Shown here piece after piece: positions 1 to 31,357 of a stretch of 31,357 nt of DNA; positions within the stretch are counted from its first letter, which is position 1; every line of letters begins with the position of its first letter. The stretch covers positions 1-31,357 of the IMG/VR virus record IMGVR_UViG_3300010354_000348; one strand, written 5' to 3'. A program made the position numbers and the translations under genes. Origin of the DNA: a virus. The notes beneath the pieces were generated by a model. It saw nothing but the letters and a program-made list of their open reading frames with translations. It was not told where the DNA came from and did no database searches.

Positions 1-610
1 CTCCCCCGCCTCCGCCTTGCGCGGTAGATGCCCCGTCGTACCCTTGCGCTCCACCGTAAACCGCTGTTCCACCACTCTTAGCGTCACCTGAAGGAGCCGC
101 TCCACCGCCAGAACCGCCATTACCCGGACTGCTACTTGCTGTGCCGGAGAAAGCGTAATCTGCGCCAGATCCTCCTCCGCCATTACCGACAAAGTCACCG
201 AAACTACTATTGCCGCCAGTACCCCCGGCTCCACCGCTCGCGTTATAAACGCCTGCTGCACCTCCCGCGCCAACAGAGATGGAATAGGCCTTAGTGGTGG
301 TTACAGCAATATCCCTCTCGATATAACCGCCTGCTCCGCCTCCACCGGAGGAGCCGCTGTCATGACCTCCAGAACCTCCCCCTCCTCCAACGACGAGGAT
401 CTCGACATTCCCGTTCGTGGCGAACGTCATTGTGCCTGCGCCTGTCCACGTATACACGGTTTTCCCCGGACGGGAAGCAGGGGTAGTAATGGTTGGGCTA
501 CCAGTTGTGGAGGCTAGTGTTGCTCTTTGAGGAGCGTCGATAATCCGGCTAAGAGCACGAGGCTTAGTGGAATCTGTCAGTCCTAGATCAGCGAACTTAT
601 GAAGTCCCAT
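1..610 (-). CDS. Glycine-rich tail protein, partial at left edge
   Basis: Runs off the left end of the window, so only the first 203 or so residues are seen. The start ATG (610-608) overlaps the TAA stop of the preceding gene (612-610). About 65 residues of ordinary sequence (MGLHKFADLGLTDS...) lead into a beta segment containing EILVVGGGGGSGG, then a long run of short glycine/serine blocks (GGAGG, GGTGGNSS, GNGGGGSG). This layout is typical of the glycine-rich domain at the ends of phage tail fibres and minor tail proteins, which form receptor-binding or adhesion surfaces. Its place at the end of the tail operon fits. The exact family and the receptor cannot be told from this fragment. Confidence 0.75.
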   Translation of the reverse strand, partial: MGLHKFADLGLTDSTKPRALSRIIDAPQRATLASTTGSPTITTPASRPGKTVYTWTGAGTMTFATNGNVEILVVGGGGGSGGHDSGSSGGGGAGGYIERDIAVTTTKAYSISVGAGGAAGVYNASGGAGGTGGNSSFGDFVGNGGGGSGADYAFSGTASSSPGNGGSGGGAAPSGDAKSGGTAVYGGAQGYDGASTAQGGGGG

Positions 611-948
611 TAGGAAATCTCGCTCACAAACGCCGAGAAAGCGACAGTGGAGGCGCTACTCGAAACTCGAAGGAACTTAGAGTTGCTGAGCGAAACCCCG
701 AGAGTGAGCGCCACCGTATCGTTAGCGTTTACGGTGGCTCCGTAGGCAAGCCAGTTCGCATCGCCGGGGGTGGACGCGGAGCCCGCAATCCCAATCCGGT
801 ACGTGGCTGCAGTAGACGCCGTATTGCAGACCGCGATGGTCGAGACGACTGCCGTTGTAGAGGCTGCCGTGTTATAGAGGGTTGCGTAGGTTCCGACGGA
901 GGCGGTCCCCTGAACCTGCGACTCTTTGTAAGCGATTGCCATGCTCAT
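610..948 (-). CDS. Small beta-rich virion protein (hypothetical)
   Basis: 112 residues, beginning MSMAIAYKESQVQG. The protein is rich in Ala, Ser and Thr, has no charged clusters, and shows the pattern TAVVSTIAVCNTAS...TYRIGIAG...NDTVALTLGVSLS, which suggests a single beta-sandwich domain. From memory, proteins of this type are common among phage tail and fibre genes and are annotated only as hypothetical or structural. The start ATG overlaps the stop of the 54-residue gene upstream by 4 nt (ATGA), and the stop overlaps the ATG of the glycine-rich protein, so the three are probably translationally coupled. A structural role near the tail tip is inferred from position and composition. Confidence 0.7.
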   Translation of the reverse strand: MSMAIAYKESQVQGTASVGTYATLYNTAASTTAVVSTIAVCNTASTAATYRIGIAGSASTPGDANWLAYGATVNANDTVALTLGVSLSNSKFLRVSSSASTVAFSAFVSEIS

Positions 949-1109
949 GCTCCAATCAGGAAGAATGCGTTAATGACTTGCTCGGAGGCAGCGAGCGCGA
1001 GATCCTCAACGTCGTCCACTCGGTTCGCGAGCGCAAGGGAAGTCGTCGGGTAGGACGTGATTGTGTCCGATCCCGCAACGTAGGGTGTTCCCTGAGCAGT
1101 TGTTGCCAT
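945..1109 (-). CDS. 54-residue protein in the tail operon (hypothetical)
   Basis: A short gene lying between the DUF5047-like minor tail protein and the 112-residue virion protein. It starts at ATG 1109-1107 behind a strong AGGAGG (in the 1111-1120 stretch) and ends in a 4-nt ATGA overlap with the next gene. The product begins MATTAQGTPYVAG and contains SYPTTSLALANRVDD, with an amphipathic C-terminal segment. I do not recognise the family. The good ribosome site and the overlap argue that it is expressed together with the tail genes, perhaps as a small fibre-associated or attachment protein. Confidence 0.65.
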   Translation of the reverse strand: MATTAQGTPYVAGSDTITSYPTTSLALANRVDDVEDLALAASEQVINAFFLIGA

Positions 1110-1118
1110 GCGTTCCTC

Positions 1119-1757
1119 CTAGATGGGCACGTCGTTACCGTCGGCCCATGTCAGGGTCGATTCTACCGTGGCCCACGTGAGAGATGCAGAGACGAGATCC
1201 CACGTAACCCGGATTCCGGCGATGTTCTGATAGGTGTAATAGAGGGGGCGGTCTACTTGGATGCCTCTCCAGAGGCGTAGTTCATTGCCGAATGGGGCGA
1301 CATCGGAGAACGCGCTTGTGGGGATGAGTCCGTCGTCTATGGTCTCTTCGGTGTAGCCGGTGATTTCTCGCATGGCTCCGTAGGATTCGTAGCCGGTCGA
1401 GAGGTCCGCGTAGGTTGGATAAGTCACCGTTGCGAGACTGTTTGGGATGAGATCGCCCTGATCCCACGTGAATGCGCCTACGGTGTCCCACGTGGAGGTT
1501 GCCACGTCCCAAGTGACGATCGCTCCGAGGATCGCTTGATAGGTGAGAAACTCGGGGATGAGCCGCACCGTAGGCTTAGTCGCCGGGACCGTAACACTAC
1601 AGGTTCGGCGTTGCGCCCGACGAGAGTCAATCGTGACCTCTCCCTCGATAATGTCGAGAGCCCGGAGGAACACACCCTGCCGCCAGATTTCGGCCCGCAC
1701 GGTCACGCTATGGGGGTCACGGACAGCATCCTTAAACTCCGGGCTGACGGCATACAT
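1119..1757 (-). CDS. Minor tail protein, DUF5047-like N-terminus
   Basis: 212 residues. The N-terminal 60 residues (MYAVSPEFKDAVRDPHS..., then GEVTIDSRRAQRRTCSVTV) match the pattern of DUF5047-type phage proteins: a short helix, then beta strands with a conserved D-R-RRT-S-V element. These proteins are annotated as minor tail proteins in actinobacteriophages. The rest contains W-rich repeated phrases (VTWDVATSTWDTVGAFTW, VTWDLVSASLTWATVESTLTW) that may be short beta repeats. The start overlaps the stop of the preceding minor tail gene (TAATG at 1757). Role at the tail tip is inferred from family and position. Confidence 0.7.
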   Translation of the reverse strand: MYAVSPEFKDAVRDPHSVTVRAEIWRQGVFLRALDIIEGEVTIDSRRAQRRTCSVTVPATKPTVRLIPEFLTYQAILGAIVTWDVATSTWDTVGAFTWDQGDLIPNSLATVTYPTYADLSTGYESYGAMREITGYTEETIDDGLIPTSAFSDVAPFGNELRLWRGIQVDRPLYYTYQNIAGIRVTWDLVSASLTWATVESTLTWADGNDVPI

Positions 1758-3265
1758 TACGGCGACACCTCGACATAGCCGACGCGGATCACGTTCAGGG
1801 GATTACTAATCGTCCCGCCCCGCTGATACCCCCGGTCAATGATCCGAATGTACCGTTGCGTAGCATCGGGCAACTGGAGCAAAACCGTGCCCTCGTGGAG
1901 AATGGTGGGCCACGTATCGTTAAAGTCCGCGACCCCGACCGTGCTAATTGTGAATGACCCGTCCTCACCCTGTACCCCGGCGCTTACTGTGACGGCGGTT
2001 TGCCTGCCGATCGGACGGAACACGCCGATCTGTTCGGCTGCCGTGACATCGAATCCGCCCTGAATCTTCAGCCCGCCGATGTTCAGTGCCGGGGCGGTGA
2101 CAGGCTTCAGCCACCAACCCCCATCGTTAGTGACCGCTACCGTCACATTACTTGACCACGTGGAAGCGACCTGATCTTCCCCAAGCGTGCCGATGGAACG
2201 GACGCGGTAGATCGCGCTCGCGGCACGAGGAGCCGCATAGTCATTCAGTGATGCCACGTTCGTGCCTGAGGGGACGAGTTCACTGCCGCCGATCACGTCA
2301 GCCCACGTCGTTCCTGAGTCGTTCGATCGCTGCACTTGAAATACCTGCGAGTCGAACGTGCCAGAAACCGTCGCTCCGGTTACTTCCAGAAGGACGAGAT
2401 TGTGAACAGAGTCGAATGTGCCCGTGAGGGTGGGAACAGTCGGAGGGGTCGTGTTTACGATGAACTGCGAATAGGCGTAAGCGGAGTAAAATGGGACCCC
2501 GGAAACTGTCTTAGCGACGGTGACGTATGCCCGATAGGTTCCATCGGTGAGGTATTCCTGAATCGTCGCCGTATTATCCGATGAGGCGATGACGCCGGAA
2601 TCCCAATAGGCGACGGTCGCAGAGGGATCGAATCCACCAGACGCATATTGTGATGACGTGTAGACCTTAATCCGGTAATAGTCCTGCTCTGTGCCGTCCG
2701 TGTCCGAGTAGGTCCATGACACCTCAGGGCGCGAATTCGCCGTGATCGTGCCCGTGGGGGAAGCAACAGAGACGGACGGTTGTGCCGTGGTCTCAATATC
2801 GAAGAACAATTCGTACACGCTGGACAGGTCAGCGCCGGAAGCGAGGTCCTGAATCTGTGCCCGGAGCCCGTCGATTCGGGTCTGATCCCATGCTTGTCCA
2901 TCGGGGGCGGTGCTGAAGTATGCCCCGCTGTATTCGGCTAGGGTGAATACCCCATTAAAGACCTGAGCGGAGCCGACATAATTTGTGCCGCTGATTCGCG
3001 TAATCGGGGTGATACGAAGCCGTGAAGAGGCTGTAGGACACGCCGCTTGTGCGCGAATCCGCACCTGCTTCACGCGAGTGTTGTCCGCGATTGTGGTCGT
3101 TCCAAATCCGACGATGACGGCCCCGTTACCTGTAACGCCCTTCTTCACGTAGGTCGCGACGTTATTGTCCGAGAGGGCGGCATTTATAGAGGCAGCGCCA
3201 CCAAAGATGGTGAAGTTCGCGGCCCCGGTCGGGGTGGAGTCGGGGCGTACTGTGACGACTGCCAT
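1757..3265 (-). CDS. Minor tail protein with fibronectin III-like domains
   Basis: 502 residues, the first gene after the tape measure, where siphoviruses place distal tail and tip proteins. The N-terminal 170 residues form a beta-rich region (VRPDSTPTGAANFTIFGG...). From about residue 170, PSVSVASPTG...PEVSWTYSDTDGTEQDYYRIKVY has the proline-tryptophan-tyrosine spacing of a fibronectin type III or Ig-like fold, followed by a second similar unit near 275-375. The C-terminal 110 residues (GGWWLKPVTAPALN...) look like a separate beta domain. Probably displayed on the tail tip and involved in host contact. Starts at ATG 3265, three bases after the tape measure stop. Confidence 0.75.
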   Translation of the reverse strand: MAVVTVRPDSTPTGAANFTIFGGAASINAALSDNNVATYVKKGVTGNGAVIVGFGTTTIADNTRVKQVRIRAQAACPTASSRLRITPITRISGTNYVGSAQVFNGVFTLAEYSGAYFSTAPDGQAWDQTRIDGLRAQIQDLASGADLSSVYELFFDIETTAQPSVSVASPTGTITANSRPEVSWTYSDTDGTEQDYYRIKVYTSSQYASGGFDPSATVAYWDSGVIASSDNTATIQEYLTDGTYRAYVTVAKTVSGVPFYSAYAYSQFIVNTTPPTVPTLTGTFDSVHNLVLLEVTGATVSGTFDSQVFQVQRSNDSGTTWADVIGGSELVPSGTNVASLNDYAAPRAASAIYRVRSIGTLGEDQVASTWSSNVTVAVTNDGGWWLKPVTAPALNIGGLKIQGGFDVTAAEQIGVFRPIGRQTAVTVSAGVQGEDGSFTISTVGVADFNDTWPTILHEGTVLLQLPDATQRYIRIIDRGYQRGGTISNPLNVIRVGYVEVSP

Positions 3266-3268
3266 GCG

Positions 3269-6200
3269 TTATGACCTCCGAATCTCACGGGCGAGACGCA
3301 ATAGTGCCTCGTCCACGACCGCTTCGATCTCGTCGCGAGACTTTGAATCCATGCTCCCGTTCACTGTGATCTGAACTGCGCCTTCCGCGATCGTAACGCT
3401 AGTGTCAGCCACGCCCATTGGTCGGCGCATGAGCGACCCGAGATCCTTATTCGCGATGACGTTTCCTGCCATACCGGGGACGAAGACCTCAGGGCCTCGT
3501 TCTCCCACGAGGTAAGCGGTGCGGGCTGCGACGGGTCCGCCCATAGCGCGAGCCGGGAGACCGCCCGCTTCGTACACGGTTCGCACGGTGACAGTAGCGG
3601 TTCGGTTCATGGAGGCGGCAAGCCCGTCCATAAGGTCATTAAGTTCCTTCTTGACTCCGGGGAACTTATCCTCGAAGCCCTTCAGAATCTGCCTCACGGA
3701 CTTCTTGCCAGCCTTAAACATCTCCGGTGGGACAGTCTCCTGCAGGGCAGCGAGCCCATTGTGCAGGTTCGTGGCGTTCGTGGTGAGGGCGTTCTCGATC
3801 TCGACACCTTGCGCGATGAGTGCCGCCTTCTGCGAATCGTATTGTGCCTTCGCCGCGTCAAGAGCGGCCTGCCGCTGCACCTTCAGGGTCTCGATATGGG
3901 CCTGCGCTGCAGCGATCTCAGCGGCCCTTGTCGCGTTCGCGGTGTCGAGTGCCGTCTTTGCGAGATCCCGAGCAAGCGCGAGGGGAGCAACGATCGCCTC
4001 CTGCTGCGCAATCCCGGCATCAAACCACTGTTGCGAGGCGTACTGCTGGAACGAGGCGACCTCTGTTGCCAGAGCCTTCTGCGCGTCGTTTATCCCGGCG
4101 ATCTCATCGTCGCTTGCTGCAGCGAGTTGAGCCGCGATATCTCCGGCACCGGAAACACCGGAAGCCACGAAGTCCTGAACGAGGGTCGGGTCGAGTCCGC
4201 GAGAGATCAGGGTTCGGATGTTCGTCGCGAACTCGCGGATCGAGGTAAGGCGGTCTTCCAGTGCGGCGCGGAAACTGCCGCCACCCGCTTCCGCATCTAC
4301 CCGAATATCGTTCAGGAACGTGCGGAATCCGTCAGCGATACGCCCAAGGAAGTTATCGCGCTCCGAGATCAGTTTCTCCAGAACACTATTTTCCTTCTCG
4401 AAAGCCTTTGTCGCGCTGTCGAGTGCGGCTTCGAGCCCCGGAGTGATCCCGGCCCACTTCTTTTCGACGGCGGAGAGCGCATCGGAAGCAGCCTTATCCA
4501 GCGCGTCGTAAGTACGGTTAATGCTCTCGACTCCATCGGAGTAGGACTTGTCGAGGTCGGAGAGCGCCTTAACGTTCAGTTCGCGCTGCTTCATGAGGCT
4601 GAGGGCTGTTGCCGTCGCGTCAGAGAGCATCGTCTTCGCGGTCGCCAGATTAGACTTTGCCGCCTTAGCCGCCTTCTTGCCGAATAGTTCCGCATCCATG
4701 AGCGGCTTGTAGAAGTCCTCTAGCGCCGCGCCTAACTGATCGTAGGAGGAGATGACCTGACTGACGGAACCGCCGGGACCGAACGTGGATTCGATCTGTG
4801 ACTGCTCTAGGTCTCCGAGCATTTCCGCCCACGGCGACTTCTGAACGCTCCCGAGAATCGCGTCGCGCCCCTGCTTCATGCGCTCCAAAGCAGACTTGTA
4901 GCGGTCAACGAACTTCTCGATCGCCTCGATCCGCTTCTTTTCCTTCTCCTCCGCCGCCTTATCTGCCGCGCTACTGCCTGTCGCGCTTGGGCTAGATGCC
5001 GTGTACGGGGTCGGCTTCGGAGGCTTCGGGGCCGGAGGCTTAGCGCCCTCCTTCATCCACATCTTCGAGGACTCGTCATAGGTCGTCGTTACCTGCACGC
5101 TTACCGGAACGGTGTAGCCCTGAGCCATAGTGTCCAGTTGCGTGGCGACTCCATCGAGTTCCGCCGCGACCCCGTTAATGTTATCGACTGTCGAGTTCGC
5201 GAAGTTCGCGAAGTTCGATTGCGCGGTCTGCAACGCATCCCCGATGCCGGGAATCCAGCCGAACGTCTCGACCGCGCCGTCGAGGATCTTCCTGAATACG
5301 TTATTCATGAGGAACGTGACCATCTTGCCGAAGTTCCTGACCACCTCAGCGGCGGCACGAACAGCGGTCGCAGCGAACTGCGTTATGACCTTCATTCCCT
5401 CTTTGAACTGTGGCTGCAGAGGCTTAATGCCGTCGGCGATCCACTTAATGAACGCCCCAACGACCTTCCCGATTACCTCGATCAGGGGCTTCAGAACAGC
5501 CGCGATCAGTTTGATTCCGAGGGCGATGAGTGGAGCGAGGACCCCAACCAGTTCGAGGATCGGGGTAGCCATTTCGATGAACAGGCCAGCGATCTCCATG
5601 AGCGGGTCGAGGATTGGCGTGAGGGCATCTAGGAGCGTCATGAGCACGTCAATGAGGGGCGGGAGGATCGCGCCAAGAACCTTGCCCACGATGTCTGCTA
5701 GGGCCTCCCAATAGGGGCCGAGCATTTGCAGGGCCTTCGTGAGGATGCCCCCGAGAATCTGCGCCAGTTTGACGATCAGCGGGACGATCATCGCAATCGC
5801 TTGCCCGAGGACCCCGGCGAGCATTTCCACGACAGGAGCGAGCGCTTGGAAGATCCCGAGGAAAGCAGGGGCAAGAGCCGCGATGACTGAACCGAGCCCT
5901 TGGATGAGGGGCATGATCGCGGTCAGGATTGCCGACAACACCGGCCCGAGGATGTTAGCGAGTTGCCCGACGATCTCGATAAGGGGCGTGATGACAGGAA
6001 CGAGGGCCTGAATGATGCCCGTGAGGACGGGCCCGAGCATTGCGGCGAGTGCGCCGACGGCTTCAGCAATCGGATCGAACAGTGGAGTGAGCGCCTGTAG
6101 TGCCGTGACAAGCACTCCTCCGAGCATTTCGGCGATGCTTGCGAGCGGTGGCCCGAGTTTCTCCAGTACCGGCCCGAGCGCGTCCGCGATCTGATTAAAG

Positions 6201-6970
6201 ACTGGCAGGATCGTCTTGCCAACGTCCTCGATCAGGTTCCCGAGCATCGTTTGAATCGCTTCGATCGGGGATTTCGTGGCCTCTGCCACGCCGCCAACCT
6301 GCGACTCGACCTCAGCGAGAATGATCTTCTGCGCGTCGAGGACCTTGCCAGACTCCATGAGGGCGGCAATCTGATCCTTCTGACCCTGAGTGAACGTGAC
6401 TCCAGCGCGGGAAAGCGCCGTGATGCCCTTAATCGGGTCGTTCAGGGCCTTGCCGAGAGACTTTGATGCTGAATCGACGGACCCGAAACCGGCCTTCGAG
6501 AGGTCAAGGGCTGCCGCTGTAGCCCGGTTAAAGATCGCGTCAGTGCCTTCTCCGGCATTCTTCACGTTCTTAAACGTGAGGATCAGGTTCGCGCCGGTCT
6601 GGATTGCCTCGTCGTCAATGCCTGTCTTGCGGGAGAGCGCGTCGGCGAGGTCGTTCACCTGAGTGGCGGTTACTCCTGCAGCCGCTCCGGTCGTCTTAAT
6701 GATCTGTTCCGTGGTACGGGAGACGGCGGCAGACTCTTGTCCCGCTTGTGCCAGTTTCATGAGACCCGCGCCAAGGACGGCGACCCCGGCTGTTGCCGCC
6801 CCGAATGCTAGTCCAGCGACGGCAACACCCTTGCCGAGAGCGCCCATGCCCTTATTAGCGCGGTTAGATGAACCGTCGAGGTCTCCGAGTCCACGGGAGA
6901 TTTGGTCCATCTTTGACTTAATGTCGGTGATGTCCGCACGGAATCTCGCGGTTACATCCATTTCAGCCAC
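3269..6970 (-). CDS. Tape measure protein
   Basis: 1233 residues, the longest gene here and placed directly after the tail assembly chaperone pair, the standard position. It sets tail length and is carried inside the tail tube. A glycine/alanine-rich hydrophobic segment at about 45-75 (GVAVAGLAFGAATAGVAVLG) follows an N-terminal helix. Residues 245-520 are a long series of hydrophobic repeats built on LGPVL--I--AL-P, which may insert in the host membrane. Then come charged helical and coiled-coil regions (about 640-1100) with many Ala, Lys and Glu. No lysozyme or peptidase motif was seen. I chose GTG 6970 because GGAGGTGAT precedes it; the chaperone-extension stop lies inside that ribosome site. 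By the usual rule of about 0.15 nm per residue the tail would be about 185 nm. Confidence 0.95.
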   Translation of the reverse strand: MAEMDVTARFRADITDIKSKMDQISRGLGDLDGSSNRANKGMGALGKGVAVAGLAFGAATAGVAVLGAGLMKLAQAGQESAAVSRTTEQIIKTTGAAAGVTATQVNDLADALSRKTGIDDEAIQTGANLILTFKNVKNAGEGTDAIFNRATAAALDLSKAGFGSVDSASKSLGKALNDPIKGITALSRAGVTFTQGQKDQIAALMESGKVLDAQKIILAEVESQVGGVAEATKSPIEAIQTMLGNLIEDVGKTILPVFNQIADALGPVLEKLGPPLASIAEMLGGVLVTALQALTPLFDPIAEAVGALAAMLGPVLTGIIQALVPVITPLIEIVGQLANILGPVLSAILTAIMPLIQGLGSVIAALAPAFLGIFQALAPVVEMLAGVLGQAIAMIVPLIVKLAQILGGILTKALQMLGPYWEALADIVGKVLGAILPPLIDVLMTLLDALTPILDPLMEIAGLFIEMATPILELVGVLAPLIALGIKLIAAVLKPLIEVIGKVVGAFIKWIADGIKPLQPQFKEGMKVITQFAATAVRAAAEVVRNFGKMVTFLMNNVFRKILDGAVETFGWIPGIGDALQTAQSNFANFANSTVDNINGVAAELDGVATQLDTMAQGYTVPVSVQVTTTYDESSKMWMKEGAKPPAPKPPKPTPYTASSPSATGSSAADKAAEEKEKKRIEAIEKFVDRYKSALERMKQGRDAILGSVQKSPWAEMLGDLEQSQIESTFGPGGSVSQVISSYDQLGAALEDFYKPLMDAELFGKKAAKAAKSNLATAKTMLSDATATALSLMKQRELNVKALSDLDKSYSDGVESINRTYDALDKAASDALSAVEKKWAGITPGLEAALDSATKAFEKENSVLEKLISERDNFLGRIADGFRTFLNDIRVDAEAGGGSFRAALEDRLTSIREFATNIRTLISRGLDPTLVQDFVASGVSGAGDIAAQLAAASDDEIAGINDAQKALATEVASFQQYASQQWFDAGIAQQEAIVAPLALARDLAKTALDTANATRAAEIAAAQAHIETLKVQRQAALDAAKAQYDSQKAALIAQGVEIENALTTNATNLHNGLAALQETVPPEMFKAGKKSVRQILKGFEDKFPGVKKELNDLMDGLAASMNRTATVTVRTVYEAGGLPARAMGGPVAARTAYLVGERGPEVFVPGMAGNVIANKDLGSLMRRPMGVADTSVTIAEGAVQITVNGSMDSKSRDEIEAVVDEALLRLAREIRRS

Positions 6971-6974
6971 GAGA

Positions 6975-7519
6975 TCACCTCCGCTTTGACTTCCGCATTT
7001 CTTGCTCGTGTTCCCAAATACGCAACCGCTCTAGCGCGATCCACTCTGTTAGTTCATCGGAGGAGAGGGGACGGTGGCCTTCGCTGCCGTGAAGCAGTTC
7101 AGCCACCGTCCTCCCGAGCCTCTGTGCTAACTCGAAGATGAATCGTCGTTCGGGATGCTGGAGGAATCTTTTCCCGCCGCGTCCTCCTCCGTCTGCCCGA
7201 TGCCGGACAGTCGGAGCCCAACCCCGGCGATCGTCTCGATTGCCGCTGCAGACTTACCCATGAGAGCGTCCTTGTCGCCGCTCGTGAAGATGGGCTCGTC
7301 GGTCACGGGGTCGAACGTGCAGGACACGACGACATCCGGGTAAACGGCAGCCATATTCACTTGCCCCGTCTTCTGGTCATAAGCGGACTGCATGAGCGAG
7401 ATCCGCTCACCGGCACTCATGCCCTTAACGAGGAGATCGACACCCCACTCCTTAACGTGCAACGGCTCGGAGGGAATATCCTTTGCGGCGAGGATCTTAT
7501 CTCTAAGGTTCATCTTCAT
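6975..7519 (-). CDS. Tail assembly chaperone, frameshifted long form (gpG-T type)
   Basis: Product of a -1 ribosomal frameshift at GGGAAAA (7175-7169). It shares 117 residues with the short chaperone and continues for 64 more in the -1 frame, giving 181 residues, to TGA 6977-6975. The extension contains FELAQRLGRTVAELLHG, then LSSDELTEWIALERLRIWE, the typical signature of the T domain of siphovirus tail chaperones (LG-TV-EL---S--EL-EW). By analogy with lambda gpGT, the long form recruits tail tube subunits to the tape measure, which begins 5 bases downstream. The slippery site is in the correct phase (G GGA AAA), and the extension has no good start of its own. Confidence 0.88.
7127..7519 (-). 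CDS. Tail assembly chaperone, short form (gpG type)
   Basis: 130 residues, ending at TAG 7129-7127 when no frameshift occurs. Sequence features: LRDKILAAKDIPSEPLHVKEWGVDLLVKGMSAGER, a motif shared by many siphovirus tail assembly chaperones, and an acidic, serine-rich end (DDSSSS). It lies between the tail tube protein and the tape measure, the expected position. It binds the tape measure during tail assembly and is not expected in the finished virion. The first ATG is at 7519; the in-frame ATG at 7513 is better spaced from AAAGGA and may be the true start, which would remove two residues. Confidence 0.88.
   Translation of the reverse strand: MKMNLRDKILAAKDIPSEPLHVKEWGVDLLVKGMSAGERISLMQSAYDQKTGQVNMAAVYPDVVVSCTFDPVTDEPIFTSGDKDALMGKSAAAIETIAGVGLRLSGIGQTEEDAAGKDSSSIPNDDSSSS
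7169..7175 (-). promoter_or_regulatory. Programmed -1 frameshift slippery heptamer GGGAAAA
   Basis: On the minus strand the sequence reads G GGA AAA in the chaperone frame, a textbook X XXY YYZ site. Slipping by -1 re-pairs GGG and AAA, and the new frame stays open for 64 codons with a recognisable T-domain. GGGAAAA and close relatives are known frameshift sites for this gene pair in siphoviruses. Confidence 0.9.
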
Positions 7520-7560
7520 CCTTTGGTTGGCCCACAGGGGGACGTGGATCTTGCTAGGGG

Positions 7561-7989
7561 TTAGAACGTGGTAGCGGTGACTCCGCCGGTAACCTGCAAC
7601 TCCATTGAGTAAGCGACCATATCGCCAACGGCGCTGCTGACCTCATAGGAGGTGATGAGAGCCTCACCCGTGAACTTAGGGTTTGAGGCGGCGGAACCGG
7701 ACGGGCCGTACTCGAACGTGAGGGAAGCGACGGAGCCGCTCTTCAGGTTCGTGATGTCGCCCGAGATCATCGTGTTCGTGGTTGCATCGAACATGCCCGA
7801 CAGGGAAATCGTGGAATCCACGAAGCCACTGACGTAGGTCTTCTCCCCGGAGCCGAATGCGGTGGTCTCCGCAGTCTCGATCTCGCGAGGCATCGAAATC
7901 TCGTTCAGGGTGTCCGAGATATTGACGAGGGTGCCTGCAGTCCCATCGAGGGCGAAGTAGGCATTCTTGCCATGCTTAAAGGTGGGCAT
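7561..7989 (-). CDS. Tail tube protein paralogue (short form)
   Basis: 142 residues. It begins MPTFKHGKNAYFALDG and contains EIETAETTAFGSGEKTYVSG and TISLSGMFD, with a C-terminal EALITSYEVSSAVGDMV. This pattern is that of the major tail (tube) protein of many actinobacteriophages. It closely matches the N-terminal 130 or so residues of the next gene upstream (7993-8715), so the two arose by duplication. AAGGAGATAACTG precedes the ATG, a strong ribosome site that fits high expression. Which paralogue builds the tube cannot be settled from sequence; this one lacks the extra C-terminal domain. Confidence 0.85.
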   Translation of the reverse strand: MPTFKHGKNAYFALDGTAGTLVNISDTLNEISMPREIETAETTAFGSGEKTYVSGFVDSTISLSGMFDATTNTMISGDITNLKSGSVASLTFEYGPSGSAASNPKFTGEALITSYEVSSAVGDMVAYSMELQVTGGVTATTF

Positions 7990-7992
7990 CAG

Positions 7993-8715
7993 TTATCTCC
8001 TTGCTGCCGAAACGTGGTAGGTGACTGAGCCGGAGGTTCCGGCGAGGGTGCTGCTAGTACGGAGATACCGATTAACGGTCCCCGTGCTCGCGATGGATTC
8101 GCCGCCTGTCACTGAGGCAGAGAGGGCGGTGAACGTCACGAGATCGGTGTAGGTGTTGTCATCCGAGGAGTGTTGCACCTTAATCGTCGCTTGACCATCG
8201 CGAGTGTTGCTCGTCAGGTGGAGATTAAACAGGCCACCGTTTGACGTGCTACCTCCGTTATCAATCCCGGTCGTGTTTGCGGCGCTCGCGCTTGTCACGG
8301 TGAGCCCGTTCAGGGCTACCCCGTGAAGGAGTCCTCCGTCGGCTTGGATCTCTGCGCTGATTGAGATGACATCGCCGACGGGGGAGGAAACCTCGTAAGA
8401 GGTGAGTTGCCCATTCGCAATGATGCTTCTCCGACCGGCGGTAGCGCCCTCAGGGAGGACAGTAAACGTATTGTCGTCGTCGCCAATCATGCCGTTCAGC
8501 ACGGCATTAGAAGCGCCAGCGGTCGAGTCGAACATGCCGCTTGTCGAGATCGTTCCATCGGCAAGGCCCACGATATAGGACTTATCGGGGCTTCCAAATG
8601 CCGTAGTCTCGGCGGTTTCGATCTCCGTGGTCTCCGTTGCCTCGTTCAGGAACGGGCTCATATCGGTGCCGTTCATGAGAACGGCAGTCGATCGTCCATG
8701 TCGGAAAGTGGGCAT
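7993..8715 (-). CDS. Major tail protein paralogue with extra C-terminal domain
   Basis: 240 residues. The first 130 or so (MPTFRHGRSTAVLMNG..., EIETAETTAFGSPDKSYIVG, TISTSGMFDST, SYEVSSPVGDVIS) form the same tail-tube fold as the 142-residue neighbour. Residues from about 135 to 240 add a separate beta-rich domain (VALNGLTVTSAS...DNGGSTSNGGLFNLHL...GSVTYHVSAARR). Such C-terminal domains on tail tube proteins are commonly exposed on the tail surface. Start ATG 8715 overlaps the stop of the 56-residue gene upstream (TAATG). The two paralogues may mix in one tube, or one may form a terminal ring. Confidence 0.85.
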   Translation of the reverse strand: MPTFRHGRSTAVLMNGTDMSPFLNEATETTEIETAETTAFGSPDKSYIVGLADGTISTSGMFDSTAGASNAVLNGMIGDDDNTFTVLPEGATAGRRSIIANGQLTSYEVSSPVGDVISISAEIQADGGLLHGVALNGLTVTSASAANTTGIDNGGSTSNGGLFNLHLTSNTRDGQATIKVQHSSDDNTYTDLVTFTALSASVTGGESIASTGTVNRYLRTSSTLAGTSGSVTYHVSAARR

Positions 8716-8885
8716 TACTCGTCTCCCTTAGCCGGAGACTCCTGCTCACGATTGTCGGTCTTCTCAATGCAGCCCTGCTCCAGAAGCCACGAGATACTCT
8801 TAGACGGAAGGTCGTTCACGATATCTCCGGGCTCTGCCCTCTTGCCCGCGTAGTCCATTCCAACGAGGACTTTGTAGTTCGCCAT
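8715..8885 (-). CDS. Small head-tail region protein (hypothetical, 56 aa)
   Basis: 56 residues beginning MANYKVLVGMDYAGKRAEPGD, then DLPSKSISWLLEQGCIEK. This short pattern (KVL-G-DY--G-RAEPGD-V-DLP-KS--WLLEQG-IE) recurs in small proteins beside head-tail or tail genes in many phages; no function is established to my knowledge. I chose ATG 8885 because AGGGAG precedes it. A longer reading from a GTG at 8951 would add 22 unlike residues without a ribosome site. This is the first gene of the tail operon after the hairpin at 8981-9021. Confidence 0.7.
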   Translation of the reverse strand: MANYKVLVGMDYAGKRAEPGDIVNDLPSKSISWLLEQGCIEKTDNREQESPAKGDE

Positions 8886-8980
8886 TCCGCTCCCTATGGC
8901 ATGGCAACCCACGCCTCCAAGGGGACGAGCCCACGTCGGGAGCGGGGTCACATGGACACGTTGCTAACGTCATTCTACAC

Positions 8981-9021
8981 GAGAACCCCCACACTCCGAG
9001 GGGTGGAATGTGGGGGTTCTC
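8981..9021 (-). terminator. Strong hairpin, probable terminator of the leader-A cassette
   Basis: Perfect 13-bp inverted repeat GAGAACCCCCACA (8981-8993) / TGTGGGGGTTCTC (9009-9021), with a 15-nt loop that can add three inner pairs. There is no long T tract, as is often the case in GC-rich actinobacterial terminators. It follows the stop at 9063 and separates the accessory cassette from the tail genes. The symmetric stem could work on either strand. Confidence 0.8.
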
Positions 9022-9062
9022 TCCGGGGGGCAGCGAGTCGTTATGGTCGCATAGCCCCGAGC

Positions 9063-9668
9063 CTAGCGATTGCGCTCCCGCCATGCGAGCACGCCGCGCC
9101 GAACGCTGTAGGCGTCGGGCAGGGCGCACATTCCGAGGAGGGCTTCGTGCCCGATGCTGCTGTTTGAGCGGTAGCCAATGACGGGCAGCCACTCCCCTTC
9201 GTGAAGGACCTCACAGTAGGAGGCGTCCACGTAGAACCGCTCGTTGCCGGTCTGGATTCCGAGGCGATACCAGCGGCCCTGACGGTCGCTCTTGTAGCGG
9301 TCGAGGCCCTGCCAGAACACCCGGCCTTCCTTGCCCTTGTGCTTGCGGCCTTCCACGACGCGGACGGTTGCGCCCTTGTTAGCGGCGCGGGCGTTGTAGC
9401 GGTCGAGTTCCTGCCGGATGGATTCCCGGTCGGCAGCCTGAGCCGCTTCGTAGCGGTCGAGAACCTCGTCCGTCGCGTTCAGTGGGGCGGTCAGGGGCCA
9501 CGGGCACGGGAACCGTGTGGTGGCGTATTCGATCCACGTGAACTTGCCGGGGACGGTTTCCACGAGGGCGCTGAAGTCGCTGTCGTGGTAGCCGTTGCGC
9601 TCGCGCATGGCGAGGATGCGGCCTTCGTACTCCACGAGCGGGCTCACGGCTTCCGTTGTGGCGGTCAT
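9063..9668 (-). CDS. Hypothetical protein with KOW-like segment
   Basis: 201 residues; last gene of the cassette led by leader A. The N-terminus contains NGYHDSDFSALVE, a phrase I associate with unassigned actinobacteriophage proteins. The middle (about 65-95) is helical and charged. Residues about 98-155 (GATVRVVEGRKHKGKEGRV, then ...RFYVDASYCEVL) resemble a KOW-type small barrel, as found in NusG and ribosomal proteins that bind RNA or protein. The C-terminal 45 residues are unassigned. The start overlaps the upstream stop by 4 nt (ATGA). An RNA-contacting role is only a possibility. Confidence 0.65.
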   Translation of the reverse strand: MTATTEAVSPLVEYEGRILAMRERNGYHDSDFSALVETVPGKFTWIEYATTRFPCPWPLTAPLNATDEVLDRYEAAQAADRESIRQELDRYNARAANKGATVRVVEGRKHKGKEGRVFWQGLDRYKSDRQGRWYRLGIQTGNERFYVDASYCEVLHEGEWLPVIGYRSNSSIGHEALLGMCALPDAYSVRRGVLAWRERNR

Positions 9669-9850
9669 GCCGACACCTCCAGCGTCTTAAAGGAGCGGCC
9701 CTCGTCGGACGGGTGCCAGTCCCGAACCACGTAGTAGATGCCGTCCTGCTTAATGACCCGATGGTTCATGGGCTCTGCTTCGGCGTACCACGCGCATTCG
9801 CGCTCTGCCGACGCCTTGGTCTTGCGGGTGGTGATGATGGTGGTCTTCAT
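9665..9850 (-). CDS. Hypothetical protein (61 aa), first gene after leader A
   Basis: Begins MKTTIITTRKTKASAERECAW and ends KTLEVSA. A small basic N-terminus is followed by an alternating hydrophobic segment (NHRVIKQDGIYYVVRDW), suggesting a compact beta hairpin fold. GAGAGGGGAGCGCC directly precedes ATG 9850. It overlaps the next gene by 4 nt. Family not recognised. Confidence 0.65.
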   Translation of the reverse strand: MKTTIITTRKTKASAERECAWYAEAEPMNHRVIKQDGIYYVVRDWHPSDEGRSFKTLEVSA

Positions 9851-9925
9851 GGCGCTCCCCTCTCTTGGCTAGGCCCCTCGCCTTGCCGATGCCATAACTG
9901 TAGCACTACGGGGGAGGCGCGTCAA
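9851..9925 (-). promoter_or_regulatory. Leader module A: promoter, 5' hairpin and ribosome site
   Basis: Minus-strand -35 TTGACG (9925-9920), 17-nt spacer with CCTCCCCCGTAGTGC, -10 TACAGT (9902-9897). A hairpin follows 9 nt later: arms GGCAAGGC and GCCTAGCC (9887-9867, one mismatch) around loop GAGGG. AGAGGGGAG then leads to ATG 9850. A GTTACC box (9939-9934) lies 8 nt upstream of the -35, at the same spacing as the first repeat in leader F. One of seven related copies in the window. Confidence 0.8.
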
Positions 9926-9946
9926 GTCTATTTGGTAACGATTGAG

Positions 9947-10573
9947 TCACAGACCCGCGCACCCGATAACGCCCGTCGGGTCATAGAACTGACAGTAGTC
10001 CCGGCAAAACTTCTTCGGCTTCTCCGGCCTAGGCGCATCCCCCATTCCCCGGATCTCCTGCAGCCACTCCAGAGCCGCAAGAGCCTTCGCCTCCGAGTAC
10101 GGCTCCACGTGAGTCACAATGTCCCGGCTTGTGCCGTCCTTCGGAATCGCCACGATGCACACGTCCCGAACCTCATACTTTGTGGACATGAGCCACCCGT
10201 AAACCTGCACCTGATTCACGTACTGATCGGACGGAAAGTAGCCGAGCCCGGACATCTTCGTCGTCTTCCAGTCGATCACCATTCCGCGCTCCACGTCGAA
10301 ACAGTCCACGTGCCCGGTCATCCCATCGCGGGTAACGGCGGTTTCGAGGAGGAACCGCTTGTCCGACTTCAGCCGGGATTCGATCCACGTATGGGTTGCC
10401 GTGCCGATGCTTGCGGCGAGCCGCTCCGTGCCCGGATTCGTGGTCGGCGTCCCCTGAATCCGGTGCCAGACCTTCCGGCGGCAGCCCCCGAGTTCGCTAG
10501 GTCCTATCTCACGTTGCCTGTCGCGGCGCGTGCGGGCCCGAAACAGTAGGTCGCGCACCTCGTCAGGGGTCAC
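9947..10573 (-). CDS. Cas4-like PD-(D/E)XK exonuclease with Fe-S cysteines
   Basis: 208 residues. Features in order: PSELGGCRRKVWHR with Cys31; GTATH (57-61); GHVDCF with Asp90; VIDWKTTK giving the D-x-K catalytic pair (Asp101, Lys103); NQVQVYGW (Q motif); and a C-terminal FCRDYCQFYDPTGVIGC with Cys190, Cys194 and Cys205. One early and three late cysteines holding a 4Fe-4S cluster around a RecB-like nuclease core define Cas4-type exonucleases, which act on single-stranded DNA ends. Actinobacteriophages often carry one for recombination or repair. There is no CRISPR context here. The start is GTG 10573, overlapping the stop of the zinc ribbon gene (GTGA). Confidence 0.88.
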   Translation of the reverse strand: MTPDEVRDLLFRARTRRDRQREIGPSELGGCRRKVWHRIQGTPTTNPGTERLAASIGTATHTWIESRLKSDKRFLLETAVTRDGMTGHVDCFDVERGMVIDWKTTKMSGLGYFPSDQYVNQVQVYGWLMSTKYEVRDVCIVAIPKDGTSRDIVTHVEPYSEAKALAALEWLQEIRGMGDAPRPEKPKKFCRDYCQFYDPTGVIGCAGL

Positions 10574-10692
10574 CGGATTAGGGCCTCTCCGTGGCTCTCA
10601 GGGGCAAGGAGGACGGCGGAGCAGCAGAGGCAGCGGCCTTCCTCTACGTTGCCGTGCTCTCCTTCGCGGCACCGCAGGCAGGTTCCCGGCAT
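10570..10692 (-). CDS. Mini zinc-ribbon-like protein (40 aa)
   Basis: A short gene in the cassette led by leader B. ATG 10692 follows AGGAGGGGTC, a strong ribosome site, and the stop overlaps the GTG of the Cas4-like nuclease by 4 nt. The product has CLRC at 5-8 and CLCC at 21-24, spaced as in a small zinc knuckle. I know of no named family for it. Coupling to the nuclease gene is seen; a shared function is inferred. Confidence 0.65.
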   Translation of the reverse strand: MPGTCLRCREGEHGNVEEGRCLCCSAVLLAPESHGEALIR

Positions 10693-10700
10693 GACCCCTC

Positions 10701-10961
10701 CTAGAGATTCCGGTAGTTACGGATATGCCTCTTAATCTTGTTCACCGCAGGGCAGTCATAGGTGTCGAACTCCAGCCGGGTGTCGTCCGCGAGATAGCCC
10801 ATTTTGCAGAGCCGGTCTATGAACTCCTCCCAGTCGATTGCCTCATCGCTGTCGAACCACCCGTCGTAGACCTCTTCGGCAAGGCCGAGCATTTCGTCGG
10901 TTATGTCTGCCGCGTCATGCGGTTCGACGTAGGTCACGCCGTTATGGACGTAGGTCTTCAT
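10701..10961 (-). CDS. Hypothetical acidic protein (86 aa)
   Basis: Begins MKTYVHNGVTYVEPHDAADI. The middle is strongly acidic (EEVYDGWFDSDEAIDWEEF) and the end basic (NKIKRHIRNYRNL). It reads as a small alpha/beta protein of unknown family. I chose ATG 10961 because it overlaps the preceding stop by 4 nt (ATGA); a longer reading to 11114 overlaps the upstream gene and has an unlike, arginine- and proline-rich extension. Confidence 0.7.
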   Translation of the reverse strand: MKTYVHNGVTYVEPHDAADITDEMLGLAEEVYDGWFDSDEAIDWEEFIDRLCKMGYLADDTRLEFDTYDCPAVNKIKRHIRNYRNL

Positions 10962-11131
10962 CGGATCACCACCATGGGCTCGACAGGGGCCTTCGGCCCG
11001 TGGACCTTGTGGAATGGGACCCATTGCCCGCCGATCAGGTAGGCGGTTAGGGAGACGGCCTCGACAGTGCCGAGGTCGGTTGCTGTGCCGGAGCGCAGCG
11101 GGTAGTTGTCCCACGTGTGGGTGGTGGTCAT
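10958..11131 (-). CDS. Hypothetical protein (57 aa), first gene after leader B
   Basis: Begins MTTTHTWDNYPLRSG and continues TVEAVSLTAYLIGGQWVPFHK, probably a few beta strands. ATG 11131 is preceded by AAGGGGGCCCC, the ribosome-site end of leader B, which makes the longer reading from 11215 (running through the promoter) untenable. The stop overlaps the next ATG by 4 nt. Function unknown. Confidence 0.65.
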   Translation of the reverse strand: MTTTHTWDNYPLRSGTATDLGTVEAVSLTAYLIGGQWVPFHKVHGPKAPVEPMVVIR

Positions 11132-11209
11132 GGGGCCCCCTTCGGGGTCGGGTCCGTCCCTCGCGGACCGTGCAGACACAACGTTAGCGCCACTATCCCG
11201 TCGTGTCAA
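11132..11209 (-). promoter_or_regulatory. Leader module B: promoter, 5' hairpin and ribosome site
   Basis: -35 TTGACA (11209-11204), 17-nt spacer, -10 TAACGT (11186-11181). Perfect 6-bp hairpin GGTCCG/CGGACC (11169-11151) with loop CGAGGGA. AAGGGGG lies before ATG 11131. This is the only copy whose spacer lacks the CCCCCGT box. An A6CT5 tract (11220-11231) just upstream could act as an UP element. Confidence 0.75.
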
Positions 11210-11229
11210 GCCCATTTAGAAAAAACTTT

Positions 11230-11778
11230 TTAAGTCACTCCGCCCGAGTTAATCCCCTCAGTCACGAGGTCATACTGAGAAGGCTCATCCTCTGACCAAC
11301 CGAGGTTCATGTGACAGTTCGTGGACTGATTGCTCGTGTTGTAGAACGTCATGCCGTAACTTGTCTCGTTACGAAGAATATGCACCTTTATGGACGAGAT
11401 CGTCCCTCCAGCCTTCGTGCCAGACGGGAGAAACTCGGACGCGATCGAAACGCCCCCACTGATTCCCGAAGCGGCTGATAGGACGCTTACCGCAGAATCC
11501 GGGTACTGCCGATTCAGGTTCCTTGGGATGATTGGGGTGCCAAACTTCGTGTAGGTGGGGCCCTCGATCAGACTGGCTTTAATGGTCCCCGCGTCGCTCG
11601 TGATGTCATAGAACTCAAACTGAACACTCTTACCATTCGTCTCCAGCACGAACGAAACAGACGAAGTGGCGGGAATAGTGAAGAACTCCGACATGAGATA
11701 AACCAGTCCCCGCTTCGCGAGGTCACTGCCTTCAGTGGACAGTTCAGCGTAAGCACGCTTCTGCCAGTAGTTCGCCAT
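11230..11778 (-). CDS. Probable phage structural protein (182 aa)
   Basis: Begins MANYWQKRAYAELSTEGSDLAKRG. The remainder is beta-rich with few charges: FFTIPATSSVSFVLETNGKSVQFEFYDITSDAG and KASLIEGPTYTKFGTPII, ending in a polar segment rich in Asn, Ser and Gly. The composition is that of phage head or tail decoration proteins rather than enzymes. It follows the glycosyltransferase and methyltransferase and could be their target, but that is conjecture. The stop (TAA 11232-11230) lies within an A/T tract immediately before leader B. Family not recognised with certainty. Confidence 0.55.
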   Translation of the reverse strand: MANYWQKRAYAELSTEGSDLAKRGLVYLMSEFFTIPATSSVSFVLETNGKSVQFEFYDITSDAGTIKASLIEGPTYTKFGTPIIPRNLNRQYPDSAVSVLSAASGISGGVSIASEFLPSGTKAGGTISSIKVHILRNETSYGMTFYNTSNQSTNCHMNLGWSEDEPSQYDLVTEGINSGGVT

Positions 11779-11787
11779 ACCCCCATT

Positions 11788-12387
11788 CTAAGTGATGACG
11801 CGCCGCACTCCAGCCGCGATTAACTCCTCGTCGGGGATCACGTCACAGAAGTTGCCGACGAGGATTTCCAGATATGGCATGACGCGGGGGTTCCGCTTCT
11901 CCACGACGGCGATATGTGGGAACACGGTAACGTGCATGATCTCCTCCCCCGGCAGCCACGAATCCCGATCCTCCGCGACATCCCTTACAAGAGTCACGAC
12001 CTGTTCCACGTCGTACCCCTCGAAAAACATTCGGCCCCCTAGAGTGAGAAAAGGCCATAGGTGCGGGGTCATCGTGCCCGTCGAATCGACAATCAGGTCG
12101 AACCACTCATGCCGAAACTCGCCCCGAACCCATCCATCGTCCGTCACATCCCCAATGCGCACATCTAGCCCTAGCGTCGCGCACGCCGGATTCACGTCTA
12201 CCCCGACGATCTCAGACCCCTCCGGCAGGACCGACTTCCACACTTCCATCGCCCCACCGTTCTCGACCCCGGCGATCAGCAAACGGACAGGCTCCTTAGG
12301 CAGGCTCCGATCGAACGCATGTACGACCACTTCGTAATGACGAGAACCGAGGCCCGCATGAGTCAGCCAAGCATCGCGGTATCCCAT
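11788..12387 (-). CDS. Class I SAM-dependent methyltransferase-like protein
   Basis: 199 residues. VRLLIAGVENGGAMEVW (motif I, glycine-rich loop), EIVGVDVNP (motif II, acidic residue that binds the ribose), LDVRIGDVTD (motif III) and FDLIVDSTG with a following LTLGGRMFFEGY make a Rossmann methyltransferase fold. The phrase GVENGGAMEVWKSVLPEGSEIVGVD resembles the CmcI/macrocin O-methyltransferase group, which act on sugars and small molecules. The gene overlaps the glycosyltransferase by 25 nt, so a sugar substrate is plausible. A DNA substrate is less likely because no NPPY-type motif is present. Confidence 0.7.
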   Translation of the reverse strand: MGYRDAWLTHAGLGSRHYEVVVHAFDRSLPKEPVRLLIAGVENGGAMEVWKSVLPEGSEIVGVDVNPACATLGLDVRIGDVTDDGWVRGEFRHEWFDLIVDSTGTMTPHLWPFLTLGGRMFFEGYDVEQVVTLVRDVAEDRDSWLPGEEIMHVTVFPHIAVVEKRNPRVMPYLEILVGNFCDVIPDEELIAAGVRRVIT

Positions 12388-13415
12388 TCGGGCCCCCTCA
12401 CGTCCATACTGAACTGGCTTATAACGATGTCGCGCTGACGTGCAGCCTCCGCACGTCGAATGTCCGGGTCGAGGAGTTCAGTCGCGTGGTCCCGCCACTC
12501 GTCCGGCGTTTCGGCGAGCCTCCCTACCCCAGCCTCATGCAACAGCCGGTATTCCTCCGTGGGCGTCGCGATAAACGGGATACCCGCAGCCGCATACTCC
12601 AGCCCCTTCAAATACGACTTTGCCTCGTTAAACGGGGTCCGGGTCAGCGGCACGAGCCCTACATGGAACTGTGAGAGCAGATTCGGGTAGAGGGCTATCG
12701 GATGCATCACTGTCGTTTGGACGCGCTGTAGGCCCGCTCTGACCCCGAAATGGTGCGGATCTCCGGGGATATGGCCCGAATGGTGGATCGTGATTCCGTG
12801 ATCCTTCGAGAAGGCGGGTAACCACTCCCGTAGTAACTCGATGTCTCCTGATCTCCACCATGTCCCGCCGACCCATCCGACTTTAGGGACCTCAGGCTGT
12901 TCGATAGGGGAGTAACGCTCCACATCTAGCGCATTACGAATCACCCTGACATCGCGGCACCGTCTGGCATAGAAGTCGCCGAGGAACGCGGTCGATACGG
13001 TCACGGTGTCAGCGACTCGAATCCCGATCTCGTAATAGGCGCGATTGTTCTCCGGGTTCGTGTGCGGATTTGTCGAGTGAAAGGCGACATTTTCTTCGTG
13101 GAGCCCGTAGTGGAAATCGTCAATATCGACAATGATCCGTTCTCCACGTGCCTGCATCTTCCGAAACATATCTGGCACGATTTGGTGCATCATCAGTTTA
13201 AAGACGCTTACGTCCCAATGGATTAACATGCCGTCTTCATGCAGTACGCCGATTCCCACCTCCGGGGCAACAGCGGGCATCCCAACGGATACTTCCCACC
13301 CGCGTTTGTGGATCTCGCGGGCAGGGAGAACGCATCTGTAGTACGCGCAGCCATTAGGTTGCGGAGGGTCGCTCTTTTGGTCGAAATCACCCGTTATGAA
13401 GGCCACGCTGGGCAC
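12363..13415 (-). CDS. Glycosyltransferase, GT4-like (GT-B fold)
   Basis: 350 residues from GTG 13415, chosen because GGAGG lies 6 nt upstream; an ATG at 13448 would add 11 residues. The N-terminal Rossmann half starts VAFITGDFD. The linker region has the GT4 phrase VIRNALDVERYSP. The second half carries GWVGG and FNEAKSYLKGLEYAAAGIPFIATPTEEYR, the GT4 nucleotide-sugar signature with the Lys and two Glu positions. Likely role: transfer of a sugar onto a virion protein, the host envelope or modified DNA. The position between head-tail genes and tail genes favours a virion or envelope target. It overlaps genes on both sides by 25-29 nt. Confidence 0.85.
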   Translation of the reverse strand: MPSVAFITGDFDQKSDPPQPNGCAYYRCVLPAREIHKRGWEVSVGMPAVAPEVGIGVLHEDGMLIHWDVSVFKLMMHQIVPDMFRKMQARGERIIVDIDDFHYGLHEENVAFHSTNPHTNPENNRAYYEIGIRVADTVTVSTAFLGDFYARRCRDVRVIRNALDVERYSPIEQPEVPKVGWVGGTWWRSGDIELLREWLPAFSKDHGITIHHSGHIPGDPHHFGVRAGLQRVQTTVMHPIALYPNLLSQFHVGLVPLTRTPFNEAKSYLKGLEYAAAGIPFIATPTEEYRLLHEAGVGRLAETPDEWRDHATELLDPDIRRAEAARQRDIVISQFSMDVRGPEWDTAMLG

Positions 13416-13689
13416 GCTCCACCTCCACCATATGAAGGGTGAGCGCATAACCGAGGATGTCCACTACGGTGTCAGGCTTCGGCTTGTGGACTTGCCTCGC
13501 GATCTTCATGCCGATCATGCAGAGGCTTACCTGTTCGGCGGTGACTGGACTGTCAAGGATGACTGACCAAATGCGGGCGGCGCGGTCAAGATTATCGAGG
13601 GGGTGACCGTATTCGTCTTGCCGGTCACCGGAGACGAGTCGGGCGGCGTAAGCGGCAATGTCCTCTGGTTGCATGTTCAGATATCCCAC
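13387..13689 (-). CDS. DUF6378-like protein (100 aa)
   Basis: From GTG 13689, behind GAGGGGAGACAC. The core reads AARLVSGDRQDEYGHPLDNLDRAARIW, then MIGMKIARQVHKPKPDTVVDILGYA. This GDR--YG-P--N---A-IW ... M--KIAR----PK-D--VD--GYA pattern is a conserved domain (DUF6378 type) found in many phages. It is alpha-helical, with conserved Asp, His and Lys residues suggestive of nucleotide binding, reminiscent of all-alpha NTP pyrophosphohydrolases; that link is from pattern only. It overlaps the glycosyltransferase by 29 nt. Confidence 0.75.
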   Translation of the reverse strand: MGYLNMQPEDIAAYAARLVSGDRQDEYGHPLDNLDRAARIWSVILDSPVTAEQVSLCMIGMKIARQVHKPKPDTVVDILGYALTLHMVEVERAQRGLHNG

Positions 13690-13699
13690 GTGTCTCCCC

Positions 13700-14863
13700 T
13701 CAGAGAATCGCGATGTCCGTTGCTCGCTGGCCTTCAGCCATGACGAAAGTGAGCATACCCGGCTCACTCTGTTCTCCAGTGGATACGCGCCAGTATTCGG
13801 AGCCACCGTCCATTGCGGGTGCCTGCATCCATAGGCAGGAGCCCCAATCGGCTACCCGAAAATGGTGATAATGCCCGGTTACCAGAATATCCGCGTCGCC
13901 GATCGGTTGCCGACCGGCAGCCTGCTTCTCCCACCACTGCCGGAGTTTCTGCTCCGCGTTTGCTCCTGAGCGGGTGACGTGCCCGTGAGTGATCCCGAGA
14001 ATCCATCCGGCGGACGGGATAGTCACGGTCAGATTGTCGCGGGCGATCACGAAACGGACGTGCCCGTAGGCGGCAGGATTCGCGGCGAGGATCTCCGAGA
14101 CCTGTTCCACAATGGCGAGATCCTCATTGTCGTGGACTCCGGTGAACGCCTTCCCCGTGCTCCGATTCTCTCCATGATTGCCGCCGACGGCAGCGACGGT
14201 GACCGATTCGAAGAGGGGGGCCCACTTCTGGAGGGAGTCAGCGAGAAGCCGACGGGTCACCTTTACCTGATCTCGGCGGTCCAGTTCGACGGAGAATGTC
14301 TGTGACGGGTAGTGGCCCATGCAGCCTTCGACGGAATCACCAACCCACAGGACGTTCAGTGAGGACACTTCTCGCCCGATCTTCCTAAGGTCGCGGACGC
14401 GGTGGATAACAGCGTCACGGGCTTCCACGATCCTTCGAATCGTGCCGTCCAGCCCGTCTCCGTCGCTCTTCCCAATCTGCCAGTCCCCGAGGACCACGTT
14501 CAGGGTCGCGGTCCCTGTCCACGTCTGCTTCTTAGGCTTGTGCCTGAGGGCGTCTTTAATGAGGTCTTCGTAGTCGGCGGGGGAGTGAACGCGGCGAACG
14601 ACTCGCGCTTTCCACTGCCGATTCAGGAGCCCGTCGGCTCCGCCCCACGAGTTAAAGAGGACCGGCTCAACAATCTGGTACAGGTTCGGGTCGAGGTCCC
14701 ACGCTTTCAGGATCTCTTCCCAACGGGGGTCGCCGTGTACGGCGTCTGTGGTGATCGTGCCTTCCGACCCGAGCCATTCGACTCCCGGCGACCACTTACG
14801 CTTCCGCGCAGTCAGTTCATCGGATGCTTGAATGGCCTTCAGGAACTCATCTCGAAGGCTCAT
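13700..14863 (-). CDS. Calcineurin-like metallophosphoesterase
   Basis: 387 residues. The metallophosphoesterase motifs appear in order: LGDWQIGK (125-132; Gln where the common GDxHxG has His), VGDSVEG (174-180), GGNHGE (227-232), GITHGH (291-296) and GHYHH (330-334). The first 110 residues are a helical N-terminal region with EWLGSEGTIT and PRWEEILKAWDLDPN. Proteins of this layout are frequent in actinobacteriophages as phosphoesterases or putative nucleases; the substrate is not known. ATG 14863 lies next to the Com-like gene stop, so the two are likely co-translated. Confidence 0.85.
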   Translation of the reverse strand: MSLRDEFLKAIQASDELTARKRKWSPGVEWLGSEGTITTDAVHGDPRWEEILKAWDLDPNLYQIVEPVLFNSWGGADGLLNRQWKARVVRRVHSPADYEDLIKDALRHKPKKQTWTGTATLNVVLGDWQIGKSDGDGLDGTIRRIVEARDAVIHRVRDLRKIGREVSSLNVLWVGDSVEGCMGHYPSQTFSVELDRRDQVKVTRRLLADSLQKWAPLFESVTVAAVGGNHGENRSTGKAFTGVHDNEDLAIVEQVSEILAANPAAYGHVRFVIARDNLTVTIPSAGWILGITHGHVTRSGANAEQKLRQWWEKQAAGRQPIGDADILVTGHYHHFRVADWGSCLWMQAPAMDGGSEYWRVSTGEQSEPGMLTFVMAEGQRATDIAIL

Positions 14864-14864
14864 G

Positions 14865-15002
14865 TCACTCCTGCTGATTCGCTGCCTTGCATCGGGTACA
14901 GGTGATCCGCCACGGGGCGGTTACCAGTTCGGCGAGGAGTTTGTTGCATCGCCAGCATCGGGGGCGTTCAACAGTTTTCTCTCCTCGCCCATAAGCATCC
15001 AT
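14865..15002 (-). CDS. Com-like zinc ribbon, putative translational regulator
   Basis: 45 residues. The core CWRCNKLLAEL...ITCTRCKAAN (Cys16, Cys19, Cys35, Cys38) follows the Mu Com family pattern C--CNKLL-------I-C-RC---N. In Mu, Com is an RNA-binding protein that opens a structure in the mom mRNA so that Mom can be translated. ATG 15002 overlaps the stop of the upstream tail-terminator gene (TAATG), and the stop ends one base before the metallophosphoesterase ATG. I see no mom-like gene in the window, so the target here is unknown. The alternative is a generic zinc ribbon. Confidence 0.75.
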   Translation of the reverse strand: MDAYGRGEKTVERPRCWRCNKLLAELVTAPWRITCTRCKAANQQE

Positions 15003-15394
15003 TATCGCTCCTGCACCACCTGTAACGATAGCGTGAAGCGGGGGCGGTCATTCTCGTCCGTCCCGAGCGCGTTAATTGAGGAAATCTGATTCACCCTTAG
15101 GAAGCGGACGCCGGAGATTGTCTCGTCAGTGATTCCGGTCAGGCTGTCCCGAACGTCAGCGATGAGATCCCGCGCCGTCGGGTAGTCGTTCCTGCCAGCC
15201 CGGACAAGGACCTGAACCGATGGGCGTTCGAGTGTCGCGGCATTGTTCCGCATGACCTCTAGCGGGGCGGCACCCGCGTATTCATAGAGAGCAACGCACG
15301 TATCCGGGGTAGCGGGCATGATCCCAATGAACAGGTTCGTTCCAGTAACGGCGACTGAGGCGCTGTTTAACTTGTCGGCGAGAGCCTCCAGCAT
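15002..15394 (-). CDS. Tail terminator / minor capsid protein
   Basis: 130 residues, the last of four connector genes. It begins MLEALADKLNSASVAVTGTNLF. The core VALYEYAGAAPLEVM...RPSVQVLVRAGRNDYPTARDLIADVRDSLTG is the pattern of phage minor capsid / tail terminator proteins (an alpha/beta fold that caps the tail tube and meets the head). The alternating strand at the end (RPRFTLSLQVVQE) fits. Start ATG 15394 overlaps the preceding stop by one base. Confidence 0.8.
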   Translation of the reverse strand: MLEALADKLNSASVAVTGTNLFIGIMPATPDTCVALYEYAGAAPLEVMRNNAATLERPSVQVLVRAGRNDYPTARDLIADVRDSLTGITDETISGVRFLRVNQISSINALGTDENDRPRFTLSLQVVQER

Positions 15395-15786
15395 TACAGC
15401 CTCCTCAGGTAGGTTATGAATTGCTCCGCGACTGCCCGGAAGAACTTGTCCTCAGCGGCCTTCACGGGGATCTCTAGGTACTTGTACGTCTTGCCGGGGC
15501 CATGTTGCGCGTCGGGGTCCTCGTGGACGATGCCCGCGTAAGGCGCTGCAGGGCCACCGTAACCGATTGTGACCTCGATCCCGTTCGGGGTGATGACGGG
15601 CATCTCGACACGGCCCGAGGTCTTCAGGGCTCCCGTGTCCACGGGTACGATCTTCTTCGACTCGTTCATGATTCTCTGAGCCTCTGCCCGCATGGTATCC
15701 GCGTAGATACGCTTCTGGTCATCGCTCGCCTTCGCAAGCAGCGACTGCATCCGTTCGAGGCCGACGATCTGCATTTCGATCTTCAC
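15394..15786 (-). CDS. HK97 gp10-like head-tail joining protein
   Basis: 130 residues. An N-terminal helix (GLERMQSLLAKASDDQKRIYADTMRAEAQRIMNESKKIVPVDTGAL) ends in the signature VPVDTGALKTSG, followed by beta strands with GYGGPAAPYAGIVHE. Both elements are diagnostic of the HK97 gp10 family, which takes part in joining tail to head. Third of the connector genes, overlapping the head-closure gene by 4 nt. Confidence 0.88.
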   Translation of the reverse strand: MKIEMQIVGLERMQSLLAKASDDQKRIYADTMRAEAQRIMNESKKIVPVDTGALKTSGRVEMPVITPNGIEVTIGYGGPAAPYAGIVHEDPDAQHGPGKTYKYLEIPVKAAEDKFFRAVAEQFITYLRRL

Positions 15787-16112
15787 TTGCCGACCCTCAC
15801 AACAGTGTGATGCCAGCCGTTCTGATCGTGCGGCGTATCCACTCCGAGGATGACCGGGGAAGCGCCGTCCGCGAGCACAATCAGATAATCAGTGGTTACG
15901 GTGACCTCACCGTACAAATACACCTTGCCGGTCTCCACCACGTCTCGCCCATCGGGGGTACGGGTAAGGATCGTTTCGGCGACGAGATGAGCGGGGACAG
16001 ACACGCTTGCCGAAGCGGTATTCGTGCGCCGACCGTACTTATCTGTGGACGCGGGAGGGTAGAGCGTCACCGTTTCCGAAAACAACTCCCTGTAGGCCGA
16101 TTCGATTGCCAT
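15783..16112 (-). CDS. Head closure (stopper) protein
   Basis: 109 residues. ELFSETVTLYPPASTDKYGRRT, a central AHLVAETILTRTPDGRD and the final VDTPHDQNGWHHTVVRVGK give the small beta-barrel pattern of siphovirus head-closure proteins (SPP1 gp16 / Phage_H_T_join type). They seal the portal channel and dock the tail. Its position after the adaptor and before gp10 is standard. Confidence 0.8.
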   Translation of the reverse strand: MAIESAYRELFSETVTLYPPASTDKYGRRTNTASASVSVPAHLVAETILTRTPDGRDVVETGKVYLYGEVTVTTDYLIVLADGASPVILGVDTPHDQNGWHHTVVRVGK

Positions 16113-16113
16113 G

Positions 16114-16530
16114 TCAGGTCTTGTTATCCATCTGCCCGACCACGAAGTCGGTGCCTTCGCCTTCCACGATCCCCTCGTCCGTGGGCAGGATCGCGTTCGC
16201 GTTCACGACAGGAGCGGCAGGGAAACGCCTAAATCGCTCCGTATCGAGGCTTTTCTTCAGAGACTCCCATTGCGCTAGGCGGGCTCCAGCACGCCGGGAC
16301 AGGGAAAGGTCTCCGACGGATTTCGTCTCCTCTACGGCCCGTGCAGCCTTCGCAATGAGGGCAATCACGGCGGCGATAGCGGCGGCGTAAGCGTCCCCGG
16401 CGTATGAGGTAATGAGGTAGTCGAGTTCCTCGTTAGAAAGCAGTTGATCGTTCGTGTCTGTGTCCTGAATCAGGAACCGCACTTCGTCACGGGTGCTGCT
16501 TGCCGGGTTACCCGAATAGGTCCATGTCAT
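16114..16530 (-). CDS. Head-tail adaptor protein
   Basis: 138 residues. STRDEVRFLIQDTDTNDQLLSNEELDYLI is the usual opening of head-tail adaptor proteins (gp6/gp15 type; DEVRFLIGDTD--D-LLSDEEI). Helices rich in alanine follow (YAAAIAAVIALIAKAARAVEE). It binds the portal ring to start the connector. First gene after the hairpin that follows the capsid gene. Confidence 0.85.
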   Translation of the reverse strand: MTWTYSGNPASSTRDEVRFLIQDTDTNDQLLSNEELDYLITSYAGDAYAAAIAAVIALIAKAARAVEETKSVGDLSLSRRAGARLAQWESLKKSLDTERFRRFPAAPVVNANAILPTDEGIVEGEGTDFVVGQMDNKT

Positions 16531-16560
16531 TGCCGCCTCCTGAGGAAAGTCTACCTGTTA

Positions 16561-16604
16561 CGCGAGCGGGGCCCGCCCCTTGTGAGAGCGAGCCCCGCAA
16601 CGCG
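16561..16604 (-). terminator. Hairpin after the major capsid gene
   Basis: Stem GCGGGGC (16566-16572) / GCCCCGC (16592-16598), extendable by CGCG/CGCG (16561-16564 with 16601-16604) over a small bulge. It begins 10 bases past the capsid stop. A leaky terminator or 3' mRNA stabiliser here would raise capsid relative to connector genes, an arrangement common in phages. There is no clear T tract. Confidence 0.7.
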
Positions 16605-16613
16605 GTGGTGGTA

Positions 16614-17591
16614 CTAGGCGACGATGCTCGTCCAGAAGTACCCGAGATCCGAAGCCACGACCTTGTTATCGAAAGCCAACTCGCTCTCGATACGGGTCGC
16701 CTTCAGGGACTCCAGCCGGAAGGAGGAGGTGCCGATCGTTGCACCGAGCCCACCCGAAACGCCGGTCCACTGGAAGGTGTAACCAGCCGACGGGGTGAGA
16801 AGGCCGGGGGCGTCAGCGACGTGGCAGAGCAGCGCCGTCTTGCCCGTGGTGAACGAGTAAGCGCCGGTCGCGCCCTCGTTGTTCGTGGCCTTCACGCTCT
16901 TCGAAACGAGCACGCGCTCAATGTCGAACATGCGGGCGAGCATGTCGGCGGTGATCGTCTGCGAAGAGGTGTACTTGATGCGATCGACGAGATCCGGGTG
17001 GTTCTTCAACTGGCGGAACACGTCGTAACCGAGGACGAGGGTGTTAGCCTCGAAGCCGGTGGTGGAGAGGATCGACGCCTTGCCAGCCTCGATATCCTCG
17101 ATCGGGTCCGAGTTGGTGTAGTCGTTCCACTGAACCGTCTGGTTCGTGGACGGCGACGCCGAAACGCCCGTGATGTCCTTGCTCCAGACGCTCGTGGTCA
17201 TGAAGTCGTTCATGAACTGGATCTCGCGGCGCATGAGGAGACGGTGAGTGACGAACTCAGCGGCCTCACGGTCCACGTTGATCGGGGCGTCAGCGTTAGC
17301 GCGGGTCTGATCGCCAACGTCCTTGTGGATCGCGAACACGTCCGCGTAGTACGTGGCGGTCGAGATGTTATAGCCGGAACCGACCGACTCGGTGCCGTCG
17401 GCGCGAACCTGCGCCTCGTCGCGGAGCCAATCGTTCTTGTCATACGTGAAGTACTTGTCCGACTGCTTATCCACCGGGACGACAGGGAACACCTTGTCGG
17501 CGATGAAGTTCTCCGCCTTCTGCATGTAGGCGACGGAGATGTTCGTCAGGATTGCGTCAACATGCACCTGAGACTGAGTGGGCTGTGGCAT
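16614..17591 (-). CDS. Major capsid protein
   Basis: 325 residues. VDAILTNISVAYMQKAENFIADKVFPVVPVDKQSDKYF is a motif common at the start of a large group of HK97-fold capsid proteins (ADKVFP-VPV-KQSDKY). Also seen are YYADVFAIHKDVGDQTR, the long spine-helix region MRREIQFMNDFMTT, TLVLGYDVFRQLKNHPDLVDRIKY, and a C-terminal RLESLKATRIESELAFDNKVVASDLGYFW. It follows scaffold and decoration genes and precedes the connector set. The N-terminus shows no obvious long delta domain, consistent with a separate scaffold. Confidence 0.93.
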   Translation of the reverse strand: MPQPTQSQVHVDAILTNISVAYMQKAENFIADKVFPVVPVDKQSDKYFTYDKNDWLRDEAQVRADGTESVGSGYNISTATYYADVFAIHKDVGDQTRANADAPINVDREAAEFVTHRLLMRREIQFMNDFMTTSVWSKDITGVSASPSTNQTVQWNDYTNSDPIEDIEAGKASILSTTGFEANTLVLGYDVFRQLKNHPDLVDRIKYTSSQTITADMLARMFDIERVLVSKSVKATNNEGATGAYSFTTGKTALLCHVADAPGLLTPSAGYTFQWTGVSGGLGATIGTSSFRLESLKATRIESELAFDNKVVASDLGYFWTSIVA

Positions 17592-17604
17592 TAGTCATTC
17601 TCCT

Positions 17605-18003
17605 TTACAGGCCACGGGCGCTGTTAGCGCAGTCGATGACGGCAGTGGTGATTGCGCCGGAAGCGGCGGGCTCGATGAACGTGCCAACCGAGTACGCGGC
17701 AGAGGCGGTCGTGCCGAACGCGAGGGTCACGGCAGTGGCCGAAGCCGAGGCGAAGCACGCCTGACCAGCCGAAGCCGAGCCACCGGCCTTGATCTTGGTG
17801 CCACCAACGATGGTGACCTCAGCGATCTGGCCCGAGGTGGGAGCGTTCTGAAGGACACCGATCGGGCGGTCAGTTGCGCCGCTCACGGCGACAAGATCGC
17901 CGGTCCCGTTGTCGATCTTCACGAAGTGGTACTGCTTCGCAGACAGATTCTCGCCCGCAGTGAACGAGGCCTTGACTGCTGAATTGGAGAAATCGTAAGC
18001 CAT
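17605..18003 (-). CDS. Head decoration protein
   Basis: 132 residues, beta-rich and low in charge, beginning MAYDFSNSAVKASFTAGENL. The segments VAVSGATDRPIGVLQNAPTSG and GGTKIKAGGSASAGQ follow the pattern of DUF2190 and related capsid decoration proteins (D-RPIGVLQNAP--GQ-AEV). It lies between scaffold and capsid genes, as usual. It is expected to trimerise on the capsid exterior and stabilise it. Confidence 0.82.
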   Translation of the reverse strand: MAYDFSNSAVKASFTAGENLSAKQYHFVKIDNGTGDLVAVSGATDRPIGVLQNAPTSGQIAEVTIVGGTKIKAGGSASAGQACFASASATAVTLAFGTTASAAYSVGTFIEPAASGAITTAVIDCANSARGL

Positions 18004-18006
18004 GTC

Positions 18007-18828
18007 TCAGGCTCCCTTCTCGATCAGGTAGTCGTTGTAGAGGGCAGGATTGCTTACGGCGATCTGAGCCATTGCCTGCTCCATCGTTGCCGCCGAGCCC
18101 TCGCTAACTGCCTGCTTCGCGAGGGAAGTCATCTTGTCGAACGCGCCACCCTGCGGGGTGAAGCCCTTGCCGACCTCAGTGAAGATGTCAGCGGACTCGT
18201 TCTGCGCGTCAGCCGAAACGAGGGCATCCTCGACCGACTTAGCCAACTCAGAGTCGATACCGGCGAGACGGCGCAACGCGGGGCCGATCTTCTCCGGGTC
18301 GAGAGTGAGGTGCTTAAAGGTCTCGCGGGCCTTAGCGATTGCCTCAGCGTCCGCACGATCCTCCCGCTCCTTAGCGAGGGCGTTCTCCGCGTCAGCCTTA
18401 GCCTTCGCAAGATCCTCCATCGCCTTACGAATGGGCTCCGGGGCAGACTTCGCGAGGGCAACGAGGTCGTCAGCGGCCTCCATCATGTCCCCGGCTTCCG
18501 GCTCCGGCTCCTCCATCGCGGCTTCGAGTTCAGCGATACGCGCTTCGAGTTCGACGATTCGGGCCTGCGCGGTGGCAAGGTCCTCCTCGACGCCCTTAAC
18601 CTCAGTCTCAGGCATGTCCTCAGCGAGCATCACTTCCTGATCCACGGTTGCCGTGGCATCGTCCATGCTTGCCTCCATTGGTTCCGGCAGCGTCCTCAGA
18701 ACATCTGCCACGGTCGTTACGTCGGCGGTCTTAACCACGAGCCACCCTTCATGAAGATGGGCAGGATGATCCACCCCACTCGTCTCCTCAATAAGGAGAT
18801 TCGTCATCTTCGGGGCTTTACGTGGCAC
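18007..18828 (-). CDS. Scaffold-like capsid assembly protein
   Basis: 273 residues from GTG 18828, which has AGGAGG five bases upstream; an in-frame GTG at 18834 lies inside that ribosome site. The N-terminus has SGVDHPAHLHEGWLVVKTAD, a phrase often found at the start of phage capsid assembly proteins. Residues 80-180 are strongly acidic coiled coil (DLATAQARIVELEARIAELEAAMEE, EREDRADAEAIAKARE). The C-terminal part is helical and ends YNDYLIEKGA. Together with its position before decoration and capsid genes this indicates an internal scaffold. No serine-histidine protease motif is seen; that function is likely in the 662-residue gene. Confidence 0.75.
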   Translation of the reverse strand: MPRKAPKMTNLLIEETSGVDHPAHLHEGWLVVKTADVTTVADVLRTLPEPMEASMDDATATVDQEVMLAEDMPETEVKGVEEDLATAQARIVELEARIAELEAAMEEPEPEAGDMMEAADDLVALAKSAPEPIRKAMEDLAKAKADAENALAKEREDRADAEAIAKARETFKHLTLDPEKIGPALRRLAGIDSELAKSVEDALVSADAQNESADIFTEVGKGFTPQGGAFDKMTSLAKQAVSEGSAATMEQAMAQIAVSNPALYNDYLIEKGA

Positions 18829-18888
18829 GAGCACCTCCTACGTCAATGACAATCATACACGTTCTCCGAGCCCCCTAGGAATGGGCGA

Positions 18889-18917
18889 CCCCCTGCCTCA
18901 GGGGATAAGACAGGGGG
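18889..18917 (-). terminator. Hairpin closing the leader-C cassette
   Basis: Stem CCCCCTG (18889-18895) / CAGGGGG (18911-18917) with a 15-nt loop. A second, tighter hairpin CCCCTG/CAGGGG (18890-18895 with 18899-18904, 3-nt loop) uses the same left arm, so the two are mutually exclusive. The hairpin lies between the stop at 18944 and the scaffold start at 18828. Confidence 0.65.
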
Positions 18918-18943
18918 CCGCTTCGCCAACTGTAGAGGGGGAT

Positions 18944-19069
18944 CTAGTTGGCCTCCAGATCCTCCGCCCAAATAGCGCGGAGGACGTTGATGAATCGGCG
19001 TCGGCCTTCAGCGAGATCCGGGGAAAGCGTGAGCGTGATTGCGTACAGTTCGTCCAGTTTATGGCTCAC
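18944..19069 (-). CDS. Small hypothetical protein (41 aa)
   Basis: Starts at GTG 19069, overlapping the stop of the membrane protein gene (GTGA) with AAGGAGG just upstream. The product, beginning MSHKLDELYAITLTL, is mostly helical with a basic patch (EGRRRFINVLRAIW). Last gene before the hairpin at 18889. Family not recognised; support comes from ribosome site and overlap. Confidence 0.55.
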   Translation of the reverse strand: MSHKLDELYAITLTLSPDLAEGRRRFINVLRAIWAEDLEAN

Positions 19070-19206
19070 TGCATTCCTCCTTCGATCCACCCGGCGACGC
19101 CCCATAGGGCGATGAGCCCGACGACGATTCCGATTGCGCGGGCGTAGGCGAGTGCCGCAATCACTTTCCAGCCGCGTTCCGTGTATCGCAGGTTCTGGTT
19201 AGACAT
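19066..19206 (-). CDS. Small single-span membrane protein (46 aa)
   Basis: From ATG 19206. After a basic N-terminus (MSNQNLRYTERGWK) there is a hydrophobic stretch of about 25 residues (VIAALAYARAIGIVVGLIAL), then WGVAGWIEGGMQ. Probably an inner-membrane peptide. It overlaps the upstream gene by 8 nt and the downstream gene by 4 nt. Possible roles such as superinfection exclusion or lysis timing cannot be distinguished from the sequence. Confidence 0.6.
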   Translation of the reverse strand: MSNQNLRYTERGWKVIAALAYARAIGIVVGLIALWGVAGWIEGGMQ

Positions 19207-19435
19207 GAGTCCCCTCGCTTTCTGCCGGTTCCCACGGCATCTCGAATATGACGTACCTGAATCGCTCGTTCATGAGGCCCTCCGAGATCGTCACGTTTAT
19301 CGTGCCGTGTTGCTGCCGGAGGCGCTGCAGGAGGTTCGTGAAGTGCTCCCCTGCCTGCCAGTCTTCGTCGTCCATGTACCTGAAGTAGGTGTCGCCGTTC
19401 TCGCGGACCATCCCGAATCCGATGTCGAGACTCAT
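19199..19435 (-). CDS. Hypothetical protein (78 aa)
   Basis: Begins MSLDIGFGMVRENGDTYFRY and ends PAESEGTHV. It contains DDEDWQAGEHFTNLLQRLRQQHGTINVTISEG, an amphipathic helix then a strand. Small soluble alpha/beta protein of unknown family, second gene of the leader-C cassette, 11 bases after the preceding stop, with GGAAGG before ATG 19435. Confidence 0.65.
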   Translation of the reverse strand: MSLDIGFGMVRENGDTYFRYMDDEDWQAGEHFTNLLQRLRQQHGTINVTISEGLMNERFRYVIFEMPWEPAESEGTHV

Positions 19436-19446
19436 GGCAGTCCTTC

Positions 19447-19890
19447 CTAGAAGGAGGGGTCGCGGTAGTCGCGGGCGTAGCCGACGACGAGGCTTGACCA
19501 GTAGGCCACCTTGCCGTCACACCGCTCGTTGTAGCGGATCTCTCCGGCGCTCTTGCAGGAGTGGCAGAACCGGCTTGGCTCACTGTGGTAGTGGCATGGG
19601 CCGATCACGCGAGGGAGGAATCGGTCGTGCTCTTCCTGCATGATGGGCTCTTGCCCGATCCACCCCATGATTCGGGTATGGGGCTTAGCGATCCACTCGC
19701 CGTTCTCGCCCTCCTCTGCGTTCACGGTGGTGATCGCCTTAATCTGGCCCTTGCGGGCTCCGCTCTTAAACCGCTCGACGCCTGACACGATGACGGCGTA
19801 GGAGTCGCTTCCGACGTAGTGGGTTGCGACCATGCCGGGAGTGATCTCGTTCGCCTCTGCGATCGTGAGGCCGGTGTCCGTGACGATCAT
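19447..19890 (-). CDS. Hypothetical protein (147 aa) with Cys pair, first gene after leader C
   Basis: Begins MIVTDTGLTIAEANEITPGMVAT. The first 60 residues look like a small beta domain (VIVSGVERFKSGARKGQIKAITTV). The second half has FCHSCKSAGEIRYNERC, a possible zinc site, and ends in a tyrosine-rich tail (VVGYARDYRDPSF). ATG 19890 is preceded by AGAGGGGAACGAA, the end of leader C. Function unknown. Confidence 0.65.
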   Translation of the reverse strand: MIVTDTGLTIAEANEITPGMVATHYVGSDSYAVIVSGVERFKSGARKGQIKAITTVNAEEGENGEWIAKPHTRIMGWIGQEPIMQEEHDRFLPRVIGPCHYHSEPSRFCHSCKSAGEIRYNERCDGKVAYWSSLVVGYARDYRDPSF

Positions 19891-19962
19891 TTCGTTCCCC
19901 TCTGGCAGAGTCCCTCGCTCTGCCTACCCCCTAACTATGACACCACGGGGGCGGGATGTCAA
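19891..19962 (-). promoter_or_regulatory. Leader module C: promoter, 5' hairpin and ribosome site
   Basis: -35 TTGACA (19962-19957), 17-nt spacer with CCCCCGTGGTGT, -10 CATAGT (19939-19934). Perfect 7-bp hairpin GGCAGAG/CTCTGCC (19924-19904) with loop CGAGGGA, then AGAGGGGAA before ATG 19890. Upstream of the -35, the GAATAGAC sequence is shared with leader D. Confidence 0.82.
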
Positions 19963-19982
19963 GTCTATTCGGAAGAAAGTTT

Positions 19983-20177
19983 CTACTCCTCCACGAAGAG
20001 AGTTCCGCGTGTCGTCGTGGAGGCAGTGCGATCCGCCGCAAACTCGACCGGGGCACTGTTCTTCCCGAGCCGCACCGTCACGTTGTCCTGATCCGTCACT
20101 GACTCCACCACGACATGACGAATCCGATCCCCATACAGGGCCTTAACCGTGGTGCCCACTCGAATCGTCTTGCTCAT
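19983..20177 (-). CDS. Small beta-barrel-like protein (64 aa)
   Basis: Begins MSKTIRVGTTVKALYGDRIRHVVVESV and continues DNVTVRLGKNSAPVEFAADR. Alternating hydrophobic residues suggest a five-stranded SH3-like barrel. It starts with an ATGA overlap on the stop of the prohead protease gene and ends just upstream of leader C. Family not recognised. Confidence 0.6.
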   Translation of the reverse strand: MSKTIRVGTTVKALYGDRIRHVVVESVTDQDNVTVRLGKNSAPVEFAADRTASTTTRGTLFVEE

Positions 20178-22162
20178 GGCATCTCCACTCCGTCGCGCTC
20201 ACCATTCTCCGGTAGGTCAGCAAGCATCCGATCCGAGAAGCCGCCGATGCTGTAGCCCCTGAGGAGCCCACGCTTCACGAGATCCCACGCTTCCTGATTC
20301 CACTGGACCCCGAGAAACACCGTGTTCGGCGGGTAGGTGACCTGTCCGATCGTGTTACCAGCGGCATCCTTCATTTCGACTGTCCACGGTTGCGGCATGG
20401 TCATAACCTCAACCCACTCACCCGCCTCGACCTCACGATCATGCTGCAGGAAGATCCGCCGATCCCCGGACTTCACCCATCCCCAAACCGCTTGCTGCAG
20501 TTCGTCGGCATCCGTCCATTCGCCGTGCGCGTCCATGAAGTCGGGCACGTACAGCGGCCCGAGCGTGAACCGTGACTCGCCCTCCGCCTTCACGAAAGCG
20601 GCCTTGCCCATGTTCGGGAGGCTCCTCGCAACGGGCTCTTCCACGAGGTCGTCAGGGATAATCCAGAACTTACAGACCGCTTCAGGTGCGACCCTCACGT
20701 TCAGGATCTCGCAGCCGCCGCCACCCTTAAAGAAAACACAGTTCGCGCACTTAATCCCCTCCGCCGCGAACGGATTCTCCGCCATGTAATGGGCCCCGTG
20801 CCCGTCCACTCCGGGGCCGAACTTTCCGAACGTCTCAGCGACCAGTTCCAGCGATTCATAGAGGAGGTTCTGAACGGGTGACAGGTAGCCGCCGCCGTTC
20901 TTCTGCTCCTCACGGTTAAACCGCTCGACCATCATGTTTGCCCACGTGCGGCCCGCATCGCCGCCCCAAGCGTCCCATGCCACTCGACCCGCACTAGGGA
21001 ATCCGTCCTCGCCGAGATTCCAGCCCTCAGCCTTCGAATCGACCTCGTGGCGGGCGAAGTAGGAATACATGCGGCGGATCGTCTCCTCTGACAACGCATC
21101 ACCGCGTGCCAGTTGAGCCGCTCTCGCCCTCCCTACGTCCGTGAAATTGGCTCCGGCCTCTCCCTCAGCGAGCCAATCGAGCGCCCGCCTACCGGCCTCC
21201 TGTGCCCCCTGAGGGGGAACGTAGGACTCCTTAGCGAGGGGCTCGATAGAAGTGAGTGTGGACATCTTGTGCCCGACCAGAGTTTCGGTCTCCGCCCACC
21301 CTTCCGGGCCACGCCTCCAGACACGAATCAGAACAGCGGGATCATCCGGTTCTGCGTTAATCGAGAAGTCAGAATCGGGGATGCCGAGCGTCCCCTCCGT
21401 CATCACGTATTCGACCCTGCCGCGAGCCCTGCCGCCGCTACTGTTCCACGATACGAACGAGCCCTCGCGAATGATCGCCTTCGTCACGTCTCCGGGGGCC
21501 ACGACCGTAGCGCCCACCCCGCGCATCGCTTCCCGATTGTCGGGGTCATCGTCAATCGCGGTAATCGCCCCATACTCCTCCACGAGCCCCCGGACGATAT
21601 CCGCCTTCCAAGATGGCGTGGACTGGCCCCCGTCCGGCTTCATAATCAGCCGCGAATACTGAAGCCCGACCTCCTCCAGTTGCGCCACCGTCTCTTCCCT
21701 CTGAGCCTCCGGGCGAGCCGTAACTACGATCTTCGGGCCCTCCATCCCGTTAATCGCCGACACCACGCGATCGTTCGCCTCTCCGTAACTGATTACGGTG
21801 CCGTCCACGTCCACGACCGTCGCAGCCTTAAACGAGTGGATTTGAGCGAGCCGAGCCTGAGCATCCCCCATTGACGGGTAACAGCCGAACGAGCGGGAGC
21901 CGTCTTCGCTGTAGACGCAATACTCTCCGCCCTCCTGCCGGATAATCTTTGCGACACCATTCACCTCGACCCGGCGAATGCTGCCATTCGAGGCGACGAT
22001 TGCATATCCGTCGCCCATGACAACGATCTCCTTCTCGGGAGCGGGCAGGCCCCGCAGTTCCGCGAGCCGGTAGGCGGCAAGCACGCCCGTCGCGTCGTCA
22101 CGTTCGGCGACCATCTGCAGTTGGTCGTCGGTGAGCGCGTTAATCCGGTCGAGAAGATCCAT
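20174..22162 (-). CDS. Multidomain XkdF-like prohead protease with HAD and other domains
   Basis: 662 residues. Order: N-terminal helix; 55-110 a small region with EYCVYSEDGSRSFGCYPS; 112-224 a HAD phosphatase-like domain (VVDVDGTV 116-123, VVTARP 146-151, Lys186, AIDDDPDN 202-209); 235-308 a Tudor/DUF2945-like segment (GSFVSWNSSGGRARGRV, LVGHKMSTLT); 315-425 a helical domain with RRMYSYFARHEVD and PSAGRVAWDAWGGDAG; 470-500 a four-Cys cluster (Cys472, 475, 484, 497); 530-650 an XkdF-like protease (LGPLYVPDFMDAHGEW; candidate His574 and Ser638 in GYSIGG). It lies between the MuF-like and scaffold genes, as a head maturation protease should. The roles of the other domains are not known. It has a weak ribosome site. 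Confidence 0.78.
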   Translation of the reverse strand: MDLLDRINALTDDQLQMVAERDDATGVLAAYRLAELRGLPAPEKEIVVMGDGYAIVASNGSIRRVEVNGVAKIIRQEGGEYCVYSEDGSRSFGCYPSMGDAQARLAQIHSFKAATVVDVDGTVISYGEANDRVVSAINGMEGPKIVVTARPEAQREETVAQLEEVGLQYSRLIMKPDGGQSTPSWKADIVRGLVEEYGAITAIDDDPDNREAMRGVGATVVAPGDVTKAIIREGSFVSWNSSGGRARGRVEYVMTEGTLGIPDSDFSINAEPDDPAVLIRVWRRGPEGWAETETLVGHKMSTLTSIEPLAKESYVPPQGAQEAGRRALDWLAEGEAGANFTDVGRARAAQLARGDALSEETIRRMYSYFARHEVDSKAEGWNLGEDGFPSAGRVAWDAWGGDAGRTWANMMVERFNREEQKNGGGYLSPVQNLLYESLELVAETFGKFGPGVDGHGAHYMAENPFAAEGIKCANCVFFKGGGGCEILNVRVAPEAVCKFWIIPDDLVEEPVARSLPNMGKAAFVKAEGESRFTLGPLYVPDFMDAHGEWTDADELQQAVWGWVKSGDRRIFLQHDREVEAGEWVEVMTMPQPWTVEMKDAAGNTIGQVTYPPNTVFLGVQWNQEAWDLVKRGLLRGYSIGGFSDRMLADLPENGERDGVEMP

Positions 22163-22187
22163 AAGAGGATTCTACCTTTCCCGCGCC

Positions 22188-23153
22188 TCATCCATTCTGA
22201 ATGAGATTCTCCATGAGGTCATACAACTCGTCATCCGAAAGCGCAGCGAGATCCCCGTCCGGCGGCATGTCCACCGGGATTGCCTCGCACCGGCAGTTAA
22301 TGTGCGCCCCCTCAGTCCAGTCATCTATGCCGGGGAACTGTCCCGTCAGCGGAATCTGTACCCCGTTCAGGGGCCCGCAAATCTCGCACACCCGGTCATC
22401 CTCACTCGTGGACCATTCGAGGACCGTGAACTGCATGAATCCCTGCTCTTGCGCCTGAGCGAACGCTTGCTGCTGCCCGTTCCGTGCGGCACGGAGGGTC
22501 TCCGTCCGGGCAATCGTCTCCGTCCGCATCTTGTGAACCCGAGCCTGATACCGGGCAGTCGAGGCATTAGACGCTTCGAACGCCTGATCGAACGTCATCC
22601 CCTTATCCCGCATCAGTTCTGAGATCCGGGAGTTCCGATGGTTCTCAACCCACTGTGACTGCTGTTCCGTCAGGCCGACGACATCCCGCAACTGTCGCGC
22701 TACCTGCCTGACATCCATCTCCCCCATTTGGGCCCGTGACACGAATCCGCGCACCATAGCCCGCTGCTCTTCCGTCACCTCGCGGATCAGTAGGCCCGCC
22801 TCTTTCGCGGCCCACTGAGCGGCCTCAGGGCGCGTACCGTCGAACGTGTAGAACACGCGAGCCTTCTCCACCGGGGGCAGTTTCACCGCGCTCCCCGCGT
22901 GCCTCAGTTCAGTCAGCAACTCGTCCTGCAGGCCCGGTTGGATATCGAGCCACGGGTCGATTGGAATGAGTGACGCTACCTTGTCCGGGGTCGAGTGCAT
23001 GAGCGCGTCAAGGATCTTGCCCTCATTCTCGATCGTGCCAGCCCGAACCTGCTCCATCGCGGTCGAGATCATCTTCATGATCCGCCGCTGACTGTTCGTA
23101 AGCGCGGGCGACGCCATAGGGGAGCGTCGGCGTCGCGCCTTAAAGACGAGCAT
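22188..23153 (-). CDS. MuF-like head morphogenesis protein
   Basis: 321 residues. A helical N-terminal half (residues 20-200) leads to IARTETLRAARNGQQQAF and the MuF C-terminal signature: EWSTSEDDRVCEICGPLNG (Cys256, Cys259), then FPGIDDW...GAHINCRCEAIPV (His284, Cys287, Cys289), likely a metal site. MuF proteins are minor head components located near the portal and thought to be ejected with the DNA. The start overlaps the portal stop (TAATG at 23153), typical portal-MuF coupling. No toxin domain is attached. Confidence 0.88.
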   Translation of the reverse strand: MLVFKARRRRSPMASPALTNSQRRIMKMISTAMEQVRAGTIENEGKILDALMHSTPDKVASLIPIDPWLDIQPGLQDELLTELRHAGSAVKLPPVEKARVFYTFDGTRPEAAQWAAKEAGLLIREVTEEQRAMVRGFVSRAQMGEMDVRQVARQLRDVVGLTEQQSQWVENHRNSRISELMRDKGMTFDQAFEASNASTARYQARVHKMRTETIARTETLRAARNGQQQAFAQAQEQGFMQFTVLEWSTSEDDRVCEICGPLNGVQIPLTGQFPGIDDWTEGAHINCRCEAIPVDMPPDGDLAALSDDELYDLMENLIQNG

Positions 23154-24412
23154 TACGCCGACGGGTCCGCTTCAGGGAGATCCGCGAGCGAACGGAGATG
23201 GGTTTCCAGATCCCTGTCGGGCAGAATCACTCCAGCGGTTGTCAGTTTCGCCACGTAGTCGGCAACCTCAGTCAGTTCCACGCTCGACACCTGCCCGTAA
23301 GTGAGGTACGGCATCTTGTCTGTCCGCATCGCGTTCAGTCGCAGGAGCCGGGGGATCGCGAATTGGTTCACAACCTCAGCGATGCTCTTCGCAATCGAGT
23401 CCACCGCGAGGGTCCACAGGTCCACCTTCGCCGCGCCTAGGGCGAACGATCCCACCCGATCGGAGCCGAGGAGGATGAAGTCGGAGAGGAGGCTCATTGC
23501 GATCCGTTGGTCATACCTTTGAATGACCGCTCCCGTGTCAAACTGTCGCCCGCCTGACGCGGACAGAAGCGTGAGATCGAATACCCGATTACCGGCGTCA
23601 TCGTAAGAGGCCGGAAAGACAATGCCCTCCTGCTCGTTACGCTTCACGTTCTGAACGATCTGAGTGATCGACTGCAGCACGGCCTTCTGAGCCGGGGTTG
23701 CGCTACTCGATAGGTACTCCGGTGGCACGTAGGCCATTGGCAGTCCCGCGAGATCCCGCTCAATACCGATCGCTTCGATCTCCTCGATACGCCGCTTGTA
23801 GAACCATGGGCGGTAGGCGTTCCGAAGCAGCGAGTAACCCTCAGGGTTATTCCGGTTCGTCGTGGTACGGAACAGGAGCGCCTTCTCGATCGGCATACGA
23901 TGTAGCCCGCCGCCCGAGGGGTCCATTTGCAGCATCCCTTGGATGCCGCCCTTATCGTCAATGATCCACTCTTGCAGGGTCTCCTGTGCCCGCACGGGCC
24001 ACTTGCGCCAGCCGATCCGATTGTCGTTGTAGTAGGAGTGAGTCTTCGGGTCGTCAGTCAGCCCGCCCCGGATCTTGTAGACGATCTCATGGAACGACCA
24101 GCCGTAAACCAGCATGGAAAGGATGTTCTGCAGTGTTGCGTCCCACGAATCACTCATGTCATTAAGGCATTCGTCTACGAACACGGCGGTCCGCTCGTCA
24201 TCGCCCTCGACATGCCAATCGAGCCGGGTAATCACCTTGTCGATTGCGTAGAGCATCGCTCCGATAACGGGATCGTTATCCCGCATCTCGCGGTAGACCT
24301 TAAAGCCTTTAACCCCTTGAAGGTTCTGCAGGAACTCCTCGTTAATGTACCCGCCGGAACGCCTAAGCCCCGAGGAGCCTAGTTCTAGGAAATCGGTGTT
24401 ATCTGCGGGCAT
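23153..24412 (-). CDS. Portal protein (Mu gp29 / DUF935-like)
   Basis: 419 residues. VYREMRDNDPVIGAMLYAIDKVITRLDWHVEG is the classic portal opening of the DUF935 group; next come TLQNILSMLVYGWSFHEIVYKIR and NRNNPEGYSLLRNAYRPWFYKR, then helical stem sequence and LLSDFILLGSDRVGSFALG. Forms the dodecameric ring for DNA packaging and ejection. It is about the usual length for the family (400-500). Starts 14 nt inside the preceding 42-residue gene. The large terminase, which usually precedes the portal, is not in this window. Confidence 0.9.
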   Translation of the reverse strand: MPADNTDFLELGSSGLRRSGGYINEEFLQNLQGVKGFKVYREMRDNDPVIGAMLYAIDKVITRLDWHVEGDDERTAVFVDECLNDMSDSWDATLQNILSMLVYGWSFHEIVYKIRGGLTDDPKTHSYYNDNRIGWRKWPVRAQETLQEWIIDDKGGIQGMLQMDPSGGGLHRMPIEKALLFRTTTNRNNPEGYSLLRNAYRPWFYKRRIEEIEAIGIERDLAGLPMAYVPPEYLSSSATPAQKAVLQSITQIVQNVKRNEQEGIVFPASYDDAGNRVFDLTLLSASGGRQFDTGAVIQRYDQRIAMSLLSDFILLGSDRVGSFALGAAKVDLWTLAVDSIAKSIAEVVNQFAIPRLLRLNAMRTDKMPYLTYGQVSSVELTEVADYVAKLTTAGVILPDRDLETHLRSLADLPEADPSA

Positions 24413-24527
24413 CTGCGTTCATCCTCTGCGCGGTCAGGTGGATTGCCTGAGCATCGGTGAATCCGGCCTCGCGGAATGCCTGATACAACTCGTGGATGCT
24501 TATGGCGAAGGCGAGGAGCGGAGTCAT
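24399..24527 (-). CDS. Small helical protein before the portal gene (42 aa)
   Basis: From ATG 24527. Product begins MTPLLAFAISIHELYQAFRE and continues AGFTDAQAIHLTAQRM, an amphipathic two-helix peptide of the LYEAFREAGFTE-QA type common as tiny genes in actinobacteriophages. It overlaps the portal start by 14 nt. The ribosome site is weak, and the function is unknown. Confidence 0.6.
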   Translation of the reverse strand: MTPLLAFAISIHELYQAFREAGFTDAQAIHLTAQRMNADARR

Positions 24528-24542
24528 TACCCCATTCTACCG

Positions 24543-24947
24543 TTAGAACGGGATCGGTTCCGGTGACTGTTCCCATGCCTCTGCCTCAGCGGAAGCGGTC
24601 TCGACAGGCATCTTCGCGGGACGCGGCACGATTCCCACCACGTCAGCGGTGACCTCCAGCGAAACCCTCGCGTCACCGTTTCTGCCGGTGTACGTGCTCT
24701 GCTTCAGTCGGCCCACAACGATGAGTCGCTGGCCCTTTCGCACGTGCTCCGCGACCGCCTCACCGTCCCGCTTCCATACGCTCACGTTGTAGTAGGTCGG
24801 TGTTCCGTCGCGCCACTCGTCGCCGTCCCTGACCCGCTCGTTCACGGCGACCCCGAATGAGGCTACGGCATCGCCGGTCTTCGAGAAGCCGAGAGATGGG
24901 TCTTCGGTCGCATTGCCGACGATGGTGATGGTTGCACTGTTCAGCAT
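24543..24947 (-). CDS. ssb: Single-stranded DNA-binding protein
   Basis: 134 residues with an OB fold: SATITIVGNATEDPSL, then YYNVSVWKRDGEAVAEHVRKGQRLIVVGRLKQSTYTGRNGDARVSLEVTADVVG, the standard SSB strand order and signature WK---E---E---KG--++V-G-L. The tail ends EPIPF, resembling the conserved acidic PF tip that recruits partner proteins, but with fewer acidic residues than the usual DDDIPF. It coats single strands during replication and recombination. It is unusual to find it directly ahead of the portal gene. Confidence 0.93.
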   Translation of the reverse strand: MLNSATITIVGNATEDPSLGFSKTGDAVASFGVAVNERVRDGDEWRDGTPTYYNVSVWKRDGEAVAEHVRKGQRLIVVGRLKQSTYTGRNGDARVSLEVTADVVGIVPRPAKMPVETASAEAEAWEQSPEPIPF

Positions 24948-24958
24948 GATTCTCCCTC

Positions 24959-25213
24959 TCAGAACAGGGTAGGTTTCACTGCCTGCCCGTTATGCCACAC
25001 CCTACCTGAACAGACTCCATCATAGAAGGAGCGACGCGGGCGAATCCAGTCCTCGCACTCCTTCGTGACCGGGCAGCGCCGACAGTAGGCAAGGGCTTGT
25101 TCTGCGTCCTCCAGAGTGAACGCATCGAAAAGACGAGGGTCGGCTCCGTAGCAAGCAGCCTTGTCCATATTCCTCCGAGGAGTGAACGCGATCACTTCCC
25201 GTTTATAGTCCAC
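24959..25213 (-). CDS. WhiB-family Fe-S protein (divergent)
   Basis: 84 residues from GTG 25213. Four cysteines lie in WhiB spacing: Cys21 in KAACYGADPRLF, then Cys44 and Cys47 in YCRRCPVTKEC, and Cys53. After these, the usual GVWGG turn is replaced by GVCSGRVW, with an extra Cys68. WhiB proteins bind a 4Fe-4S cluster and act with the host principal sigma factor to activate or repress promoters. It overlaps the preceding gene by 11 nt. The altered turn may change sigma binding. Confidence 0.88.
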   Translation of the reverse strand: MDYKREVIAFTPRRNMDKAACYGADPRLFDAFTLEDAEQALAYCRRCPVTKECEDWIRPRRSFYDGVCSGRVWHNGQAVKPTLF

Positions 25214-25394
25214 GGAGGGGGCGAGTCATGCGCGACACGCCCGAATCTGCTTGCCGTAACTGCTGTTCGATGAGGGCATGGACATAGGCCCGCTCCGTCA
25301 GTTGCAGGAATAGGGCTAGTTCCCCGTCGCTCATCTCGGAAAGCGCGTCGATCTCCCGCGAGAGAACCTGACGTAGTTCAGTCGAGTTCCTCAT
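25203..25394 (-). CDS. Hypothetical helical protein (63 aa)
   Basis: From ATG 25394, inside the end of the preceding gene. RNSTELRQVLSREIDALSEM and SDGELALFLQLTERAYVHALIEQQL form two or three amphipathic helices, suggesting a small dimeric protein. An ATG at 25412 would add six residues. Family not recognised. It overlaps genes on both sides (17 and 11 nt), consistent with coupled expression. Confidence 0.65.
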   Translation of the reverse strand: MRNSTELRQVLSREIDALSEMSDGELALFLQLTERAYVHALIEQQLRQADSGVSRMTRPLRGL

Positions 25395-25626
25395 CGGCGT
25401 CCTCTTCCGCATAGCAGAGGGCGTCGTTAGCGTTCTCGATTAGCCCGTCGATTCTCCAGTACGGCATTCCTGTTCGGGCATACCCGGAGAGGACAGGGGC
25501 CCCGTCCGCGTCTATGAACTCGGCAATCACAATCCAGCCGGTGAGCAACATGCCGTCGCCCTCGTTAGCCCGCTCTAGGGCAGCAAGGGCCGACTCCAGC
25601 GCCCGTTCCGCGTCTTCTCTGTCCAT
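25378..25626 (-). CDS. Conserved small actinophage protein (82 aa)
   Basis: Begins MDREDAERALESALAALERANEGDGMLLTG. An alanine-rich N-terminal helix is followed by LTGWIVIAEFIDADG, a strand pair, and a C-terminal acidic helix (NDALCYAEEDADEELD). The layout helix - LTGWVV-AE - helix is common in small actinobacteriophage proteins, none with known function. Overlaps the following gene by 17 nt. Confidence 0.65.
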   Translation of the reverse strand: MDREDAERALESALAALERANEGDGMLLTGWIVIAEFIDADGAPVLSGYARTGMPYWRIDGLIENANDALCYAEEDADEELD

Positions 25627-25646
25627 GAGGGCCTCCCGATTTTATT

Positions 25647-25883
25647 TTACCGGCAGGAATGGATTGCCCAAGCAGGTTCCCCCGTCGGGGGGACGGTGAG
25701 CACTTTGGCTTCCGCGACCTCGTTCGAAGTCGCTGCAGGCCACGGGATCACCGTCCCGCCCGGTTGGGGGTCAGCCGTAATCAGCATGATTTCGGGGCTG
25801 TCGCAGGCTCTCACGGCACGAATCGGGTCCCGGCATGTCGGACATGGGAACGGGATTCCGGTCAGTGGTGGAGTCCACGGCAC
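25647..25883 (-). CDS. Hypothetical protein with zinc-binding Cys pair (78 aa)
   Basis: From GTG 25883, four bases after the stop of the transglycosylase-like gene. GIPFPCPTCRDPIRAV gives a CPTC zinc-knuckle half (Cys14, Cys17); the second half may be supplied by Cys27 or the C-terminal HSC. The rest is proline-rich (TADPQPGGTVIPWP). A zinc ribbon is plausible but incomplete. Function unknown. Confidence 0.55.
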   Translation of the reverse strand: MPWTPPLTGIPFPCPTCRDPIRAVRACDSPEIMLITADPQPGGTVIPWPAATSNEVAEAKVLTVPPTGEPAWAIHSCR

Positions 25884-25887
25884 AACG

Positions 25888-26382
25888 TCATGCTAGACCG
25901 TTGCAACTGCCTCCCGCCAGATACCAGTGCTTTGCGCCTTCGCCGTGTCGGAACGCGGTCCAGAATGCGCGGTCCTGCCAATAGCGGGACCACTGGTTAA
26001 TCGGCTTATCTCGGAGTTCCCGCAGGTACGGCGCGAGACCGTCTCCCGTCTTGCGGGATTCGGCGAGCATCATCCAAACCAGCCCTTGCCGCCATGAACG
26101 GTCTAGGAACTGGTAGGCCCCGCGTGCGGAGGAGGAGGGGTTAGCCGCGTGGTAGTTACCGTGGGATTCCTGCCGGAGAATGCAGAGGCGGAATCTCTCA
26201 TATCGCGGGTTATGCCATTCGCCCCGGTAGAGGGACGGTTCGATGCCTCTCATGTCGGAGGCGTCTTTCGAAAGTGCGGCCCGGTATTCGGGCGAGGACC
26301 TCAGGGGGTCGGCTTGTGCTGTAGTTGTAGGGATGAGGACCAGTGCTGTGATTACCGTCAGAGCGGCGATGAATCTGTTCAT
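25888..26382 (-). CDS. Secreted transglycosylase-like (lysozyme-fold) protein
   Basis: 164 residues. MNRFIAALTVITALVLIPTTTAQA is a clear Sec signal peptide with an AQA cleavage site near residue 24. The mature part has RLCILRQESHGNYHAANPSSSARGAYQFLDRSW, the signature of resuscitation-promoting-factor or SLT-type transglycosylases: catalytic Glu in RQESHGNY and the N-GAYQF motif. It would cut peptidoglycan glycan strands outside the membrane, for entry, lysis or wall remodelling. No cell-wall binding domain follows. ATG 26382 is preceded by GGAG. It lies away from the tail genes, between two WhiB genes. Confidence 0.82.
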   Translation of the reverse strand: MNRFIAALTVITALVLIPTTTAQADPLRSSPEYRAALSKDASDMRGIEPSLYRGEWHNPRYERFRLCILRQESHGNYHAANPSSSARGAYQFLDRSWRQGLVWMMLAESRKTGDGLAPYLRELRDKPINQWSRYWQDRAFWTAFRHGEGAKHWYLAGGSCNGLA

Positions 26383-26448
26383 TGGACTCCAATGCCAGAG
26401 GGACAGGTTACGTGTTGTCCAAGGGCATCTCCTTCCGTAATAGGGCTT

Positions 26449-26676
26449 CTAGGCTACCCGACGCGCTCTCATCTTGCGTCGCTCCCTCTCTGTCATCCCG
26501 CCCCAAACCCCATATGCCATGCCTTCGTCTAGGGCGTAACTGAGGCATTCGAGGCGCACGTCACATCGGGAACAGGTGCGTTTCGCTTGGCCTGAGTCGG
26601 AGCCTTTTTCGGGGAAGAAGATCTCTCCTCCCACTTGTGCACAGAGGGCGTCGTTCATCCACTTGTACGGTTCCAT
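26449..26676 (-). CDS. WhiB-family Fe-S transcription factor
   Basis: 75 residues, a complete small WhiB: Cys12 in DALCAQVGGEIFFPEKGSD, Cys35 and Cys38 in TCSRCDVRLEC, Cys44, then GVWGGMTERERRKMRARR, the sigma-contacting turn followed by the basic DNA-binding tail. By family knowledge it binds a 4Fe-4S cluster and the sigma factor region 4 and redirects host or phage promoters. Second of two WhiB genes in the same transcription unit. Confidence 0.95.
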   Translation of the reverse strand: MEPYKWMNDALCAQVGGEIFFPEKGSDSGQAKRTCSRCDVRLECLSYALDEGMAYGVWGGMTERERRKMRARRVA

Positions 26677-26688
26677 TGCCGGATCTCC

Positions 26689-26892
26689 TCAGGCGTATCC
26701 GTAAGCCTCTTTGTACGTGTCGGGCGCGGTTGGGTCTTCCGAGTCATCGTAAATGTGGTTCCACCACACGGAGCCCTCGCCCTCGCATTCGTGGCATTCC
26801 TGCGTTCCAACTGGCTTGCCTGACTGCCAGACGGGGTAGCCGCCTCTACCGTTGCAAGCGCGGCACGTCTTTGTCGGTTCTGTAGGTTGCAT
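26689..26892 (-). CDS. DnaJ zinc-finger-like protein (67 aa)
   Basis: Two CxxCxGxG motifs, CRACNGRG (10-17) and CHECEGEG (33-40), separated by a short loop as in the DnaJ cysteine-rich domain; an acidic C-terminus follows (DDSEDPTAPD). No J domain. Isolated fingers of this type are common in actinobacteriophages and are presumed to hold zinc and mediate protein binding. ATG 26892 has CGAGGGGAACG upstream. Confidence 0.8.
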   Translation of the reverse strand: MQPTEPTKTCRACNGRGGYPVWQSGKPVGTQECHECEGEGSVWWNHIYDDSEDPTAPDTYKEAYGYA

Positions 26893-26992
26893 GGATCGTT
26901 CCCCTCGTTGCGAGCACCTGACAGGTGCTACATGGTTTTCCTTCGTATCTCCAGCCGCCGCACGTGCAGCGGTGGACGTTTGTGTCAGTCAC
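26846..26992 (-). CDS. Mini zinc protein overlapping the DnaJ-finger gene (48 aa)
   Basis: From GTG 26992, overlapping the previous stop by 8 nt. The product starts MTDTNVHRCTCGGWRYEGK and contains CTC (9-11) and CSTC (22-25), consistent with one zinc site. The last 15 codons overlap the next gene in another frame (47 nt), which is long for this genome, so the gene is less certain. The zinc-like N-terminal half lies outside the overlap. Confidence 0.5.
   Translation of the reverse strand: MTDTNVHRCTCGGWRYEGKPCSTCQVLATRGTIHATYRTDKDVPRLQR
26913..26929. repeat. Perfect 8-bp palindrome, possible operator or hairpin
   Basis: AGCACCTG A CAGGTGCT lies 20 bases upstream of the DnaJ-finger start codon, just before its ribosome site. 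As RNA it can form a 6-bp stem with a 5-nt loop. It also falls within the putative 48-residue gene. Confidence 0.55.
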
Positions 26993-27671
26993 CGGATTCG
27001 CCGCGCCGCAGGATGAACGCGGTCACGTCGAGCGGGGTGCAGAACTCGTCGCCGAAGTCCGGGGGACGGTAGGAGGTGAGCCAATCGGCTACGGCTCGGA
27101 TCGCTTGCTCCGCTTGCGCCTCCGTGTTGCCGGGGTGCTCCTCTAGCGTGCGGGCGATCTTGCGGACGAGCGAGGGTTGTCCCTCGATCAGGATTTCGGC
27201 TTGGTGCTCTGTCAGCATTACTGCCTCCCGTGGGTTGCGGGTCCGTCTCTGAATGCTACCACGGTTGGGTAACGGGGTAGGGGTCTCTTGCCAGAGTGAC
27301 AGGATTCGGGGGATTCCGCTCGCCCCGTCGCGGGTCATCGGGCTGCCGTCTTGCCACTCCTGAGCCTTAATGTGCCCGTCCTGCCGTAATTCTCCGCACC
27401 GCTTCGAGAACTCGGAGGAGAGGGAGATTCCGGCAATCTCTGCCGCTTCCTCGTCGGTGAGCGGGTTCGGGTAGGCGTTGCGGAATGCCTCCAGAAGGAG
27501 GGCCTTTTGTGAGCCTGCCCGGTAAGCGACTGAGTTGGCTCCGGCGACGGAGGTGGACCAGTCATTGCGGCGATGCCTCCCCTTGCGGAACTCAGGGCCC
27601 GTGGGGGCCTCAGCCGGTTCGATCCATGTCGGCGTACCGTCCTCGTTAAACAGGACCTCTGAGAGGCTCAC
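26985..27671 (-). CDS. Probable winged-helix DNA-binding protein
   Basis: 228 residues from GTG 27671, which overlaps the preceding stop as GTGA; an ATG at 27683 is the alternative. Residues about 52-108 (AGSQKALLLEAFRNAYPNPLTDEEAAEIAGI, then SLSSEFSKRCGELRQDGHIKA) match the helix-turn-helix/winged pattern of phage proteins that pair LTD-EAA--AGI with a recognition helix ending in R--EL---G-I. The C-terminal third is helical and acidic (LTEHQAEILIEGQPSLVRKIARTL). Probably a DNA-binding regulator; targets unknown. Confidence 0.65.
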   Translation of the reverse strand: MSLSEVLFNEDGTPTWIEPAEAPTGPEFRKGRHRRNDWSTSVAGANSVAYRAGSQKALLLEAFRNAYPNPLTDEEAAEIAGISLSSEFSKRCGELRQDGHIKAQEWQDGSPMTRDGASGIPRILSLWQETPTPLPNRGSIQRRTRNPREAVMLTEHQAEILIEGQPSLVRKIARTLEEHPGNTEAQAEQAIRAVADWLTSYRPPDFGDEFCTPLDVTAFILRRGESGD

Positions 27672-28027
27672 AGGGCCCCCCATTGGGTAACCCCGTAGTA
27701 GACCACTTCGTAGTAGTCCGTCATTGGGTCGCTGTTGTCACGGTTGTAGGCGTTGCGGATCTCCTCGATTCGGGAGGTGACCGTCTTGGCTTCCGGGGTC
27801 ATGGCCCGGAATCCGTCAGCGTCATGAGTCCAGACGCGCTCGTTGCTCCAGCCGGTGAGCGACACGTTCACGCTCTGGCCCATTGAGTATTTGTCGCACC
27901 GGACGGAGGCCTTCAGGTCGGCGGGGAGGAGCCCCGTCTTCTGTGCCTGCTTAATGTCGGCGCGGACTGCTTTGCTGATTGTCGCGGCGTCTTGGTAGCC
28001 CGCGTACTTGCTGCCGGTCGTTGTCAT
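27668..28027 (-). CDS. Hypothetical protein (119 aa), LPD29-like pattern
   Basis: ISKAVRADIKQAQKTGLLPADLKASVRCDKYSMGQSVNVSLTGW is reminiscent of small polyvalent-protein-associated domains (LPD29 type: helix with IK--LK, then K-SV-----S-GQSV-V). The second half is helical (AKTVTSRIEEIRNAYN), then YYEVVYYGVTQWGAL. Proteins of this look are widespread in actinobacteriophages without known role. Second gene after leader D. Confidence 0.6.
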   Translation of the reverse strand: MTTTGSKYAGYQDAATISKAVRADIKQAQKTGLLPADLKASVRCDKYSMGQSVNVSLTGWSNERVWTHDADGFRAMTPEAKTVTSRIEEIRNAYNRDNSDPMTDYYEVVYYGVTQWGAL

Positions 28028-28036
28028 GTCTGCCCC

Positions 28037-28276
28037 TCAGCGGTAGTTGTGGCGGCGCTCGCTTCGGCGGGCGCGGCGGTTGTAGGTGGAGTCCTCGTCG
28101 TTGCAGGAGGTCGGGACGATCTCGACTCCCTGATTCGCGTAGTAGGTGACGATCTTGCGGCGGGCGTCGGCGGCGCTGATTGCCATTACGCGGTCGCTGC
28201 CCTTCCATGCCTCGTACTTCGCGCCGGTAACCGGGTGGATGCGGAGTTCGGTGTAGGTGATCTTGTAGGTCTTCAT
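28037..28276 (-). CDS. Hypothetical basic protein (79 aa), first gene after leader D
   Basis: Begins MKTYKITYTELRIHPVTGAKYEAW; alternating strands and a helix (SAADARRKIVTYY) give a ferredoxin-like impression. The C-terminal 16 residues are very basic (NRRARRSERRHNYR), as in nucleic acid binding tails. CAAGAGGTC precedes ATG 28276. Family not recognised. Confidence 0.65.
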   Translation of the reverse strand: MKTYKITYTELRIHPVTGAKYEAWKGSDRVMAISAADARRKIVTYYANQGVEIVPTSCNDEDSTYNRRARRSERRHNYR

Positions 28277-28352
28277 GACCTCTTGCCCCTCTCTGTGTGG
28301 GGCCCCTCGCCCCTCACCCCCTAATCATGACATGACGGGGGAGGCATGTCAA
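28277..28352 (-). promoter_or_regulatory. Leader module D: promoter, 5' hairpin and ribosome site
   Basis: -35 TTGACA (28352-28347), 17-nt spacer with CCTCCCCCGTCATGT, -10 CATGAT (28329-28324). Hairpin GTGAGGGGC/GCCCCACAC with one A-A mismatch around loop GAGGG (arms from about 28294 to 28316), then AGAGAGGGG. The -35 overlaps the last codons of the upstream unit (stop at 28355), so there is no room for a terminator between them. Confidence 0.82.
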
Positions 28353-28354
28353 GT

Positions 28355-28549
28355 CTATTCGAAGAACAGATTCGTCATGTTGTAGTTGTCCAGCCGCCAC
28401 CCCTTATGCGCCCGTTCCTCGACCGCTCCCCCGGCTTCCATCTCCTCCAGAACCCCCGGCTCCAGAAGGTCGAGATCCACGAGATACGTCTTATCAGTCA
28501 GGCTAATCACTGTCCCCGTGCCGGGGTGGTAAATCGCGAGCCGCTTCAT
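28355..28549 (-). CDS. Hypothetical protein (64 aa)
   Basis: Begins MKRLAIYHPGTGTVISLTDKTYLVD; contains DLLEPGVLEEMEAGGAVEE and ends NYNMTNLFFE. A beta hairpin then a helix. GTGTVISL-D-TYLVD is a phrase I associate with small unassigned actinophage genes. The start overlaps the preceding stop by 4 nt. The stop lies 3 bases upstream of the leader D -35 box. Confidence 0.65.
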   Translation of the reverse strand: MKRLAIYHPGTGTVISLTDKTYLVDLDLLEPGVLEEMEAGGAVEERAHKGWRLDNYNMTNLFFE

Positions 28550-28752
28550 AGCGCCTTCCCATCATGGTCGAAACCTGCCGCGTACATTGCCCGGACCAGA
28601 ATCGTCAGGGCTTCCTGCATTTCCTCCGCGAGCCGCTGATTCGAGCCGGTCTCGTCGTTGTCGTCCGCGTCGAACTCGTCTATGCCCCGAGATGCCGCCG
28701 CGTACAGAAGCGCCGCCTGCCGGTTCCCTAGCGTCACCTTCGCCCGCTTCAT
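28546..28752 (-). CDS. Hypothetical helical protein (68 aa)
   Basis: From ATG 28752 behind AAGGAGGAG. LGNRQAALLYAAASRGIDEFDADDND and a second helix (AEEMQEALTILVRAMYAAG) suggest a small all-helical protein. A longer same-frame reading to 29145 lies over the next upstream gene in a different frame and is arginine-rich nonsense. Overlaps genes at both ends by 4 nt. Confidence 0.65.
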   Translation of the reverse strand: MKRAKVTLGNRQAALLYAAASRGIDEFDADDNDETGSNQRLAEEMQEALTILVRAMYAAGFDHDGKAL

Positions 28753-29237
28753 GACTCCTCCTTCTCGATCTCGCAGTTGTCCGGGGTCAGCGCGTTGCCA
28801 CGCTTCGGGCGGACGTACCAGTTCACCCGCAACCCCCCGTCGGTGCCGTCCACGACCCCTTCGGCCCGGACGGAGATCCATTCGTAGCCCTTGCCGGGGC
28901 CACGCTTCCCGATGCTCACCCATTCGATGATGGGCCCGCAGTTCGTCGCATCCTCGAAGGAGGCGTATACGGCCCACTTCCAGCCGTACCGGGTCTTGAT
29001 CTCCCGGCAGGGCACGAGCGCCCCGGCGCGTCCGAGGGTGCGGAACGTCCACATTCCGTCGTTGTCCGCGAGGTCCGCCATAAGCCGGTACTTCTCGCTC
29101 ATCTGGTCGGACGCCCATTGCGACAGGAACCCGTCGGTGTCGCACCGCTCGAAGGAGTCGATTGCGTTTTGGTGGGCCTGCCGGGATTTTGCCCGGTAGG
29201 TTTCGGCGTCCTCCTTCGTGTAAGTCTCCGTGCTCAT
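28749..29237 (-). CDS. Hypothetical protein (162 aa)
   Basis: Begins MSTETYTKEDAETYRAKSRQ; the first 65 residues are helical (RAKSRQAHQNAIDSFERCDTDGFLSQWASDQM) and the rest beta-rich (ALVPCREIKTRYGWKWAVYASFED, GYEWISVRAEGVVDG, GLRVNWYVRPKRG). Its KWAVY element is also present in the 71-residue protein encoded just upstream, hinting at a shared domain. Function unknown. Confidence 0.65.
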   Translation of the reverse strand: MSTETYTKEDAETYRAKSRQAHQNAIDSFERCDTDGFLSQWASDQMSEKYRLMADLADNDGMWTFRTLGRAGALVPCREIKTRYGWKWAVYASFEDATNCGPIIEWVSIGKRGPGKGYEWISVRAEGVVDGTDGGLRVNWYVRPKRGNALTPDNCEIEKEES

Positions 29238-29449
29238 GCCGTCACCTCCGCGAGGAGGGCTTCGGCGTCGCGGGTTGCCTCAGCGCGGCTCCACGAGTAG
29301 GACGAGTTCCACACCTCGTCGTTCAGGTACACGGCCCACTTCATGATGCAGTTGCCGCGAGTGCAGTCGCAGTAGGTCTTAACCTCGACCGCTGGGTTCG
29401 TGCGGGAGACATACCATCCGGGCATGACCCGCTTCCATGTGCTGTTCAT
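29234..29449 (-). CDS. Hypothetical protein (71 aa), first gene after leader E
   Basis: From ATG 29449, behind GGAGGGGAGCAAG. Begins MNSTWKRVMPGWYVS, has CDCTRGNC (a compact Cys cluster) and MKWAVYLNDEVWNSSY, then a C-terminal helix. The KWAVY strand is shared with the downstream 162-residue protein. It overlaps that gene by 4 nt. Function unknown. Confidence 0.65.
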   Translation of the reverse strand: MNSTWKRVMPGWYVSRTNPAVEVKTYCDCTRGNCIMKWAVYLNDEVWNSSYSWSRAEATRDAEALLAEVTA

Positions 29450-29521
29450 CTTGCTCCCCTCCGGCGGGGCCCCTCGCCCTGCCGACCTCCTAAGCATGGC
29501 ATGACGGGGGAGTCGTGTCAA
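29450..29521 (-). promoter_or_regulatory. Leader module E: promoter, 5' hairpin and ribosome site
   Basis: -35 TTGACA (29521-29516), 17-nt spacer with ACTCCCCCGTCATGC, -10 CATGCT (29498-29493). Hairpin GGCAGGGC/GCCCCGCC (29483-29463, one A-C mismatch) around loop GAGGG, then GGAGGGGAG before ATG 29449. It has the most elaborate upstream region of the seven copies (see repeats at 29532-29611). Confidence 0.82.
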
Positions 29522-29531
29522 GCCCATTCAG

Positions 29532-29551
29532 AAATATCTCTAAAGATATTT
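29532..29551. repeat. Perfect 8-bp inverted repeat upstream of leader E
   Basis: AAATATCT (29532-29539) and AGATATTT (29544-29551) with a 4-nt spacer, centred about 20 bases upstream of the -35 box. Strongly AT-rich in a GC-rich genome. A candidate operator or UP element. Confidence 0.6.
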
Positions 29552-29611
29552 TTCGAGCCCTGCGAATCGCATAATTCGAGCCTTGCGAATGGCCCGATTC
29601 GAACCCATGAA
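29552..29611. repeat. Three direct repeats with 23-bp period upstream of leader E
   Basis: TTCGAGCCCTGCGAAT at 29552, TTCGAGCCTTGCGAAT at 29575 and a weaker TTCGAACCCATGAA at 29598. The three starts are exactly 23 bp apart. The repeats fill the stretch between the inverted repeat and the terminator of the previous unit. They look like protein-binding sites. Confidence 0.6.
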
Positions 29612-29614
29612 GCG

Positions 29615-29634
29615 GGGGCGACTCTCGCCGCCCC
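29615..29634 (-). terminator. Hairpin terminator of the leader-F gene
   Basis: Stem GGGGCG (29615-29620) / CGCCCC (29629-29634), 8-nt loop; an alternative inner stem GGCGA/TCGCC is also possible. It begins 6 bases past the stop at 29641. Confidence 0.65.
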
Positions 29635-29640
29635 TGCCTC

Positions 29641-29931
29641 TTAGGAGTGCTTGTAGTTCTGCCGTGCGGCCTCGCTCCAGTGGCACGCTTCCTGCAGGAG
29701 GGTCATGCACTTGTAGGCATCCGGGTACGGGCGGTTGGTGAAGCAGCAGTCCGTTAGGAGCGCGTCCACCCGCTTCCTGAGCGGGACGACATTCAGGAGG
29801 ATGTGCTTCGCGGTCGCGTTGCCCCGCGTCTTACCGAACTTGATTGCGTCTTCGATCTCCCTCATTGCCGCGTGCAGGAGGCCTTCGCTGTCGATTACCT
29901 GTCCACGCTCTACGGTTACTGCGTCGTTCAT
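29641..29931 (-). CDS. Hypothetical protein (96 aa), single gene under leader F
   Basis: From ATG 29931, behind AGAGGGGAAACACC. Begins MNDAVTVERGQVIDSEGLLHAAM. Mostly helical: REIEDAIKFGKTRGNATAKHILLNVVPLRKRVDALL, then LTDCCFTNRPYPDAYKCMTLLQEACHW with four cysteines. It stands alone between leader F and its own hairpin, making it the cleanest promoter-gene-terminator unit in the window. Family not recognised. Confidence 0.7.
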   Translation of the reverse strand: MNDAVTVERGQVIDSEGLLHAAMREIEDAIKFGKTRGNATAKHILLNVVPLRKRVDALLTDCCFTNRPYPDAYKCMTLLQEACHWSEAARQNYKHS

Positions 29932-30003
29932 GGTGTTTCCCCTCTTTCGTGGTGGGCCCCTCGCCCACATTCCAACTATAGCACCACGGGGGGGTCGAGT
30001 CAA
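29932..30003 (-). promoter_or_regulatory. Leader module F: promoter, 5' hairpin and ribosome site
   Basis: -35 TTGACT (30003-29998), 17-nt spacer with CCCCCCCGTGGTGC, -10 TATAGT (29980-29975), the best -10 of the set. Perfect 6-bp hairpin GTGGGC/GCCCAC (29968-29952), loop GAGGG, starting six bases after the -10, i.e. at about the expected transcription start. AGAGGGGAA leads to ATG 29931. Confidence 0.85.
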
Positions 30004-30011
30004 TGTAGTTT

Positions 30012-30039
30012 GATAACGATCCGATAACGACTTCATAAC
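30012..30039. repeat. GATAAC boxes with 11-bp period upstream of leader F
   Basis: Plus-strand GATAAC at 30012, GATAAC at 30023 and CATAAC at 30034, exactly 11 bp apart, so on one face of the helix. The nearest is 8 bases from the -35 box; leader A has one related box (GGTAAC, 9934) at the same distance. Likely activator sites. Confidence 0.6.
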
Positions 30040-30064
30040 AGGATCGCAACGGGTAAGACCGCGA

Positions 30065-30241
30065 TTAGGAAATCACGAGGAACCCCACCCTGTTCCCGTT
30101 CGAGTCGAGTAACGGCGTCGCACCGAACTCCAGCCCGACTACAACGCGGTCTGCCGCTCTTCGAAGCAGCCGTGCTGCCTCCACCTCAGGGAACTCGCCG
30201 AATGCCGCGTTCTCCGTCTCGAACATCACTTCGACCCTCAT
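30065..30241 (-). CDS. Conserved small protein (58 aa)
   Basis: From ATG 30241, overlapping the preceding stop by 4 nt. Begins MRVEVMFETENAAFGEFPEVE, then AARLLRRAADRVVVGLEFG and ends with GNRVGFLVIS: strand, helix, two strands. Layouts of this kind (R-EV-FET-NAAF) recur in tiny actinophage genes of unknown role. Last gene of the leader-G unit, ending about 60 bases upstream of the leader F promoter. Confidence 0.65.
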   Translation of the reverse strand: MRVEVMFETENAAFGEFPEVEAARLLRRAADRVVVGLEFGATPLLDSNGNRVGFLVIS

Positions 30242-30459
30242 TTGCCCTCCTCTACAATCACGATTCGCCCCGATTCCGTGCCCTGTTCAAACTGATCGAC
30301 GGTGGTCTTCCACGCGGCGCGTGACCCCTCCCCGTAATAGACCGTTCCCGTCTTGCTCACGCGGGTCACTCGGAAGATGGGGTTCCGCCATGTTGCTCCG
30401 AGGTCATCACTCACTTGCGTTCCCGGCTTCGTGAATCGGGTGCCAGCCTTAACTGCCAT
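30238..30459 (-). CDS. Small beta-barrel-like protein (73 aa)
   Basis: Begins MAVKAGTRFTKPGTQVSDDLGAT. Alternating strands (IFRVTRVSKTGTVYYG, GRIVIVEEG) point to an SH3-like barrel. The overall look is similar to the 64-residue protein at 19983-20177 but without clear sequence identity. Overlaps the next gene by 4 nt. Function unknown. Confidence 0.6.
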   Translation of the reverse strand: MAVKAGTRFTKPGTQVSDDLGATWRNPIFRVTRVSKTGTVYYGEGSRAAWKTTVDQFEQGTESGRIVIVEEGK

Positions 30460-30462
30460 GCC

Positions 30463-30861
30463 TCATCCCTCCAGCGGGTACAGGTGCGGGTAGTTGAGGA
30501 ACCGGTCGTCGCGGATCTGCCAGAGAACCCCGTCCATTTCGAGGATGTCGCCGTCCTGAACCTCATATTCGAGTCCGGCCTCCTCGTTCTCCTTCATCTC
30601 GCGGGCCTGCGTTCCACGGGTGTCGATGCAGGTCCCGAGGGGGAAGGTCGCGGCGTAGGGGCCGGGGAGGATTGGGCCTTGGTACTCCCGGCGGCACATT
30701 CCGTCGGCAGGGCAGTAGGAGATCATGAGGCGGACGTTGCCGCCGTGCCGGGTCTTCATGCGGAGGACGGTCTTGCTCGTGGTGACCTTCTCGCTGATTC
30801 CGGGGGTGTCCGCGTAGCGGGGTGCGTCGAGGACGATGGTCTTGGTGGCGGTGGTGGTCAT
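30463..30861 (-). CDS. Hypothetical protein (132 aa), first gene after leader G
   Basis: From ATG 30861, behind AGAGAGGGAGAA; a longer reading to 31077 runs backwards through the promoter and is discarded. Begins MTTTATKTIVLDAPRYADT. CPADGMCRREYQG may be a small metal or disulfide site, and GDILEMDGVLWQIRDDR is a beta hairpin similar to those in small barrel domains. Family not recognised. Confidence 0.65.
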   Translation of the reverse strand: MTTTATKTIVLDAPRYADTPGISEKVTTSKTVLRMKTRHGGNVRLMISYCPADGMCRREYQGPILPGPYAATFPLGTCIDTRGTQAREMKENEEAGLEYEVQDGDILEMDGVLWQIRDDRFLNYPHLYPLEG

Positions 30862-30932
30862 TTCTCCCTCTCTGTCGGAGCCCCTCGCTCCGTACCCCTG
30901 AAGTGTAGCATGACGGGGGAGTGGCCTGTCAA
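30862..30932 (-). promoter_or_regulatory. Leader module G: promoter, 5' hairpin and ribosome site
   Basis: -35 TTGACA (30932-30927), spacer of 19 nt (others 17) with ACTCCCCCGTCATGC, -10 TACACT (30907-30902). Perfect 6-bp hairpin CGGAGC/GCTCCG (30892-30876), loop GAGGG, then AGAGAGGGAG. The longer spacer suggests a weaker or activator-dependent promoter. Confidence 0.78.
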
Positions 30933-30937
30933 GTGGG

Positions 30938-31081
30938 TTAGGAAAGATTTTTTCTAGGGCGTGTTGCAGCACCCGCCGCCACAATCCCCACCGCCATTCC
31001 AAACGAGACCACCGCGACCCCAAGCCAGAACCGGCTTGCAATCCGCCATAACCGCGATTCGAACTCCGCATCACCAATCAC
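30938..31081 (-). CDS. Small single-span membrane protein (47 aa)
   Basis: From GTG 31081, overlapping the previous stop as GTGA and preceded by GAGGTGAAGC. After a charged N-terminus (MIGDAEFESRLWRIASR) come about 22 hydrophobic residues (FWLGVAVVSFGMAVGIVAAG) and a basic end (TRPRKNLS). Probably an inner-membrane peptide. Its stop lies 5 bases upstream of the leader G -35 box. Confidence 0.6.
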   Translation of the reverse strand: MIGDAEFESRLWRIASRFWLGVAVVSFGMAVGIVAAGAATRPRKNLS

Positions 31082-31356
31082 GCTTCACCTCGCAGAGAGT
31101 TGATAGCGGCGAGGGCGATCTCCACCTGAACCCACGGGAAGTATTCGCCGTCCTCGCGGTTACGGATCGCTTGCTGTGCCTCGTCCAGTGCCTCATTCCA
31201 GCCACGCCTACGGCCTTCGGCCTCAGCCTGAGCAGCCACATACGCATAGTCGTCATCCTCAAGCCGCACCCGCTGCTCGCAGGCATGGAGTTCTTCACAG
31301 ATGCACTGCGAGTGCTCAAGCCAGCACTGGTCATTCTGGTCGTAGACGCATTGCAC
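31078..31356 (-). CDS. Hypothetical cysteine-rich helical protein, possibly partial (92 aa)
   Basis: Reads from a GTG at the extreme right edge, so the true start may lie outside. The first 28 residues hold five cysteines (QCVYDQNDQCWLEHSQC, CEELHACEQ); the remainder is helical and acidic (DYAYVAAQAEAEGRRRGWNEALDEAQQAI). Cys spacing could support zinc binding. The stop overlaps the GTG of the membrane protein gene. Confidence 0.6.
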   Translation of the reverse strand: MQCVYDQNDQCWLEHSQCICEELHACEQRVRLEDDDYAYVAAQAEAEGRRRGWNEALDEAQQAIRNREDGEYFPWVQVEIALAAINSLRGEA

Positions 31357-31357
31357 A

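Follow-up and report, generated by a model that had tools for sequence, protein, structure and literature searches.

The virion gene cluster of the phage genome analyzed here contains cassettes of small accessory genes, which we consider fairly probable to be resident expression slots of a phage-specific, probably early accessory regulon, with genes being exchanged inside them. Each cassette begins with a leader that tends to stay while the genes swap, which argues for a built-in accessory slot and not a mobile unit. Comparison with relatives shows placement at operon boundaries, turnover of content, leaders kept across gene swaps in three pairs of relatives, a gene that occurs under unrelated leaders, leaders that resemble each other inside one genome, and a leader stem that varies around a conserved loop.

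The stretch of DNA analyzed (IMG/VR virus record IMGVR_UViG_3300010354_000348, positions 1 to 31,357; 31,357 bases, hereafter the window) has no megablast match among isolate phages. Its minus strand carries the virion cluster and both accessory regions. The cluster encodes a portal, a head morphogenesis protein, a 662-aa protein with a phage protease domain at its C-terminus (the protease protein), a protein in the scaffold position, the major capsid protein, head-tail proteins, two major tail proteins, and a tape measure. The capsid and tail proteins have PHROG matches, and the best isolate relatives of the capsid protein belong to Arthrobacter and Microbacterium phages (52–57% identity) and are not T4-like. 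These capsid relatives, together with two WhiB genes in the window, suggest an actinobacterial host. When bacterial and archaeal genome contigs were scanned with the capsid protein, neither a relative nor a prophage turned up.

One leader occurs in seven minus-strand copies, with −35 elements at 30932, 30003, 29521, 28352, 19962, 11209, and 9925. The last three lie inside the virion cluster (Table 1), confirming the original prediction that the cassettes there share their leader with the right-hand accessory region. Each copy consists, in order, of a σ70-type promoter (TTGAC), a 5' UTR hairpin, a Shine-Dalgarno (SD) site, and an ATG; all three virion-cluster copies match a σ70-type promoter by sequence prediction. 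The spacing between the promoter hexamers is 17 in six of the seven copies and 19 in the first (30932), and the hairpin sits 6–11 nt below the −10 element. The stem varies while the loop is constant (CGAGGGR), reading CGAGGGG in five copies and CGAGGGA in two. Hairpins with an SD-like loop accompanied by a promoter number seven on the coding strand, against a mean of 0.04 and a maximum of 1 in 100 dinucleotide shuffles, and zero on the opposite strand of the window. Compared with shuffled sequences, four leaders fold clearly better, those at 30003 and 9925 weakly better, and the hairpin at 11209 no better. An Rfam search returned nothing that reaches the gathering thresholds.

Table 1. Leaders, cassette genes, end hairpins, and neighboring promoter elements in the window.
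Feature	Position	Strand	Description
Leader G	30862..30932	−	right-hand region
Leader F	29932..30003	−	right-hand region
Leader E	29450..29521	−	right-hand region
Leader D	28277..28352	−	right-hand region
64-aa gene	20177-19983		between protease protein and cassette C
Leader C	19891..19962	−	TTGACA-17-CATAGT promoter; hairpin GGCAGAG-CGAGGGA-CTCTGCC; SD AGAGGGG
C1	19447..19890	−	147 aa, Cys/His-rich C-terminus
C2	19199..19435	−	78 aa
C3	19066..19206	−	46 aa; putative transmembrane micropeptide (transmembrane by eye)
C4	18944..19069	−	41 aa, GTG start
Cassette C end hairpin	about 18921-18885	−	16 bp stem, z −2.1, no U-tract
Scaffold gene extended −10 element	18852..18859	−	TGTATGAT; kept in relatives with and without cassette
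Leader B	11132..11209	−	TTGACA-17-TAACGT; hairpin GGTCCG-CGAGGGA-CGGACC
B1	10958..11131	−	57 aa
B2	10701..10961	−	86 aa; 67% to G004 copy at same place
B3	10570..10692	−	40 aa, Cys-rich; possible zinc ribbon (by eye)
B4	9947..10573	−	208 aa, Cas4-like PD-(D/E)XK nuclease; 4 invariant Cys, D90/D101/K103
Leader A	9851..9925	−	TTGACG-17-TACAGT; hairpin GGCAAGG-CGAGGGG-CCTAGCC
A1	9665..9850	−	61 aa
A2	9063..9668	−	201 aa; part resembles (34%) a G012 stretch
Cassette A end hairpin	9021-8981	−	17-bp stem in fold, z −5.2, no U-tract
Tail operon extended −10 element	8972..8979	−	TGTAGAAT

The cassette features lie at, or a few bases from, the positions first proposed for them. At the protease-scaffold site (C site), the layout of leader, four small genes, and hairpin holds, except that an additional 64-aa gene separates the cassette from the protease protein. 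At the head-tail site, leader B with four genes and leader A with two genes and an end hairpin are likewise present, although the stem of that hairpin, put at 13 bp, extends to 17 bp in the fold. Because the end hairpins of the window have no U-tract, they are at most putative terminators. A stable hairpin is found at the same place, before the scaffold promoter, in the occupied relatives examined, and in four of them (L035, L040, L041, and L118) the C-site end hairpin is accompanied by a T-run.

DNA homology to relatives breaks at 18844–18859, 19983, 8980–8983, and 11227. Against relative G004 it ends at 18859 and resumes at 19983, and it breaks again at 8983 and 11227; between these two points B4 and B2 are shared. 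In agreement with the original idea of presence or absence at the cassette borders, the breaks coincide with virion-operon boundaries and cassette C is missing from a whole clade; within the clade that carries leaders the C site is always filled. Comparison of sequences supports a description of the cassettes as transcription-unit-like inserts placed exactly at these boundaries. Among loci of the close clade with both flanks (L005/L006 and L045/L046 being near-copies), the C site is empty in 16 (45–68 bp), holds about 985 bp with an NAD-dependent epimerase gene and no leader in 5 (Pfam PF01370 for L025), and holds 0.7–2.5 kb of small genes with a hairpin leader in 10, including the window. On a tree of virion proteins (scaffold, neighboring head, and capsid, with L118, whose site is cut by a contig end, counted as occupied), the leader-occupied state requires two changes and the epimerase state four. 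In the window's clade the site is always filled, and in the sister clade it is empty or holds the epimerase gene; a scattered gain of leader cassettes inside the former was rejected, as they are fixed there on the tree. Constant occupation in the leader clade points to a fixed slot with variable contents, among which genes of the C3 type (LTxRG...GWxE) recur in the C-site cassettes of relatives.

The head-tail site combines a commonly retained gene with variable surroundings. The PD-(D/E)XK residues and the four cysteines of B4 are invariant in seven homologues, and the protein matches PADLOC Cas4 and a PHROG exonuclease. Ten further loci, several of them near-copies (L084, L085, L086, L088, and L116–L121), have B4 in the same orientation between their head and tail genes, and a homologue lies upstream of the tail genes on the opposite strand in L091, L094, L095, L098–L100, L104, L105, and L109. 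L005 and L095 are pieces of one contig, in which about 21.5 kb separate g182 from the tail genes by coordinates. The head-tail site of relative G012 contains three leaders and A1 and lacks a B4 match. B4 is thus common at this site, yet not universal, and the genes around it vary; B1 has no homologue in the relatives. Scanning IMG/VR with B4 gave two loci, and with G1 none.

The contents turn over fast, and close relatives show which part of a cassette moves. L035, L040, and L041 have near-identical virion proteins and 92–97% DNA identity on both sides of the C site, and most of the genes inside it differ. In three pairs the leader is nevertheless retained (L035/L040, 92%; L040/L041, second leader, 89%; L118/L119, 87%), whereas the first 120 nt from the ATG are only 23–34% identical and the genes are unrelated. 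Conversely, A1 and its G012 copy share 83% DNA identity from the exact start codon, with flanks of about 65–73% and leaders that are unlike. The proposal that leader and gene move together as a module is therefore not supported: in three pairs homology stops at the start codon, and A1 is shared while its leader is not. Homologues also lie at different sites in different phages, as in the right-hand region of G012, where a homologue of C1 (56%) adjoins the A2-like stretch behind a leader at 2815, and at the G012 C site, which holds a G1 homologue (41%).

These patterns raise the possibility, to which we give limited credence, that the leaders are recombination joints first, similar repeats that let homologous recombination shuffle the downstream genes and keep the leaders of a genome alike. 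L040 and L041 share an island consisting of the leader only (86 bp, 87%) that ends at the ATG, and leaders are more alike within genomes (0.676) than between them (0.621), a difference not equaled in any of 5000 label shuffles. Still, the leaders of a single genome average only about 66–70% identity, which is little for homologous recombination, and breaks also fall at gene starts without leaders. Between L035 and L041 the break lies inside the leader, and the shared gene starts just after the hairpin with no leader; elsewhere, the point at which homology resumes is exactly the start codon of a 57-aa gene that lacks a leader, and exchange with gene precision is thus not confined to leaders. 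Recombination at leaders is compatible with resident slots, and the two are not exclusive.

It is unlikely that the cassettes are classical morons, that is, self-contained units of promoter, genes, and terminator inserted whole between virion genes and expressed independently. The architecture originally recognized as that of morons agrees with the C site, where a clade of relatives has no insertion and where leader and end hairpin occur only together with an insert. It does not fit the operon at 11209: the nuclease stays in place in the ten further same-orientation loci, which makes that operon something other than a moron and in part brings about the outcome named beforehand as contradicting the prediction, genes fixed in place. 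Moreover, leaders stay while genes change, A1 is found under unrelated leaders, leaders resemble one another within genomes, and the cassettes do not differ in base composition from the rest. It is more doubtful still that the cassettes are transcribed late with the head and tail genes, the leaders adding only promoters or strong translation starts, since, although the cassettes share a strand with the virion genes and the scaffold and tail promoters also look σ70-type with an extended −10 element, the leader heads the right-hand accessory operons and the operon of the DNA-metabolism nuclease but none of the window's virion genes, and the cassettes are set apart from the following virion promoter by their end hairpins. 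Expression of the cassettes at a different time from the virion genes, as first proposed, is plausible.

The leader itself was followed across relatives, whose loops read CGAGGGG, TGAGGG, or CAAGGGG. The strict leader pattern fails on most of these leaders, and the exact promoter pattern has no match in IMG/VR. On 22 leader hairpins, 54 cells changed on both sides, giving a covariation score of 0.894 against 0.203 for shuffled sequences; the hairpins of relatives, though not the seven of the window, were partly picked by their stems, which inflates the score and makes it supportive but not independent evidence. A covariance model (R1) scores all window leaders at 20.4 bits or more, apart from most other matches, and recovered four leaders outside its training set (G004 25613, G004 36760, L119 2495, and G010 1167), each followed by an SD and an ATG; it misses several G012 leaders, which have another type of hairpin. 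A match of the leader model in LiSara was rejected, as it lies inside a coding gene. The leader is absent from six large contigs of the empty/epimerase clade (G001, G003, G005, G007, G008, and G021), and because most relatives lack it, GAGGG-loop hairpins counted over all loci show no excess over control loops. Of 28 leaders, which represent few independent lineages, 27 have a variable loop base that agrees with the SD core.

If the cassettes are resident slots, the leader would head each slot with a host-type promoter, a near-5'-terminal hairpin with an SD-like loop, and then the real SD, and each of the two sites would end in a hairpin placed directly ahead of the following virion operon's promoter. 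Bracketed in this way, the contents could be transcribed and replaced with the virion genes undisturbed. The leader promoters would be used, probably early, and the end hairpins would terminate transcription; genes would be exchanged below the fixed leader at gene-precise points, for which the leaders may serve as shared homology. The loop, matching the SD core in two lineages, may aid ribosome loading or mRNA stability, and standby loading, stability, and binding of a factor are candidate roles for the hairpin. More tentatively, the leader may represent a novel type of regulatory RNA in phages. Its hairpin close to the 5' end, with a loop that mimics the SD core, would then serve as a ribosome standby site or as a regulon-wide switch, and would also mark slots for exchange at start codons.

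The tail operon, which follows the head-tail site with its own predicted promoter, has a conserved 5' UTR of about 82–90 nt (22 distinct sequences) in which the same CCG is claimed by two competing helices. Of 17 aligned sequences, 16 pair at least 7 of 9 positions of the first helix, and 13 pair 6–7 of 7 positions of the second, which covers the SD. These competing helices could form a translation switch. No Rfam family covers this 5' UTR, and its single-sequence fold is no better than that of shuffles.

The cassettes offer a clear case of phage accessory genes turning over in fixed, bracketed slots among virion genes, with breakpoints that can be read to the base, and they keep apart two notions that are often conflated, namely that genes travel with their promoter and that a promoter stays in place while its genes are replaced. 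With the morons of lambdoid and other temperate phages they share a predicted promoter of their own, an end hairpin, a position between late genes, and absence from some relatives; they differ in that the leader is common to an entire regulon and not linked to the gene below it, and in that a conserved nuclease occupies one site. The nearest known kinds are SAS/ESAS and PeSL, with SAS/ESAS the closest match among phages of actinobacteria (PMC3203893, PMC7302621). SAS/ESAS too are repeated elements upstream of selected, mostly non-structural genes, with a SigA-like promoter in an upstream part that varies between phage groups, an SD-containing motif near the start, and an unsettled function; in Adephagia, ESAS contain SigA-like promoters and their regulation is unsettled (PMC11373665). 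Their sequence is, however, unrelated to the window leader, in which the SD-like motif forms a hairpin loop ahead of the true SD. SAS/ESAS are further characterized by a 13-bp consensus close to start codons and by imperfect inverted repeats of 17 bp flanking the promoter; the SAS consensus has no match in the window at up to two mismatches, the EF consensus has only one, chance-level match on the other strand, and no report that we found describes SAS/ESAS as slots in which the downstream genes are swapped. PeSL, which join a promoter to a stem-loop in T4-like phages (Arbiol 2010, Comeau 2014), are described in later accounts as repeats in plastic regions and proposed mediators of gene shuffling (PMC4503421, PMC3950731). 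The window resembles them in its repeats of predicted promoter and stem-loop and in the gene exchange seen in relatives; it differs in that its phage is not T4-like, judging from its capsid and tail proteins, that its stem-loop, whose loop is SD-like, is part of the 5' UTR, and that the leader stays while the genes change.

The tail operon, whose virion genes have their own promoter, is preceded by a conserved 5' UTR in which two mutually exclusive helices can be drawn, one of which would hide the Shine-Dalgarno sequence. Covariation in the consensus fold is modest, the single-sequence fold is no better than those of shuffled sequences, and an Rfam search with this 5' UTR gave no match.

Short words such as AATCGGGC recur, by eye, upstream of some leaders in the window phage and in G004, a relative; they are possibly operators. 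Two WhiB-like genes of the window are possible regulators of the leaders, the sole tie being their presence.

Besides its C-terminal phage serine protease domain, the 662-aa protein has a TUDOR-type domain and stretches with hits to PHROGs that bear the names polynucleotide kinase and RNA ligase. In relatives, the site between the protease and scaffold genes (C site) is patchily occupied by an epimerase gene, an alternative occupant without a leader found in loci L012, L019, L025, L026, and L141, with the family assignment checked for L025. In four other loci, a micropeptide and a secreted-looking DUF732 protein close the C-site cassette.

Coordinates of features in the window and in relatives
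Feature	Location	Strand or site	Basis or content
Tail operon 5' UTR, conserved	window 8964-8883	minus strand	sequence comparison
Repeated short words	window 29614-29550; G004	upstream of leaders	by eye
662-aa protein	window 20174-22162		C-terminal phage serine protease domain, further matched regions
WhiB-like gene	window 26449-26676		
WhiB-like gene	window 24959-25168		
Cassette-end micropeptide and DUF732 protein	L015 8283-8600	C site	Pfam
Cassette-end micropeptide and DUF732 protein	L045 8284-8598	C site	Pfam
Cassette-end micropeptide and DUF732 protein	L048 512-886	C site	Pfam
Cassette-end micropeptide and DUF732 protein	L049 517-891	C site	by similarity
NADAR-domain protein	L041 7784-8455	within C-site cassette
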